The position numbers and the translations under genes are program-made. Source: Lentisphaera araneosa HTCC2155 (GTDB lineage Bacteria > Verrucomicrobiota > Lentisphaeria > Lentisphaerales > Lentisphaeraceae). Taken from it: a stretch of 64,000 bases of DNA. The notes beneath the pieces are model-generated. The model was not told the DNA's origin. It did not search any database and saw only the letters and a list, made by a program, of their open reading frames with translations. The stretch's first letter is position 1. Each line of letters opens with the position of its first letter. Below, piece after piece: positions 1 to 64,000 of this stretch. Where the stretch lies: contig NZ_ABCK01000004.1 of the NCBI RefSeq assembly GCF_000170755.1, positions 186,001-250,000 of the forward strand. Reading direction: 5' to 3'.

Positions 1-611
1 GCTTTAAAGACGAAAAGAAACGCTTAGCCATCATGGTTTCCAAATACGATCATTGCCTCTACGATTTACTGCTTAAACACAAGTATGGCGAATTGGACGT
101 GGACATAGCTCTAATCCTTAGTAATCATCCCGATTTAAAAGCAACTGCAGAGCATTTCAATGTTCCTTATCACCATATTCCACGTAACAAAGACAATCGC
201 GAAGAAGCTGATCAAGCAGCCGTAGATCTCTTTCAAAAGGAAAAGGTCGACTTCGTGGCCATGGCACGTTATATGCAGATTCTTACGCCAACACTCATCA
301 ACGCATATCCCAATAAAATTATCAATGTTCACCACGGCTTCTTGCCAGCCTTTAAAGGTGCTAAGCCTTACCACCAAGCGTATACTAAAGGTGTTAAGCT
401 TATTGGATCGACGAGTCATTACGCCAACGAAGAACTCGATATGGGACCCATCATTGACCAAGTCACTGTACCAGTCACTCACGCACACTCAGCCGAAGAC
501 ATGGTTCGTGCAGGGCGAGACATGGAAAACAGCGTTCTTTCAAATGCGGTAAAAGCCCACGCATCCGATCGTATCATCGTTTACAAAGGCCGTACCATCA
601 TTTTCGACTAA
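1..611 (+). CDS. purU: Formyltetrahydrofolate deformylase, 3' part
   Basis: The reading frame is open from base 3, so the gene begins upstream of the window; about 202 residues are visible. PurU hydrolyses 10-formyl-tetrahydrofolate to formate and tetrahydrofolate in the cytoplasm, feeding formate to purine synthesis. The visible part is the formyltransferase-like domain: it contains NKIINVHHGFLPAF, with the Asn and His of the active site, then KPYHQAY, and ELDMGPII with the catalytic Asp. The ending resembles that of E. coli PurU (RTIIL). The N-terminal ACT domain of about 80 residues would lie outside the window. The internal ATG at 33 is not the start, because the homologous region begins before it. 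There is no link to the polysaccharide locus. Confidence 0.93.
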   Translation, partial: FKDEKKRLAIMVSKYDHCLYDLLLKHKYGELDVDIALILSNHPDLKATAEHFNVPYHHIPRNKDNREEADQAAVDLFQKEKVDFVAMARYMQILTPTLINAYPNKIINVHHGFLPAFKGAKPYHQAYTKGVKLIGSTSHYANEELDMGPIIDQVTVPVTHAHSAEDMVRAGRDMENSVLSNAVKAHASDRIIVYKGRTIIFD

Positions 612-728
612 ATCTCTCAATTCACACGAACTCATAATTACCCATATCAACAATGTCGCATAATATATGTTATGTATAATTATTTGGATCGCTTCCTAAG
701 AAGCTCCGCTTCGCCCCCCCCTGGGACC

Positions 729-746
729 GCCAAGCTCCAGCTTGGC
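729..746. repeat. Perfect hairpin, 8-bp arms
   Basis: GCCAAGCT and AGCTTGGC flank a two-base centre. The hairpin sits about 120 bases after purU without a T-run, so it may be a dispersed palindrome rather than a terminator. The rest of the 612-814 gap shows nothing else except the short motif at 781. Confidence 0.5.
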
Positions 747-780
747 AATTGCGGACAATACTTCATCCACAGAATTATTA

Positions 781-796
781 ACGCGTCTAAGACGAG
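781..796. repeat. Short GC-rich motif, copy 1
   Basis: ACGCGTCTAAGACGAG recurs at 1560-1575 with 14 of 16 bases identical, so the two copies bracket the small membrane-protein gene. The core CGTCTAAGACG is itself an inverted repeat. It may be a dispersed REP-like element; its copy number elsewhere is unknown. Confidence 0.35.
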
Positions 797-814
797 CTTA
801 TCTAATGTGTAAAA

Positions 815-1339
815 CTATGGCGGGTTTTCTTCAGTCGTGTTCACTTTTGAGTTGATTAAGGAGGGGACTAATCTTTCGGAAAAACCCGCTGCAAAAGACC
901 AAAAAAGTAATTTCCCAAAATCTTCTCCAGTCATTGGATATGTTTTCCATAAAAGACTCTCTAAAAATTCATTATCAGGAATACCTTCAGGTTTTTGAAT
1001 GTAAAAATTGGGGAATAAATCACCGTCAACAATTCCTGAAAGAACCATGATATAGAGAACCATAGCAAAAACCCCCCCAAAGAGAGGTATGACTAAAATT
1101 TGAGGCCATGATTGACTGAGTAGCTTTAGTTCATTGTCCTCCATTCTCTTTAATCTTTGCTGGATACTGACAAAGCCGCCAATTATACCACATGAAATTA
1201 CTAACCAAGAAATCATAATTCGGTCTTGAAATATTCCACCCAGTGAAACTCCGCCTGCGACAAGCATCATGATCGCGGTAGTGTAAACAAGTCTTTTACT
1301 AATTATTTGAAGTGCTTCAATTTTATCATCTTTCGTCAT
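815..1339 (-). CDS. Small four-helix membrane protein, unknown function
   Basis: I do not recognise a named family. The 174-residue product has about four hydrophobic segments: near residues 18-40, 45-63 and 82-105, plus a weaker C-terminal one ending in FAAGFSERLVPSLI. The ATG at 1339 is preferred over a TTG ten codons upstream, because AAGGGA lies about nine bases before the ATG. The protein is most likely in the inner membrane. It is a single gene on the minus strand, bracketed by the two short GC-rich motifs, and has no functional context. Confidence is good that it is coding and low for any role. Confidence 0.6.
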   Translation of the reverse strand: MTKDDKIEALQIISKRLVYTTAIMMLVAGGVSLGGIFQDRIMISWLVISCGIIGGFVSIQQRLKRMEDNELKLLSQSWPQILVIPLFGGVFAMVLYIMVLSGIVDGDLFPNFYIQKPEGIPDNEFLESLLWKTYPMTGEDFGKLLFWSFAAGFSERLVPSLINSKVNTTEENPP

Positions 1340-1559
1340 GTCATCATATCCCTTAATTATATTAAACAAATGGACTCATGCATAAAAATAAATCAAGAGC
1401 TTATATTTCCTTGTTCTTTGATTTTTTTAGGTGTTGGTTCCACAAACTTTGGATTGCCTTTGGTGGCACTCTTTGACGATTTTTTATTTTCCCCCATTAA
1501 ACTGGATAAAAAGGAATCAATATGTTTTTAAAATCTCCGTAGACACCTCCGAATTTTTA

Positions 1560-1575
1560 ACGCGTCTCAGGCGAG
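1560..1575. repeat. Short GC-rich motif, copy 2
   Basis: ACGCGTCTCAGGCGAG matches the copy at 781-796 at 14 of 16 positions. It lies in the gap between the membrane protein and the next hypothetical gene. Confidence 0.35.
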
Positions 1576-1635
1576 TCTAGCCCTTGCCCTTCCATTAAAA
1601 ATTTAAAATTAAAGTGCCTACAATTGCTCTAAACC

Positions 1636-1666
1636 ATCTGTGTTAATCCGTGAAATCTGTGGTTAA
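1636..1666. repeat. Low-complexity intergenic element (CTGTG...GTGAAATCTGTGG)
   Basis: The segment reads roughly as 'ctgtgttaatccgtgaa' followed by 'atctgtggttaa'. It is flanked on both sides by AT-rich strings built from AATTAAAAATT and AATTCAAAATT. Sequences of this style recur between genes in several bacterial phyla, from memory rather than a search, and look like dispersed non-coding repeats. The remainder of the 1340-1737 gap holds nothing else I can support. Confidence 0.3.
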
Positions 1667-1737
1667 ATTTCCCTTGAACTTCAATTAAAAATTCAAAATT
1701 GAGAATTAAAAATTTAAGCGCAGCGCAAGTGTCTAAC

Positions 1738-2082
1738 TTATGGAAGCAATGTTGACCACTTACTATAGAAGGTTTTGATCATCACTGGAACCATGGCCAC
1801 AGGAACATCATCGATGGTATTTTCTTTAGCATTTTTTGAGATTCTGACACCATAAGTATCATTCTCTTGCGACTCACGCCAGATATGTATCTGAATGCCA
1901 TCTTCGTTATAGAACGAGATTCCCCAAGGACAGAAATCATCGCCCTGCTCTTCGAGATTAGTCATTAAGGCATCTGCCTCTGCTATATCAATGGCTTGCC
2001 ATTTGGCCAAGGCATCAGCCTCACCACTTACTTGAAAATCATCTCCTTCAAAATCTGACTTCTGAAACCATGCGTCCATCAT
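1738..2082 (-). CDS. Small hypothetical acidic protein
   Basis: The 114-residue protein is rich in Asp and Glu, has no signal peptide or membrane segment, and is probably cytoplasmic. I recognise no family. Translation is well supported: AAGGAGG lies four bases before the start on the minus strand. Two consecutive ATG codons are possible starts, and the first has the better spacing. The middle part (CPWGISFYNEDGIQIHIW) looks like a small folded domain. It has no operon partner, since the next gene on the right is on the opposite strand. Confidence 0.6.
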   Translation of the reverse strand: MMDAWFQKSDFEGDDFQVSGEADALAKWQAIDIAEADALMTNLEEQGDDFCPWGISFYNEDGIQIHIWRESQENDTYGVRISKNAKENTIDDVPVAMVPVMIKTFYSKWSTLLP

Positions 2083-2180
2083 AAATCCTCCTTAATTTAT
2101 TTGCTCCTCATAATCTAATCTCTTAATTCCTATTGACTACTAAAACTCGAAACACACGCACATTCTTTTTGTTTAACTGA

Positions 2181-2276
2181 GCATTCGTCATAGATGCTTA
2201 TTTAAAGGGCGATCAGCATGCTATTGACTGGGCGAACTATTGGCCACAGGATAAGTTAGTTCAATGGGGAAGTTAA
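2181..2276 (+). pseudogene. Possible C-terminal gene remnant
   Basis: A 31-codon stretch after a TGA reads as a plausible protein end (DAYLKGDQHAIDWANY, then PQDKLVQWGS and stop), with no start or upstream continuation. It lies just before the WYL regulator. It may be the tail of a lost gene or chance. Confidence 0.25.
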
Positions 2277-2307
2277 AAACAGAAAGTAAGGAATTTAATA
2301 AGAGTTC

Positions 2308-3291
2308 ATGAAAGTTTATAAGAACAAAATTGTACGGATGCAACGTTTTCTCAATTTGTTGCGCCAAGAGACCTATCCCAATAAAGAAAGCTTTCGTCGT
2401 ATGCTGATGGAATCTGACCAGGCTAAGGAAGAGAGCTATGCAGTATCTACAAAGACCATAGGTCGTGAAATAGATTTCATGCGGGATGAGTACAAGGCCC
2501 CCATATACTACGATGATAGCGAATTAGGCTACTACCTCACTGATCCAACTTGGCAACTTCCCTTTCAGACTCCCGATCAAGAAGAGTTCTTCACTGATCT
2601 ATTTGCTTTGCGCATTGCTAATAAGACCATCCCAGCACCTTTGCGTGAGACCTTAGAATGTTTAGAAGAAGTCCAGCAAGCTGCATTAGCAGGAAGCCCC
2701 GATGATCTTCAGGCCATGGAGTCATTGATTAGCAAAGACCCACGTATACCCGAGATTGCTCCCGAAATCTACAAAGCTGTTCTCACAGCCTGGCAAGAGA
2801 GTCGGCCCATGACGATTCACTACCGTGGAGCCGGAGGACATAAAAGTGAAAGACAAGTTGATGCTCATGCACTCTACTTAGGTAATGATAGTTGGTACAT
2901 CCACGCCTATTGCCACAAGGCAGAGGGTTTCCGCAGCTTTGCCCTGCATCGCATAAGCAAGGCTGAAATCAGCGATGGCTTCTTCAAGAAGGATCTGAAA
3001 GTCATTAACAAAATCAAAATGGGCTCCCCCTTTAGCTACAAGACAATCGACAATGCCGAAGTTATTGCCTCACCACAAGTGGCTCAGTTAATTGCTGAAC
3101 GTGATTGGTTCCCGGGACAAGTTAATGAATGGCGTGAGGATGGCAGCCTCTGTGTGCGCTACACCAAAGTCGCCGAAGACATTCTCATCAGCTGGGTCCT
3201 CGGCTACGGTGGCGAACTGCAACTCATTACCCCACCCTCGGCCGTCGACAAACTAAAAGAGAAGTTAAAAAAACTACAGAAAATCCATTAA
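2308..3291 (+). CDS. WYL-domain transcriptional regulator
   Basis: The 327-residue cytoplasmic protein has an N-terminal winged-helix region (about residues 1-80) and a WYL sensor domain from about 165 to 235. In the sensor the segment GNDSWYIHAYCH carries the family signature in variant form, followed by a conserved Arg-rich HRI segment. WYL proteins bind ligands such as nucleotides or nucleic acid and control transcription, often in stress or defence settings. The C-terminal WCX-like extension is present (about 240-320). It stands alone, with a decayed HTH gene downstream, so no target can be named. The start has a weak upstream AAGAG. Confidence 0.85.
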   Translation: MKVYKNKIVRMQRFLNLLRQETYPNKESFRRMLMESDQAKEESYAVSTKTIGREIDFMRDEYKAPIYYDDSELGYYLTDPTWQLPFQTPDQEEFFTDLFALRIANKTIPAPLRETLECLEEVQQAALAGSPDDLQAMESLISKDPRIPEIAPEIYKAVLTAWQESRPMTIHYRGAGGHKSERQVDAHALYLGNDSWYIHAYCHKAEGFRSFALHRISKAEISDGFFKKDLKVINKIKMGSPFSYKTIDNAEVIASPQVAQLIAERDWFPGQVNEWREDGSLCVRYTKVAEDILISWVLGYGGELQLITPPSAVDKLKEKLKKLQKIH

Positions 3292-3345
3292 TTCTTTGAT
3301 TCTTTCTAAGTAAAATATTCTTTTATCAGAAAAAAGGATTACCTG

Positions 3346-3598
3346 ATGAGTACTAAGAAAACCACAAGGCTAGAACTCTATCAAGAAGTCTAGTCCAAAT
3401 CCCTATTGCAATTATCCAAAAAATATCGCATGTCGGATCGAGGCTTAGCCAAGCTCTGTAAAAGACATAAAATCCCGACCCCACCTCGTGCTTATTGGGC
3501 AAAAAATAGAATGTGGTGTGAAAGCTCATAAAACGAAATTACCAAAGCCATCTGATAATCCCGAGATCACTCTTCGAAACACATTAAAGATTATTTAA
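3346..3598 (+). pseudogene. Decayed small HTH DNA-binding protein gene
   Basis: The frame opens with ATG and a good AAAAGGA site, then meets TAG at codon 16 where a Trp codon is expected. It continues as LSKKYRMSDRGLAKLCKRHK and PTPPRAYWAK, a pattern known from small helix-turn-helix proteins. Near base 3510 the frame shifts by +1; the next frame continues VKAHKTKLPKPSDNPEI to a TAA at 3596. One nonsense change and one frameshift therefore separate it from an intact gene. It is a recent pseudogene, without partners. Confidence 0.7.
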
Positions 3599-3678
3599 AG
3601 AAATATCAATGAAAAAACTAAACCATGATATGTCAATAATTTTAAACTCAAATCCCTTCACTCACTCACGTGGACAAG

Positions 3679-3714
3679 ATCAATCATGTTTTAGACTAAT
3701 AAAACGTGATTGAT
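3679..3714 (-). terminator. Long hairpin after the AraC gene
   Basis: ATCAATCATGTTTTA at 3679-3693 pairs with TAAAACGTGATTGAT at 3700-3714 with one G-T pair and a six-base loop. It lies about 30 bases beyond the stop of the minus-strand AraC gene and is the likely terminator for it. Confidence 0.5.
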
Positions 3715-3746
3715 ATTAGGAGGTAGGTATCATTGGGGATAGGGAT

Positions 3747-4550
3747 CTACTTCCTATACTGACTGGGAGTGATCCCCTGAAACTTTTTAAATTGTTTGGA
3801 GAATTCAAAGGCATTGCAGTATTTAAGCTGATCAGAAATCTCTTCAATACTATGACTTGTTTGGGTGAGTAAGGCGACGGCTTTTTCCATTCTAAATAAG
3901 TTCTGATACTGACGAGGGGTGCAATTCATTTCCTCTTTAAATTTCTTTCGCAAGCTCTCATACCCCACCGCTCGCAGCTGACAAAAATCCTGTATTTTAT
4001 CACTCACATGAAAATTGTTTCTCAGGTAATCACAAGCTTCTTGAACCACCGAAGGGCTCTCTTGAATACTTTGGGCAAAAAAATCCTGCAGAAGAGCAAT
4101 GATTTCAGGTAGTAGCCTAGGAACTTGATGGCTTTCACATTCTTTTAGCTTGTCTATCATTTGCCGATGCGTTTCCAAAAGACTTTTGCTGATCTCGCAA
4201 AAGCCCACAAGCTTATTCTCCTTAATCATCTGACACGCCAACATCATCTCGTAAGTTTTGACGCCAAAGTCGAAAAAGACTTCCTGCCATTCTTCGCTCG
4301 TATCAATAAAAGTACTATGCTTCAATTGTGGCAGTCTTTGAAAATACATCCCCTGTCGTAATGGGTGTTCATGACCATTATGATCCACATAAGTACCCTT
4401 GCCTTTGACTATAAAAACGACCGCATACCAAGGCCACCTTAAATTCTGAAAGTCAAGTCTAACAGATTTAGACAACTGCCCCAGGCCAACTCTTTCAGAC
4501 TGATCACTAAAGTAGCGATGCGTCAGCATATTATTTTTACCAAAAAACAT
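3747..4550 (-). CDS. AraC-family transcriptional regulator
   Basis: The protein is up to 267 residues long. It has an N-terminal cupin-like sensor (about 30-115, with HPLRQGMYF) and a C-terminal double helix-turn-helix (about 175-265) ending in the family signature FSKQFKKFQGITPSQYRK. It is divergent from the beta-galactosidase and probably activates it in response to a sugar. The start is uncertain. The first ATG at 4550 overlaps one of three TACCAAA repeats that could be its own operator. The second ATG at 4529 would leave all three in the intergenic region. Neither ATG has a clear ribosome binding site. A hairpin follows the stop. Confidence 0.88.
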   Translation of the reverse strand: MFFGKNNMLTHRYFSDQSERVGLGQLSKSVRLDFQNLRWPWYAVVFIVKGKGTYVDHNGHEHPLRQGMYFQRLPQLKHSTFIDTSEEWQEVFFDFGVKTYEMMLACQMIKENKLVGFCEISKSLLETHRQMIDKLKECESHQVPRLLPEIIALLQDFFAQSIQESPSVVQEACDYLRNNFHVSDKIQDFCQLRAVGYESLRKKFKEEMNCTPRQYQNLFRMEKAVALLTQTSHSIEEISDQLKYCNAFEFSKQFKKFQGITPSQYRK

Positions 4551-4614
4551 ATTTTATTTACCAAACAACTCATTCATAAATATTAATTATTATATATCTT
4601 TAATACCAAATAAC
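4538..4614. promoter_or_regulatory. Three direct repeats, candidate AraC binding sites
   Basis: TACCAAAAAAC at 4538-4548, TACCAAACAAC at 4559-4569 and TACCAAATAAC at 4604-4614 share nine to ten of eleven bases. The first two are 21 bases apart, two turns of the helix, as is typical for AraC half-sites. The third lies just before the beta-galactosidase start. Confidence 0.45.
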
Positions 4615-4623
4615 AATTTATAG

Positions 4624-7608
<2,985 letters not shown>

Positions 7609-7758
7609 CTCAAAGCTATAGTCAGAATATTCAATAAATCATAGGATACAGTCTAGATTCAGAGGACCGAGTCCAGTTTACTTAAGTGCAGCTTCATTCA
7701 TATCCGGTCACGTCTTTCATAAACATTCTAATTAAAACTGATTTAATCAGAGTAAAGA

Positions 7759-7788
7759 AAAAGCACTTACATCGCTGTAAGTGCTTTT
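7759..7788. terminator. Bidirectional rho-independent terminator
   Basis: AAAAGCACTTAC pairs with GTAAGTGCTTTT around a six-base loop, with T-runs readable on both strands. It lies about 150 bases after the beta-galactosidase and would also be the natural terminator of the adjacent tRNA remnant on the minus strand. Confidence 0.75.
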
Positions 7789-7798
7789 TTGTTTTCGA

Positions 7799-7843
7799 GT
7801 GGGCCCTGAGGGACTTGAAGCCACGACCGTCCGATTATGAGGC
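7799..7843 (-). pseudogene. Decayed 3' half of a tRNA with CAU anticodon
   Basis: Read on the minus strand, the segment starts in the anticodon loop (CTCATAA, anticodon CAT). It continues through the variable loop GGTCG and a T-loop (TTCAAGT) to the acceptor end CAGGGCCCAC. The T-stem has lost pairing (GTGGC against CCCTC), and the D-arm and 5' half are missing. It looks like a tRNA-Met or Ile2 remnant, possibly an old integration site. No integrase is nearby. Confidence 0.6.
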
Positions 7844-8118
7844 AGTTTTTTGGCCTATTTTCAGTACTTTTTTTGCTGTTTTTCTTCAGGTTTGAGGAGA
7901 AACTGGTACTCGGTTCATAATGGTTCAATTCGCTGCATGAAAAAGCAAAGTGCTACAAAAGTAGCTACAGTCTAATTCCTTGAATTATACATTAGAACAA
8001 AGGTAAAGATTTTATCTTTAGGTAGCTATTAGGTTGATTCTATAACTTATTGAATATAAATCTTATCCTAACTTGCGGTTAAGGTCGTCATAGCTTGAGG
8101 ATAAAGTCCGACACTTCA
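7844..8118. other. Gene-free stretch
   Basis: No supported gene. It contains an AT-rich run after the tRNA remnant and a short ATG frame at 7938 that ends after twelve codons. It may be debris from the event that truncated the tRNA, but nothing specific can be claimed. Confidence 0.3.
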
Positions 8119-8937
8119 CTAATACCTCTCTTTCAAAAGTCCAAGCATGTGATGGTTTACGTCCCAGAGGTTTGTTATTGGTTCGTTGCTTAGGGGAAGT
8201 GTGGGCATATAACCCGCAGGTCCAAATTCTGGACAAATGTAAAAACTATCGACGCGACGCTTTTTATTAAGATCGACAATATGATCCCACCAAGAAAAAT
8301 GAGCTTCCATTGCATTTTTGTTGTGAGGGCAGCGAGGGTCATTAATTTGTGGCCCCTGTTCATGCCCTACTCTCGCGTGAATATAATCACAGCGCTCCAT
8401 GGCCTTCTCCACACGCTCCTGCTGATTTTGCAAGAGTGATTCATGAACACAGCACCAATGAGAAAAGTCGGCATTGAGACGTAATTCTGGAATCTCTTCC
8501 ATCATTTCGAGAGTTGTGTTAATAGAGAAGCTAAAGCGACCGCGATGAACTTCATGAACGACTTTTAAGTCAATTGCGTCTGCATAAGCATTAATCTCAC
8601 GAATGATTTTTGCGTTTTCCGCAAGAGTGAAGTAATCTTTCCCTGTATGCGAATTCACAAAAATTGCATTGAGTTCTTTGTGATTATCTAGTTGTTCTTT
8701 GGAGTAATCAATATGATCTTGAACTGTCGCTCTAGCTCTAAATAAATCCGAATGCTGCTGCCCTATAAACTCAAGTTCATATTTATTGAGAAGTTCTTTC
8801 ATTTCGGCACGTTCATCCGCCTCAAAAGAAGCGCGAACTTCTATGGCGTCAAAACCGCCCTCTTTTATCTTCTTTAAGTTGGCTTCAAGGGAATGTTCGG
8901 CCATTCCCCATAAACCACGTACAAATTTAAATTTCAT
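8119..8937 (-). CDS. Sugar phosphate isomerase/epimerase-like TIM barrel
   Basis: The 272-residue protein belongs to the xylose-isomerase-like TIM-barrel superfamily (AP endonuclease family 2). Likely metal ligands are Glu in KVVHEVHRGRFSF, Asp and His in NADFSHW, a His in HARVGHEQGP, and Glu near the C-terminus in YICPEFGPAGYM. Members interconvert keto and aldo sugars or epimerise sugar acids; the substrate cannot be told here. There is no signal peptide. It lies 22 bases after the phyH-like gene on the same strand, so the two are co-transcribed and probably act on the same compound. The ribosome site is weak, consistent with translational dependence on the upstream gene. Confidence 0.85.
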   Translation of the reverse strand: MKFKFVRGLWGMAEHSLEANLKKIKEGGFDAIEVRASFEADERAEMKELLNKYELEFIGQQHSDLFRARATVQDHIDYSKEQLDNHKELNAIFVNSHTGKDYFTLAENAKIIREINAYADAIDLKVVHEVHRGRFSFSINTTLEMMEEIPELRLNADFSHWCCVHESLLQNQQERVEKAMERCDYIHARVGHEQGPQINDPRCPHNKNAMEAHFSWWDHIVDLNKKRRVDSFYICPEFGPAGYMPTLPLSNEPITNLWDVNHHMLGLLKERY

Positions 8938-8959
8938 TATTCACTTCTTGTATTCGTCA

Positions 8960-9838
8960 TTAGCTATGTCTTCTAAAATGAATTTTTTCTTCTTTTGTTA
9001 CACCTTTCCACTCATACGGGTCCACACCTGACACCAATTCTACGGCTCTATTGTCCTGTAAAGAAGCGGGCAATGCAGACTCCCCCCAAGGCAACAGGGA
9101 ATATGAATTCATATAGTGACTCACCAAAACTCTTCTATACTGATCTGAACGATTTTTTTGCGACCTATGCAAAAGGTAACCATTAAAAAAAACAACTGAG
9201 CCTTTTTTTACCTCAACGGGAATCTGTTGACTATCATCAAAACCATAAGCCATATTCGAAGCATCATATTCTTCATTATTGTGATGCGCTTTCTGCGGAA
9301 AGATCTGTCCATCGCGATGAGAACCCGGAAGAATCCACAAACAGCCATTATCGACAAAAGCATCATCAAGAGCAATCCATGCACCAATTAAAGAGCGATC
9401 ACGCGTGGGAATATAAAACTCATCCTGGTGCCATGCCTGCCCCTGATACCCTGGTGGCTTAACAAAAAACATCGACTGCATACACTTTACAGAACCATCC
9501 CAGAAGGGTAAATGGGCACCAGTAAGCTGACTCAAAATTGAACAAACTTTTGGATGCTTGACATACTTGTCTACAATAGGTGAATGAAAATGAGGCTGAT
9601 GGATACACAGGACTTTCTTAATCACATCTTCGTCTGAATCTGTCGGCAATATTTCAATGGGGTTCTTAGCTGGTGAGTATTCTTCTCTGATAATTTTTGG
9701 GGCATCATTCTTGAGCTCATCGACTTCATCATGGCTGAGTAATTCATTGGCAATATAAAAACCTTGATCCACAAAGTGTTGTACATCATTTTCACTTAAA
9801 CTCTTAGGCCAATCAATTTTTTGAGTTTCCTGAAGCAT
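8960..9838 (-). CDS. PhyH-family Fe(II)/2-oxoglutarate dioxygenase
   Basis: The 292-residue cytoplasmic enzyme belongs to the phytanoyl-CoA dioxygenase family. The iron facial triad is visible as His and Asp in AWHQDEFYIPTRD and the distal His in FNGYLLHRSQ. A following Arg-rich segment (SDQYRRVLVSHY) would bind 2-oxoglutarate. The GCLWILPGSHRDGQIF segment is also typical. Family members hydroxylate small molecules, and sugar-linked operons often contain one. It starts after a clear AGGAG and is followed by an isomerase/epimerase in one operon. It is divergent from an AraC regulator, the probable controller. Confidence 0.88.
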   Translation of the reverse strand: MLQETQKIDWPKSLSENDVQHFVDQGFYIANELLSHDEVDELKNDAPKIIREEYSPAKNPIEILPTDSDEDVIKKVLCIHQPHFHSPIVDKYVKHPKVCSILSQLTGAHLPFWDGSVKCMQSMFFVKPPGYQGQAWHQDEFYIPTRDRSLIGAWIALDDAFVDNGCLWILPGSHRDGQIFPQKAHHNNEEYDASNMAYGFDDSQQIPVEVKKGSVVFFNGYLLHRSQKNRSDQYRRVLVSHYMNSYSLLPWGESALPASLQDNRAVELVSGVDPYEWKGVTKEEKIHFRRHS

Positions 9839-9927
9839 TTTTTTCTCCTATTAATTTTAGAATTGTCTAAGCTTAAGAAGATTTATCACGATTAGCAATT
9901 ATCTTAAAAATAAAAAAATTATCTATA

Positions 9928-10695
9928 ATGAATATTTTATCAGAAAAAAGCACTTTTTATTCATCAAAAATTACCTATAATCAAAAAAGTTCACTTGGAC
10001 CTAGAGTGCAGAACAACTTGCAGTTCGTCTGGGTTAAGAAAGGTAAAATTCATTTATCCATTAATAAAAAACAGATCATTATAGATAAAGGTGAGTTCAT
10101 TTTTCTCTTTCCCAATCGACAGGAGTTCTTTGTTTTTGATGAAGGTACAGAGCACAGTTGGATCGACATTTCATCACCTAATAAACTCGATCATACAGAG
10201 ATAGAATTTAAGGTAATGAAGGCGAGTTCTTTCATGCATAAATGTGAAAGTTTACTGGGACATAAGCAAAGTATTTCCTGTAAAGAACAATCCACTCAGG
10301 CTTTTGTTCATCGAGCCTTCATTTGTGAAGCCATTGATCTTTTATTGGAAAGAAAAAAAAATCCTGCTTATACTCTACATGTCCAGAAAGCCATTGATTA
10401 CTGCAAAGAAAATTTAAGTGCAAAATTAGACAGTAAAATCCTTGCTCAACATGCAGGTTTGAGCCCCATTTACCTAAGCAAGTTATTTAACAATGAATTA
10501 GGTTTAAGTTGTGCCAAATACATTTTGCAACTGCGTTGTGACGAAGCTGAAAAACTACTCCTTAATACAGGGATTTCATCAGCAGAAATTGCCTTCCAAT
10601 GCGGATTTGCAACTCCCAATCACTTTTCTAGAATTTTCTCACAACAAAAAGGCCAGAGCCCAGGAAAATACCGAAAAAGTCATTGGGGGCAATAA
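9928..10695 (+). CDS. AraC-family transcriptional regulator
   Basis: The 255-residue protein has an N-terminal cupin-like sensor (about 15-105) and a C-terminal double helix-turn-helix (about 155-252) with LGLSCAKYILQLRCDEAEKL and the signature FSRIFSQQKGQSPGKYRK. It is divergent from the phyH-isomerase operon with an 89-base gap, so it probably regulates that pair. The region before the ATG is A-rich with no strong ribosome site. It is only distantly like the AraC protein at 3747. It marks the left edge of the polysaccharide locus. Confidence 0.88.
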   Translation: MNILSEKSTFYSSKITYNQKSSLGPRVQNNLQFVWVKKGKIHLSINKKQIIIDKGEFIFLFPNRQEFFVFDEGTEHSWIDISSPNKLDHTEIEFKVMKASSFMHKCESLLGHKQSISCKEQSTQAFVHRAFICEAIDLLLERKKNPAYTLHVQKAIDYCKENLSAKLDSKILAQHAGLSPIYLSKLFNNELGLSCAKYILQLRCDEAEKLLLNTGISSAEIAFQCGFATPNHFSRIFSQQKGQSPGKYRKSHWGQ

Positions 10696-10875
10696 TCTTA
10701 AACGAAGTAATCTAATTCCTGTAGTCAATGGGAGTTAAAATAATCAATAGAACATAATATGCAGTCGAAGTTCATAGACCCGATTGATTAATAACATATA
10801 ACTTTAAGATATTAGGCTCTTATTACATAAAAGGTATGCTGTACCCTTAAAAAATCATTTCTAAAGCTCCGTCAC

Positions 10876-10889
10876 AGTGCATATGCACT
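10876..10889. promoter_or_regulatory. Perfect 14-bp palindrome
   Basis: AGTGCATATGCACT is a perfect palindrome. It lies 18 bases upstream of the -35 box of the oxidoreductase promoter and could bind a dimeric regulator different from the one acting on the 12-base-spaced repeats. Nothing else is evident in the 10696-10900 gap. Confidence 0.35.
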
Positions 10890-10906
10890 AAATATTTATT
10901 TTGAAT

Positions 10907-10946
10907 TTGCATTTAACATATTATATTAGTATACTATATATAATAC
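10907..10946 (+). promoter_or_regulatory. Promoter with tandem operator, site 1
   Basis: TTGCAT at 10907 and TATACT at 10930 are 17 bases apart. Operator units ATTAGTATAC (10925-10934) and TATATAATAC (10937-10946) have the 12-base spacing seen throughout the locus and cover the -10 box, as expected for repression. The first unit contains part of the palindrome TAGTATACTA. Confidence 0.6.
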
Positions 10947-10972
10947 ATTGAAATAAACCTTAAGGCTTAAGT

Positions 10973-12022
10973 ATGAAAAAGATTAAAATTGCCCTAATTG
11001 GACTCAATTTTGGCAAAAATATAGTCGATCAACTAATGACAGGTGAGAATACGGCTATTTTTGACCTCGTTAAAGTTTGTGATTTAGATAAAGAAAATCT
11101 AAAGCAAGTAAAAGAACAATATAACATTGATGGTACAAATGACTTTAATGAAATCCTAGAGGACCCCGAAATTGAGGCAGTAGGCTTATTTACAGGCCCT
11201 AGTGGTCGGGCAAGTTTTCTTGACAAGATTATCACTGCAGGTAAGGATGTGATGACTACGAAACCCTTTGAACTTGACTGTGAAGCTGCACTACAAGTCT
11301 TAGATAAAGCAGAGAGTTTAGGGAGAGTGATTCATTTAAATTCACCAGCACCTTGCCTGCCACCTGACATGCAACTGGCCAAGCAATGGCAGCAAAAGCA
11401 TAACTTAGGTCGAGCCGTGGGCTGTAACTTAACTGTGTGGTGTAAATACCGTGAAAAAGCTGATGGTAGTTGGTACGACGACCCCATTAAGTGCCCGGTT
11501 CCCCCTATTTTCCGATTGGGAATCTATTTAATCAATGACTTGGTACAAATATTTGGTGAGGCGGAGCAAGTGAGTGTGACTTCCAGTCGTATCTTCACCG
11601 AGCGTCCCACTGCCGACAATGCCAATTTAACTATTTTATTTAAGAATGGTGCTATTGCCAATATTTTTGCTTCTTTCTGCATCAATGATGGTGACGCCTA
11701 CAAAAATAGCATGACTCTTAACTTTGAGAATGGCACCGTATACCGCAATGTGGGAGTCAAACAAAGTCCGGGTATGGAGAACGCAGAACTAGGCTTAATT
11801 ATGGGCAACTTCGAAAAAGGGAGAACCATAGTTGAAGAAGAATTCATTCCCGTTTGCAGCGGACAGTACCAATGGGATAATTTTGCCAAAGCTATTCGTG
11901 GAGAAAATATATCTTCTGAACTTAAAGCGGAAGATATTGTCGCTAGCCTTAGGATTATTGAAGCGATGTCACTCGCCGATCAAAATAATGGTCATGCCAA
12001 AGTCAAAGCGGTGCTTGCTTAA
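10973..12022 (+). CDS. Gfo/Idh/MocA-family oxidoreductase
   Basis: The 349-residue cytoplasmic protein has an N-terminal Rossmann fold with IALIGLNFGKN as the nucleotide-binding loop, then MTTKPFELD at about residue 95, the equivalent of the family EKP motif. The C-terminal alpha/beta domain binds the sugar. Such enzymes oxidise or reduce sugars or sugar acids using NAD(P). It abuts the GH31 gene with no gap (TAA directly followed by ATG), so the two are co-translated. It has AAGG eight bases before the start. A promoter with the locus operator precedes it, which makes it the first gene of the regulated locus. The substrate is unknown. Confidence 0.88.
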   Translation: MKKIKIALIGLNFGKNIVDQLMTGENTAIFDLVKVCDLDKENLKQVKEQYNIDGTNDFNEILEDPEIEAVGLFTGPSGRASFLDKIITAGKDVMTTKPFELDCEAALQVLDKAESLGRVIHLNSPAPCLPPDMQLAKQWQQKHNLGRAVGCNLTVWCKYREKADGSWYDDPIKCPVPPIFRLGIYLINDLVQIFGEAEQVSVTSSRIFTERPTADNANLTILFKNGAIANIFASFCINDGDAYKNSMTLNFENGTVYRNVGVKQSPGMENAELGLIMGNFEKGRTIVEEEFIPVCSGQYQWDNFAKAIRGENISSELKAEDIVASLRIIEAMSLADQNNGHAKVKAVLA

Positions 12023-13711
12023 ATGATTACAATTGATGACAAAAACATCCCGCTTAAGGACTTAATAGCAGTTAAAGCAGGCCAATGTCTAAGTATTGAT
12101 AACTCGCAGGCTTCTTGGTATGGTCACGGATTTAATCATGACCAAGCCTGGCCTTTAGAAGAAATTACTAATGATAAGTTTGCGGTAAATAATATTCAGT
12201 CTCCCCTATGGATGAATTGTAATGGCCAAGCTTTTTTGGCGGATACTGAGGCAGCACTCCAAGTAAATTTTAAGGATCAGGAACAGCTTGAGATCCTTTG
12301 TGAAAAAGATTTTAATTTACGCTACTTTGAAGCAGATAACTTAGCTCAACTTTGGCAAAAACTAAAAAATGAACTGGGCTGGCAAAGACCTCAAATTAAA
12401 GATTCTCTCATGGGTGACGCCTTCTTTTGTACCTGGACACAATACCCACGCGCCATTAATCAAGAGCGAATCTTAGAAATGGCTCAGGAAATTCGTCAGT
12501 ACGATTACCCCTGCTCCACAATTGTCATTGATGACCGTTGGGAATCTTGTTTTGGAGAGCTCGAGTTTGGCAAGGATTTTCCCGAACCTCAAAAAATGCT
12601 CCAGCAATTGCATGACATGGGCTTTCAAGTTTTACTCTGGGTCACTCCCTTCGTCAACTGTGAATCTAAGTATTTTAAAGAACTCGAAAATCAGCAAGTC
12701 CTTGTGCCCCACATAGAGGGTGAGCAAGCAGCTACGTTTCGCTGGTGGGGCGGCACTGCGGGCTTAGTTGACCTCAGCCGCACCTCTGGTAAAGACTGGT
12801 ATAAAAACAAACTTCTTACGCTCAAAGAAATGGGTGTCGATGGTTTCAAAATCGATGGTGGGGATGCCAAGTATATGCCCGCTCAAGAAATCGCTAACTG
12901 GGACTTAGATCCCTCTGCTTACTCTGATTTATTACTAGAAATTTTCGAAGAAATTGCACCTGGAAACTGTGAATCAAGAGCTGCTTGGATGAGCCAAAAT
13001 CGCAATATCATTTGGCGTCTTGGTGGCAAAGATTCCCACTGGGGAGAAGACAATGGACTCAAAGCCTTGCTTAACTTAAGTCTCCACCTTTCCCTCTGTG
13101 GCTACGACGCACTCATACCCGACATGATTCCAGGCCGAGTTCAAACCATGAACTCAGATGATCCACTCGTCACAGATGAACTCATGGTTCGTTGGACAGA
13201 AATATCCTGTTTTATGCCTTTTGTGCAATTTAGTTATTTTCCATGGAACTATTGCGAAAGTACTGAACGCGTGATTCATGGTTTGGCGAAAGTCCATAAA
13301 GCATTAGAAGCCTATCTTGCGGAGTCCGCAAAAGATCATTCCGCCCCCCTCATTCGTCCCCTAGAATTAGCTTTCCCAAATTCGGGTTATGAAAAAATTG
13401 GCGATCAATACCTCCTTGGTCCAGACTTGATGATTTGTCCAGTTTTAGACCCAGGGCACAAGCAACGCAAAGCCATTTTTCCAAATTCGGACTTTGTCGA
13501 TGCATGGACGGGCAATGCGATGGATGCAGGTGAAATCATTATTGACACACCCTGCCCAGGTATTGGTCTATTTATAAATAAACAAAACAAGGCACTCTAT
13601 AACACCTTAAAGCCTGTATTGAAAAATATAGCGCGAGCTTCCGTGAAATCAGGTACATGTACAAGCCAGCACAAGTGTGGCTTAAATCGCGACCTAAATG
13701 TCACAGGATAA
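12023..13711 (+). CDS. GH31-like alpha-glycosidase
   Basis: The 562-residue protein is a glycoside hydrolase of the GH31 type. The TIM barrel includes YPCSTIVIDDRWES and GFQVLLWVTPFVN, MGVDGFKIDGGD with nucleophile Asp278, a segment near GKDSHWGEDN that should hold the acid/base, and GYDALIPDMIPG. It lacks a signal peptide, so it acts in the cytoplasm on imported oligosaccharides. It is shorter than typical GH31 enzymes (650-800), and the C-terminal beta domains look reduced. Together with the oxidoreductase it may release and then oxidise an alpha-linked sugar. Alpha-xylosidase, alpha-glucosidase, alpha-galactosidase and sulfoquinovosidase activities are all possible. Confidence 0.82.
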   Translation: MITIDDKNIPLKDLIAVKAGQCLSIDNSQASWYGHGFNHDQAWPLEEITNDKFAVNNIQSPLWMNCNGQAFLADTEAALQVNFKDQEQLEILCEKDFNLRYFEADNLAQLWQKLKNELGWQRPQIKDSLMGDAFFCTWTQYPRAINQERILEMAQEIRQYDYPCSTIVIDDRWESCFGELEFGKDFPEPQKMLQQLHDMGFQVLLWVTPFVNCESKYFKELENQQVLVPHIEGEQAATFRWWGGTAGLVDLSRTSGKDWYKNKLLTLKEMGVDGFKIDGGDAKYMPAQEIANWDLDPSAYSDLLLEIFEEIAPGNCESRAAWMSQNRNIIWRLGGKDSHWGEDNGLKALLNLSLHLSLCGYDALIPDMIPGRVQTMNSDDPLVTDELMVRWTEISCFMPFVQFSYFPWNYCESTERVIHGLAKVHKALEAYLAESAKDHSAPLIRPLELAFPNSGYEKIGDQYLLGPDLMICPVLDPGHKQRKAIFPNSDFVDAWTGNAMDAGEIIIDTPCPGIGLFINKQNKALYNTLKPVLKNIARASVKSGTCTSQHKCGLNRDLNVTG

Positions 13712-13775
13712 AGCTATGAATAGAATTAATCTCATTTCATTTAGTAAAAAGCTTATTTCAAGTAGATAAACTGAC

Positions 13776-13797
13776 TATAGAATATAAATTATCATAC
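13776..13797 (+). promoter_or_regulatory. Tandem operator, site 2 (before the regulator)
   Basis: TATAGAATAT (13776-13785) and ATTATCATAC (13788-13797) keep the 12-base spacing, with weaker matches. This is the only copy directly before a regulatory gene, which suggests autoregulation by the GntR-type protein. Confidence 0.5.
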
Positions 13798-13828
13798 AAA
13801 ATGTATTTTAATTAAACAGGAAAATCTT

Positions 13829-14857
13829 ATGCCAGGCTATAAAGAAATTGCACAAACAATGGAACAAGAAATCAAAGACGGGAAGTACGAGGAACGCCTC
13901 CCCACGATTGATGGCTTGTGTGATATTTACAAAGTCTCTCGAGTTACCATGCAGCGTGCCATTGGCGTCCTCAAAAAACGTGAAGTCGTCAATACTTCAC
14001 CAAAGCGTGGCATTAGTGTAACTCGCCTCAAACGCCCACGCTCACATGTTTTAGGCGCTGTCTTGCATACAAAATATGGCTCACCACTTCACGAACAATT
14101 AATTGAAGGCATGTATCACGAAGCGGAAAAATTCAACGAAGTTGTCGCCGTCTCAGCAGGTACTCTTGGAAATGTAAAAAAAGAAGTCACGCAAATCAAA
14201 CAACTCTTGGAGAAGCAAAAAGTCGACGGATTCGTGATTTGGCCAAGTTGGAACGATGGCAAAGTATCTCCGGGCGTTAAATATCTGATTGATGAAGAGA
14301 TCCCCTTTGTTGTTGTTCCAGATGACTTTCAACACCAATATAGAAACTGTAATTTAGTGACAAACCGCAATGATACGGGTAGTTCTGAAGTCATGACTCA
14401 CCTCTTAGGATCTTCATATAAAAACATCCTCTTTGTCACAAAAAGCAATGGTATTGCTCCTAGTTTTACAGAAAAGCGTTATGAACAGTACAAAAAATCT
14501 TTGGGCTTAGCCAATCTAAAAAGCTACCCAATGATGACCTGCAAGGCATTAGCCAAAAAAAGAAAAGTTTTCGATGGTATTGACGCCATCTTTTGCGATA
14601 CCGATGAGTGCGCAATTGAACTTGTAAAAATATGCTTGCAAAAGGGCGTGAGTATCCCTGGTGATATTGCCTTAGTGGGCTACGACAATACAAAAATTGC
14701 TCATAAGCTAGACATCACTAGCATCGAGCAACACTTTGGGAATCTCGGTCGTTTAGCCATCGATGTCTTAATACGTGATATTAACGGAGAACTCATAGAG
14801 AAAGAACATCATACAGTTCAGTCTGAACTCATTATAAGAAACAGTAGTAAACGATAA
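13829..14857 (+). CDS. GntR-type HTH regulator with LacI-type sugar-sensing domain
   Basis: The 342-residue protein joins a GntR winged helix (about 1-70, with RLPTIDGLCDIYKVSRVTMQ as recognition region) to a periplasmic-binding-protein-like ligand domain (about 75-342) of the LacI/GalR type. The architecture is that of the arabinose repressor AraR. It ends with a typical LacI-type SELIIRNSS. AGGAAAA precedes the ATG. It is followed after three bases by an esterase gene and is preceded by a copy of the tandem operator, so it is the leading candidate for the controller of the whole locus, inactivated or activated by a breakdown sugar. A duplicate of its last 37 codons is found at 27816. Confidence 0.88.
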   Translation: MPGYKEIAQTMEQEIKDGKYEERLPTIDGLCDIYKVSRVTMQRAIGVLKKREVVNTSPKRGISVTRLKRPRSHVLGAVLHTKYGSPLHEQLIEGMYHEAEKFNEVVAVSAGTLGNVKKEVTQIKQLLEKQKVDGFVIWPSWNDGKVSPGVKYLIDEEIPFVVVPDDFQHQYRNCNLVTNRNDTGSSEVMTHLLGSSYKNILFVTKSNGIAPSFTEKRYEQYKKSLGLANLKSYPMMTCKALAKKRKVFDGIDAIFCDTDECAIELVKICLQKGVSIPGDIALVGYDNTKIAHKLDITSIEQHFGNLGRLAIDVLIRDINGELIEKEHHTVQSELIIRNSSKR

Positions 14858-16385
14858 AATATGAAACTTTTTTCGCTTCTAATTATGTTTGGAACCATCG
14901 TACAAGCTAATGATTTACGCTATTTTGCGGAACATGATAAACGCGAGATCAAAAGTGAAATCATTGATTCAGAACATCAATTGCGCTTAATTTCCAGCTT
15001 ACCTGAGAATTGGCAAGAATCTGATAAACGGCCCGCATTTGTCTTCATTCACGGCGGTGGTTGGGTCGCTGGAGAACCCGAAAATTTCATCCCCCAAATG
15101 CGTTACTTTGCATCTCGTGGTGCCGTATGCTTTAGTGTAAATTACCGTTTACTCAAGCCAAAAAATTACCGTTGGAATAAAAAACTAAGTGATGAAGAGA
15201 ATAAAATTAATGAGCAGAAAAAGCTCCAAGAGTTTATTGCTGGCCCCTCATTAACTGAGCTAATTTCCGATTGTGAAAAGGCCATGCTTCACATTCGTAA
15301 AAACGCCAGTTCTTATGGAATTGACCCCAAACGTCTCATTGTCATTGGCGACTCGGCCGGAGGTCACCTAGCTTCATGTATGGCTACAATTGTCAAAGCA
15401 GAAGCTCGAGCCAATACTCTTGTTGATTGCAATGGCATTACTGACGTCACTTATGACCCTTGGATCAACAATATAAAACCCTGTAATGATCAGCTTGCCA
15501 AGGCTAAACAAGTTTCTCCCGTCTTCAACATTCCCACGCAGCCCATCCCAGCTCTCATCCTCCATGGTGACCAAGACTTTATTGTTGTTGAAAAAATGGC
15601 AAGGGAATTCCATAATGCCTTGTATAGCAAAGGATATTCGTCAGAATTCAAACTCTATAAAGGAGCTCGCCACGCCTTTATCGTGTACAACTACAGTGCA
15701 ACTTTAGAAGAAATGACTCAATGCCTTTTAGATATTGATGCATTTGCGGTTAAACATAACTTTTTAAGTGGTCAAGCAACACTCGCCATGCCCGATTATT
15801 CAGTCGCCGATCAAAAAATAATTTTACAAGCTGCAGAACTTAAAACGGGTCAAGAGTTTAAATACGCAAAAGACTTTCCAGGGCAATTTACCTTGAGTCT
15901 AAAAATTAAACCCGAAAAGAAATTTAATGGCAGCCTCTTGCAACTATCAGGGAACTTTGGGCTTAATCACAAAGTACATAATAATGGGCACGACTTATCC
16001 AGCCGCCGCTTTCGTCAAAGAAACAAGGGTTTTAAGCTCATTGCAGAGCAATGGAACGACTACCAATTAGCCGTTTCTAATGATAAAGTTGTCATTACTT
16101 TGAATGGCCAAACAACAGAATATGAAAAAAATCTTCCCCTAGGATTTATTTCAAACACACTGATTATTGGCAAAGGCTTAAAAGCCGAAGTCAAAGATCT
16201 AAAGCTCTATAATTACCCCTTCTAATTAGGGTAGATTAAATTGTCAGCAACTTTGAAATTATAAGTAAGAAATGGCCATGATCACACTGTGCTTTAGCTT
16301 TCTGGCAGACGATTTTGTTTTATCAAAGCAAAAGAACTGTCCAGTATCTTCAATCATCATCCCGAAGCCTATAAGTCAATGGCTT
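14744..16385 (+). repeat. Duplicated block, copy 1
   Basis: This block (regulator 3' end, esterase, Kelch gene start) matches 27816 to about 29470 in order and orientation. Nucleotide identity is close to complete in the middle of the esterase and lower toward both ends. Here the Kelch part is decayed. Confidence 0.85.
14861..16225 (+). CDS. Secreted alpha/beta-hydrolase esterase with C-terminal beta-sandwich, copy 1
   Basis: The 454-residue protein has a signal peptide ending around QAND. Residues 20-300 are an alpha/beta hydrolase of the carbohydrate-esterase/lipase-like type, with HGGGWVAGEP as oxyanion motif and a Ser165 (GDSAGGHLAS), Asp239 (LHGDQDF), His271 (ARHAF) triad. The last 125 residues resemble a LamG-like sandwich (LSLKIKPEKKF, ITLNGQTTEY) that may bind the polymer. 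It probably removes acetyl or feruloyl-type esters outside the cytoplasm. It follows the regulator by three bases. A second copy at 27933 differs at about twenty residues. Confidence 0.87.
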   Translation: MKLFSLLIMFGTIVQANDLRYFAEHDKREIKSEIIDSEHQLRLISSLPENWQESDKRPAFVFIHGGGWVAGEPENFIPQMRYFASRGAVCFSVNYRLLKPKNYRWNKKLSDEENKINEQKKLQEFIAGPSLTELISDCEKAMLHIRKNASSYGIDPKRLIVIGDSAGGHLASCMATIVKAEARANTLVDCNGITDVTYDPWINNIKPCNDQLAKAKQVSPVFNIPTQPIPALILHGDQDFIVVEKMAREFHNALYSKGYSSEFKLYKGARHAFIVYNYSATLEEMTQCLLDIDAFAVKHNFLSGQATLAMPDYSVADQKIILQAAELKTGQEFKYAKDFPGQFTLSLKIKPEKKFNGSLLQLSGNFGLNHKVHNNGHDLSSRRFRQRNKGFKLIAEQWNDYQLAVSNDKVVITLNGQTTEYEKNLPLGFISNTLIIGKGLKAEVKDLKLYNYPF

Positions 16386-16448
16386 AAAACAGGCATCAGA
16401 TGTCCCCAAGTCATGCCATCTTCAAAAAATTTAAAGTGTGGGAATTAA
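16278..16448 (+). pseudogene. Remnant of the Kelch protein gene
   Basis: The 56-residue frame starts MITLCFSF and continues ADDFVLSKQKN and IIPKPISQW, matching the first 40 residues of the intact Kelch protein at 29341. It then becomes unrelated sequence and stops one base before the sulfatase ATG. The signal-peptide region is shortened. The Kelch body has been lost or replaced, so this is a truncated relic of the duplication. Nothing else is visible in the gap before the sulfatase. Confidence 0.75.
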
Positions 16449-16449
16449 A

Positions 16450-18354
16450 ATGAAATTGCACAAGCTCATCATCCTTCTTAGCTTATCATTCAATTCTATG
16501 GCTCTTCAAAATCCTAATATCCTGTGGATTGTCAGCGAAGATAATAGTGCCAACTGGTTAGGAGTTTACGGCAACAAAAATGCCACAACACCCCATTTAG
16601 ATAAACTCGCCGGCGAGGGCTTCACCTATACTCAGTGCTATTCAAATGCGGCCGTATGTGCGCCTTCCCGCTCTACCTGGATTACAGGCATTCATGCGGT
16701 TTCTATGGGAACTCAGCCCATGCGTAGCCACTACCCTATCCCCCACGATCAAATCAGCTATTTCCCCGATCACTTGAAAAAAAATGGCTATTACGTCTCC
16801 AATCACTTCAAAACAGATTACAATATTGGCGGACGCGACGATTTTGATTGCTGGGATAATGACAAAAATGATTCCCAAAAGATCTATGGGTGGAGGAAGG
16901 CGCCAAAAGATCAAGCTTTCTTTTGCCAAATAAATATTCACGATTCCCACGAGAGCCAAGCCTTTGGCTTAATTGATCAAACCCGTCATGACCCAAAACA
17001 AATCACCCCCTTCAAATATCACCCAAATACTAAAGTCATGCGCCAGAACTATGCTCGTTATTTGGATAAAATTGAGGACATGGATCGCCAGGTTGGAAAC
17101 ATCCTTAAAGAGCTTAAAAAGGATGGCCTGGAGAATAATACCATTGTAATCTATAGTTCTGATCACGGCGGTGTGATGTTCCGCAGCAAACGTTTTATCT
17201 ATAATTCGGGAACTCACTGCCCGCTCATTTTGCGCATTCCGCCAAAGTATAAAGAACTTTGGCCGACTCAAAAGCCCGGGAGCGTTATTCACCGCCTGGT
17301 AAGTTTTGTGGATATGCCAAAAACCTGGCTCAGCATTAGTCAATCTGCGATTCCCGCAAATTTTCAAGGGCGTATATTTTTAGGCTCAGAAATTGAACCA
17401 GAAGCCTCATTTCACTTCTCCTTTCGCGAACGTGCTGATGAACGCATAGATAATGCTAGGATGATTAGAGATAAAGATTTTATCTACATCAAAAACTACC
17501 TGCCTTTTGTTCCCACCGGGCAGAACCTGATGTATCCCAATATTATGAAAGCGACTCAGGAATGGCGTGAACAACATCAACAAGGACTTACAGATAGCAT
17601 TACAGGCCGTATCTTTGGCGCCAAAGATAGTGACGAGCTCTATGACTCCAACAAGGATTACGACAATATTAATAACCTTGCCAAGGACGAACCTTATAGT
17701 CAAAAACTTAAAGAGCTCAAGCAAGCCATGCGTGAGTATCAGCTAGAAATCTTTGATTCAGGCTTACTTCCCGAAAGTGAACGTTTGCGTTTAGCGCAAA
17801 AACATAAAATGACAATTTATGAACTCATCCGTAAACCGGAGCTTTATAATTTGCCCGCACTGCTAGATGCTGCCGATTTTGCGATCAGCGCAAAAAAATC
17901 AGATCAAGTACAGCTCTGTAATATGTTAAACTCCCAAGATCTAGGGATTCGCTATTGGGCGACTACGGCTTTCTGCCGTTTAAACAACTTAAGTAAGCCA
18001 TCCATAAGCAAACTTAAACACTGCCTTTCCGACGAGTCTCACGAGGTGCGCATTTATGCGGCTTACGCGCTCATAAAAAATGGCCATAGCGAAGAAGCCT
18101 ATCAATGCTTGCGAACCCTCTTTGATCAGAAAAGTTATGCTCGTCTTACTCTACTCAACGCCATAGACTGGCTCAAAATTGGCAAGCAATTTATTGATGA
18201 ACTCAAAGCAATGAATACAGACTGTAATTATGAACAAGACATGCGCTCACTCATTTTCAAAAACAACGGACTTCCCTATGATTCCAACTGGGCACAAAAT
18301 AAATACCAACGTCTCGAAGAAGAAGCAATATCTAAAAGAGATTCAAGACCCTAA
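16450..18354 (+). CDS. Secreted sulfatase with C-terminal HEAT-like repeats
   Basis: The protein has 634 residues from the ATG at 16450, preferred because it begins the signal peptide MKLHKLIILLSLSFNSMA; a GTG four codons earlier is also in frame. It is a type I (S1) sulfatase: NILWIVSEDNSANWLG holds the metal site, and CAPSR with Cys70 is the formylglycine motif, needing conversion by a maturase not seen here. HGGVMFRSKR in the middle carries further metal and substrate residues. Residues from about 460 form HEAT-like helices (RYWATTAFCRL, VRIYAAYALI). The overall style resembles N-sulfoglucosamine-type sulfatases. It lies downstream of the regulator and esterase and shares their promoter. 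Confidence 0.9.
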   Translation: MKLHKLIILLSLSFNSMALQNPNILWIVSEDNSANWLGVYGNKNATTPHLDKLAGEGFTYTQCYSNAAVCAPSRSTWITGIHAVSMGTQPMRSHYPIPHDQISYFPDHLKKNGYYVSNHFKTDYNIGGRDDFDCWDNDKNDSQKIYGWRKAPKDQAFFCQINIHDSHESQAFGLIDQTRHDPKQITPFKYHPNTKVMRQNYARYLDKIEDMDRQVGNILKELKKDGLENNTIVIYSSDHGGVMFRSKRFIYNSGTHCPLILRIPPKYKELWPTQKPGSVIHRLVSFVDMPKTWLSISQSAIPANFQGRIFLGSEIEPEASFHFSFRERADERIDNARMIRDKDFIYIKNYLPFVPTGQNLMYPNIMKATQEWREQHQQGLTDSITGRIFGAKDSDELYDSNKDYDNINNLAKDEPYSQKLKELKQAMREYQLEIFDSGLLPESERLRLAQKHKMTIYELIRKPELYNLPALLDAADFAISAKKSDQVQLCNMLNSQDLGIRYWATTAFCRLNNLSKPSISKLKHCLSDESHEVRIYAAYALIKNGHSEEAYQCLRTLFDQKSYARLTLLNAIDWLKIGKQFIDELKAMNTDCNYEQDMRSLIFKNNGLPYDSNWAQNKYQRLEEEAISKRDSRP

Positions 18355-18370
18355 GCTACCATGGCGCGCC

Positions 18371-18476
18371 TATTAATCCGGCGAGGAGTCACTATTAATC
18401 CGGCGACAATATAGAGTGAAAAAGTATTAGCTAATAATGCTGTAAGCATGAATATATTATGAATGCTGTAAGCATG
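18371..18476. repeat. Two pairs of short direct repeats
   Basis: TATTAATCCGGCGA occurs at 18371 and 18393 (22 bases apart). AATGCTGTAAGCATG occurs at 18436 and 18462 (26 bases apart), each copy being a small hairpin (ATGCT-GTA-AGCAT). They fill the gap after the sulfatase and may contribute to transcript ends or be replication-slippage debris. Confidence 0.5.
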
Positions 18477-18572
18477 GATTAGGGCTTTGATCCGTTTCTT
18501 CAGAACTCCGTTATTCAAGTAAATCTCATTCATTGCCAAAGTAATAGCTAATGACGGAGACAAATAAGTCAT

Positions 18573-18609
18573 TTGACTTTTGTTATTTATAGAATACTAT
18601 ATAGAATAC
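18573..18609 (+). promoter_or_regulatory. Promoter with tandem operator, site 3
   Basis: TTGACT at 18573 and TACTAT at 18595 are 16 bases apart. Operator units are two identical TATAGAATAC sequences at 18588-18597 and 18600-18609, the clearest direct-repeat example. They overlap the -10 box. Confidence 0.65.
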
Positions 18610-18678
18610 ATAAATATTTCGGGCTACTACTGGAGTCTTTTTGCTGTAGATAAAAAATAATAATTAGACTGGAGACTC

Positions 18679-21600
18679 ATGAAACTCATCACCACCCTAT
18701 CTATACTAAGCCTGATGCTGTCCTCACTTACTTCCTGTTCGGCGGCGCAGGACATTCCACTCGTACAAGGCTTCCCCGATGGGGAATCAGTATTGAATAA
18801 AACGTCTGTCCCACACCAACAGCCCGAACCACAGTTGGTTTATAAGAATAAGGGTTATCAAATAGATGTCTTGAGTAAGGTACCAAAGGTAGGCATACAC
18901 CCACGCGTACTAATGAGCCCTGCAGATGTACCTCGCATTCGTCAAAATATCGAAAAGAATGCTTTCAGTAAAATATTTTGGGAGCAATACATTCTGCCAA
19001 TGGTTATGGACACCAAGAAGGGTGAGATGAAACCTATCTCCAAGGCACGCATTGATGCCGCCGCTCTCTACGCCTTGGTTAAAGATGATGCCGAATACGG
19101 CAAAAAAGTGGCTACCGAGTTGGTTAAACAAGCCCAGAAGGTCAGCGAACTTTTTAAAGAAAACGATGCCACCAAACCCTACTGGGATAACTGGTGGATA
19201 AGCGGAACACGAGACAAGGTGAGCAAGGTGGCCCAAGCTTATGACTTTGTTTACAATTTTATGACTGATAAACAACGGAATGCCGTGCGCGCCGTGATCG
19301 CCCAGGCCACCGCTGGTCGTTATAATCATGGTATGGAACTACCTCGTTCGTGGCGCACCTGGAACTGGCCACAGTTTTCGCAAAACATGGTCAACGATGT
19401 TTTGGCTATCGAAGGTGAAGAAGGTTACGACCCTCGTATTTTAGAGGTCTGCCGCGAAGCGGTGACCGATTTCCAGACTTATAAGATTGGCCCCAATGGC
19501 TGGGACTTTGAGTCCACTGGCTACAACGGCCTGGCCTATGGCGGCGGCGGTGTACAATCATTACACGCCATCGCACGCCGAACCTCGCCAAGTATTCTTA
19601 CCCACCCGCATCTTCAGGCCAAAATCGCGGCACTTGTCGCCCAGCAAGCCACACCCACCGGCACTTGGTATGGTCGCGGTGATGCCGCAGGTGGCCCACC
19701 ACAACAGGAGTTCACACATTTGATGCGCGCGGCTTATCCCAATGATCAGCGCTGGCAGATTCAATGGGTCAATTCATTTGGTGTGAAATTATTATCAGAA
19801 GGCAAAATTAATAAGAAATCCTACCATCTTCTACGCAACAGCCTTGGTTTACCAATGTTGCTTTTTGCTGTTGATCAAAATATTGATCCCGATGCACTCT
19901 GGAATAAAAACAATGGCCCCCTTACATTCGAATCCCCCACTCGTGGTTACATGGCCACCCGCTCGGGTTGGGATGCCAAAAACGATATTCACCTCACCTA
20001 TGCATCTTATACCAAAATGCGTGATACGGGTCATGACGGTCCCGACGCTGGAACCTTCTCTCTTGCAGGACAAGGTGAAAACTGGACCCGCATAGGTGAT
20101 AAATATCACAAAGAATCAGCCTGGCGAAATTATATTGCGATTAATGGCGGCGGCATGAAGTACGGAACCGCCCCCGGCCTATGGCTACCCACGGTTGATA
20201 AAAAAATGGCCACCAGCGCCCGCAGCGATCAGAGTTACGCCTTTTCTTGGAGGATACAGAATGGCCGTTACAACGTTCTCTATTCACCGATGTTCGAAGA
20301 AGATCCCTATAACTATCTCAACACCTGGGCCCGCAACAACGCGCGCAGATTACGCGGCTCTGAGCCCGATGCTACGCCCTTTTCGCGTGAGTTCTGGAGC
20401 ATGGCCAGTACAAACTACGGCCTGTGGAACGGTGAAGATCGCCACCCCACCCGTCGTATTGAAAACCTACCCGTTGAGCGAGCTTTTCGCAGCGTGACCA
20501 TGGTGCGAGGTGATCATCCCTATGTTCTCACCGTCGATGACATTCAAGTTGATGATCAGAAGCAACTCTACACCTGGTTGATGACTTTGACCGGACAAAA
20601 CGAGGTTGTCTCTAAGACCAAAGACTTGCATAAGGACTTCCCGCAGATCATTCTGCGTCGCGCATCCAAGGATGGAGCCAAATTACAGAAGGGTGAGCCT
20701 CTTATGTTAGTACGGGTCCTGCAGCGTAATTTTGACGGCTTCCCCACTATTCGCCTCGATATCGATCAAGGTGAGAGTGGTAACAATCAACGCATCATTG
20801 TCCCAAGTATGAGTGTAGCTCCAGATTTTAAGGTCCTGCTCTATCCGCATCGCCATGGTGATCCCTTGCCTATCACCAAATGGAACGCTACTAAGACCAG
20901 TCTAAGTGTCGATATAGCTGGTCAGTCTGATCGTATTGATTTTGCATCTGCGTATGTTGACCGCCGACCTATGGGTGGCCATGGTGAAGAAACCTATTAT
21001 ACGATTACTCGCGATGACTCTACCATAATAACCGTTGGCGGTCCCCCGTCTCTGCCCCGCCCCATAAGCCCGGCGAAAGATTTTATCGACAGCATGGAGG
21101 TCGCCTTCGAATCTCCTAACCCTGGCCAGCTTATTCATTACACCACTGATGGTAGTGAGCCAACGTCAAAATCACCTGTTTACAGCGGCCCCATCACCAT
21201 CGATCGTAGCACCGAGTTTCGCGCAATTACCGTTGCCCCCGAGTGGGCCTTCGGCGATGCTAAGAGCGCTAATTACCGTAAACTGGTCAATACCGGTTTT
21301 ATTAAAAACATCGCGCCCACCTATAAACAGAAGGTGAGTATCATCGACCCTAAGGCTTCTACTCCAGTGAGCATCCGCTATACCAAGGTGCCAGCCGCAG
21401 CTCCCGTCACTACAGCAGATACCGTTTCTTCTGGTATTGAACTGGCCCTCTATGAATTGCCAATCACCATGTGGCGCGGTTCAAAAATAGATCTCAAATC
21501 ACCCCTGATGCCGGAGGATCTTGATAAGTTGGTACCCATTTACCGTAGCTACCAACAAAACTTGAAATTGCCGCGTATCCCCCAAACCGTAGAACAATCT

Positions 21601-23370
21601 AAGATGTATCAGGGCCTCTACGTGATCAGTGCTTATGTGAATGCACCGGTGGCAGGTACCTATGATTTTAGCATGCTATCCTGCGGTCCGACTAAACTCA
21701 CCGTTGCAGGCAAGGTTCTAGTCGATATCCCTGGCCCATACCACACCCGCCTCACCGAGCGTCAAGGCAGGGTTATTCTTAAAGCTGGTTTGCACCGCTT
21801 AGAGGCTATTGCTGCAGATCCGATCTTCTTCACCAGCGCTACCGTGCCAGTGGTAAATTTCGATCTCAAGATGAAGGCGCCGGGCACAGTTGATTTTGTC
21901 AGCCTAGATGAGACTCACCTTTTCCGGGACAAGGACCTGGCCTTCAACATAAGCAGTAATTATGTCGAATTGGGTCAGCCACTTGTTATCGAAAACCAAG
22001 GGCATGGAGATATCCAGATTAGCCTCGATGGCGGCAAAAGCTATCAGCCCTACTTAAAGCCCCTAGTCTTCGATGACACCATCAATGTCGACCTAAAAAT
22101 ACGTCGTGGTGCCAATGGCCCCGTTATCGACAAGCCCCTGCATGTGATTGCCAAACTCAAGGCCCTAGAATCCCTTCCAGTACTCAAGGCCGGCATGATT
22201 CGGCGTAGCTATCTTCACAATGTTCCGATGGCACTTGGTTTCAGTTCGTCCAACCAAGGCAAACAGATCATTAGCTACCCCACCGATTCGACTGTCGATA
22301 ATTTCGCAATGCTCAAACAAACCAAGCCTCAAGAGGTGCTGGCGGTTAGCGAGATGATCAACGACAAGGTTGGCGGCATCATACGTACCTACACCGGTAT
22401 GTGGCGTGCGCCTGAAAACGGTGTCTATGAATTCTCCATGAACTATGAGGGTTGTAGTAAACTCGAAATCGGCGGCCTGCATGTGGCCAGTAACAATAAC
22501 AAAAATGGCCGCACCGAGGGTAAGGTCATGCTCGAGCAAGGTTGGCATGAACTCACGGTAATGTTTGTTGCCGCCAGGCCTCAATTGTTCGTTAAAGGCC
22601 CGCGGGCCACAAAACCCACTCAGCTTCAGGTAAATGATTTTTTCTATGATGCTCAACTTGAACAAAAGTCGTTTACCCCCGATGTCACCGGCAAGCCAGC
22701 ATCATTTGTTATGGGTGCTTGGTTTGGATCTGACGATCAGACTCAAGTCGACACCCGTTTGACCAGTGAAATATTCGGAGCCAAAGCATTAGTTGGTGAA
22801 CGTCCAGGAGCCCATCAGTTCTCAGGCGATAAGAGTATGATATTAGTGCGCGATGCAAAACCAACGAGCAAGAGTTGCACCATAAGTATGTGGATCAAAC
22901 CCAACGAGCTCAAAGGCATGCAGTGGTTATGGAACCGCCAGAACGTCGGTTGGGTCTATACCCAACGCGGTGGTATAGCCTTGAATCTCAAAAACGATCA
23001 GATCGGTGTAAACTATCATGGTCAGAATCGTCAGCCGATCACCGTAGGCACGGTGAAGACAGGGATTTGGCAACACCTGGCTATGACTATTGACGCCAAA
23101 CCCGGTGATAAGACTCAGGTCGAGGTCTGGCTTAATGGCCAGCGCATTTACAGCGATCTATACGGCAAGGGCATCGATATTCCTGTCACCTACATGGAAT
23201 TCTTTGGCCAGGTCAACCGCCAGAATACCGAGACCCTCACAACGGGTGGGCTTGACTATGATGGGCTTAAAGATCTGTTGGGCAATTGCTACAGCGGCGC
23301 TGCCGCCGATGTGCGTTACTTCGACGCTGCCCTGCCCGATGCAGCAATCAAGGTTCTAGCTGGTAAATAG
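18679..23370 (+). CDS. Large heparinase II/III-like lyase lipoprotein with PA14-like and LamG domains
   Basis: The 1563-residue protein has a lipoprotein signal (LTSC, Cys20). Order: leader with GIHPRVLMSPADVPRIR at about 73; alpha-helical toroid with the YDFVY segment (Tyr188, Tyr192) and RTWNW; heparinase II/III-like beta-sheet domain with GHDGPDAGTF (His452); chitobiase-type C-terminal sandwich (about 795-860, YTTDGSEPTSKSP); two PA14-like domains (about 975-1085 and 1175-1320); and a LamG domain (1345-1563). It should cut uronate-containing polysaccharide by beta-elimination. The full-length paralog is at 42504. It is visibly richer in G+C than that paralog. GGAG lies before the ATG, and the next lyase follows 65 bases later in the same unit. 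Confidence 0.85.
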   Translation: MKLITTLSILSLMLSSLTSCSAAQDIPLVQGFPDGESVLNKTSVPHQQPEPQLVYKNKGYQIDVLSKVPKVGIHPRVLMSPADVPRIRQNIEKNAFSKIFWEQYILPMVMDTKKGEMKPISKARIDAAALYALVKDDAEYGKKVATELVKQAQKVSELFKENDATKPYWDNWWISGTRDKVSKVAQAYDFVYNFMTDKQRNAVRAVIAQATAGRYNHGMELPRSWRTWNWPQFSQNMVNDVLAIEGEEGYDPRILEVCREAVTDFQTYKIGPNGWDFESTGYNGLAYGGGGVQSLHAIARRTSPSILTHPHLQAKIAALVAQQATPTGTWYGRGDAAGGPPQQEFTHLMRAAYPNDQRWQIQWVNSFGVKLLSEGKINKKSYHLLRNSLGLPMLLFAVDQNIDPDALWNKNNGPLTFESPTRGYMATRSGWDAKNDIHLTYASYTKMRDTGHDGPDAGTFSLAGQGENWTRIGDKYHKESAWRNYIAINGGGMKYGTAPGLWLPTVDKKMATSARSDQSYAFSWRIQNGRYNVLYSPMFEEDPYNYLNTWARNNARRLRGSEPDATPFSREFWSMASTNYGLWNGEDRHPTRRIENLPVERAFRSVTMVRGDHPYVLTVDDIQVDDQKQLYTWLMTLTGQNEVVSKTKDLHKDFPQIILRRASKDGAKLQKGEPLMLVRVLQRNFDGFPTIRLDIDQGESGNNQRIIVPSMSVAPDFKVLLYPHRHGDPLPITKWNATKTSLSVDIAGQSDRIDFASAYVDRRPMGGHGEETYYTITRDDSTIITVGGPPSLPRPISPAKDFIDSMEVAFESPNPGQLIHYTTDGSEPTSKSPVYSGPITIDRSTEFRAITVAPEWAFGDAKSANYRKLVNTGFIKNIAPTYKQKVSIIDPKASTPVSIRYTKVPAAAPVTTADTVSSGIELALYELPITMWRGSKIDLKSPLMPEDLDKLVPIYRSYQQNLKLPRIPQTVEQSKMYQGLYVISAYVNAPVAGTYDFSMLSCGPTKLTVAGKVLVDIPGPYHTRLTERQGRVILKAGLHRLEAIAADPIFFTSATVPVVNFDLKMKAPGTVDFVSLDETHLFRDKDLAFNISSNYVELGQPLVIENQGHGDIQISLDGGKSYQPYLKPLVFDDTINVDLKIRRGANGPVIDKPLHVIAKLKALESLPVLKAGMIRRSYLHNVPMALGFSSSNQGKQIISYPTDSTVDNFAMLKQTKPQEVLAVSEMINDKVGGIIRTYTGMWRAPENGVYEFSMNYEGCSKLEIGGLHVASNNNKNGRTEGKVMLEQGWHELTVMFVAARPQLFVKGPRATKPTQLQVNDFFYDAQLEQKSFTPDVTGKPASFVMGAWFGSDDQTQVDTRLTSEIFGAKALVGERPGAHQFSGDKSMILVRDAKPTSKSCTISMWIKPNELKGMQWLWNRQNVGWVYTQRGGIALNLKNDQIGVNYHGQNRQPITVGTVKTGIWQHLAMTIDAKPGDKTQVEVWLNGQRIYSDLYGKGIDIPVTYMEFFGQVNRQNTETLTTGGLDYDGLKDLLGNCYSGAAADVRYFDAALPDAAIKVLAGK

Positions 23371-23435
23371 AATACAGATCAACTATAAAGAAAAATAAAA
23401 ATGAAAAAAATTTTTACCAACAAGAAAGGAGAAAC

Positions 23436-26400
23436 ATGAAATTTATTACCACTAGCCTATCCATACTTACTTTTATGGCTTTTAACTGTTCAACATTTGC
23501 CCAGGCAGAAACAGCCCCGGCAAAACCTATTCTTCATTGGGCTTTTGATTCACCCTTTGAGTTTGGTTCAAAAGAATACGATTCATCGGGCAATAATCAT
23601 GACGGTGAAGTCGTTTGGGATAGAATTGGTAGTACGGGTGGTATGCAATGGGCACCCGGTAGAGGTGTGTTTGGCGGTGCGGCCAACATGAAAGAAGGTG
23701 TACGTGGTTACATACGAACCCAAGGAAAACTATCACTTCCAACTCAATGGTCTCTCTCCTTATGGATTAAACCCAATGTCAGCAAGGGTCGTATTGATAG
23801 CCTTGTGTGTTTTAACTCAGATGGTAAGCGGGTATTAAATGTGAGTGGCCACAATAAAGGAGGGTTTACTCTCTCCCACCTAGTTGGGGATACAAGCCAC
23901 CTATATCCCTTTGTCTTTCCCACAATGAAAAAAGACCAATGGAATAACGTAGTGGTGGTATGGGGGGCTAAGGAAATAAGCTGTTATTACCAGGGTGAAC
24001 CCAAAACTCTACCCTTAAAATCAAGCTGGAATCCAGCGGTACAATTATCCATGGAATTTTCTGGGGGGAGTCATCAACATCGATCTTTCGGCTTATTTGA
24101 TGAGTTACGAATATACGGCAGCGCGCTTTCTGCTGAGAAGGTCAAAGAATTAAGCCAACTAAGCTACTATGCTACTGAGAAGCGAAGTCCCATCGCCGAT
24201 GGGGGAATGGGGTATACAGCATGGCTAAAAAAAGGCAAGGCCGGTTTTACCATGGCCGGTGGGGAAATGTACACAGATCAAGAAAAAGGCTCAACTGCAG
24301 GAAAGACAGTTTACCTCTGGGAAGTAGTAAAAAAACCGGCGGGAGCAAAACCTAGCTTTAAGGATGCGAGTGATCCTCTAACAAGCTTTTCCACCAATAA
24401 GGCGGGGGCTTACAAATTACGCTTAAAGACATCCAATAATTCAGGGAGCGACACCGCCCTGGTTAATGCAGCTATTTTTACTCCGGATAAGGGTCCGAAA
24501 ACTACAACATTCTACGAGATGCCCGCCGATCGTTTTGACGGGCTTGTGATTGGCTCCCACTCTGAACGAATCGCAAAAATAGCGGGGAAGTCCATTGCCC
24601 CCATAGCCTACTGGAATTTTGATGCCATGCCTGAGGCAAGCTCTGTCACCATGTCCCAAGCCGCATCCATTGTTCCCGAAGGCAAGCTAGGCAATGGGTT
24701 GGCCATCAGGCCAGAGAAACGCAAAAGCGGGGTTATTGACTTTGGTTCCTTCAAAGCCCTCGCTGATGAATTTACCATCTCTTTTTGGGCGACCTCCGAA
24801 AGAGATACTCGTAGGGCGTCCTTCTTCCAAGCGAAGGGTGAGAATGGCAAGCCTTATTGGGCCATGGACAATAGCCATAATACTTCTAAGATCGCCAATC
24901 GCAGTACCTTGATGTTTGGGAGCCTTCGCTATCCCATACAGCTGGAAGGTAACTGGAATCATATTGTGATTAGTTATGGTCCAACCGGTAAGATGCGAAA
25001 GCTCTGGGTTAATGGTTGGCTGGCGGGCACCAAAGCCTATGAGCCTCTATCGAATGAAGCGACTGGGGTGCCCCAACTTATTTTTAATATCCCGGGAGAT
25101 AACTACGCCTTCGAGGGCATTATCGATGAGGTGGCTCTTTATGACAAGATGCTCAATAATGAAGAGGTGCTCCAGATTTATAAGAACGGCGTTCCTTCCT
25201 TAAGCATGCGCGTGCCGGAGGATCCTTACAGTACCCGTGCCTACCCCAACTCATTTGTAAAAAAATGGTTCCCAGAGCCAACCCCTCAATATCAATTAAA
25301 TGGCTTTGCAGAAGAGCGCTTTAACGGCGGAGACCTACCCGCCTATACCCATCCGCGACTTAATATGACCCTCGAGGACCTCCCTCGAATTCGAGAGGCC
25401 CTTAGTAAAACCCGGCATGGCAACAACAATCGTTCATTTATGTATACCTATGCCCGCACTATGTTTGGTTTTGACCTTGAGAATTATGGTCCAAATTCCA
25501 CGGTAAGTGATAAGCCGCCAGCGGGTCAAAATCCCTTCCAGTTAAAAAATGGAGGCTATCCACAACACGATGTTGATTGGGCTGCAACGGCTCGTATTGC
25601 CTTGGCCTTAGAGGCCCTATTAACGGCCGATACAGACATGGCCCGTATTCTAATTGACGGAATGTTGGAGTCGGCTACGTTGCAACAACAGCATTTCGAT
25701 TGGTATATTTCGCGCAAGATTAGTAGTTGGCAAGAAACACAGGGTATTCTCGGGCGGCGCATGACCCCGATTCTCTATGACTACCTCTACAATTTCATGA
25801 CAACTGAAGAACGGGCGATTATTCGCAAGGTGTTGGCAACCGCTACCGCTGGCTCCTATTCCATAGGCATGTTTACCATGCCTGCCGGGCAATGTAATAG
25901 CTCAAATTGGCAACCATGGATTACCGGGGACATGGTGATTACACTTCAATCTATCTACGGGGAGAATGGTTTTGATCCCTCCACCTATAAAGAGGCGGTG
26001 CGGGCGGTTGAACTCTGCGCAGAGGTGATGAATGACCCCGAGTCGGGTGTTCATCGTGAAGGTATGGGTAAGAGTAACATAGCCTCTACCCAAATGTCGG
26101 TCATATCTATGATGCAGCCCAAGGGAAAGAAAATAATCTCCAGTAAGGCGATGTACAATAATATAGCCAAGTTCCGTTTCCACAATACCCTGCCCTGGGA
26201 TCCAGGTACGGTGATGTATGACCAGAAAAATGGCGGTAATCATCCCTTGCCTATCGCAGCGATAAATGTACTACATTATGCATATCCGGATGATCCTATT
26301 CTCAATTTTATGAAGCACGTCATTGATTCGGGTCCTAAGAAATATATTTCATTGCGGCCGAGAACTTTTTCTCAAGAATCATGGATGATATCTGCGATCT

Positions 26401-27491
26401 ATACCCAAGATTGGAAAGGACCTGCAGATCTGCAGGATCATCTGAAACAAGTAGTGAAAGAAACCGGCGAGCCCCTAGGATATTTTAGTGATGCCCGAGG
26501 TCATATGGTCAGTCGTTCGAGTTGGGAAGCCAATGCGCTACAGCTCTACTACGTAGCACGGGTGGTCACCGCGGGACACCAGGCGCCCATTCGGGGTTAT
26601 TTTCAGGTGAACGGCCTGGGACGGCAATGGCTTACCTTTCGAAGCCGAGCAAATCACCACAGTCGGGCCAACTCTTTAGTAACCGTAGATGGTGAAGGAC
26701 AGGATAACTCTGCTGTACGTACACTTCACTATAGTGGGGTAGCTAAAGACAAGAATGCTACCTTTGATAGTATGGGTAGTGACCTCACCGCGGCGTATCG
26801 TCAGGCAAATAACCCCTGGCCCAACCTTAACTACACGCGATTGAAACCAGATGCACGTCCCTGGTTTAATATGCCCTTTAAGTATCTCGTTAATTGGTAT
26901 TTTGGCGATCGCCCCCAGCACCAAATTCTCGAACCCAATGAAGTTCCCTTTGACCCAAAGAACTACAGTGGGAAAAAAGAATTTGATTATGCTTACCGCA
27001 CTGCCAAATTTGCGCGAGGGAAACATCCCTACATCCTTATTCTTGATGATGTCAAAAAGGATGATAAGCAGCGGGAATATGTCTGGAATGGTGCGCTCCC
27101 TGATGACTTCAAACAGAATTTGGGAGATCACACGATCACGGCTAATACCGCCATTCTCGTGGACCCCAAAGATCCAAAGCAACGTCTCTTCATAAAGGTG
27201 TTTGGTTATGAGGGAGAGGGTTCCTTTGTTCTAGAGCATTCGCTACCGACACAAGATGTTGATCGTGCGAAAATGGATCTTAATATTAAGAAGATGCCCT
27301 ATAATCTTAAGTTTAAGAATGCCGCCAAAACCGCGAAATTCAGAACCCTCATCTACGCCCACAAGGAAGGGGATGAACTACCGAAGATAACTGGTGGCAA
27401 TGGTCGTTACACCATTACTATTGGAGACCAGGTTGATGAATTGCGTCTGGGGAATTCACCAGGAGATAGAAGTGAGCTTAGTCGAAAATAA
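23436..27491 (+). CDS. Heparinase II/III-like lyase with two LamG domains
   Basis: The 1351-residue protein has a signal peptide ending near FAQA. Order: LamG domain (about 33-230), PKD/Ig-like domain (250-350), second LamG domain (390-590), then the lyase part from HPRLNMTLEDLPRIREAL (about 638) to the end. The toroid has YDYLYNFM and SSNWQPW. The segment at the conserved His1048 is GHQAPIRGYF, where other family members have His-x-His-x-x-Asp, so the mechanism may differ. LamG domains suggest binding to the polymer. It has AAAGGAG before the ATG and follows the lyase at 18679. The partial gene at 62554 is its paralog, with the same domain order. Confidence 0.83.
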   Translation: MKFITTSLSILTFMAFNCSTFAQAETAPAKPILHWAFDSPFEFGSKEYDSSGNNHDGEVVWDRIGSTGGMQWAPGRGVFGGAANMKEGVRGYIRTQGKLSLPTQWSLSLWIKPNVSKGRIDSLVCFNSDGKRVLNVSGHNKGGFTLSHLVGDTSHLYPFVFPTMKKDQWNNVVVVWGAKEISCYYQGEPKTLPLKSSWNPAVQLSMEFSGGSHQHRSFGLFDELRIYGSALSAEKVKELSQLSYYATEKRSPIADGGMGYTAWLKKGKAGFTMAGGEMYTDQEKGSTAGKTVYLWEVVKKPAGAKPSFKDASDPLTSFSTNKAGAYKLRLKTSNNSGSDTALVNAAIFTPDKGPKTTTFYEMPADRFDGLVIGSHSERIAKIAGKSIAPIAYWNFDAMPEASSVTMSQAASIVPEGKLGNGLAIRPEKRKSGVIDFGSFKALADEFTISFWATSERDTRRASFFQAKGENGKPYWAMDNSHNTSKIANRSTLMFGSLRYPIQLEGNWNHIVISYGPTGKMRKLWVNGWLAGTKAYEPLSNEATGVPQLIFNIPGDNYAFEGIIDEVALYDKMLNNEEVLQIYKNGVPSLSMRVPEDPYSTRAYPNSFVKKWFPEPTPQYQLNGFAEERFNGGDLPAYTHPRLNMTLEDLPRIREALSKTRHGNNNRSFMYTYARTMFGFDLENYGPNSTVSDKPPAGQNPFQLKNGGYPQHDVDWAATARIALALEALLTADTDMARILIDGMLESATLQQQHFDWYISRKISSWQETQGILGRRMTPILYDYLYNFMTTEERAIIRKVLATATAGSYSIGMFTMPAGQCNSSNWQPWITGDMVITLQSIYGENGFDPSTYKEAVRAVELCAEVMNDPESGVHREGMGKSNIASTQMSVISMMQPKGKKIISSKAMYNNIAKFRFHNTLPWDPGTVMYDQKNGGNHPLPIAAINVLHYAYPDDPILNFMKHVIDSGPKKYISLRPRTFSQESWMISAIYTQDWKGPADLQDHLKQVVKETGEPLGYFSDARGHMVSRSSWEANALQLYYVARVVTAGHQAPIRGYFQVNGLGRQWLTFRSRANHHSRANSLVTVDGEGQDNSAVRTLHYSGVAKDKNATFDSMGSDLTAAYRQANNPWPNLNYTRLKPDARPWFNMPFKYLVNWYFGDRPQHQILEPNEVPFDPKNYSGKKEFDYAYRTAKFARGKHPYILILDDVKKDDKQREYVWNGALPDDFKQNLGDHTITANTAILVDPKDPKQRLFIKVFGYEGEGSFVLEHSLPTQDVDRAKMDLNIKKMPYNLKFKNAAKTAKFRTLIYAHKEGDELPKITGGNGRYTITIGDQVDELRLGNSPGDRSELSRK

Positions 27492-27655
27492 AATAACATC
27501 ATAAGTTGTTCACCCTCCCCGCCTATATGAGGGGGGGGGATGAAAGCAATTCCTACAGGGAATGTAAAATGGCTATAGCTTTTTACTGATTCAAAAAAAG
27601 TATCATAGTTATGGCGTAGTGCCAAGTGTGGACTTTGAAGAGACGTGGATTGCAT
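27492..27655. other. Gap with C-rich/G-rich hairpin
   Basis: CCCTCCCC at about 27513 faces a run of nine G at 27531-27539, forming a possible strong stem. It is a candidate terminator for the lyase pair, although no T-run follows. The rest holds no gene. Confidence 0.35.
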
Positions 27656-27692
27656 TTGACTTATTAGAATAATAGAATACTATTTATCATAT
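27656..27692 (+). promoter_or_regulatory. Promoter with tandem operator, site 4 (before a gene remnant)
   Basis: TTGACT at 27656 and TACTAT at 27678 are 16 bases apart, the same boxes and spacing as at site 3. Operator units are AATAGAATAC (27671-27680) and TTTATCATAT (27683-27692). It now drives a truncated gene and, beyond it, the second esterase. Confidence 0.5.
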
Positions 27693-27711
27693 GCAGAGGA
27701 GCTTTGTCAAA

Positions 27712-27815
27712 ATGAACTATTTTTTGCTTTAACTTATTCCATTCAGCCTATTTGCCAGCTTTCCAGAGGAAATGCGTTTTCCAGTGAATCAGCTTTTCCA
27801 ATATAAAGTTGAACT
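27712..27815 (+). pseudogene. 5' remnant of an alpha/beta-hydrolase paralog
   Basis: After a GAGGAG site the frame reads MNYFLL, stop, then LIPFSLFASFPEEMRFPVNQ and LFQYKVEL. This matches the mature N-terminus of the hydrolase at 30908 (SPEAMRSPVSQVFQFKVEV). Only the signal peptide and about 20 residues remain. The homology breaks exactly where the duplicated block begins, so the insertion of that block removed the rest of this gene. Confidence 0.7.
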
Positions 27816-27929
27816 CTCGGTCGTTTGGCCATAGAATTATTACTTCGTGACATTAACGGAGAACTCAAAGAGAAAGAACACCATACAGTTCAGTCTGAAC
27901 TCATTATAAGAAACAGTAGTAAACGGTAA
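27816..27929 (+). pseudogene. 3' fragment of the GntR-type regulator gene
   Basis: The last 37 codons of the regulator at 13829 are present in frame with five substitutions (LGRLAIELLLRDINGEL and onward to SSKR). There is no start or DNA-binding part. It ends four bases before the second esterase, as in the original. Confidence 0.85.
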
Positions 27930-27932
27930 AAT

Positions 27933-29297
27933 ATGAAACTTTTTTCACTTTTAATTATGTTAGGAACAGTATTACAAGCTAATGATTTACGCTATTTTGC
28001 GGAACATGATAAACGCGAGATCAAAAGTGAAATCATTGACTCAAAACATCAATTGCGCTTAATTTCCAGCTTACCTGACAATTGGCAAGAATCTGATAAA
28101 CGGCCCGCATTTGTCTTCATTCACGGCGGTGGTTGGGTCGCAGGAGAACCCGAGAATTTCATCCCCCAAATGCGTTACTTTGCATCTCGCGGTGCCGTAT
28201 GCTTTAGTGTAAATTACCGTTTACTCAAGCCAAAAAATTACCGTTGGAATAAAAAACTAAGTGATGAAGAGAATAAAATTAATGAGCAGAAAAAGCTCCA
28301 AGAGTTTATTGCTGGCCCCTCATTAACTGAGCTAATTTCCGATTGTGAAAAGGCCATGCTTCACATTCGTAAAAACGCCAGTTCTTATGGAATTGACCCC
28401 AAACGTCTCATTGTCATTGGCGACTCGGCCGGAGGTCACCTAGCTTCATGTATGGCTACAATTGTCAAAGCAGAAGCTCGAGCCAATGCTCTTGTTGATT
28501 GCAATGGCATTACTGACGTCACTTATGACCCTTGGATCAACAATATAAAACCCTGTAATGATCCGATTACCAAGGCTAAACAAGTTTCTCCCGTCTTCAA
28601 CATTCCCACGCAGCCCATCCCAGCTCTCATCCTCCATGGTGACCAAGACTTTATTGTTGTTGAAAAAATGGCAAGGGAATTCCATAATGCCTTGTATAGC
28701 AAAGGATATTCGTCAGAATTCAAACTCTATAAAGGAGCTCGCCACGCCTTTATCGTGTACAACTACAGTGCAACTTTAGAAGAAATGACTCAATGCCTTT
28801 TAGATATTGATGCATTTGCGGTTAAACATAACTTTTTAAATGGTCAAGCAACACTCGCCATGCCCGATTATTCAGTCGCCGATCAAAAAATAATTTTACA
28901 AGCTGCAGAACTTAAAACGGGTCAAGAGTTTAAATACGCAAAAGACTTTCCTGGACAATTCACCTTAAGCCTAAAAATTAAACCCGAAAAGAAATTTCAT
29001 GGTAGTCTCTTGCAACTCGCAGGTAGTTTTGGGCTTAATCACAAAGTACATAATAATGGGCACGACTTATCCAGCTGCCGCTTTCGTCAAAGAAATAAGG
29101 ATTTCAAGCTCATTGCAGAGCAATGGAATGACTACCAATTAGCCGTTTTTAAAGATAAAGTTGTCATTACTTTGAATGGCCAAACAACAGAATATGAAAA
29201 AACGCTTCCCCTAGGATTCATTTCAAACACACTGATTATTGGCAAAGACTTAAAAGCCGAGATCAAAGATCTGAAATTCTATAATTACCCCTTCTAA
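27933..29297 (+). CDS. Secreted alpha/beta-hydrolase esterase with C-terminal beta-sandwich, copy 2
   Basis: The 454-residue protein is about 96% identical to the copy at 14861, with the same signal peptide, HGGGW oxyanion motif and Ser165-Asp239-His271 triad. Differences cluster in the signal peptide and in the C-terminal sandwich (for example NGSLLQLSGNF against HGSLLQLAGSF). The catalytic part from about residue 95 to 185 is almost unchanged even at DNA level, which points to recent copying or gene conversion. It is followed by the Kelch gene in one unit. The likely role is the same deacylation, with possibly altered binding of the polymer. Confidence 0.87.
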   Translation: MKLFSLLIMLGTVLQANDLRYFAEHDKREIKSEIIDSKHQLRLISSLPDNWQESDKRPAFVFIHGGGWVAGEPENFIPQMRYFASRGAVCFSVNYRLLKPKNYRWNKKLSDEENKINEQKKLQEFIAGPSLTELISDCEKAMLHIRKNASSYGIDPKRLIVIGDSAGGHLASCMATIVKAEARANALVDCNGITDVTYDPWINNIKPCNDPITKAKQVSPVFNIPTQPIPALILHGDQDFIVVEKMAREFHNALYSKGYSSEFKLYKGARHAFIVYNYSATLEEMTQCLLDIDAFAVKHNFLNGQATLAMPDYSVADQKIILQAAELKTGQEFKYAKDFPGQFTLSLKIKPEKKFHGSLLQLAGSFGLNHKVHNNGHDLSSCRFRQRNKDFKLIAEQWNDYQLAVFKDKVVITLNGQTTEYEKTLPLGFISNTLIIGKDLKAEIKDLKFYNYPF

Positions 29298-29340
29298 TCA
29301 ATCTGAGATTTAAAATAATACGAAGAACCTAGGTATCACC

Positions 29341-30792
29341 ATGAAAATACTCTTTTTACTGTGCTTTAGTCTTTGCCTCATGGCAGAAGATTTTGTTTTA
29401 TCAAAGCAAAACAACTTTCCGGAATTTCCAATCAATATCCCTAAGCCCGCAAGTCAATGGCCCCAATCATCAAGTCAAAGAAGCTTTGATGTTTATGGCA
29501 ATTATTGGACTTTAATAGATGGCGAAGTATGGCTCCTCAAAGCCAGCTCAAAACAATGGCAAAAGCTGGACAATGTGCCAAAAGGGCAATGGCAACACCT
29601 AATTAACGATGAAACTGGCAAGCTGGTCATTGCAGATGATACACAAATTTTCCGATTGAACCCTTCCAAAGTCAAACAGGGATGGAAAGATTATTCTAGC
29701 TTGACCCAAGGAGCCAAAATTACCGACCTCACCATTGCCCCTACTGGCGGTATGCTCATCGCTTGTGATAACAATAAAATCATCGAGCTCATCACCCTAA
29801 AAAAGAAAGATCACATCACTGAATATCAAACTAAGTTTAAAGTCGATAAAATTTTTGTTGATGACTTGGGCAGTATTTGGTTTAGATCCGGAAACGATCA
29901 CTACATAAAAGAGTCTTCCAAAGATGCCTGGCAGCGCGACTGGAAGCTCGTCGCTAGAATGCCGAGTGGGACTCACGACCTCGGTGGTGATGTGTTGCAG
30001 GGAAAATTCTACCTAGAGTGGGCCTTAACAGGTATGTATGACTTCCCCAACCAGGGGAAATGCCATGAAGAACTCCTTAGTTTTGATGGGGAAAAATGGA
30101 AAATCGAAGCTCATTTTGGCATGGCACGTGCATATTGTGGCGTATCCCACCTCGGCAACAAAATTATTACAGCCGGTGGTGAATCCCGCGATGCAGAAGG
30201 CAAAAAAAAATATCCCCCGATTGCCCAATCCTTTGATATCGAAAGTGAAAAAATGAGTAACCTGCCCGACCTGCCTCTAGCGCTTCCTAGTGCCCTCTCA
30301 TTCAACCACCAAAACCGTTATTACGTCATGGGATATGGACTAGAAAAAGAGGAACATAACATCCACTTATTCAGCATTGCTGACGGTGAATCACAATGGC
30401 AAGTCGAAAACAAGGGAGCTCTGGGCAAGGGGTCTTCCTATGGAGTTAAGCTCGAGGATAAGTTTTACCATATTGTCGACCATAAATACCTAGCTATTTT
30501 AGATCTTGGAACTATGAGCTGGACAACTATTGCTGTCCCCAATTCGCCTCGCTCTGCCGCTGTAGCTCACTATAAAGGAGAAATCTGGATCATGAGTGGC
30601 CGCAACAAAACATCTGATCGCGATGTGTATATATTTTCACCAGGGAAAAACACTTTTCGTAAGGGGCCTCAACTACCACACGGAATCATTTGGGGTACAG
30701 GCTTTAACTTAAATAAAAAGCTCTATATCACGGGAGGCGTAGACGCCAGCACATTCACTTTCAACAACGCTACTTACCAGTACCGACACTAG
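29341..30792 (+). CDS. Secreted Kelch-type beta-propeller protein
   Basis: The 483-residue protein has a signal peptide (MKILFLLCFSLCLMAED) and repeated Kelch-like blades: GNKIITAGGESRDAEGK, NRYYVMGYG, GEIWIMSGRNKTS and KKLYITGGVDAST. The blades at the N-terminal side are degenerate. Kelch propellers in secreted proteins bind carbohydrates or act as epimerases or oxidases; no catalytic residues are evident here. It follows the esterase by 43 bases, in the same order as in the decayed copy at 16278, so the pair probably functions together. It ends close to the converging hydrolase gene, with a hairpin between. Confidence 0.78.
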   Translation: MKILFLLCFSLCLMAEDFVLSKQNNFPEFPINIPKPASQWPQSSSQRSFDVYGNYWTLIDGEVWLLKASSKQWQKLDNVPKGQWQHLINDETGKLVIADDTQIFRLNPSKVKQGWKDYSSLTQGAKITDLTIAPTGGMLIACDNNKIIELITLKKKDHITEYQTKFKVDKIFVDDLGSIWFRSGNDHYIKESSKDAWQRDWKLVARMPSGTHDLGGDVLQGKFYLEWALTGMYDFPNQGKCHEELLSFDGEKWKIEAHFGMARAYCGVSHLGNKIITAGGESRDAEGKKKYPPIAQSFDIESEKMSNLPDLPLALPSALSFNHQNRYYVMGYGLEKEEHNIHLFSIADGESQWQVENKGALGKGSSYGVKLEDKFYHIVDHKYLAILDLGTMSWTTIAVPNSPRSAAVAHYKGEIWIMSGRNKTSDRDVYIFSPGKNTFRKGPQLPHGIIWGTGFNLNKKLYITGGVDASTFTFNNATYQYRH

Positions 30793-30836
30793 AGAGGCTT
30801 TAGCGTCTATACATTTATTTGCTCTAGCACTAATCA

Positions 30837-30869
30837 AAAGTAGCGCTTCGTCAAATGTCTCGCTACTTT
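30837..30869. terminator. Hairpin between converging genes
   Basis: AAAGTAGCG at 30837-30845 pairs perfectly with CGCTACTTT at 30861-30869 across a 15-base loop. It lies between the Kelch gene and the converging hydrolase gene and could terminate both transcripts, although T-runs are short. Confidence 0.45.
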
Positions 30870-30907
30870 ATCCACATTCAGCACTGAGAACGAGGACGAT
30901 TCTTCCC

Positions 30908-32593
30908 TTACTCGGATTTTAATATACGAAAAGTCTTGTGCACATTTTTAGCTCGGCGAACGCCCTCTCCCTTGCTTGTGCCCCACTGCCAGGCCACGAC
31001 TTCTACCTCAATTGGAAATTTAGCTTTGGGAGGGATCTCGGTAAAAATGAGTTTATCCCCCTGAATAATCGCAGGACCTGAATCCACATAAAAACGCACG
31101 GGTAAACCACGATTACTTTCTGCCTTCAACGGCAACTCTTTGCTTCCCTCTTTCACGTCTTCGATATGATCAAATTTAATGGACTGAGCCACATTTGTTT
31201 TTGGTTCACCCCAGCGACTCATCTGTATTGGCTGACAAACCCCGCGTATGTTATCTGTACCTGGGTGACGAACAGCAAAGTACAATGGTGACGGCCAAGT
31301 TCGATCAATAGCCATGCAAAAGCGATTATTGCCCAAAGGCTCAAAGGCACCGCAAACCCATTCTATAGTTGGTGTACCTGGTGCTTTTGGTAATGGAAGG
31401 CCCGCCTGCTTAAATTCCGCAGGAAGTTGATCCATTACGATAGATTTTAATTCAAAAGTGATGCCGTCATCCAGCATTTTTACCACTGGAGCATTAGGAT
31501 GCTTTTCTGTAGGATAATTTACATCGATGTAGGAAATCCCCCCAAAGCTGAATTTAAAAACTTCTCCATCCGTATTTGCTACGCCAATTAATTGGGATTC
31601 GGCGTCCCAATTATAATCACTTATTGCTTGAGCTTTCTTTGCTAGTTCTTTTGTGGGATACCAAAAACCTGTGCCAGTCTGATCCGCCGCAAAAGGCGTC
31701 GGGACCTGTTCTTTTCTGTAAGCAAGATCCGCACGATAAGTAGACGAAAAATCTATTGGCTTTAATTCACCTCCAGGATTTAAACGTAGCGGTACAATGG
31801 CATCGATAAATTCCGCCACATACTCAACCAAACGCTCGGAAATTTCGAAGTGTCCACTCTCGGGATCGAGCACCAGGCTGGCCGGCCAATTTCTTCTAGC
31901 TTTGGCGGTTTCTGAATAATCTTTATAAGACCTCAAGCCCTCTTTACGATCCTTCCCATTCCATATATTCGGATAATCCTTTTTGGTCTGATTCCATTCG
32001 TGTGAAGTCCCGTGAATAGAGAGTAGTGGAACTTCCCAGGCTCTGTTGGCCATCACGGGGTCCTTGAGTGCAATACCTGCAATTGAGCGTTCAGGCCGAT
32101 GGTTTAGTAGAGCCTGAACCATCAAAAGGTGCCCCGATTCACCAAGGGGAATCCAGGGGACCGTAGCAAGTTCCTGATAACCCGAAACCTCCGCTAAGCG
32201 AACAAGAATCTTTTCTGCTAAGGCAACAATTTTTTCATTTTCTTTCGAGGCAAAATTATAAAAGGAGCGCACACCCCAAAAGATGGCTAAGTCATGTTTG
32301 CGGCAAACATCGCGTAATTTTTCATGTCCTACGAGTGTATGTTCAGGGGCATTGCTGCAGAGAATTAAAACGCCTTTGACTTTTTTTGTTTTTTCAGGAA
32401 TCCAGAGATAAGTGACCGTATTTGAATCCTGTCCTTGTTTCCAGCCCGTCTCTTTCACCTCTACTTTAAACTGAAAAACCTGACTCACCGGTGAGCGCAT
32501 AGCTTCTGGCGATAAATCTGCAGCACTTAGATTAAATATTATTACATTTAAAATACTCAGATAAAATAGAGTTAAGATCTTGTCGTTTATCAT
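30908..32593 (-). CDS. Large secreted alpha/beta hydrolase, paralog 1
   Basis: The 561-residue protein has a signal peptide (ending near LSAAD). The alpha/beta-hydrolase core holds the nucleophile Ser in PLGESGHLL and the likely catalytic His in SGHFEISERL. The C-terminal half has beta-rich segments ending in GPAIIQGDKLIFTEIPPKAK, shared with the paralog at 38603. Its specificity is unknown; esterase is most likely. The ATG overlaps the stop of the upstream lyase gene by four bases, so translation is coupled. It is the last gene of a three-gene minus-strand unit starting at 37673. Confidence 0.78.
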   Translation of the reverse strand: MINDKILTLFYLSILNVIIFNLSAADLSPEAMRSPVSQVFQFKVEVKETGWKQGQDSNTVTYLWIPEKTKKVKGVLILCSNAPEHTLVGHEKLRDVCRKHDLAIFWGVRSFYNFASKENEKIVALAEKILVRLAEVSGYQELATVPWIPLGESGHLLMVQALLNHRPERSIAGIALKDPVMANRAWEVPLLSIHGTSHEWNQTKKDYPNIWNGKDRKEGLRSYKDYSETAKARRNWPASLVLDPESGHFEISERLVEYVAEFIDAIVPLRLNPGGELKPIDFSSTYRADLAYRKEQVPTPFAADQTGTGFWYPTKELAKKAQAISDYNWDAESQLIGVANTDGEVFKFSFGGISYIDVNYPTEKHPNAPVVKMLDDGITFELKSIVMDQLPAEFKQAGLPLPKAPGTPTIEWVCGAFEPLGNNRFCMAIDRTWPSPLYFAVRHPGTDNIRGVCQPIQMSRWGEPKTNVAQSIKFDHIEDVKEGSKELPLKAESNRGLPVRFYVDSGPAIIQGDKLIFTEIPPKAKFPIEVEVVAWQWGTSKGEGVRRAKNVHKTFRILKSE

Positions 32594-35103
32594 TTTATTT
32601 CAACTATATCATTACCTTGTCGCTGAACTTTAATTCGAGTCCTGCCATCTTCTGCCTCACGGAAAGTAATCAAATCCACTTGATCTGACCAAGTAAGTGT
32701 GAGCTGAGTTCTGTCTTCATTCCAGTTAACTTGCGCTTGCTCACCCCGTGGAGGATAGATAAGCGCTTTGAAGCTTGGGGCTTTAGCATGAGAATTGAAC
32801 ACTAACTTGGGGATAACTTTATCCGGCTGAGGAGGATTCTTACTGCGTACTTCTTTTATTTTTGGGGCATCTTCAAGACCATCTGCACTGAGCATTTGAA
32901 CCACTAATTGACGGTTTTTATCGTCACTTAAAATCGCCAAATCTTTTGCCGCCTTATTTAAATTTATATCACTCGCCAAAGTCATACCCCACTCGTAATG
33001 CCTTTTTTGATCATCTTTTTGAATGTCATCTACAATGAGAATATACGGGTGCTTACCACGTACCATACCTGCCGTACGAAAAGCTTTTTTCATGGGGATA
33101 TCATGCTTTCTCCATCCCGCAGAATTACTTCCACCCATACGTTGGTCATAGGGCTTTTTGAGGCTTTCATACCAATGCGGTCTCATGTCCTGAGTTAAAT
33201 TATAATAAGGGTATTCCGACGGCTCTAAGCGAAATTCATTATATGAATGTGGCAACATAACTTTTTTCTTTCTATCTTCTCCCTTCAAAGGAAAGAGGTA
33301 GTTGTGGGAATAATCATAAGTTATCTTCAAGTCACTAACTGTGAAACTCGTTAAGTCATTACTCACATGATCCACACATTTACCTGGAGCAATAGACACG
33401 CCCCGCCCATCAATCATGACTGTGCTGCGATTCTTGGGCAAATACGCTTCCCTCACCTGACGCATTTTCTCGTAAATCCCCCAGTAGCGACCATCGGCAT
33501 ATACATTGAAATGCCCGCGGTCCGAGTACTTGTGACCACCCGGCATGGAACGATTATTATAGTGAAAGTAAAGGGCGTCAGAACTCCAGTCTGATCGCGT
33601 AATCATATTCCCCGTATCTATGCTAAAGTACGTTAAATCCTTATCTTTTGTTAAATCAGCATGCGCTTCATCCCAAGTCTTAGTATGGTCAAAAGTCATC
33701 GCAAAAATGGCTTTGCAGAAGCCATCATAAGTTGAGAAATGATGACGTAAATTAATGCGTTCAGAAAAACTGCCGTAGCCTTCTCCCATCGCACTACGAT
33801 AAATAAAATCTATGGCCGGATCTTTGGGGTAAAGTTTTTTATAAACCAATATATCTGGCAAGGAAGGGATACGAGTCTTTGTTCCTCCCTGGGAATCATA
33901 GAATGTAAATGGCCCTGAAACTCCACCAAACTCTTCATCTTTACGTCCCCATGGGTTTAAAGCATGAAGCCAATATTTATTAAAAGTATTGCGAACATTT
34001 TGATTCGCAAAAAAATACTCTCCTCTTCTCGCCATAATGTAAGCTAATTCAGCCATGAGAAATTGTTTTCCCCAGCCTTCATGACTTTCTCCATCAGGAA
34101 AAATACTCAAAGAAAAGAACCACTTCATGGCCTGTACTGAATGCTGATAAGCCACTGGGTCGTATCCCTCTTCTCCTTCTATTGCTGCGAGCAAGCACAC
34201 GAGTCGTGATGTCCATGAAATCCAATTACTGGAATTCGTTCGAATTGTACGCAGGTTTTGCGCACCCTGCAAAGTCATGTTGTTAGACGCCGTAACAATC
34301 GCTTTACGAACAATATCTCTTTGTTGCTGATTCATAAAATTGTACGCCCAGTCATACATCAGACCTAAGGTACCATTTTGCGATGGGTGCTTAGCAGTAA
34401 CTCGGAAATCAATCCTCTTGGCTTCTGGATGTTTTTGCTTATAGGAGTCAATAGATTTCTGAATGACTTTTTGATCAATTTGTGCGATTGTCACAATAGC
34501 TTTAGCTACTTGCTTGCCACCTTCTTCATCCTGTTCAACAAGGCATCGAAAAGCCTCGTATAAAGCACCGTAAGCAATGGAAATATTCTTTTGGATCTCC
34601 ACGCTCTCATCACCTTTGATTAGTGCCTGATACCCTGCTGTAGTAGGACTGCCTTCTATCCGAATATTATTGTTCAACTCTTTTTTGATTGCGACCATAA
34701 TCTTCTGGCCAGGGACAGTGTTTTTCAATCGTTCTCTCAATTCAGGTAATTCATCTGGTCCAAAGAAAACCCGTGGGTGCACCCCCGGTTCAGGTACTTT
34801 GCGCACGCTATTAGGATCAAAACCGGTAAAATCATATTTTAGTGTGTATGGCTTAGAAAAATACTGCTGAATTTCTTCAGCTGTATAAGCGAAATTATTT
34901 TGCTCTTGTAGCATGTTACCATCGAGGGTTTCCTCTACTTCCAACACCTCACCCTGCACCATTGGGACATCGATCTCAAACAGGGAGGTGTCTGGTTTTA
35001 ATTCAAAATTCTTCACTTCCTCTTTTTGCGATTGTTTTGTTGAGTTTTCGCATGCACAACAAAATAAAACAATAAAACCAATGCTGAATATTCTACTTAT
35101 CAT
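32590..35103 (-). CDS. Heparinase II/III-like lyase lipoprotein
   Basis: The 837-residue protein has a probable lipoprotein signal (FCCAC, Cys18). The lyase starts at GVHPRVFFGPDELPELRERL, with YDWAYNFMNQQQR in the toroid and NSSNWISW. The C-terminal beta-sheet domain has GGHKYSDRGHF (His524, Tyr526, Asp528), where the canonical second His is replaced by Tyr. RTAGMVRGKHPYILIVDDIQ is the conserved closing segment of the family. No extra binding domains are present. The gene starts two bases after the stop of the upstream lyase, with GAGGT as ribosome site inside it. No close paralog occurs in the window. Confidence 0.85.
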   Translation of the reverse strand: MISRIFSIGFIVLFCCACENSTKQSQKEEVKNFELKPDTSLFEIDVPMVQGEVLEVEETLDGNMLQEQNNFAYTAEEIQQYFSKPYTLKYDFTGFDPNSVRKVPEPGVHPRVFFGPDELPELRERLKNTVPGQKIMVAIKKELNNNIRIEGSPTTAGYQALIKGDESVEIQKNISIAYGALYEAFRCLVEQDEEGGKQVAKAIVTIAQIDQKVIQKSIDSYKQKHPEAKRIDFRVTAKHPSQNGTLGLMYDWAYNFMNQQQRDIVRKAIVTASNNMTLQGAQNLRTIRTNSSNWISWTSRLVCLLAAIEGEEGYDPVAYQHSVQAMKWFFSLSIFPDGESHEGWGKQFLMAELAYIMARRGEYFFANQNVRNTFNKYWLHALNPWGRKDEEFGGVSGPFTFYDSQGGTKTRIPSLPDILVYKKLYPKDPAIDFIYRSAMGEGYGSFSERINLRHHFSTYDGFCKAIFAMTFDHTKTWDEAHADLTKDKDLTYFSIDTGNMITRSDWSSDALYFHYNNRSMPGGHKYSDRGHFNVYADGRYWGIYEKMRQVREAYLPKNRSTVMIDGRGVSIAPGKCVDHVSNDLTSFTVSDLKITYDYSHNYLFPLKGEDRKKKVMLPHSYNEFRLEPSEYPYYNLTQDMRPHWYESLKKPYDQRMGGSNSAGWRKHDIPMKKAFRTAGMVRGKHPYILIVDDIQKDDQKRHYEWGMTLASDINLNKAAKDLAILSDDKNRQLVVQMLSADGLEDAPKIKEVRSKNPPQPDKVIPKLVFNSHAKAPSFKALIYPPRGEQAQVNWNEDRTQLTLTWSDQVDLITFREAEDGRTRIKVQRQGNDIVEIK

Positions 35104-35105
35104 AA

Positions 35106-37673
35106 TTAATCTACCTCGCTGATTATCTTTCCATTACGTTCAATTACTATTCGTGTACGGCCATCATCTGCTTGACTAAATGACAGCTTATCTTTTTGAT
35201 TTTTCCATTGAATTTTGACTTCAGTCTTGTCATTATTCCACTCGATTTTTGGTAGTTCGTCACCTTCATAATGAGGAAAAAGCAAAACTTTGAACTTAGG
35301 TTCTTTACTAAAACTGGGGATGACTAATCGTTTGGTCAGACCATAACTTCGTCCCTCGGGCCACTTTCTCGCTTCTTTAAACTCCGCTGCTTCGAGTCGT
35401 ATTTCTGGGTTGTGAAAAACATCTTTTGGGATACTTCTTTCAAGTACTTTAATGTAGAGCTGTGAAGCTTTCTTTGGCCCCTTGCGCTTAAAAGTATAAG
35501 TAAATCCCCCTTTAATTAACTCTGTATTTGAGCCCAATAAAATTTCATCTGTATCAATAGAAATGAGCTCTGTATCAGGGTCAAACATCATATTCCAATC
35601 ATAAGTATGCGCTTGATCATCCTTTTTGATATCATCCATAATAAGCACATAGGGATTGGCTCCCCGAATAAGGCCAGCCGTTCTAAACGCTTTCTGCACT
35701 GGATTAAAGGGCACGCGCACCGGGCGTGAATATTCATCCCACATTCTCGGATCACCCTTTTCGAAACCACTCCAATACTTTTCAATTTGTGGACTGCGAT
35801 CAATATTAGCTTTCCAATCAAAATCGGGATTATCTTTTAACCACAAATCTGTATCCTCTACAAACCTTGACCATCTCGCGTATTTTCTACGCGACTTATT
35901 CTTGTCCGTAAAACCTGATAAAGTTGGATGAAAATACCAATCATAGGCGTACTTACTATCGCATACACCAAAGGTCGCGTGCTCATTATCAACTAAACTT
36001 ATCCACTTGCCCGGAGGCGCAAAGTAACCCTGGCCTTTATAATCGATCGTCACCACACTATGGTGACGACTTTCTATTCCTCTAAAATGTTCTGTCCCCC
36101 AGGTCTTTCCTGCTCCAGTGATAGAAAATATGCCTCGGTCAGCATGCTGGTGATTGGGCGCAAAGGAATCTGCACGGCATTCAAAGTTGAGCTTCAACAT
36201 CTTTGGCCCCCAAGAAGAGCGAGTAATTAATTGATTGCGTTCAGGATCAAAATGAGTGAGTTCTAAGCCAAGATTGGCTCCTTTCTTATAATATTTAAGA
36301 TCATTCTTGGGATCCACCGCAAAAATTGTCCGAAAGAGCATTAGACCCTTATCAGTTTCAGGATCTTCAGAACCCGCTAGTGTTTCAGCTAAAACATAAT
36401 CCGCTAGTTCGCTGTCTGGATAAGCATTTTTAAACATCAAGGCCGTTAAATCGAGCACGCCATCATTGCCACCGTCACCATGACTTAGGAAGCGACCATT
36501 CTCACTCTGTACTGATTGCGCGTACCACTCTAGAGATTTGTACCAATTGTCTGTATTCCAAAGATTATCGCCATTGCGGGCAAGCGTCACCATGGCGGGC
36601 ATCAACCAGCGTAAACCAAATTGTGTGTAGGCAATCGCCTCACGAGATGCGCCTTTTTCCGACCAACCATAAGTCAGGTAGTCATTGATGAGTTCGCGCG
36701 CATGCTGATAAACTCGTGCATCATTGCCCTCTTCTCCAAGTGTGGCCGCTGCAGAACTAAGTAAACCACCGGAACCAATGGCTACCCAATTCCAATTACG
36801 AAAATGATGCGGCATGTGGGAGCCCATGGTCGTCTTGCCATTGATAAATGAGTTGATGGTCTGACGACAAGTACTGCGTTCAGTCACATTCATCCATTTA
36901 AAATTAAAGTCGTAAGCATAAACGTAAAAGGGGTCTCCATCAAAGGCCTTTCTTCTACCGCTTCGCCAAACATCAGAGTTCAGCTCCCCATTGGGGTGCA
37001 TCTGATTGCCATCATCATTGATTATAGGGCTTGCACTTTGTTTTGTGCCATCAGCCTCGGCATCCATGGCATCAAAACGAGCCTGATAAATCTTTGCGAG
37101 GGTCGCAGTAGCCTTGGCCAGTTTTTCACCACGTTCTTTGTCGTTTTCAATTAAGCAAATGAAGCTATCAAATAACAAGGGGTAGACAAATGAATGACGG
37201 TGATGATAAGAAGTGATCGGTCCCTTCCCTGCATTTTTGTAATCAGCCAGCAATGCAGCCGCTTTTTCCACATCTCCTGCTGCTAGGGCATTTAAAGTAT
37301 TTGAGTAAGCCGTTCCTTCGGCACTCTGAAGCGCAATACGCCTTTTCATATTGGCGTAGGACTTCGTGCCCATTCGAGTGTTTTTTATACGCTCTTGGAT
37401 TTTTGGAATATCTTCCTCAGAAAATAACAGGCGGGGATGAATTCCAACTGCGGGTGCTTTGCCAAAGGCATCGGGCATAAAACCTTTTTCTTGGCCAACT
37501 CTCTGAATATCCACCTCAGGTGATTCAGGCCACAAGTACTTGCCATCGAGTATTTCTTCTGCAGTTAATTCATCAGGCAGGACTCCCCGTGAATTTTGTG
37601 CATTTACTTGCCAAACGCTAATTAAATTTATACTAACTAAAAATATGAAAGGAATTTTTTTCTGAGGTCTCAT
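35106..37673 (-). CDS. Heparinase II/III-like lyase, secreted
   Basis: The 855-residue protein has a signal peptide (ending near QVNAQ). After the leader (LTAEEILDGKYLWPESPEVD) comes GIHPRLLFSEEDIPKIQ, the toroid with YDFNF (the second Tyr of the family's YDxxY is Phe here) and HHFRNWNWVAIGSGG. The C-terminal domain has the canonical NHQHADRGIF with His508, His510 and Asp512. It is closely related to the protein at 55418 over its full length. It is the first gene of the minus-strand unit lyase-lyase-hydrolase and is driven from the divergent region containing operator site 5. The catalytic set suggests an active beta-eliminating lyase. Confidence 0.87.
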   Translation of the reverse strand: MRPQKKIPFIFLVSINLISVWQVNAQNSRGVLPDELTAEEILDGKYLWPESPEVDIQRVGQEKGFMPDAFGKAPAVGIHPRLLFSEEDIPKIQERIKNTRMGTKSYANMKRRIALQSAEGTAYSNTLNALAAGDVEKAAALLADYKNAGKGPITSYHHRHSFVYPLLFDSFICLIENDKERGEKLAKATATLAKIYQARFDAMDAEADGTKQSASPIINDDGNQMHPNGELNSDVWRSGRRKAFDGDPFYVYAYDFNFKWMNVTERSTCRQTINSFINGKTTMGSHMPHHFRNWNWVAIGSGGLLSSAAATLGEEGNDARVYQHARELINDYLTYGWSEKGASREAIAYTQFGLRWLMPAMVTLARNGDNLWNTDNWYKSLEWYAQSVQSENGRFLSHGDGGNDGVLDLTALMFKNAYPDSELADYVLAETLAGSEDPETDKGLMLFRTIFAVDPKNDLKYYKKGANLGLELTHFDPERNQLITRSSWGPKMLKLNFECRADSFAPNHQHADRGIFSITGAGKTWGTEHFRGIESRHHSVVTIDYKGQGYFAPPGKWISLVDNEHATFGVCDSKYAYDWYFHPTLSGFTDKNKSRRKYARWSRFVEDTDLWLKDNPDFDWKANIDRSPQIEKYWSGFEKGDPRMWDEYSRPVRVPFNPVQKAFRTAGLIRGANPYVLIMDDIKKDDQAHTYDWNMMFDPDTELISIDTDEILLGSNTELIKGGFTYTFKRKGPKKASQLYIKVLERSIPKDVFHNPEIRLEAAEFKEARKWPEGRSYGLTKRLVIPSFSKEPKFKVLLFPHYEGDELPKIEWNNDKTEVKIQWKNQKDKLSFSQADDGRTRIVIERNGKIISEVD

Positions 37674-37700
37674 AAATCATCCAATTATTAAAAAATTTTC

Positions 37701-37738
37701 AAAAATCACATTGCAAATCAAAAATCACATTGCAAATC
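37701..37738. repeat. Two perfect tandem 19-bp repeats
   Basis: AAAAATCACATTGCAAATC is repeated exactly at 37701-37719 and 37720-37738, followed by a partial third AAAAAT. They lie in the leader region of the lyase gene at 37673, between its start and the operator. They may be a binding site or a slippage duplication. Confidence 0.75.
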
Positions 37739-37753
37739 AAAAATACATATACA

Positions 37754-37775
37754 GTATTATATTATGTATTACAAT
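37754..37775. promoter_or_regulatory. Tandem operator, site 5, divergent region
   Basis: On the plus strand GTATTATATT (37754-37763) and GTATTACAAT (37766-37775); on the minus strand ATTGTAATAC and AATATAATAC, spaced 12 bases. It sits between the minus-strand lyase unit and the plus-strand DUF1961-like gene, so it could control both. Confidence 0.6.
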
Positions 37776-37793
37776 TTAAAAATTTGATTATTT

Positions 37794-38591
37794 ATGAAAT
37801 TACTTTTATCTACATTCTTTTCATGGCTTTTACTCTCCTGCTCCTGTAATGACAAGGCTACTTTTATTTCAGAAACAAAAGAAAGTAAAACCAATTTTAA
37901 TACCTTAATGGTCGATACATGTACTGAAGATTGGCAAGAAAACTGGTTCCTGGACTCAATTGATTCTTCGGTAAAAAACACAACTGATGGGATGATTTTA
38001 ACTGCAGGACCAGATCCGGATGATAATGGTCAATCAATGGTCTTGTGGACAAAACAAGAATTTGAAGGAGACATAAAAATAGAATACGACTTTACTCGCC
38101 TAGACAATTTAGACAGAAATATAAACATACTCTATTTTCACGCTCGTGGCATTGGTATGGGGAAGTATAAAGAAGACATCTCCAAATGGAATCATCTCAG
38201 GACCAAACCTCGTATGCCTATATACTTTCTCAATATGAAGCTCTATCACGTTTCATACGCAGTTAACCGCTATGACCTTGAGGGAGAATACCTGAGAGCT
38301 CGTCGCTACCCATCAATATCCGATAAAAAATTTAACAAAAGCACAGAAATACCAGGCACCTACTGGAATACTGGACTCTTTAAACCCGGTGTAAAATATA
38401 AGCTCTGTTTTGAAAAAAAGGGAATGACTCTAGGTATGAAAGTAAGTGGGCCTGAACTTGAAAAGGAATTTTCCTGGGAACTCGATAATTTTGCTGAGCT
38501 AAAACAAGGACGAATTGGACTTCGCCTCATGTCAGGCCGCAGTACTTTAATATCCAATTTTAAAGTTTCTAAAAAAGAAATTATGAAATAG
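37794..38591 (+). CDS. DUF1961-like lipoprotein
   Basis: The 265-residue protein has a lipoprotein signal (LLSC, Cys16). The body resembles the DUF1961 family, a concanavalin-like beta-sandwich: VLWTKQEFEGDIKIEYDFTR, HARGIGMGKYKED, and GRIGLRLMSGRSTLISNFKV at the end. Such proteins occur in polysaccharide loci of marine bacteria and probably bind or degrade the polymer, but the activity is unknown. It is alone on the plus strand: it is divergent from the lyase unit and converges with the hydrolase gene at 38603, 11 bases away. The operator site 5 precedes it by about 20 bases. Confidence 0.75.
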   Translation: MKLLLSTFFSWLLLSCSCNDKATFISETKESKTNFNTLMVDTCTEDWQENWFLDSIDSSVKNTTDGMILTAGPDPDDNGQSMVLWTKQEFEGDIKIEYDFTRLDNLDRNINILYFHARGIGMGKYKEDISKWNHLRTKPRMPIYFLNMKLYHVSYAVNRYDLEGEYLRARRYPSISDKKFNKSTEIPGTYWNTGLFKPGVKYKLCFEKKGMTLGMKVSGPELEKEFSWELDNFAELKQGRIGLRLMSGRSTLISNFKVSKKEIMK

Positions 38592-38602
38592 AACAATGAT
38601 TT

Positions 38603-40246
38603 CTAAGGCTGCTTGATGACAAATGATTTTTTTATACTTGCTGCCGTTTGAAACTGCGACTCACTAAATCTACCCCATTGATAGGCTGCCACCGTGATCT
38701 TCATTGGCCATTTGGCTTTGACTGGGATTTTCGTGAAAATGAGTTTATCACCCTTGATAATGACTGGGCCTTCGATGACACAAAAGCGAACGGGCAGCCC
38801 CGAGTCACTCACGGCCTTTAGGTCAAGTGATTTGACACCGTAAAGCTGATCGGGAATATCATCAAAAAGTATCTTTTGTTCTTTTCCTACTTTATTTATT
38901 TTGGGAACTGCGACTCTGATCACTTGTTCAGCATAAATGTATTTTTCATCACCGGAGTGATAAGCCATAAGTTTTAAGTCAGCTCCTTTATTCAAAGAAA
39001 AACGGTTGTGCCTAAGACGAAAGCGATTATCACTCAATTGTTCTGCACTTCCCATGGCACGAAAGCGAACCTTGCCAGGTGCATGTCCAATCGCATAAGG
39101 TTCTTGAGGATGGGAGTAAAGCTTAGGTGCTTGCTCTAAAAATCCCGCCTGCAAATCAAAACTTATACCATCCTCAAGTGGCGCCAGTTCGATGCTTTGC
39201 ATCCAGGACTTGGTCAGTAAGTTGCCATTTTTGTCGGCACCAGTAACAAGCTGTAACTCTTTTCCATCAATTAGACCAAAGGCCTCATTAGCTCGAGCTA
39301 ATTCTTCATCTAGATGCCAAAACGCCATGCTCGGGTCACCTTTGTAGTCATTATACGCAGCCGTCGGGTAATGAGCTTTGCTGATTAAGTTAGTATCTGT
39401 TAACCAGCCATCTTGAACTTTGATGGTTTTTAACTTTGGCATTTGCCTTAAAGGGGGCTTAACAGGAGGAATCCTCGCCCTTACGGCCTTATCGATAAAG
39501 AGTGCCACGTAATCGGCAAGCTTATCATCCCAATTCCAATGACCCGCACCCGGGTGTACTAAAACACTACCAAGAAAGTTTTTGCGCTTAGCGCGAAAAG
39601 ACAAAATGTCTGCACGGCACCAACGCCAATGATGCTCGGCGCCATAATCGGGATCCATTGTTTCAAATTGACCCGTAATACACAGGCTTGGAACTCCATT
39701 GAGTTCCGCTTTTTTATTGTGTTCCGGTGGCGATATGGGCGCTGCCCTCAAGCCTATAACACCAAAGCAACGCTCAGGCTTATCATAGGCCATTCTCCAA
39801 GCCCAGATTGCCCCACCACTGTGTCCAAGACTCAGAAATGGTGCTTGAGCTAATTCAGAATAAGCTGATTTTTCGGCAAATTGACTCAGTAAATCATTAA
39901 ACTTCTTATAGCCCTCACCTTCCTTGCCAAAGCCATCGTAGCCGAGTCCACCGCGACCCACGTGGATAATTGCCAAATCATTACGAGTACACACTTCGCG
40001 AATTTTTGGATCTTCAAAAGCCATTTGCTCAAGAAAAACATCCTGACCATAGAGCACGCCTCGAACGTATTCACATGATGGGGGAATCCATAGAAAAGCT
40101 TTGCCTAATCGCCCGTGTTTATCTTGAGTATCTAAGGACCATTGCCACACGGCAATTGAATCATGGCGATCCAGGTCGTGGGGTTCCTTTGAATAAACCG
40201 AACTCGCCAAATTCATTAGGACCATAAGTAATAATATTTTTTTCAC
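38603..40246 (-). CDS. Large secreted alpha/beta hydrolase, paralog 2
   Basis: The 547-residue protein starts at GTG: GGAG lies seven bases upstream and the GTG opens a clear signal peptide (MKKILLLMVLMNLASSVYS). The hydrolase core has the nucleophile Ser in LGHSGGAIW and a catalytic His in HPGAGHWNWDD. The C-terminal region ends with GPVIIKGDKLIFTKIPVKAK, matching the paralog at 30908. It is probably an esterase acting outside the cytoplasm. It is transcribed divergently from the CE7 esterase gene, with operator site 6 between them. A remnant of a third member lies at 27712. Confidence 0.78.
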   Translation of the reverse strand: MKKILLLMVLMNLASSVYSKEPHDLDRHDSIAVWQWSLDTQDKHGRLGKAFLWIPPSCEYVRGVLYGQDVFLEQMAFEDPKIREVCTRNDLAIIHVGRGGLGYDGFGKEGEGYKKFNDLLSQFAEKSAYSELAQAPFLSLGHSGGAIWAWRMAYDKPERCFGVIGLRAAPISPPEHNKKAELNGVPSLCITGQFETMDPDYGAEHHWRWCRADILSFRAKRKNFLGSVLVHPGAGHWNWDDKLADYVALFIDKAVRARIPPVKPPLRQMPKLKTIKVQDGWLTDTNLISKAHYPTAAYNDYKGDPSMAFWHLDEELARANEAFGLIDGKELQLVTGADKNGNLLTKSWMQSIELAPLEDGISFDLQAGFLEQAPKLYSHPQEPYAIGHAPGKVRFRAMGSAEQLSDNRFRLRHNRFSLNKGADLKLMAYHSGDEKYIYAEQVIRVAVPKINKVGKEQKILFDDIPDQLYGVKSLDLKAVSDSGLPVRFCVIEGPVIIKGDKLIFTKIPVKAKWPMKITVAAYQWGRFSESQFQTAASIKKSFVIKQP

Positions 40247-40303
40247 CGTTCTCTCCTATAGACTCAAGTTTAATTATTCACTAAATTTTAAGAACAAAAG
40301 TAC

Positions 40304-40331
40304 TTGAATGTATTATATAAAGTATTATATA
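40304..40331. promoter_or_regulatory. Tandem operator, site 6, divergent region
   Basis: Two identical GTATTATATA units at 40310-40319 and 40322-40331 are 12 bases apart. TTGAAT at 40304 and TATATT at 40328 (18 bases) could serve the plus-strand esterase gene. The same region faces the minus-strand hydrolase. Confidence 0.65.
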
Positions 40332-40386
40332 TTTTACAAATGAACCCTCAGTTGCGTTTAAACCCTTAGCATTAGTGAGCTTTATT

Positions 40387-41355
40387 ATGCCTGCCTTTGA
40401 CTTTCCAATTGAAAAACTCCAAAATTATATGGGCTCCAGCCCCTGCCCTGATGACATAGATCAATTTTGGGACCGCAATATCGCCGAAATGAAGGCGCTT
40501 GATCCCCAAGTCGAACTTATTCCCTCAAAACTTCAGTTCCCAAATGCCCAGGCCTTTGAACTCTACTTCACTGGTGTTGATGGCGCTCGTATTCACGCTA
40601 AATACCTAAGACCTAAAAACATCTCCAAGCCCATTCCCGGTGTTATCGAATTTCACGGCTATGGCTACCACTCAGGTGAATGGTCGGAAAAGCTTTCCTG
40701 GGTCAATTCTGGCTTTGCCATTGCTTCCATGGACTGTCGTGGTCAAGGAGGCAACTCACAGGATTCCAGTTCGGTCTTGGGCAACACACTCAAGGGACAC
40801 ATTATTCGTGGCATTGATTCAGGGCCCGACGCCCTGCTCTTTAAAAAGATCTTCCTGGACACAGCCCAGCTCGCCAATATACTCATGTCATTAGACGAAG
40901 TCGATGAAACTCGTTTGGCCGCCATCGGAGGATCACAAGGCGGTGCTTTAGCTCTCGCCTGTGCAGCCCTAGAACCTAAAATAAAACTCTGTGCGCCCCA
41001 TTATCCTTTCCTCTGCGATTATCAGCGCGTCTGGAACATGGACCTCGACCAAAATGCCTATGAGGAACTGCGCAATTACTTTCGCTACCACGACCCACTC
41101 CATCAAAGAAAAGAACAAGTATTTAATACACTGGGCTACATTGATATCCAAAATATCAGCAAGCGCATCAAGGCAAAAACCTTCATGGCCTGTGGCCTCA
41201 TGGATCAAATCTGCCCCCCTTCCAGTCAGCATGCTGCTTACAATAAAATAAGTGCAGAAAAAGACATCGTTTATTACCCAGACTTTGCTCACGAGCGTCT
41301 TCCAGGCTGGGCCGATAAAGTTCACCAATTCATCTTAAGTCATATTGATTATTAG
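40387..41355 (+). CDS. CE7 acetyl-xylan esterase / cephalosporin-C deacetylase type
   Basis: The 322-residue protein starts at the ATG at 40387, where the CE7 family begins (MPAFDFPIEKLQNY). A GTG four codons earlier is less likely. The nucleophile Ser lies in GGSQGG, with the Asp in MDQICPPS and the His in DFAHERLPG. CE7 enzymes remove O-acetyl groups from short oligosaccharides. No signal peptide is seen, so it works in the cytoplasm on imported, acetylated products. It is the only plus-strand gene of this unit; a decayed GH29 gene follows. Confidence 0.88.
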   Translation: MPAFDFPIEKLQNYMGSSPCPDDIDQFWDRNIAEMKALDPQVELIPSKLQFPNAQAFELYFTGVDGARIHAKYLRPKNISKPIPGVIEFHGYGYHSGEWSEKLSWVNSGFAIASMDCRGQGGNSQDSSSVLGNTLKGHIIRGIDSGPDALLFKKIFLDTAQLANILMSLDEVDETRLAAIGGSQGGALALACAALEPKIKLCAPHYPFLCDYQRVWNMDLDQNAYEELRNYFRYHDPLHQRKEQVFNTLGYIDIQNISKRIKAKTFMACGLMDQICPPSSQHAAYNKISAEKDIVYYPDFAHERLPGWADKVHQFILSHIDY

Positions 41356-41374
41356 AGTATAAAATGGCAATAAC

Positions 41375-41547
41375 ATGGATGTCTGGGGCTATTTAAAAGA
41401 TATAAATCGGTTGAATGGATGTTGGACACTTACAAATATCTACGTGATCGCGGCGCCAAGCTCTTGCTCAATGTCAGTCCAAGGCCCAACGGGGAACTCC
41501 CGGAGTCTACCTACCAGCGCTTGCAAGAAATTACAGGAAAGCTTTGA
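41375..41547 (+). pseudogene. C-terminal remnant of a GH29 alpha-L-fucosidase
   Basis: The piece starts in one frame with MDVWGYLKD, a GH29 landmark. After a frameshift near 41400 it continues as KSVEWMLDTYKYLRDRGAKL, LLNVSPRPNGELPE and a natural C-terminus with TGA at 41545. The Leu-Leu-Asn-Val-x-Pro-x-Pro-x-Gly segment is typical of fucosidases. The catalytic Asp and most of the barrel are missing. Confidence 0.75.
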
Positions 41548-41565
41548 TAAAATCACTCTCATTAC

Positions 41566-41608
41566 TTGAAATTTATTGAATCCAATATTATAATACATAT
41601 TAAAATAC
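41566..41608 (+). promoter_or_regulatory. Promoter with tandem operator, site 7
   Basis: TTGAAA at 41566 and TATAAT at 41589 are exactly 17 bases apart. Operator units ATTATAATAC (41587-41596) and ATTAAAATAC (41599-41608) cover the -10 box. The TTG of the -35 box is in frame with the next gene, but the promoter makes it an impossible start. Confidence 0.7.
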
Positions 41609-41619
41609 ATGGAGACCTT

Positions 41620-42399
41620 GTGAAAAATAAAACATTTACCCTGATCGAAGTTCTTGTTGTCGTAGCTATTATTGGCATCTTAGCTTCTTTACTCATGCCC
41701 TCATTAAAGAAATCTCGTGAATCAGCTAGAAGAGCTATCTGCCTTAGCAATCTAAAGCAACATCACCTTGCTATTCAACTCTATACAGAAGATAACGACC
41801 AATATCTCCCCTCAAATTTCAGTGATCCCAATAATGTTTTTTTAAAGCAAATAGCTGTTTACATGGGAACAAGCCGTAAAGGCTATGAATGCCCTAGCGT
41901 CTACGAAGGTAAATTTGGTATTGATTCAGTTGAAACCGTAACTCTTGCTGACGGTAGAGAGTTGACTGCCCTTAAGACTTATTATGAAAATTCTTTCCGC
42001 TATGGAGACAATCCCATTAGTAGCGGCAACGCCGGCCGTATAGCCGTGGGACTTTTCAAATACAATTATCATAATAAAATCACGGCAGTTGACTCCTCCA
42101 CCATTGCCATGCATGATTACGTCAGAAACTGGAGTCCAACTCAATCCACCGCAGAAGGAATAGCCGGTGCTAGTGATGGTCGCGGAGTCAGTATGGGCAA
42201 TCACCTAAATGAAGGTGCAAATTCACTACATATTGATGGCTCAGCAAGTTTTATCAAAACCAATACTTGGATGTTTCATGACGAATATAAAGTCACCAAT
42301 ACGACTAGTCAGTGGTATGAAAACGTAGGTAACTTTGGCGTTTTCAACGCTCACATTCAACCACCTGGTACGAGGTTTTACTGGAACCCCAACTATTAA
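41620..42399 (+). CDS. Prepilin-like secreted protein with type IV pilin N-terminus
   Basis: The start is the GTG at 41620: GGAG is five bases upstream, and the promoter and operator lie directly before it. The 259-residue product begins with [20 protein letters not shown], the type IV prepilin cleavage and helix region, with Thr instead of Gly before the cleaved Phe. Further on it has a Lentisphaerota-style globular head with [18 protein letters not shown], a variant H-X9-DG motif. Proteins of this type are exported by type II secretion or pilus machinery and often accompany polysaccharide genes in this phylum. It heads a unit with the large lyase at 42504 and the MFS transporter. Confidence 0.83.
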
Positions 42400-42503
42400 T
42401 TCTTTCAAGCTTCGGCTTACGGAAAACCCAATCAAAATCTTGGCATAAGGCCTTGAGAAAAATTTATTAAGTAAAATCAAAACTCTTTTAACAAGGACTC
42501 TAC

Positions 42504-45500
42504 ATGAACTCTGTACGAATAATTATTTTTGCTGCTCTTTTCTTTGCAAGCTCCGCAAGCCAAGCTGAAGACCTCTCCAAGGTTTACAAAGGCGAAGAAA
42601 AATTTTATAAGGGAAGTTACGGTGCTCCTGGTGATTACATCCTCAATGGCGAATTAATTAAAGATCTGCCTCCTCCCCTTGAAGTCCCCGTGGATTACAA
42701 AGCTCCAAGTTTTGATGCTTCAAAATTAAGTCCAGTACCCAAAGTGGGTATTCATCCAAGGATTATTATTGGTCCCGAGGATATCGAGCGCTTTAAAGAG
42801 CTCCACAAAATGGGTCAAAAAGCTCCGCGCATTTTTAAACTTCAAATGGAGCAGATGCGTCGCGATGCAGAAAAGTGGAAAGTTCCGGCAAATTTCAATT
42901 ACAGAACAAGCCCATGGGGGGAAGACAGTAAAATCGCTGGTTGGGGCTTGTATGCATTAATTACTGAAGATCAGGAATTGGGTAAAAAAGCAGCAAAAGC
43001 CACTGTTGAGCACGCTCTTTATCTTGAGGGTCGAGTCGACATTCTCAACACAGATCCTATTGCCGCCCCCATAAAAGATGTGGCTTATGATTTCCTTCGT
43101 AGAGAAGTCGTTTTTGGGCAAATAGCCTATCATGATGCCTATTATCAAGGAGGAAAAACAAGAGTAGAACAATTGTATAAGAAACATGGAGCTACTTTAA
43201 AAGGATATGACTTCAGTGGAACCCATTTATCTTTAGCCTTTGAATATGACTATGCTTATCCTTTCATGAGCGAGCAAGAGCGTACGATTGTCCGTCGCGT
43301 GATCTCCAAATGCACTCTAGGTAAATATACCACTGGCATGCAGATTCCAGGTCAAATGTACATCAATAACCACATGTCTGGATCCGCCAACCAAATCTAC
43401 CTTGCCCTAGCGATCGAAGGTGAAAAAGGCTATGACCCTCGCGTGGCAAAAATGGCCGAATGGAGTTTAAAAAATAAACTCAGCTATGACTTATCGTCTA
43501 ATGGTATCACCTATGAGAACACCAAAGGATTTATCCCCATGCTTCCCGTTCTTGCCATTGCTAAAAGACAGGGGCCCAATCATCCGGAAAATTTACTCAA
43601 GCATAGTCATCTTCTAGCAAGAGCCAATTCCAACCTCCAACACGCTAGAAAAATCTACTATCGTTTTTCTACCGAATCACGTCGCCGCCCCGATGGCAAA
43701 AGTCTTGATAAAATCCTCACTGGTTTAGATGAAGCACGCTATTGGATGGCGTCAGGCGCATCCGGCTCAGGTGGTCACCTTGAGTTCTGGTCAGTAATGA
43801 AGCATTTTTACCCAGAAGACAAGTTAGTGGATTTTGTCTGGAATGCTAAACTTCCAGGAAGTTTAAGCTATTTCGAGGGCACTCCAAAAGATAATTGGTC
43901 AGGAAAAATCCATCATAATTGGTTTTCACTTAAAGCTATAAACTTGCTCACGGCTACCCAAATGACTGATTATAATAAATTAGACAACTTGGAAGAGTTT
44001 AAAGATGTAGAAAAGTTTTGGTTTGATGATGAACGTGGCATCACTTCTGCTCGCAACGACTGGTCAGCGGACTCCATGCTCTTTCACCTAGAGAATAGAA
44101 TTGATCAGTATTACATGGGACATGAGTCACCTCAGCATGGCGACTTCCAAGTTTGGGCAGATGGTATTCCTTGGGTAAGCAATGGCGGTGGCTACATCGA
44201 CACAAGTTTTAGAAATATGGTAACGGTAGATGGCCTCGCAGGTGTTTACGCACCCATCTCCGGTGATTGGATGACCGCAAAAAATACCGAAATTGCCTCT
44301 AATTCTGTATCTGAAATGACTTCCGCTTATCAGTGGCGTAAAAGTCTTAATGGCCTGCGCTACCTCGATCACCCTGGCCTTGAATCCATGCCCTCTCAAA
44401 TGCAGCCATTTGCCAAGGAAGCCTATAGTCTGGATCGCTTTTCCGAGCTTGCCTACCTGCCAAAAATCCGTGAACACTACGATGGCTTTGCCCACCTAGA
44501 TTACGGCCCTTGGCATGGTGAAACTCGTGGCCCCGAGTACTACTATAAATGGAATGACCCCATGGATCACGTCTTCCGTACAACTCACTTTGCTCGAGGC
44601 AAAAAACCTTACTTACTTATTTTTGATGACCTCCGAAAAGCAGATGACCAAAATCACCAATTTGATTGGCGCATGATGATTACTGGTGATGCCGCTATTT
44701 ATAGCTCAAATCCCAAAGCAAAAGGTCGACACACAAGCAAGAGTACCGATGGTGTAATTGGAACAGATCTTATTTTCTGCATGGCTGACAAAAACATAAA
44801 TAGACATGGCGGTAACGCATGGGGCTTGCGCTACATTGAAATGAAGCCTAAACCCAAGAAAGGCGACCCCATGTTACTTGTCCGAATTCTGTGGAGAAAT
44901 ACCAATTACGCTTTCCCGGTACCCAATGTCCAGCGCTCATATTCCTGGAATATGGTTTCGGTCCCCGCCTTTGGCAAAAGCCCGGAATACCGCGTTATGG
45001 TTTACCCCTACAAATATGGTGAGAATCTGCCTACAACTGAGTGGTCTGATGACAGAACCCGCCTAACAGTCAAAATTGCTGACACTGTCGACACCTACGA
45101 TTTTAGCCAAACTGATCGCGAAAGAACAGTTTACTCAATGAAACGCAATGGCAAATCTATTATTGATTCAAACGCACGTCCCCCAAAACCGGTTTTTGTC
45201 TCCAGTAGTAAATTCACCGTGGATCAAAACCGCCCCAATTGGCGCGCACCGCAAATTTTGGTCGATACTTATCCAGTTAAATTTAAAAACATTAAACCTG
45301 GGGCTCAAGTCTATTACACCCTTGACGGTAGTGAACCAAATGCGAAGTCCGCAATTTACGATGGCACTTTAGCTATCAATAAAAGCTGTACCCTAAAGGC
45401 AAAAACCTACCAGGCAGACTGGCGCTACGGGAAAGAGAATTGGAGTGAAACGGTAAGTATAAATTTCGAAAAACAAACACCTCAGCAAGGCTTGGCATCA

Positions 45501-47213
45501 AAGCCTCAATCAGAGGGACTCTTACTTAAAGGCTATGAGATAAAAACAACCAAATTCGATCAGAAAGGCTTCTTTCAGGGAGATAAAAATTCACTTCCCA
45601 ACATTCAAAAGTACACAGCGCTCATGACCCATGCGGTCAAAGGTTTTTACATCCCAAAAATGAACAATACGGTAGACAGCAAATGGATGACTAAAGCTTT
45701 CTACAATTTCAGTGGATACATCCAAGTACCTGAAAGCGGTGTTTACTCATTCGAGCTCGAATCAGCAGGTCCCATTGACTTTAAAGTGTCCGACCAAAGC
45801 CTCATTCTCGTAGATAAGCAGTATGGTCTTTCCTACAAAAAACGCTATGGCGACATCGCACTTTCTAAAGGTACGCACAAGTTTGAGCTCACGGTATGTG
45901 ACCCAGTTTTCTGGAAAGGTGACATGGAAGAAGACTATAAAATAAATCTCGCTCTTAAAGCACCAAGATCTAGTGAATATATAGCTCTTGCTGATTCAGC
46001 ACTCAGTCGCAATGCCGACAAACTTGAGGCTTTGAGCCCTTCAAAGTTTAGTCAAAAAAATATCGCTGCTAAAAAGCTTGATGTACTTCCTGGACTCATT
46101 CAAAAAAGATATGATCGTCTCGACATCATCCTAACTGAAGAGGCTAAACAAGCTCAAGGTAGATCTGAAGCTAAACTCATCCCCGCCTCCGGATTACCAT
46201 TAGAGTATTTCGATGTCAGTTCAGCAAAGCCCTACTCTGTGAGCATTGCAGATCTAATGATAAGCAGTAATTCTCCCCGAAAACTCCTGGAGTACGAGGG
46301 CTACATTCGCATTGGCAAAGACGGCGTTTACGAATTTGATTTGGCTAAGGGTAGCGAAAATGCTTCTCAACTGATTATTACCAACAAAGTCATTGTTCGT
46401 CGTCGAGTTAACGCAGAAAAAGTCAATGGCAAGATCGCTCTCAGCAAAGGCCTCCACCCCTTCCGTTTCCAAATTGCCATGGGCTCATCCCTGATAAGAA
46501 TGAAACATGAGAGTGAAAGCGACTTCCAAACCTTAATTCCCGCAGCTCTCGCCTACGATTCTCATTACAAACTCCCAAAACTAACCTCCGGGAAAAACAA
46601 AGACTTCCCAGCAGGTTTAATCGCTTATATGCCCTGTGATAAATTAGATTCGGGATCAAGCCCAGTTCTTGATAGTAAGGGCGCTTCTACAGTGGTATCC
46701 GGAGGACAAGTTATCAATGATGGAATTAGAGGTAAAGCCCTTGGTATTTATGGCGAAGCTGGCCGCATCACCTTTAGTGGTCTACGTCAACGTGAAGATG
46801 AATTCACTATTTCAGCTTGGATTAAATACAAAGATCGACCACAGGATATTGTTCTATGGGGAGAAGCCTATGGCAACCTAAACCTACGCTGCCGCGCTAA
46901 TCGTTTCATTGCCAATTGGAATAGAAATATTGGCAATGTTGATGTCAGCCTTGATAAAAAGAAGATTACTGCAGATAAATGGTTTCATATTGCCGCCACT
47001 TATGGTAAAAATGTAACTATCTATTTTAATGGAGAAAAAATTGCTCAAAAGCAGGTACTAAATTACTCCAGTCGTAAGGGCAACGGTTTTTTCCAAGGCG
47101 GTAAATTTATGCACTGTAATAATAAGCCGACGGCAGTAGATGAAGTCCGCCTTTTTGATCGCGCACTCAATGCCGAAGAGATTAAAAAAGTTTATAATAT
47201 TGATAAACCATAA
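42504..47213 (+). CDS. Large heparinase II/III-like lyase with PA14-like and LamG domains
   Basis: The 1569-residue protein has a cleavable signal peptide (SASQAED), unlike the lipoprotein paralog at 18679. Order: GIHPRIIIGPEDIERFKE leader, toroid with YDYAYPFM (Tyr248, Tyr252), lyase sheet domain with GHESPQHGDF (His540; the expected second His and Asp are shifted), chitobiase-type sandwich (YTLDGSEPNAKSA, about 930-975), two PA14-like domains (GYIQVPESGVYSFEL and GYIRIGKDGVYEFDL), and a C-terminal LamG (about 1370-1569). It should bind and cut uronic acid polymer outside the cell. AAGGA precedes the ATG. A decayed 5' end of a relative is at 50189. Confidence 0.86.
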   Translation: MNSVRIIIFAALFFASSASQAEDLSKVYKGEEKFYKGSYGAPGDYILNGELIKDLPPPLEVPVDYKAPSFDASKLSPVPKVGIHPRIIIGPEDIERFKELHKMGQKAPRIFKLQMEQMRRDAEKWKVPANFNYRTSPWGEDSKIAGWGLYALITEDQELGKKAAKATVEHALYLEGRVDILNTDPIAAPIKDVAYDFLRREVVFGQIAYHDAYYQGGKTRVEQLYKKHGATLKGYDFSGTHLSLAFEYDYAYPFMSEQERTIVRRVISKCTLGKYTTGMQIPGQMYINNHMSGSANQIYLALAIEGEKGYDPRVAKMAEWSLKNKLSYDLSSNGITYENTKGFIPMLPVLAIAKRQGPNHPENLLKHSHLLARANSNLQHARKIYYRFSTESRRRPDGKSLDKILTGLDEARYWMASGASGSGGHLEFWSVMKHFYPEDKLVDFVWNAKLPGSLSYFEGTPKDNWSGKIHHNWFSLKAINLLTATQMTDYNKLDNLEEFKDVEKFWFDDERGITSARNDWSADSMLFHLENRIDQYYMGHESPQHGDFQVWADGIPWVSNGGGYIDTSFRNMVTVDGLAGVYAPISGDWMTAKNTEIASNSVSEMTSAYQWRKSLNGLRYLDHPGLESMPSQMQPFAKEAYSLDRFSELAYLPKIREHYDGFAHLDYGPWHGETRGPEYYYKWNDPMDHVFRTTHFARGKKPYLLIFDDLRKADDQNHQFDWRMMITGDAAIYSSNPKAKGRHTSKSTDGVIGTDLIFCMADKNINRHGGNAWGLRYIEMKPKPKKGDPMLLVRILWRNTNYAFPVPNVQRSYSWNMVSVPAFGKSPEYRVMVYPYKYGENLPTTEWSDDRTRLTVKIADTVDTYDFSQTDRERTVYSMKRNGKSIIDSNARPPKPVFVSSSKFTVDQNRPNWRAPQILVDTYPVKFKNIKPGAQVYYTLDGSEPNAKSAIYDGTLAINKSCTLKAKTYQADWRYGKENWSETVSINFEKQTPQQGLASKPQSEGLLLKGYEIKTTKFDQKGFFQGDKNSLPNIQKYTALMTHAVKGFYIPKMNNTVDSKWMTKAFYNFSGYIQVPESGVYSFELESAGPIDFKVSDQSLILVDKQYGLSYKKRYGDIALSKGTHKFELTVCDPVFWKGDMEEDYKINLALKAPRSSEYIALADSALSRNADKLEALSPSKFSQKNIAAKKLDVLPGLIQKRYDRLDIILTEEAKQAQGRSEAKLIPASGLPLEYFDVSSAKPYSVSIADLMISSNSPRKLLEYEGYIRIGKDGVYEFDLAKGSENASQLIITNKVIVRRRVNAEKVNGKIALSKGLHPFRFQIAMGSSLIRMKHESESDFQTLIPAALAYDSHYKLPKLTSGKNKDFPAGLIAYMPCDKLDSGSSPVLDSKGASTVVSGGQVINDGIRGKALGIYGEAGRITFSGLRQREDEFTISAWIKYKDRPQDIVLWGEAYGNLNLRCRANRFIANWNRNIGNVDVSLDKKKITADKWFHIAATYGKNVTIYFNGEKIAQKQVLNYSSRKGNGFFQGGKFMHCNNKPTAVDEVRLFDRALNAEEIKKVYNIDKP

Positions 47214-47222
47214 AATTCTACT

Positions 47223-47241
47223 GGCCTTGTATTACAAGGCC
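47223..47241. other. Intercistronic hairpin before the transporter gene
   Basis: GGCCTTGTA, T, TACAAGGCC is a perfect 19-base inverted repeat between the lyase stop and the transporter start. It has no T-run, so it may protect or process the long lyase message, or partly terminate it. Confidence 0.55.
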
Positions 47242-47260
47242 GACGAAGTTTCTTGCCTGC

Positions 47261-48520
47261 ATGAATAAATCACTTAAGGGCTCAATTAATTACACTGCGG
47301 CCAGAAAAAATATTATCTGGTGTCAGTGCACGGGCATGCTTCCCCTGATGTTTCTCATCAATGGATTCATGCTCAATTACTGTAAAAAGTTTGGACTTAG
47401 TGATTCTGACGTCATGCTTTCGCTCACTGTACTCCCCAATATCTTGATGGTCCTACTCATCCTACCAGTGGCTAATCTTTCAGATAAATTTGGCAAAAAG
47501 AAACTAGGAAATCTCACCAATGTCTTTTGCCCCATAGCCTATTTAATCATCTTGTCTGCTTCCTATTTCAAGGAACATTTTTTACTTATCGTAAGCACTG
47601 GCTTAATCGTCTATCAATTGGGCCATATCTTTACCGTTTCTAATTGGTTCGCCCTCATGGAACCCTTGATTGAAAAAGGGAAACGCGGACGCTTTCTCGC
47701 CGTTTTAAGAAGCTCTTGGCAAGTCATTGCCCTTATTGCCACTATGCTCTCTTCGTGGGCTTTTTCCCTTTCAGATGACAGCAATATTTACCGTAGTATC
47801 ATTATAATTTTGGCAATCTTCTGCTTAATAAGAGCCATTTTCTATGGGCGTATTCCCGAAGTCCAAACCAGTAGAGAAAAAGCTAATAAATTTAGCGATG
47901 CTTGCAAACACCTTCTGCACAATAAAAAGTATATCTATTTTTGTATCTTTTGTTTTCTTATTGCCTTCTTAGGATCAAGCCTAGCCACCACTCTCAACCT
48001 CTACCAAATTGGTGCCTTAAACTTTAGCGAAAGCAATGTCCTCACTATTTCTTATATCAATATGGCCGGCGCCACTGCTGGCTTTTGGCTAGGGGGTTGG
48101 ATCAGCGATAAATACTCTCACGATCGCCTCTTTAAGATATCTACCCTAGTCATCACCTTCTTCCTCATTTGCTTTACTTTCACCCGTCACTTCCCTGTAA
48201 GTTACATGCTCACTACGGCCCTGATTGCTTTTTTAATTAATACCTGGATTTCCGCCATGCATATCGGCATCAGCGGAGAGGCCATGCATGTGGTTGATGA
48301 AAGAGATAAATCCTTTGGCATCTCCATGAGCTTCATGCAAATGGCACTGGGAACGAGCGTCAGCTCCATTCTCTGTATGAAATTTTTAGACTTATACCAA
48401 GGACGAACTTACTTATTGATGAATTTAAAATTCAATCACTACGAAGTCCTACTCGCGATCATGAGCCTAGTAATGTTTGCGATTTTCATATTCGGATTTT
48501 TTATTTTTAGAAACAAATAA
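47261..48520 (+). CDS. MFS transporter
   Basis: The 419-residue inner-membrane protein has about twelve hydrophobic segments. The loop after the second helix (NLSDKFGKKKLG) is the major facilitator signature, and a related loop (GGWISDKYSHDRL) occurs after the eighth. It is most likely a sugar or oligosaccharide importer, coupled to protons or sodium, for products of the lyases in the same unit. It is the only transporter in the window; no SusC/SusD, ABC or TRAP genes are seen. It has no clear ribosome binding site, and a hairpin lies just upstream. Confidence 0.85.
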   Translation: MNKSLKGSINYTAARKNIIWCQCTGMLPLMFLINGFMLNYCKKFGLSDSDVMLSLTVLPNILMVLLILPVANLSDKFGKKKLGNLTNVFCPIAYLIILSASYFKEHFLLIVSTGLIVYQLGHIFTVSNWFALMEPLIEKGKRGRFLAVLRSSWQVIALIATMLSSWAFSLSDDSNIYRSIIIILAIFCLIRAIFYGRIPEVQTSREKANKFSDACKHLLHNKKYIYFCIFCFLIAFLGSSLATTLNLYQIGALNFSESNVLTISYINMAGATAGFWLGGWISDKYSHDRLFKISTLVITFFLICFTFTRHFPVSYMLTTALIAFLINTWISAMHIGISGEAMHVVDERDKSFGISMSFMQMALGTSVSSILCMKFLDLYQGRTYLLMNLKFNHYEVLLAIMSLVMFAIFIFGFFIFRNK

Positions 48521-48552
48521 TCTTTGTATCATCAGTATTGTGGTAATCGAAT

Positions 48553-48585
48553 TTGAAAAACAATATATAATACATATTATAATAT
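48553..48585 (+). promoter_or_regulatory. Promoter with tandem operator, site 8
   Basis: TTGAAA at 48553 is followed by TATTAT at 48575 (16 bases). Units TATATAATAC (48564-48573) and ATTATAATAT (48576-48585) are 12 bases apart and also form the palindrome TATAATA-CA-TATTATA. Confidence 0.65.
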
Positions 48586-48619
48586 GTGATTATTTTAATT
48601 AAATTAAGTTATTATAACA

Positions 48620-50038
48620 ATGAAAAAGCTACTCATAACCTTATTAAGCCTAATACCATTAGTGTATTCAAATGATATTAAACCTAATTTTATCATCATA
48701 TTCACCGATGATCAGGGCTATGGCGACTTAAGCTGCTTTAATCCCCAAGGGGTGCAAACCCCTCATATTGACCAAATGGCCACAGAAGGCATGAAATTTA
48801 ATAACTTTTATGTTTCTGCAGCCGTTTGTTCAGCATCTCGTGCTGCCCTTTTAACCGGAACTTATAACGATCGGATCGGTATAAAAAGTGCCTTTTTTCC
48901 AGGAACAAAGCAAGGGCTCCATCCAGATGAAATCACTATTGCTGAGCTACTTAAGGAGCAAAACTATGCTACTGCTTGCTTCGGGAAATGGCATCTAGGC
49001 GATGAACCTAGCCTCCTCCCAAGTGCTCAGGGCTTTGATACATACTTCGGTATCCCCTATTCAAATGACATGTTTATTGCACCTCACCAGACCTTTGCGG
49101 AAAACGCAAAATTTAATGGCGACTGGACTTTAGAAAAAGCTAAGGAGCTACAAAAATTCATCGCTCCTCACGTCAATAAGAGAGGCCCCATTTGGAAATC
49201 GGAATACAAAGCTTTAGTTCCTATTTTAGAGGGCGAACAAATCGTCGAATTCCCCGCTGACCAAGCCAGCTTAACTCAGCGTTATTTTGACAGAACGATT
49301 AAATTCATTGATAAAAATCAAAACAAGCCATTCTTTATTTTTTTAACCCCAGCCATGCCTCATGTCCCTCTATTCGCCTCAAAGGAGTTTCGCGGAAAAA
49401 GTAAAAAAGGCCTTTACGGTGATGTTATAAAAGAGATCGATTTCCATACCGGCCGCTTAATCAAGCACCTCAAAGAAAAAGAATTAGATCAAAACACCCT
49501 TGTAATCTTCACCTCAGATAATGGACCTTGGTTATCCTACGGCGACGAGGGTGGGAGTTCTGGACCTTTGCGAGATGGAAAATTCACAAGTTACGAAGGC
49601 GGTGTTCGCATGCCCACTGTATTTTGGGGCCCAGGCTTGATTAAAGCCAACTCAGTGTGTAATCAGCTGGCTTCAACTATTGATTTACTCCCCACATTTG
49701 CACAACTCGTAAATACTCAGGTGCCACAAGATCGGAAAATTGATGGGAAAGATATTTCACCACTTCTAAAAAGTCAAAATCATGTTATACATCGTCACCT
49801 TTTTTTCCGTGATGAGGCAGTGCGAAGTGGTGACTGGAAGCTCGTCGTCAAGGAGCATCACATGACGATGAGGAAAGGACCGCTACCCGCCCTTTACAAT
49901 CTAAAAAACGATGTTGCAGAATCTAATAATCTCATTGATACACACCCCAAAGTTGCTCAGTACTTACAATCTAAACTAGATGAACACCTAAAGGATTTAA
50001 ATGAAAATTCCCGGCCCATGGCAGATTTAAATGAATGA
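48620..50038 (+). CDS. Secreted sulfatase (CxAxR type)
   Basis: The 472-residue protein has a signal peptide (ending near VYSND). It is a type I sulfatase: FIIIFTDDQGYGDLSCF holds two metal-binding Asp, and CSASR (Cys70) is the formylglycine motif in its CxAxR form. GKWHLG and FTSDNGPWLSYG are further active-site segments. It removes sulfate esters from the polysaccharide or its fragments, and needs a formylglycine-generating enzyme encoded elsewhere. It is the first gene of a unit followed by a decayed lyase fragment, a small hypothetical protein and a PhyH enzyme. There is no strong ribosome site before the ATG. Confidence 0.92.
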   Translation: MKKLLITLLSLIPLVYSNDIKPNFIIIFTDDQGYGDLSCFNPQGVQTPHIDQMATEGMKFNNFYVSAAVCSASRAALLTGTYNDRIGIKSAFFPGTKQGLHPDEITIAELLKEQNYATACFGKWHLGDEPSLLPSAQGFDTYFGIPYSNDMFIAPHQTFAENAKFNGDWTLEKAKELQKFIAPHVNKRGPIWKSEYKALVPILEGEQIVEFPADQASLTQRYFDRTIKFIDKNQNKPFFIFLTPAMPHVPLFASKEFRGKSKKGLYGDVIKEIDFHTGRLIKHLKEKELDQNTLVIFTSDNGPWLSYGDEGGSSGPLRDGKFTSYEGGVRMPTVFWGPGLIKANSVCNQLASTIDLLPTFAQLVNTQVPQDRKIDGKDISPLLKSQNHVIHRHLFFRDEAVRSGDWKLVVKEHHMTMRKGPLPALYNLKNDVAESNNLIDTHPKVAQYLQSKLDEHLKDLNENSRPMADLNE

Positions 50039-50188
50039 GTTTTTCATAATTAAGGCAATTTCCTAAACGCTTGTAGCCATTTAAGCTCAAAATACTCGAG
50101 CAACTTCAATTCAGCCTTACAGATCAATCTCTAAGTAAGTTTATTCACTCAACTTTTATTAACTAAATAACTTTCCAAAGGGTCCTTT

Positions 50189-50286
50189 ATGAATGATAAA
50201 ATCAAAACTCTTTTTGCTTCACTTTGCGACCTTCGCAAGTTAAGCTGAAGTTATTTCAATAGTCTACAAAGTTGGAGAAAAATAAT
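50189..50286 (+). pseudogene. 5' remnant of a large lyase gene related to 42504
   Basis: From ATG at 50189 the DNA resembles the first 110 bases of the lyase gene at 42504, with small indels. In the shifted frame it reads stop-AEVISIVYKVGEK-stop, against QAEDLSKVYKGEEK in the intact protein. Only the signal-peptide region survives. Nothing else is visible in the gap 50039-50188. Confidence 0.6.
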
Positions 50287-50568
50287 ATGTCAAAATTACG
50301 TCAGCAATTACTCATACTCTACACGGCTAATAGCTATCCCGATGCAGCCCTTATTGGCTATTCAATGTACGATGGCAGTTCCGATGATATGCCTCCCCAT
50401 GAAGTGGATACGCCCATGCCTTACGAAACAGTTCTCGATGCCATGCGTGATGGCTGGCGAGTCATCCAATACCCGTCACTGGGAAGGCAAAAAGGCAATG
50501 AGCTTGAAACCGATTATCTTGAATTTGAATTTGTCTTAGAAAAAATTGTGGAGAAAGCTCATGAATAA
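50287..50568 (+). CDS. Small hypothetical protein coupled to PhyH
   Basis: The 93-residue protein from ATG 50287 (GGAG nine bases upstream; the in-frame TTG at 50272 is less likely) has no signal peptide. I recognise no family. It has a patterned mid-section (GYSMYDGSSDDMPPHEVDTP) and an acidic, helical C-terminus (LEFEFVLEKIVEKAHE). Its last eight bases overlap the start of the PhyH gene, so translation is coupled and the two proteins probably act together. It could be a small partner or substrate-binding subunit; nothing in the sequence shows this. Confidence 0.65.
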   Translation: MSKLRQQLLILYTANSYPDAALIGYSMYDGSSDDMPPHEVDTPMPYETVLDAMRDGWRVIQYPSLGRQKGNELETDYLEFEFVLEKIVEKAHE

Positions 50569-51382
50569 TTTACTCAATTCAAAAGAAATGGCGCTATTCA
50601 CAAAGCAAGGATTTTTACGCTTTGATGAAATGATTGATAAAGACCTCTGTAAAGAATTTTTTAGCTATATGGAAAACCCCGATTCAAAACAATACCAGCC
50701 TCAGGGACAGTTATTGTGGGATGTTTGGGATAAAAAAAGTTCCATAGGAAAAATCATTCATCATCCTGACATGATAAAAATCATTCATAGCCTCGTAGGA
50801 AAAAAGCCTCGCTATGATCATCACTTTCCCCATAAGACTCACCCCGGAAAAGGCCTGCAACACCTGCACCAAGATGCTGAGTACGACAGGAGAGATCATC
50901 AATTCGATATTCAGATCTCTCTTTACCCTCAAGATACCAGCTTGGAGATGGGAGGCACGCGCTTTTTACCTTCGAGCCATTTTAGAAAAGTCAACGAGAG
51001 CACTATCGGACGCTATCAACACATACGGGGTATGCAACAAATGGTATGCAAAGCCGGCACGGTTCTGGTTTGGCATACTGGCCTCTGGCATGCGGCTCAG
51101 CCAAATATCAGCGAAAATAAAATTCGTTATATGTTTAAATTGCGCCTTAACCCCATGGAGAAACAGCAAAGACTTTTTGATACTTCAGATCTTAATGATC
51201 CTGAAATATCCAAACTTCTTAATCAAACTTATCTATGGCATGGCCAAAGTCACCGTCGTGAGCTCTTCAATCGCATTAAGTTTTGGCGCTATATAAGTGC
51301 TCAGCCCGACTTCGATTTGGATATGTGGATGACGAGAAATGAAAACAGCACTCATTATTACAAACGATCACAAGTCATCTAA
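50561..51382 (+). CDS. PhyH-family Fe(II)/2-oxoglutarate dioxygenase
   Basis: The 273-residue cytoplasmic protein starts at ATG 50561, inside the preceding gene, with GGAG eight bases upstream. The iron ligands are His and Asp in HLHQDAEYD and the distal His in HTGLWHAAQPN. IRYMFKLR supplies the 2-oxoglutarate Arg. It is only distantly like the PhyH protein at 8960. In a sugar setting it could hydroxylate or demethylate a modified sugar, for example an O-methylated one; that is inference. It follows the sulfatase in one unit and is convergent with the ThuA-like gene. Confidence 0.85.
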   Translation: MNNLLNSKEMALFTKQGFLRFDEMIDKDLCKEFFSYMENPDSKQYQPQGQLLWDVWDKKSSIGKIIHHPDMIKIIHSLVGKKPRYDHHFPHKTHPGKGLQHLHQDAEYDRRDHQFDIQISLYPQDTSLEMGGTRFLPSSHFRKVNESTIGRYQHIRGMQQMVCKAGTVLVWHTGLWHAAQPNISENKIRYMFKLRLNPMEKQQRLFDTSDLNDPEISKLLNQTYLWHGQSHRRELFNRIKFWRYISAQPDFDLDMWMTRNENSTHYYKRSQVI

Positions 51383-51427
51383 GCTCTGATTTCAATTCTT
51401 GAATCAATTCCTGAGCGATCTTTAAGA

Positions 51428-52060
51428 CTAAGTCAAAAACCTAATGGCCTGAGTCAATAATTGCTTCATTTCGGGGTACACATCATATTCGGACGGTTCA
51501 TGCCCCAAAGCTGAATAAAAGACTTTGCCCTGCCCCCAGTTTTTCACCCAAGCAACTGGCATAATCATTGTCTGACCTTCGTAGATATATCTTGTCTCTG
51601 CCAAAACTTCTATTGAAGGCTCTGTAAGCATATAATACTGTTCTGTATTTACAGTGAAACTAGCGCTTATTTCAAGACATATGGGGTGGTCTTTTTGCGT
51701 GATCCGCACTTCGTATTCTCCTACATAAGGATGACCTAGAAACTGACCTCCAAGCATCCACTGATAAGTTAAGCAGGAACGGAAAGCATCGCCAGCACCA
51801 CCGTGAATGCCCACTAAATTAACGCCAGATTTTATAGCCTCGGAAATATTATGCTCTTGCTCATCACTTATTTCCCCCATGGTCCAATTGGGCATAAGAA
51901 TGTCGAAACTTTTTAAAAAATTCAAATCATTAAAACTATCCAGAGTATGACTGTGGATCACTTCAAAATCTTGATCTTTATAGAGCTGTTCAAAAAAATC
52001 GGCAAATTCATAGGGCTTGTGCCCCAACCAACCACCTGAAACAATGAGTACATTCTTCAT
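51428..52060 (-). CDS. ThuA-like protein
   Basis: The 210-residue protein belongs to the ThuA family, class I glutamine-amidotransferase-like fold. LIVSGGWLGHKP starts the domain, PNWTMGEIS and GIHGGAGDAFRS are conserved, and YSALGHEPSEYDVYP closes it. ThuA-like proteins are common in sugar catabolic loci, and a role in keto-sugar metabolism is suspected; the reaction is not established. There is no signal peptide. It is the only minus-strand gene here, divergent from the sulfatase at 52393, so operator site 9 could govern it too. Confidence 0.85.
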   Translation of the reverse strand: MKNVLIVSGGWLGHKPYEFADFFEQLYKDQDFEVIHSHTLDSFNDLNFLKSFDILMPNWTMGEISDEQEHNISEAIKSGVNLVGIHGGAGDAFRSCLTYQWMLGGQFLGHPYVGEYEVRITQKDHPICLEISASFTVNTEQYYMLTEPSIEVLAETRYIYEGQTMIMPVAWVKNWGQGKVFYSALGHEPSEYDVYPEMKQLLTQAIRFLT

Positions 52061-52325
52061 GAAATTCTTATCTCCATTATTTTTTCACCTGGATCCATTT
52101 TTACTTTTGAAACTTCTTATGTCAAGAAAGTCAAAAAAGGATTTAAAAGTCTCTCATGAATATACAAAATCTCCTGTATTTATCCTGATTTGCAAATAAG
52201 GAAAACGTCAAAAATAGGCTAAGTCGAGTCCTTATCATTACTGATTTGACAAAAGAAATCGATCACTAAGTCCATATTGTTTATTACCTGCAAGATAAAT
52301 TAAATATTTATTTCAAAAAAACTAC

Positions 52326-52368
52326 TTGAAAGTAAAATTATTACAATATATAATACTTATTATAATAC
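52326..52368. promoter_or_regulatory. Promoter with tandem operator, site 9
   Basis: TTGAAA at 52326 and TATAAT at 52349 are exactly 17 bases apart. Units TATATAATAC (52347-52356) and ATTATAATAC (52359-52368) cover the -10 box and also form TATAATA-CT-TATTATA. The rest of the 52061-52392 gap is AT-rich with nothing else evident. Confidence 0.7.
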
Positions 52369-52392
52369 TAATCAGATCCGAGGACCAAGTTC

Positions 52393-53799
52393 ATGTTATC
52401 CATTTTTAAATATCTCTTGATTGTTATTTCCTTAAGCGCTTTAAGTTCAGACACAAAGACCAACATCATTTTTATCTTAGCAGATGATCTCGGCTATGGT
52501 GAACTCGGCTCTTATGGTCAAGAAAAAATCAAAACTCCTGAACTGGACAAAATGGCTGCTAGTGGCATTCGCTTTACTAATCACTACTCGGGTTACACCA
52601 CCTGTACCATGTCTCGCAAAGTTCTCATGACTGGAAAACATATCGCCAACCTTCCCATGGGTGATAGAATACCTTCCATCACTATTGCTGGGCTGCTTAA
52701 GAATGCCGGCTATAAGACAGCGATGATTGGCAAATGGGGTATGAAGGGTCGTCCAGGCCACGACAATAGCCCCGAAAAACACGGCTTTGATCATGTCTTC
52801 ACTTACGATAATCAGGGCTTCGCACACTTTTATTACCCCGAATACCTTTGGCGCAATGGCGAAAAAATCCATTACCCCACCAACAAGAACTTACTTACGG
52901 AAGACGGCTATATCAAAGAAAAACACGATGGGGTTTACAGTCACGACGAATTTACCAAAGACGCATTAGGGTTTATCGAAGAAAATAAAGACAGACCCTT
53001 TTTTCTCTACCTGCCCTACACTATCCCCCATGCAGAGATCACTGTACCCCATGATTCTGTTGAACCCTATCTAAAACTCAATTGGCCTGAAACTCCAAAA
53101 ATTATCGGTGGCGGCGGTTCAAAAGACCCCGGCTATGGCAGTCAGTACGTCAAAGGTTACTGCGGACAAAAATACCCCCACGCCGCCTACGCCGGAATGA
53201 TCAGTCGCATGGATCGAGATGTGGGACGCATACTAGATCTACTCAAAAAACTCAAAATAGAAGAAAACACCCTCGTACTCTTTGGTAGCGATAACGGCGC
53301 TTCTCCCGAAGGCGGTCAAACGCTGGAGTTCTTTCAGAGTTCTGGCAAACTCAGAGGTGATAAGCGCAGTATTTATGAAGCAGGAACCCGCACACCTTTT
53401 ATTGCCTACTGGCCTAAAACTATTCAAGCAGGTCAGAAAACAGGTCATATTAGTGCTTATTGTGACTTCGTGGCCACTGCCTGTGATGTGGCGGGCATCA
53501 AAACTCCTGAGCATAGTGACGGCGTGAGCTACCTTCCTAGCCTTTTGGGGAACCGCCATCAGCAGGCGCAACGTCCTTATATATTTAATGCCTGGAAATC
53601 TTGGTCATCCGTTCGCGTCAAAGAATGGAAGCTCATTGCCAATCGCAAAAAAGATTTAAGTCCCGCTGAACGCTTTGAACTCTATAATTTAGAAAAAGAT
53701 GAAGGGGAAATGAAAAACCTGGCGACTCAACATCCCGAAAAGGTTCAGTCCCTGCACAAACTCATCAATAAAATTTCCAAACGTCACTACACACCCTAA
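52393..53799 (+). CDS. Secreted sulfatase with unusual CTMSR motif
   Basis: The 468-residue protein has a signal peptide (ending near ALSSD). It is a type I sulfatase: FILADDLGYGELGSYG has the metal-binding Asp pair, and GKWGMKG and FGSDNGASPEGG are further conserved segments. The formylglycine motif is CTMSR (Cys71), with Met where Pro or Ala is the rule, so maturation may be altered. GAGGA lies before the ATG. It heads a unit with a LamG protein and a prepilin-like gene. Relatives have CAPSRCVLMTGKHTG at this site, so this is probably the same family with a changed position. Confidence 0.9.
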   Translation: MLSIFKYLLIVISLSALSSDTKTNIIFILADDLGYGELGSYGQEKIKTPELDKMAASGIRFTNHYSGYTTCTMSRKVLMTGKHIANLPMGDRIPSITIAGLLKNAGYKTAMIGKWGMKGRPGHDNSPEKHGFDHVFTYDNQGFAHFYYPEYLWRNGEKIHYPTNKNLLTEDGYIKEKHDGVYSHDEFTKDALGFIEENKDRPFFLYLPYTIPHAEITVPHDSVEPYLKLNWPETPKIIGGGGSKDPGYGSQYVKGYCGQKYPHAAYAGMISRMDRDVGRILDLLKKLKIEENTLVLFGSDNGASPEGGQTLEFFQSSGKLRGDKRSIYEAGTRTPFIAYWPKTIQAGQKTGHISAYCDFVATACDVAGIKTPEHSDGVSYLPSLLGNRHQQAQRPYIFNAWKSWSSVRVKEWKLIANRKKDLSPAERFELYNLEKDEGEMKNLATQHPEKVQSLHKLINKISKRHYTP

Positions 53800-53818
53800 T
53801 TAAAACCAAGGATATACA

Positions 53819-54448
53819 ATGAGATTCATATTCGTAATTATCTTTTTTAACATCAGCCTTTTAGCTGATAAAGCACTTATCGAAGAAGACTTTGATAAGT
53901 TAAATAAGAAAACTTTTAAAAACATCGAACTCACAAGAGGCAAAGAGGGAAAAGCGGCCTCTTTCGATGGCGAATCAAGCCTGATCAATTTACCCACTCC
54001 CTTCAAAAAGGGCCATTCGGGCGTCTCTGTGTCCTTTTTTATCAAGCCCAAAAAATCAGATATTAAAAAATCGTACGAGAACCTTATCAGTATTGGTAGC
54101 CACAAGGGGATTTCTATCCGTTTTAAACAGGAGTACACCTTAAGTATCGGGGCGGGAACTCACCATAGAATTATGCACTCTCTCAAAGATCAAAAATACA
54201 ATAGAAAGTGGATTCACATACTAGTGACACGCGATAAGAAGGAAGTTAAACTCTACATCGATAATGTCTTAATTGATACATCTCCATGCCCCGAGAAAGA
54301 GCAATATAACCATCAAGACATTCTTATTGGAGCCGCTTACTATGATGGCGATAAATCGGTCACTGAACAGCATTATGAAGGTCTTATAGATGAACTAAAA
54401 ATCTATGACAAAGTCATCAATAAACAATCAGGCATACAGAGTATTTAA
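53819..54448 (+). CDS. Small secreted LamG/concanavalin-like protein
   Basis: The 209-residue protein has a signal peptide (MRFIFVIIFFNISLLAD), then one LamG-like beta-sandwich: GKAASFDGESSLINLPTPF, VSVSFFIKPKKSD, KWIHILVTRDKKEVKLYIDN, and GLIDELKIYDKVINKQSGIQ. Such domains bind carbohydrate or act as glycosidases; no catalytic residues can be assigned. It starts 19 bases after the sulfatase with AAGGA as ribosome site. It could help the sulfatase to stay on the polymer. It resembles the LamG domains of the large lyases in style. Confidence 0.78.
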   Translation: MRFIFVIIFFNISLLADKALIEEDFDKLNKKTFKNIELTRGKEGKAASFDGESSLINLPTPFKKGHSGVSVSFFIKPKKSDIKKSYENLISIGSHKGISIRFKQEYTLSIGAGTHHRIMHSLKDQKYNRKWIHILVTRDKKEVKLYIDNVLIDTSPCPEKEQYNHQDILIGAAYYDGDKSVTEQHYEGLIDELKIYDKVINKQSGIQSI

Positions 54449-54506
54449 AGTAAAAATACTCACTGAACTACACTTTACTTTAACTCAAAAATCAGGATAG
54501 TAAGCA

Positions 54507-55052
54507 ATGATAAAGTTAAAAAAATTCACTCTGATTGAAGTTTTAATTGCAATTGCAATTGCAATTATAGGTATTTTAGCTTCTATGCTCTTACCTGTCT
54601 TAGGGAAAGCTCGACGTACAGCTAAAACCGTCTTGTGTAAAAACAATTTAAAAACTCTTGGCATGGCTAATTTTATTTATGGAGATAATTGGGATAATTA
54701 CCCTGTTCCTTATAGAGATAACAATGGAAATTGGTGGTACAAAAACAGTGAATTCAAAGAATATTATCCTTACTATCGCCAAGATCAAAATAATTTCCAA
54801 GTCAATGCGGCCTGTCATGAAGCAGTTGCTAGAACCGCAGCTACGACAAATGGCATCAGAGCAGATCTTGTTTATGGACATAATGGGATAGGAGGTGGCA
54901 GTGGCAATAGCCTTGGCTTTCGAGGTATTTCTTATAACATGATCAGCTCACCCTCTAACTTTCTTCATTACAGTGAGCAAAACAATCAAGACGCTGGCGT
55001 TTACCCTGGTAATTTCGATTCTCGCCATGAGGATAAATCCAACGTTCTTTAA
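54507..55052 (+). CDS. Prepilin-like protein, truncated by an in-frame stop
   Basis: The 181-residue protein has the prepilin N-terminus MIKLKKFTLIEVLIAIAIAI followed by IGILASMLLP, with an extra Ile-Ala encoded by a repeated six-base unit. It ends at TAA 55050 in the middle of the conserved C-terminal motif (DSRHEDKSNVL). In the same frame the sequence goes on for 27 codons (LDDHVAPISY to DAPWGIMA, TAA at 55134), matching the ending usual in this family. The stop is therefore probably a recent nonsense change, leaving a protein without its last 28 residues, or a read-through site. It is the third gene after the sulfatase at 52393. Confidence 0.72.
   Translation: MIKLKKFTLIEVLIAIAIAIIGILASMLLPVLGKARRTAKTVLCKNNLKTLGMANFIYGDNWDNYPVPYRDNNGNWWYKNSEFKEYYPYYRQDQNNFQVNAACHEAVARTAATTNGIRADLVYGHNGIGGGSGNSLGFRGISYNMISSPSNFLHYSEQNNQDAGVYPGNFDSRHEDKSNVL
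54545..54562. repeat. Six-base tandem repeat in prepilin gene
   Basis: AATTGC occurs three times in a row, then AATT. Each unit adds Ile-Ala in the prepilin transmembrane helix without changing frame. Slippage here would alter helix length. Confidence 0.65.
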
Positions 55053-55136
55053 CTAGATGACCACGTTGCACCAATAAGCTACCTACTTGCTATTAGCACG
55101 GCGAATACTGATGCCCCCTGGGGGATAATGGCTTAA
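55053..55136 (+). pseudogene. In-frame 3' extension of the prepilin-like gene
   Basis: Continuation of the frame of the gene at 54507 after the TAA: LDDHVAPISYLLAISTANTD, then DAPWGIMA and stop. The Asp-Asp-His-Val stands where DGHV is usual. Confidence 0.6.
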
Positions 55137-55337
55137 ATATCACTGCCATTGTCAATAGTAATTAGTCAAAATAGAAAGACTTAGCTCTTATAAACAACTC
55201 TTAAGCTTGTGGACTTCTCAGTATTTTCTTGGTATTAAGCCTGCTCTAAATAAAAAAATTTAGTGTTGTTCTAAAATTATTTATCTAGCCTTTTTAAAAT
55301 TTATTTAATTGAATTAAAAATTGACACAATAACATTG

Positions 55338-55359
55338 TTTAGAATACGTATTGTAATAC
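55338..55359 (+). promoter_or_regulatory. Tandem operator, site 10
   Basis: TTTAGAATAC (55338-55347) and ATTGTAATAC (55350-55359) are 12 bases apart, with AATACGTATT as a palindrome across the centre. It precedes the lyase gene by 58 bases. The TTGACA at 55321 has no -10 box at proper distance. The rest of the 55137-55417 gap shows nothing else. Confidence 0.6.
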
Positions 55360-55417
55360 ACAAGATACCAATATATAGTGCTTAATTTTTAGCACATTTA
55401 CCTTAAGGACAATTCAT

Positions 55418-58024
55418 ATGAAAAAAACTTTACTTACAACTGGTTTAGCTTTTGCTTTCTTGAGCACTCTCACAGTGAATGCCGATAAACCCATGGCCCA
55501 ACTGCCTGGAGAACAGACTGCTGATCAAATCCTCGATGGCGAATACATGTGGCCGAATTCTCCAAAAGTTGACTTAAGTAAAGTTGATGATAAAAATTTC
55601 GACCCCTATGCCTTTGGCAAAGTCCCTGCTCCTGGAATTCACCCACGCATACTTATTTCGCCAGAAGATCTTCCACGAATTCGCGACGGCATCAAAAACA
55701 CTCTCGCAGGAGCTTATGCTTATCATCAGATTACTGTCAATCAAAAAGAGTCTATCCGCAACAAGGGTTCTGAATCCTATGAGCTACTGAAAGCACTAGC
55801 CGCTGGCAATGAAGACTTAGCAATGAAAATCATGAAAAAGGAAAGCAAGTTTCCCCGTAAACAAAAATACAGTCATCGCTACGGCTTTGCTTATGTGCTC
55901 ATGACTGAGGCATTGGATTCATTAATTCGCGAAGATGAAAAAATGGGCAAAGAAGTTGCCGCGGCTATTTCTACCCTTTCAAAAATCTACTACAAGCGCC
56001 TTGTAGCAATGGATGAAAGTTTCAAAGCAGGAAAGGTTAGCACAGATAAATATAATACGCCTGATCGTTTCCACGGTTTTCGTTTAAATGAACAGACCAT
56101 TCAGCTCAACGGCGATGTCTGGCGCAGCAATAGACGTGCTGCAATTGATGGTGAACCCTGGTTTGCCTTCATGTATGATTATGCGTATCATTGGATGAAC
56201 GAAGAGCAACGTTCCAACTGCCGCAAAGCATTAAATAAATATCATTTTGGCAAGACGACCATGGGTTCACATATGCCCCACCACTTCCGCAACTGGAACT
56301 GGATTGCCATTGGTTCCGGCGGTCTTTACCTCACAGCATTAGCCACTGAAGGTGAACCTGGCAATGATCAACGCGTTATAGATCACGCCAGAGAAATCCT
56401 TAGCGACTTCGTCAAGTACGGCTGGTCTGATATGGGCTCTTCAGATGAGGCCATAGGCTATTCACAATTTGGTTTGCGCTGGGCCATTCCAGGTTTTATT
56501 GGCATGGCACGTCGCGGTGACAATATCTGGAACCTCAATCGCTGGAAAAACTCCGTCAATTGGTACGCTCAATCATCGCAACCCAACGCCTTTGGCAAGG
56601 GCAATGACTCCGGTCAACGTTTCATTAGTCACGGTGACGGTGGTCAAGGTGGTCCTTCCACTATGACCATGCAAGCTTTCAAACGCTTCTACCCCAATGA
56701 CCCAGTGGTTGATTATGTTCTGCAACGTACCAACCAAGTGACTCTAGACGAAAACGGCAATTTCCCACCCCCAAACAAAAAGACTTTTTATAACTCTTAC
56801 CCCCACATGGATTTGATTATTGCGGCAGATAGTTCTAAAAAGGACTATAATGATGGTGATAAGCTCGGTTTAGCCAAAACTTTCTTTGACTCGGACCGCA
56901 ACTCTCTTATCACTCGTGATAAATGGGGGACCGATCAATTGCAGTTGCAATTCGAAGCGCGTGACGATGGTCATGCCCCCAATCACCAACACGCCGACAA
57001 GGGGGCTTTCACGCTCACAGGTGCAGGACGTGTTTGGGCTGATGAGCGCTTTCGTTCAGTAGAAGGCCGTCACCACAGTCTCGTCATCATCGACGGTAAG
57101 GGACAGGGTTACTTCACACCGCCTTCCACTTGGCTTGGCATGCAAGACAATGAAGATGTAACTATTGCCGCAGTTGATACCGCCTATTCTCATGCTTGGC
57201 GCTGGCCTGGCGAGCTCTGTGGTTATGTCGACCTCAATGATCCCCGTAGAAAATTTGCTCGCTACGCAAACTTTACAAAGAAAGCCGATGCCTTCCTAGC
57301 AAAAAATCCCGACTTTAAATGGCAGGACCACGTCGATCGTCACCCCAAGCTGGAAAAGTTCTACAAGGGCTTTGAAAAGGGTGACCCGCGAATCTGGGAT
57401 GAATATGCCCGTCCTTTGCGTATTGAGCATAATCCTGTAGAGAAAGCTTTTCGCAGCGCCATGCTCGTTCGAGGCGAATATCCCTACGTACTCATTACTG
57501 ACGATATCAAGAAAGATGATAAAGAGCGCCTCTACGAATGGCTGATGATGCTCACGCCGAACACCGAGATCGCCTCAATTAACACACACGAAATCATGCT
57601 CTTTGATGAAAGTCACCCCAATGTGGAAATGAAGCCAGGCCTCAAGCGCAAAATCGGCGGTAAAGTCCCCATGTGCTTGGTGAGTGTACTGGATCGCACC
57701 ATTCCCGAAGATATTTATACTAACCCTCAAATTCGACTAGAAACTTTTGAACTCAAAGATGCCCGTGGCTGGCCAAAGGGTCGCGGCTTTCAACTTCAGA
57801 AACGCTTAGTGATTCCCAGCCGTGCGATTGAGCCCAACTTTAAAGTCCTACTCTACCCTCATTACAAGGGTGCCAAATTGCCAAAGTATGAATGGAATGA
57901 ATCCCGTGATCAAGTCACAGTGACTATTGGCAAGCAGGTGGATGTGATATCTTTCACCATGCAAGACAATGGTCGCAATAAAGTTTCTATCCGCCGCAAT
58001 AACAAAAAACTAGCGGAACTCTAA
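55418..58024 (+). CDS. Heparinase II/III-like lyase, secreted
   Basis: The 868-residue protein has a signal peptide (ending near VNADK). After the leader QTADQILDGEYMWPNSPKVD comes GIHPRILISPEDLPRIRDGI, the toroid with YDYAYHWM (Tyr253, Tyr257) and HHFRNWNWIAIGSGG, and the sheet domain with canonical NHQHADKGAF (His523, His525, Asp527). It is the full-length paralog of the protein at 35106. It should cleave uronate-containing chains by beta-elimination. AAGGA lies before the ATG. It heads a unit of at least three lyase genes running to the window end, with the next gene eight bases downstream. Confidence 0.88.
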   Translation: MKKTLLTTGLAFAFLSTLTVNADKPMAQLPGEQTADQILDGEYMWPNSPKVDLSKVDDKNFDPYAFGKVPAPGIHPRILISPEDLPRIRDGIKNTLAGAYAYHQITVNQKESIRNKGSESYELLKALAAGNEDLAMKIMKKESKFPRKQKYSHRYGFAYVLMTEALDSLIREDEKMGKEVAAAISTLSKIYYKRLVAMDESFKAGKVSTDKYNTPDRFHGFRLNEQTIQLNGDVWRSNRRAAIDGEPWFAFMYDYAYHWMNEEQRSNCRKALNKYHFGKTTMGSHMPHHFRNWNWIAIGSGGLYLTALATEGEPGNDQRVIDHAREILSDFVKYGWSDMGSSDEAIGYSQFGLRWAIPGFIGMARRGDNIWNLNRWKNSVNWYAQSSQPNAFGKGNDSGQRFISHGDGGQGGPSTMTMQAFKRFYPNDPVVDYVLQRTNQVTLDENGNFPPPNKKTFYNSYPHMDLIIAADSSKKDYNDGDKLGLAKTFFDSDRNSLITRDKWGTDQLQLQFEARDDGHAPNHQHADKGAFTLTGAGRVWADERFRSVEGRHHSLVIIDGKGQGYFTPPSTWLGMQDNEDVTIAAVDTAYSHAWRWPGELCGYVDLNDPRRKFARYANFTKKADAFLAKNPDFKWQDHVDRHPKLEKFYKGFEKGDPRIWDEYARPLRIEHNPVEKAFRSAMLVRGEYPYVLITDDIKKDDKERLYEWLMMLTPNTEIASINTHEIMLFDESHPNVEMKPGLKRKIGGKVPMCLVSVLDRTIPEDIYTNPQIRLETFELKDARGWPKGRGFQLQKRLVIPSRAIEPNFKVLLYPHYKGAKLPKYEWNESRDQVTVTIGKQVDVISFTMQDNGRNKVSIRRNNKKLAEL

Positions 58025-58032
58025 TCTTTATT

Positions 58033-61000
58033 ATGAAAAAATTCTTTACTCTACTTCTTATACTTAGTTCATCTCTGTTTGCTCAAAACGCAACACCCCA
58101 TTACCTAGACCGTTACGACCCTGTGGCGATTTGGACTCTGGACCAGGACATTGAATCACAGCCACCTAAGGAAACTTCTGGTCAATACAAGGTTCGCGTA
58201 AACGGGGATAAAACTAAGGGCTTACCAAAGCAAGTAAGTGGTGCTAGAGATTTCTTGGGGCAGGCATTAGATTTTTCTAATGTAGGTAGCTCCATCATGA
58301 CTCAAATCGACAGTGGTAGGCTAGCCACTATTGGCGACATCAATAACACCAGGGGAACTTCTCTTGCTTTTTGGATGAAGCTGCACAAAGACCAAATCCA
58401 AAAAAATCATCGCATTATTGGTCATCCGGCTTTTGAACCGGGTCTTTCCGGCTGGGGTTATGGCGGACTTAGCGGCCATATGGGTGCCGGCTTTCGTGTT
58501 GGCTTCACCAAATACATGGAGCAAAGAGACATCGCCTTTGATGGTAACTGGCACCATATTGTTATCACGGTGGATTATCAAAGTCGCAGAAAGAACGTCA
58601 AACTCTACCTAGATGGCCAATTCGTCACGGCCAATGACGGCGCCTCCAACAAATCTTTTAATCACGCGAAAAGAATGTTTATCGGTGCCCGTTCTAATGG
58701 CGGTAATAGTTTTCCTGGTGCTTTGGACGATGTCTCCGTCTATGACTACCCTTTGAATGCCGATCAAATTTTAGAAATGTATCATGGCCCTGTTTTTGCG
58801 GGCTCCGCAAAAGTTCACTATCTGCCTGAAGCACTTCAACTCAATGCTATCGCACCTGCAGATGCTCAAGTTCTTTGGTTAAAAAATTCCGGTCCTGGCA
58901 ATGTAAGCATTAATAACAAGACTCGCACAAATGCTAAAGTCACATTCTCTAAGCCCGGTGATTATACCCTAAGTTTCAAAGTCAAAGGCCATCAAAGCCA
59001 AAGCCTGCAAGTAAAAGTCCACCCCGCCACCGCTCCAGATGTCTATGCTGGTGATGCAGTGGAACTGAATGCAATTCAAGAGAGCTATCAGCTCAAACCG
59101 CGTATTAAACTTCCTGGCCGCGACCATCTGCGCGGGGTCAAAGTCAAATGGGAAAAGATCTCCGGCCCCGGAACCGTGCAATTCAAACAAGCTACTCAGC
59201 CCAACTCGGCAGTTCGCTTTAGCAAAGAAGGCCTCTACACCCTTAAACTTAGCACAAGCTATGGCAAACTCTCTTCTTCAGACACTGTCACTATTAAAGT
59301 GGGGCAACAGAGTGACAATCACTACGCCCTCATGCTCAACCCGCTTTACCTGCTAGCTTTTGACTCCCCTGCCAATCGTGAATCCGCCGGTGTTGCGGAA
59401 CTCGCAAAAGCAAGTTCTGCAGAATTAATTGCAGATACCACTATCCTGCCCAAACTTAAGCAAGGTGCTCGCCCCTTTACAGGCCTAAGCTGGGACTTCA
59501 ATAATACTAAGTCCAGTGTAAAAGTCCACAATCGCTTCAATATTGCTCGTCTGGGTGACGTCAAGCGCACCAAGGGCCTAGCCATGAGCCTGTGGTTCAA
59601 AGCCAAAGAATACAAAGGCAGCTTTTTTGGTAATGGTATCATCTCCATGAGTAGCCACAAATACAGTCAAGGTGTGAGCATAAACCTGGCTGATTTGGTG
59701 GGTGTTAACACCGAACCCAACACGGAGTTCAGCAAGCTTTTTGATGACCAATGGCACCATGTACTCATCAATGCTGACTTTAGCAAGGATTACGACAATG
59801 TGACTCTCTTCATTGATGGAAAAATAGCTATGCAAAAGTCATATACATTCGATAAGTCTTTTATCAAAACCAGAACAGATCACTGCCAACTTTGGGGAAA
59901 TCGTGGTCGCAAGGGAGAAATCAACTTCCCTGGACAATTGGATGATATCGCCGTTTTTGATCGTTCACTCAATCAAGAGGAAATCTCCTACTTATTTAAC
60001 GGCCCCAATGCGGATCATTTGCTAAGTGCGCAAAAGCCGACAATTAACGCGGGGAAAGACATGATTTTTACTCGAAAAAAAGAGGCTATTCTTTTAGGAG
60101 AAAACATAGCTGAAGACAGTAACTTAACTTACCAATGGCAATTAATTGACGGCCCGGGTCCAGTAATTTTTGACGACCCCAACTCCGCTCAAACAAAAGT
60201 GAACTTTGGCCCGCTGAGTATTGATCATCACAATCCCGATTATCAGCTCTACATTTTTCGCCTCACTGCAAAAGCTGCGGGAATCGCAAAGTCCAATTCC
60301 GACGAGCTCGCGGTGGTCTTTTACAAGAACAAAGTACCCGCTACAAGAGAACTCGGTCAACTGCCACCTGCCGGTCAGCACCCTCGCCTCTTTTTCAATG
60401 CCGCCGATTTACCACAAATTCGCCTACGCTTCATGGCCGACCCCTACGCCCAGCGAGCAGCCAAAAACCTCAGCGCCATGTATGCCCATTCAATTTTCAA
60501 CCCGAAAAGTAATATCGGTATAACTTACCAAGGCCTTAAAGAAGGTAAAAAGGATGTGGACGTCAAACTTGTTGTCGGTAGTAATGACACCAGAACTTAC
60601 TGGGCTGGAAAAAGCTGGCTCTACGGCCAGCTAGGCGGTGCAGCCGCTATTGCCCTCATTAAAAATGATCAAGATCAGCTTAATGAATTAGCCATAGTTC
60701 TTTCTCGCGCTGCCCACGAACATCTAAAATACTATCGTCCAAACTATCCCAATAAGCTCGTTCACGACGCCAGTGGCGGTCTTGCTATAGCTTATGACTT
60801 ACTTGCTTCGAATATGAGTGAAGATCAACGTAAAGCCCCGCGCAAACTCTTATCAAAAATGTCCAAATGGCGCCAAAGTTTGGGTTCAGCTAAACTGGAC
60901 GACAAAAAAAATATCTCAACAAACTGGCTCACCCATCACGATCAAATTGTTCTTTGTGCCCTGGCCATTGAGGGGGAAGAAGGTTATGATGCCGGCCTAA

Positions 61001-62532
61001 TTGATCAAGCCACCCATAAATTGCGCCATTTCCTCACTCAGCACGGACTTTATAAATCTGGTTATGCTCACGAAGGTTACACCTATTTCCGCATGGGCAT
61101 GGAGTCTGCAGCGCTATCAGCTCTCGCTTTAAGCCGTCGCGACGAAAACCTCTACGAAACAACTAATCTGTATAAGGGAGCTATGATGATGTTCCGCAGC
61201 ATGCCACCGGGTATGCATTGGGTCACGGGGCATGGCGATGGTTCACCGAAAATTGCCGGCATGGCACCCATTGATTGGCTGTACCGCTACATTTGGCCAA
61301 ATGATCCCGCCATCAATACACTCTATGGCAAAAGGCTAGAATGGCTCAGCCATCAAGAAGATGGCAAATTACAGGGACAATTTCACCTCATGGCCGTGCT
61401 TTTCCCAAGTCAGTCAAAAAGCTTTCCATCTCAAAAGGCAGCCGCAAAACAATTACAGTTAAATGAAAGCCAACTCTGCCCCGACAAAGGTTATGTCAAT
61501 GCCCGCAGTTCCTGGGATGACAATGCCCTCAATCTAGTTTTTCGTAGCCGCCAAGACAAGTATAATCTCGGCCACATGCACGCAGATGTAAACTCATTTG
61601 AGCTTTATCACAATGGCACCACTTGGTTCAACGACGGTGGTAAATATCAGTACTTTAATGACTGTCACCAAACCATCCTTATCGATGGTCGCGGCGGTAA
61701 CGGCTCCAGCGATTCTTTCAGTTGGCCTAACTTGCCGGGCCACATCGTGCAGTACAAGAATAACGCCCTCTATACTTTATCAACCGGTGATGCAAAGGCC
61801 TTCTACGATTTTACCTGTAGTGAATTTAAAGAAAAGCCGGGCAAGCCTAAAGCGGTGCCACTCTCGGAAACGGGCTACCTATGGGCTGACTTTGTCTACG
61901 GCAAAGATCGCTCACAACTTGATCAAATGCCGAGCTGGCGCTCTAAGCCCTTATATATTTCCCATGGTTCTAAACAGCAATTCTACGTCCTGAACCCAGT
62001 TAAAAAAGCCTTTCGTTCTGCCCTCGTGGTCAAGGGAAGGTATCCCTACGCCATCATTATCGATGATTACCAAAAAGACGAAAAACAAAGACTCTACGAA
62101 TGGGTCGGCAACTTTGATATGGGCACAGTAGAAATGATTGAGAATAGTGAAAATAGCATCAGGCTCAAAAAGAAAGGCGAAGTCGACAAGGCTAATGAGC
62201 TCTTGGTCCTTGCCCTGCAAGCCGATGGCCTAACTAAGAAACCTGAACTGCTCAACTCCAAACTTGGAACTGATCCTAGCAACCCCACTAAGGGCACCAA
62301 GGTGAGTCAAATCCGCATCACGGCAAAAAGTGTTAACCCACGTTTTAAGACCCTACTTTATCCCTATGAAAAAGGGACACCACAACCTAAGTTAAAGTGG
62401 AGTGGCCAAACGCTAACGGTCACCATTGCTAATCAGGTCGATAAAATCACTTTTGCAGAAGATGAGAACGGAATCACGCAAGTCGATATCCAGGATATGT
62501 CTCAAACTCAAAACCAAATCATTATTCAGTAA
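58033..62532 (+). CDS. Heparinase II/III-like lyase with two LamG domains and Ig/PKD-like linkers
   Basis: The 1499-residue protein has a signal peptide (ending near LFAQN). Order: LamG (about 30-260), Ig/PKD-like modules (about 265-470), second LamG (about 480-660), a PKD-like module (about 670-760), then the lyase from HPRLFFNAADLPQIRLRF (about 783). The toroid has YDLLASNMSEDQR at Tyr921, without the second Tyr of YDxxY. The sheet domain has the canonical GHMHADVNSF with His1181, His1183 and Asp1185. It ends with RSALVVKGRYPYAIIIDDYQ and a short tail. No paralog of this exact layout occurs in the window. It follows the lyase at 55418 by eight bases. Confidence 0.86.
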   Translation: MKKFFTLLLILSSSLFAQNATPHYLDRYDPVAIWTLDQDIESQPPKETSGQYKVRVNGDKTKGLPKQVSGARDFLGQALDFSNVGSSIMTQIDSGRLATIGDINNTRGTSLAFWMKLHKDQIQKNHRIIGHPAFEPGLSGWGYGGLSGHMGAGFRVGFTKYMEQRDIAFDGNWHHIVITVDYQSRRKNVKLYLDGQFVTANDGASNKSFNHAKRMFIGARSNGGNSFPGALDDVSVYDYPLNADQILEMYHGPVFAGSAKVHYLPEALQLNAIAPADAQVLWLKNSGPGNVSINNKTRTNAKVTFSKPGDYTLSFKVKGHQSQSLQVKVHPATAPDVYAGDAVELNAIQESYQLKPRIKLPGRDHLRGVKVKWEKISGPGTVQFKQATQPNSAVRFSKEGLYTLKLSTSYGKLSSSDTVTIKVGQQSDNHYALMLNPLYLLAFDSPANRESAGVAELAKASSAELIADTTILPKLKQGARPFTGLSWDFNNTKSSVKVHNRFNIARLGDVKRTKGLAMSLWFKAKEYKGSFFGNGIISMSSHKYSQGVSINLADLVGVNTEPNTEFSKLFDDQWHHVLINADFSKDYDNVTLFIDGKIAMQKSYTFDKSFIKTRTDHCQLWGNRGRKGEINFPGQLDDIAVFDRSLNQEEISYLFNGPNADHLLSAQKPTINAGKDMIFTRKKEAILLGENIAEDSNLTYQWQLIDGPGPVIFDDPNSAQTKVNFGPLSIDHHNPDYQLYIFRLTAKAAGIAKSNSDELAVVFYKNKVPATRELGQLPPAGQHPRLFFNAADLPQIRLRFMADPYAQRAAKNLSAMYAHSIFNPKSNIGITYQGLKEGKKDVDVKLVVGSNDTRTYWAGKSWLYGQLGGAAAIALIKNDQDQLNELAIVLSRAAHEHLKYYRPNYPNKLVHDASGGLAIAYDLLASNMSEDQRKAPRKLLSKMSKWRQSLGSAKLDDKKNISTNWLTHHDQIVLCALAIEGEEGYDAGLIDQATHKLRHFLTQHGLYKSGYAHEGYTYFRMGMESAALSALALSRRDENLYETTNLYKGAMMMFRSMPPGMHWVTGHGDGSPKIAGMAPIDWLYRYIWPNDPAINTLYGKRLEWLSHQEDGKLQGQFHLMAVLFPSQSKSFPSQKAAAKQLQLNESQLCPDKGYVNARSSWDDNALNLVFRSRQDKYNLGHMHADVNSFELYHNGTTWFNDGGKYQYFNDCHQTILIDGRGGNGSSDSFSWPNLPGHIVQYKNNALYTLSTGDAKAFYDFTCSEFKEKPGKPKAVPLSETGYLWADFVYGKDRSQLDQMPSWRSKPLYISHGSKQQFYVLNPVKKAFRSALVVKGRYPYAIIIDDYQKDEKQRLYEWVGNFDMGTVEMIENSENSIRLKKKGEVDKANELLVLALQADGLTKKPELLNSKLGTDPSNPTKGTKVSQIRITAKSVNPRFKTLLYPYEKGTPQPKLKWSGQTLTVTIANQVDKITFAEDENGITQVDIQDMSQTQNQIIIQ

Positions 62533-62553
62533 TTAAAAAGCTTGGAATTATTC

Positions 62554-64000
62554 ATGAAAATACTTAAAAATCTTTTTTATTCAGCACTCTGCCTAGTCCT
62601 ACCCATGGCCTTATCTGCTGAAGACTCATTACTCCTCAATTGGAAATTTGATTCACCCTACGAATTCGGAGCTTTTGAATACGATGCTTCCGGTCGCGGT
62701 AATGATGGCGTGGTACACTGGGATCGAATTGGTAGCTACGGTGGACTTCATTGGCAGAGCAAAGAGGGTTTTTTAAAAGGATCAGCTCATTTGCCCCGAG
62801 GAGTAAGGGGTACTATATCCACTAAGAAAACTCTTTCTCTACCTCAGAATTGGACCATGTCTTTATTATTTAAGCCCTTGGATGATAAAACTCGCTTTGA
62901 TCATATGATTAGCTTTCATAGTTCTCATGACTCCAAGAAGAATATTTTATCTTTAGGTCAGCACCACAGCTTTCGCATTAATTTAGACAATGATGGCAAA
63001 CAGCAGATCCTTGGCTTCTTCAAAGACAAAATGAGTTCTAAGCAATGGAATCATTTGGCATTGGTTTATGAAACTGAACAAGTCACTTTTTATCTAAATG
63101 GTAAAGCACAAACTGTGAAGCATACAAGTCCCTGGAATCCTTCTACAAAATTTAAGCTCTCACTCTCTGGTCTTAATGGCTCTCCACACAACCGCTCCGA
63201 AGGCAACTTCGATGAATTCAGACTTTACAGCAGTGCACTAAATGCTGATCAAATCAAACAATTGGCCACAAAAGATTTTTACGTAAAAGAAAAAACTATT
63301 CCCATTGCAGATCCTGGTATGGGCTACACAACTTTCCTTAAAGAAGGATCATGGTTCAGCTCCTCAAAAGCACAATTTAAAATGCAGGGAACTGAGCTTA
63401 TAAAAGGAAATAATGCTGGAGAAACTAAATTTCAGTGGAGCATTATGCAGCAACCCAAAGGTGCGAAAGGGAAGTTTGCGGATGCTAGTGATCCCAAGAC
63501 AATTTTCTCGACTAATAAAATCGGTGACTACAAGTTTAAACTGACGACTTCAAACGAAGCTGGCAAAGACGAAAAACTAGTCAATGGAGTCGTTTTCGCC
63601 AAAGATAAGGGCCCCAAGAGCGCGAAGCTTTACACCCTCCCCCCTGACCGTATTGAAGGACATATGGTCGCTTATCACCCAGATAGAGCGGCAGCTTTAA
63701 ACAATAAAAAACTCAAGCCGATCTCATACTGGTCTTTTGATAAGATCGAAAATAATGAATTCTCGGCTCTTGGTTCTAAAGCACATGCACTAAGTCTTGA
63801 TAAAAAGAACATAGAGCTAGTTGAGAACGGCAAATTTGGCAAGGCTATCAAAATTCTCAATGGCCCTTTATCGCTAGGTCAATTCGATGAACTAAAAAAT
63901 GAATTTTCTGCCTCTTTCTGGGTCTATCACGGCGAAGGAAAAATAGGAGGGGATCTGCTTAAGATCCAAGCAGAAAACGGTAAGCATTACTGGAATAATC
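62554..64000 (+). CDS. Lyase with LamG domains, 5' part, cut by window end
   Basis: The frame is open from ATG 62554 to the last base (about 482 codons). It has a signal peptide (ending near ALSAED), a LamG domain (about 25-235) starting with NWKFDSPYEFGAFEYDASG, a PKD-like domain (about 250-355) and the beginning of a second LamG domain (from about 390, PISYWSFDKIEN). This is the domain order of the lyase at 23436, with strong similarity throughout (FDSPFEFGSKEYDSSG there), so a heparinase II/III-like part is expected beyond the window. It follows the lyase at 58033 by 21 bases in the same unit. Confidence 0.85.
   Translation, partial: MKILKNLFYSALCLVLPMALSAEDSLLLNWKFDSPYEFGAFEYDASGRGNDGVVHWDRIGSYGGLHWQSKEGFLKGSAHLPRGVRGTISTKKTLSLPQNWTMSLLFKPLDDKTRFDHMISFHSSHDSKKNILSLGQHHSFRINLDNDGKQQILGFFKDKMSSKQWNHLALVYETEQVTFYLNGKAQTVKHTSPWNPSTKFKLSLSGLNGSPHNRSEGNFDEFRLYSSALNADQIKQLATKDFYVKEKTIPIADPGMGYTTFLKEGSWFSSSKAQFKMQGTELIKGNNAGETKFQWSIMQQPKGAKGKFADASDPKTIFSTNKIGDYKFKLTTSNEAGKDEKLVNGVVFAKDKGPKSAKLYTLPPDRIEGHMVAYHPDRAAALNNKKLKPISYWSFDKIENNEFSALGSKAHALSLDKKNIELVENGKFGKAIKILNGPLSLGQFDELKNEFSASFWVYHGEGKIGGDLLKIQAENGKHYWNN

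Follow-up and report, generated by a model that had tools for sequence, protein, structure and literature searches.

The esterase gene H-B is preceded by a recombination join at 27814/27815 of the window (the whole 64,000-nucleotide stretch of DNA analysed), where the head of an X1-like gene abuts the tail of the regulator gene R. This join is a real and old rearrangement, common to all three genomes of the genus examined (3/3), and as an event it belongs to an ordinary class of genome reshuffling; its relics form a clear succession. The account favored here, with a probability of roughly 0.7, is that part of an R-H-K gene row was duplicated, that the copy was joined illegitimately to the head of an X gene, and that gene conversion and deletion subsequently reshaped the two copies.

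Structure of the join upstream of H-B

The segment following the join (27815-27932, plus strand) is a 118-bp copy of 14743-14860 (91% identity, blastn E 2e-35), consisting of the last 37 codons and the stop of R, a GntR/LacI-type regulator, and the triplet AAT, after which the esterase ATG follows. The first-pass annotation, made from the letters alone, had recognized both this regulator tail and the recombination join itself, and the place it gave for the latter (27816) is right except for the exact base, which lies one or two bases away. The match to 14743-14860 is the only long one of the intergenic region 27492-27932 within the window; two further matches, both short and weak (E 0.002 and 0.004), fall on the promoter elements at 10907 and 18570, respectively. 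Genome-wide, the junction leader has no nucleotide match except itself and the R tail.

On the other side of the join, 27712..27814 (plus strand) derives from an X1-like gene, of which it covers the start and the signal-peptide region. Reading from the ATG at 27712 yields MNYFLL*LIPFSLFASFPEEMRFPVNQLFQYKVEL, with a stop at codon 7, which aligns to residues 14-46 of X1 with a score of 73, against a maximum of 47 in 5000 shuffles (0/5000 reach 73) and against 35 for the second-best of the 25 window proteins compared. The relic comprises a signal-peptide-like start followed by PEEMRFPVNQLFQYKVEL and is out of frame with the R tail across the join. X1 is a 561-aa protein (30908-32593, minus strand), and its relative X2 (38603-40246, minus strand) does not match the relic (score 24). 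The alpha/beta-hydrolase label first given to this family is not confirmed, since X1 proteins have no Pfam or NCBIfam match at 1e-3 and X1 has no convincing PDB match and a fold model that is unusable (pLDDT 38). Nor is the relic a beheaded gene, as had been proposed: it is head-only, and it has decayed separately in each lineage, through the stop codon in the window and a one-base length difference in the congeneric genomes G001 and G002. An intact gene, suggested as something to look for at this place in related strains, is absent in both congeners.

Further upstream, the tail of a pseudopilin-like gene remains at 27497..27575 (plus strand, edges approximate), and three gene fragments, pilin tail, X head and R tail, thus stand in a row before H-B. 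The pilin relic is longer in the congeners, where it is headless, spans 98 codons and lies between PL2 and the X head (L010:3875-4168 of G001, minus strand; same in G002). It resembles the window pseudopilins at 41566 and 54507 (0/3000 shuffles in each case) and has no family match at 1e-3.

The host assembly of the window (G000) is a draft split into 81 contigs, and the locus carries a 1.65-kb repeat, from which an artefactual join could have arisen. This explanation is vanishingly improbable: the identical join, with point differences around it, occurs in both congeneric genomes (2/2), which are assembled in 2 and 3 contigs, and this rules out an assembly error. The join is neither recent nor pristine, given that both of its sides have decayed, that it is common to three genus genomes and that the adjoining esterase has since been gene-converted. 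The R-tail frame was also considered as a candidate for a conserved small protein; it is open in six of six copies. B0 and B1 (A and B denote the two copies; 0, 1 and 2 denote window, G001 and G002) differ in it by 3 silent and 3 replacement changes, counts too small for a claim of selection, and the candidate was discarded.

Gene map and extent of the duplication

The join is one edge of a longer copy: the duplication runs beyond R, through the entire esterase and 121 bp into the kelch gene K. The stretch 14743-16383 is copied at 27815-29461 (93% identity over 1649 columns) and contains the R tail, the whole esterase gene H and the head of K. Copy A retains an intact R and a relic of K, copy B an intact K and a relic of R.

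Copy A is preceded by GFO (10973-12022) and GH31 (12023-13711), identified by family search and both located upstream of R. The intact regulator gene (13829..14857, plus strand) encodes 342 aa with a GntR-type DNA-binding domain and a LacI-type sensor (PF00392 and PF13377, above cut-off). H-A (14861..16225, plus strand), co-oriented with R and starting 3 bp after its stop, encodes a 454-aa BD-FAE/Abhydrolase_3-like esterase (PF20434, PF07859); assignment of H to the BD-FAE type is based on PF20434 above cut-off and on a GDSAG motif at residues 163-167. The kelch relic K' follows (16286..16383, plus strand, 98 bp; 81% identical over 104 columns to 29358-29461). Between the copies (16384..27491, plus strand) lie a sulfatase (16438-18354) and two large proteins, PL1 (18679-23370) and PL2 (23436-27491), all on the plus strand; the latter two were labelled by eye, Pfam giving lectin-like and accessory domains only. 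Copy B comprises the R relic, H-B (27933..29297, plus strand, 454 aa, 95% identical to H-A at the protein level) and the intact kelch-repeat gene K (29341..30792, plus strand, 483 aa, by family search), which neighbors H in all three genus genomes (3/3) and in the genome DT_58.

Fates of the two copies and divergence between lineages

In G001 and G002, H-A breaks off after roughly 142 residues, so that the GDSAG motif is lost, and runs on into the K relic at the sequence GGCCATG, forming reading frames of 197 and 190 aa. In the window this heptamer occurs at 15280 and 16274, the two ends of the stretch missing in the congeners, so that H-A was likely lost there by deletion between short repeats. 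H-B is consequently their only intact H. In the window, both H-A and H-B are open and differ at 58 of 1483 positions, with dN/dS values of 0.16-0.21 among H-A, H-B and the G001 H-B.

H-B is a mosaic, its edges going with the G001 orthologue and its middle with H-A. A run of 40 consecutive variable sites, out of 180, is common to H-A and H-B against G001, a length that 0/20000 shuffles reach (highest shuffle, 36). The core of H-B has thus been gene-converted from H-A in the window lineage. Since conversion overwrote most of one esterase, the overall identity of the two cannot date the duplication, a warning for any such comparison.

Divergence between the window and G001 is uneven along the locus. 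In 250-bp windows, identity is 64-86% over GFO-GH31 (window 10973-13889), stepping near 13.9 kb to 85-94% in R directly after; it is 86-100% from the K relic to PL2 and 84-94% in H-B and K. The stretch 16269-27524 is 95% identical overall, and synonymous divergence amounts to 0.06 for the sulfatase, 0.21 for PL1 and 0.07 for PL2, against 0.44 for R and 0.32 for H-B. The inter-copy block (window 16384-27640 compared with L010) is therefore less diverged between species than its flanks, suggesting that it was exchanged between lineages by homologous recombination after their split. The junction leader, 90% identical to that of G001 and decayed differently in each lineage, probably predates this exchange.

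The same difference in divergence (dS 0.06-0.21 for the block) would also be expected if the block had arrived by a Campbell-type insertion-duplication. In such an event, a unit in circular or tandem form, made up of R tail, H, K head and the 11.4-kb block of sulfatase and large proteins, would have entered an R-H-K operon by recombination, so that the homologous stretch came to flank the block at either end. A direct repeat (14743-16383 / 27815-29461) does flank the block, the layout R-H-K'-block-'R-H-K is the signature of such an event, and a similar layout occurs in G001 near window 37.8-42 kb, where 173 columns are repeated round an extra block. We nevertheless lean against this origin, possible as it is, because the incoming unit must already have carried both truncated ends and because a large protein also precedes H-K in DT_58, which suggests that such genes were earlier neighbors of H. 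In addition, the divergence between the K relic and K somewhat exceeds that between H-A and H-B, an argument that counts for little since conversion has made the esterases more alike.

In the G001 stretch L123 (G001:C1:1474000-1493999), the 173-column repeat lies at reverse-strand positions 7474-7643 and 14641-14813 and corresponds to the window gene at 37794-38591 (78% identity). The extra block between the repeats is of the esterase-pseudopilin-large-protein type, and X2 is fragmentary there.

The promoter/operator-like element

A promoter/operator-like element, TAGAATACTATTTATCATAT, is located at 27673..27692 (plus strand), with TTGACT at 27656, and matches the common pattern exactly in G001 and G002 as well. 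Its counterpart before R, TAGAATATAAATTATCATAC (13778..13797, plus strand), is also an exact match. The pattern TAGWATAYNNNNTANNATAY has four exact matches and no fifth in the 6.02-Mb genome, all of them in this locus, a count that is partly circular given that the pattern was written from these four sites. Each stands upstream of a start: the site at 10927 by 27 bp (GFO), that at 13778 by 32 bp (R), that at 18590 by 70 bp (PL1) and that at 27673 by about 20 bp (X-head ATG). In each congener, a search of 19.9 kb ranks the same four positions highest, with 0, 1, 0 and 0 mismatches at GFO, R, PL1 and the junction in G001 and 1, 1, 0 and 0 in G002; the next-best matches have 2 and 3 mismatches. 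These four sites are predicted operators of a putative R regulon.

Allowing one mismatch, 25 rows were recovered in the own genome, 6 of which (5 places) fall within the 64-kb window (Poisson P ~6e-6): 40310/40311, 41589, 48566, 52349 and 55340. At four of these places the element ends 25-64 bp upstream of a called start codon; the one at 41589 falls within the called ORF 41566-42399, perhaps a little ahead of where the pseudopilin gene really starts (judged by eye). Viewed as a group, these near-matches (40310-40330, 41589-41608, 48566-48585, 52349-52368 and 55340-55359) mostly read TATAATAC-N4-TATAATAC or close to it, with a 12-bp period, and perhaps represent a second operator subtype or a common promoter form. 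The site at 40310 precedes X2, the relative of X1, which makes regulated X genes plausible at this locus.

Other forms of the motif behaved differently. In both congeners the 27673 site no longer has its inner palindrome TAGNATACTA (it reads TAGAATACAT), and the R site lacks this palindrome too, though the longer pattern fits there. Genome-wide, neither the longer pattern (29 vs 37 rows) nor the shorter palindrome pattern (8 vs 19 rows) is enriched over a reversed control; the latter occurs in 7 places, 3 of them in this locus. Within the window, the TTGCATTTRACNTNT part gives 4 matches vs 7.0 in shuffles, not above chance, and the upstream TTGCATTT part was rejected as a motif on the same ground. 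A local scan with TAGWATACTATNTA, allowing two mismatches, gave 8 window matches vs 2.5 expected, a number reached by 2/100 shuffles.

Implications for the regulation of H and K

The first-pass annotation had the second esterase acquire an existing regulated promoter and so be captured by the regulon. A promoter region and an operator-like element do precede H-B; capture by the regulon is not supported in that form, as R has the same element. With this element before R and H-A starting so close behind the R stop, the esterase was probably in the regulon before the duplication, through a presumed R-H operon. The join thus makes better sense as a substitute for the lost R promoter than as a recruitment event: it probably re-supplied a regulon promoter to H-B and K, with transcription presumably starting near 27.7 kb, and R-linked regulation of H may have been unchanged by it.

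Alternatively, the leader could be debris, and transcripts of H-B and K would either read through out of 23436-27491 or start at a promoter in the R tail. No terminator-like site was found in 27400-28000, a TTGAAC/TAGAAT site is present at 27809-27837 and the frames of the relics are broken, all of which would accord with debris. We consider this unlikely, however, in view of the 27673 element: elements of its family precede start codons throughout the locus, and in both congeners this one still conforms to the pattern. Promoter-like sites in 27400-28000 number 3, close to the shuffled mean of 1.7, and canonical promoter spacing at the 27.67-kb element was dismissed, the TTGACT/TACTAT pair being near chance.

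The locus preserves a readable record of how a bacterial degradation locus was rebuilt: a regulator operon was probably split, one half keeping the regulator while the other took over, from a decaying gene, a promoter that apparently belongs to the same regulon. Provided that this regulon is real, genes of an operon can be parted from their regulator gene and yet stay in the regulon.

Occurrence in related genomes

The distribution of the three genes is narrow. Counting the own genome in each set, H is present in 4/59 relatives, 4/387 phylum-drawn genomes and 5/197 genomes of the class; K is present in 4/59 genomes and R in 3/59, the latter all of one genus and all with the rearranged locus (counts hold at the thresholds used). 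Gene order of the locus is identical in G001 and G002, and each genus genome (3/3) has one full-length R, in copy A, and one full-length K, in copy B. No uninserted relative with a single intact R-H-K was found among the 59 genomes, an absence that says little as the genus is represented by three genomes only.

Outside the genus, H and K are neighbors in DT_58, with a large protein before them. This genome provides the best match in a scan of named genomes and is the locus taken up from that list, which has 79 others, one named match being a Lentisphaeria bacterium, and its stretch (L012) is apparently the same contig as C341 of genome G023. In a further genome, G164, X and H are direct neighbors, X ending at 5924 and H starting at 6056; this X relative is 37% identical to X2 and 27% to X1. 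Close to this pair, in the G164 stretch (L125, 1-7417), lie a sugar kinase and an aldolase-like gene (both named by eye). An R relative directly beside H was found in neither the G164 nor the DT_58 stretch.

Proposed origin of the join

Both copies are collinear across the R tail, H and the K head, and an ancestral R-H-K operon is the simplest inference from this arrangement. From such an operon, the stretch between R codon 306 and K codon 41 would have been copied to a place 13 kb downstream, where illegitimate recombination fused it to an X1-like gene at codon 35; this gene would have brought a regulon-type promoter of its own. The most economical route would be homologous recombination at the H-K end combined with an illegitimate join between X head and R tail. 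Copy A would then have kept the regulator and lost K, and copy B kept K and lost the regulator, with a transcript probably running from the X promoter through a broken leader, made of X head and R tail, into H-B and K. In the window lineage, gene conversion from H-A would later have replaced part of H-B, and in the other lineage H-A would have been deleted, probably between the two GGCCATG repeats.

The pre-event state occurs in none of the 59 genomes searched, as all three R-bearing loci are rearranged. The outgroup orders, X-H in G164 and H-K in DT_58, fit one-sided homologous recombination as well as a deletion within an X-R-H-K row. In the latter case copy B once had X, R, H and K intact, and one deletion took the X body and the R head. 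A single deletion would yield the same join, X and H are direct neighbors in G164, and the congeners show a probable short-repeat deletion in this very locus; on the other hand, no genome has R between X and H (R being present in 3/59), and this scenario would call for a larger duplication and, separately, for K to be lost from copy A. An origin by such a deletion seems rather unlikely, and duplication with an illegitimate join to the X head is preferred.

A broader possibility, offered as speculation and rather a long shot, is that polysaccharide loci of the genus grow by repeated cut-and-join, blocks entering beside short duplicated fragments with regulon promoters, so that the joins are born regulated. 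The 27.9-kb esterase/kelch pair and the extra G001 block would then be two products of one process, and the flanking repeats would also let blocks move between species by homologous recombination. Among the titles listed for Lentisphaera with sulfatase or polysaccharide utilization, none concerns this locus.

Comparison with known systems

AraR-like regulators combine a GntR-type head with a LacI-type sensor. R resembles them in this domain order.

With respect to the join itself, one close parallel is promoter capture, in which, as outlined in PMC11111574, a deletion or a tandem duplication brings a coding region under a foreign promoter from the neighborhood. Here, the X head with the 27673 element is joined at 27815 upstream of H-B, the element presumably being part of an active promoter, and, as in the cases outlined there, illegitimate recombination links a gene to a foreign promoter. 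The difference is that silent genes are activated under selection in those cases, whereas here the join is old and the gene probably had a promoter of the same regulon before it. Homology-facilitated illegitimate recombination, as summarized in PMC3240628, likewise pairs a homologous end, here probably H-K, with an illegitimate one, here X head/R tail. Finally, in deletion-born gene fusions as sketched in PMC12803068, fragments of distant genes become adjacent, as they do here; the present case differs in that X and R are out of frame and form no fused reading frame.
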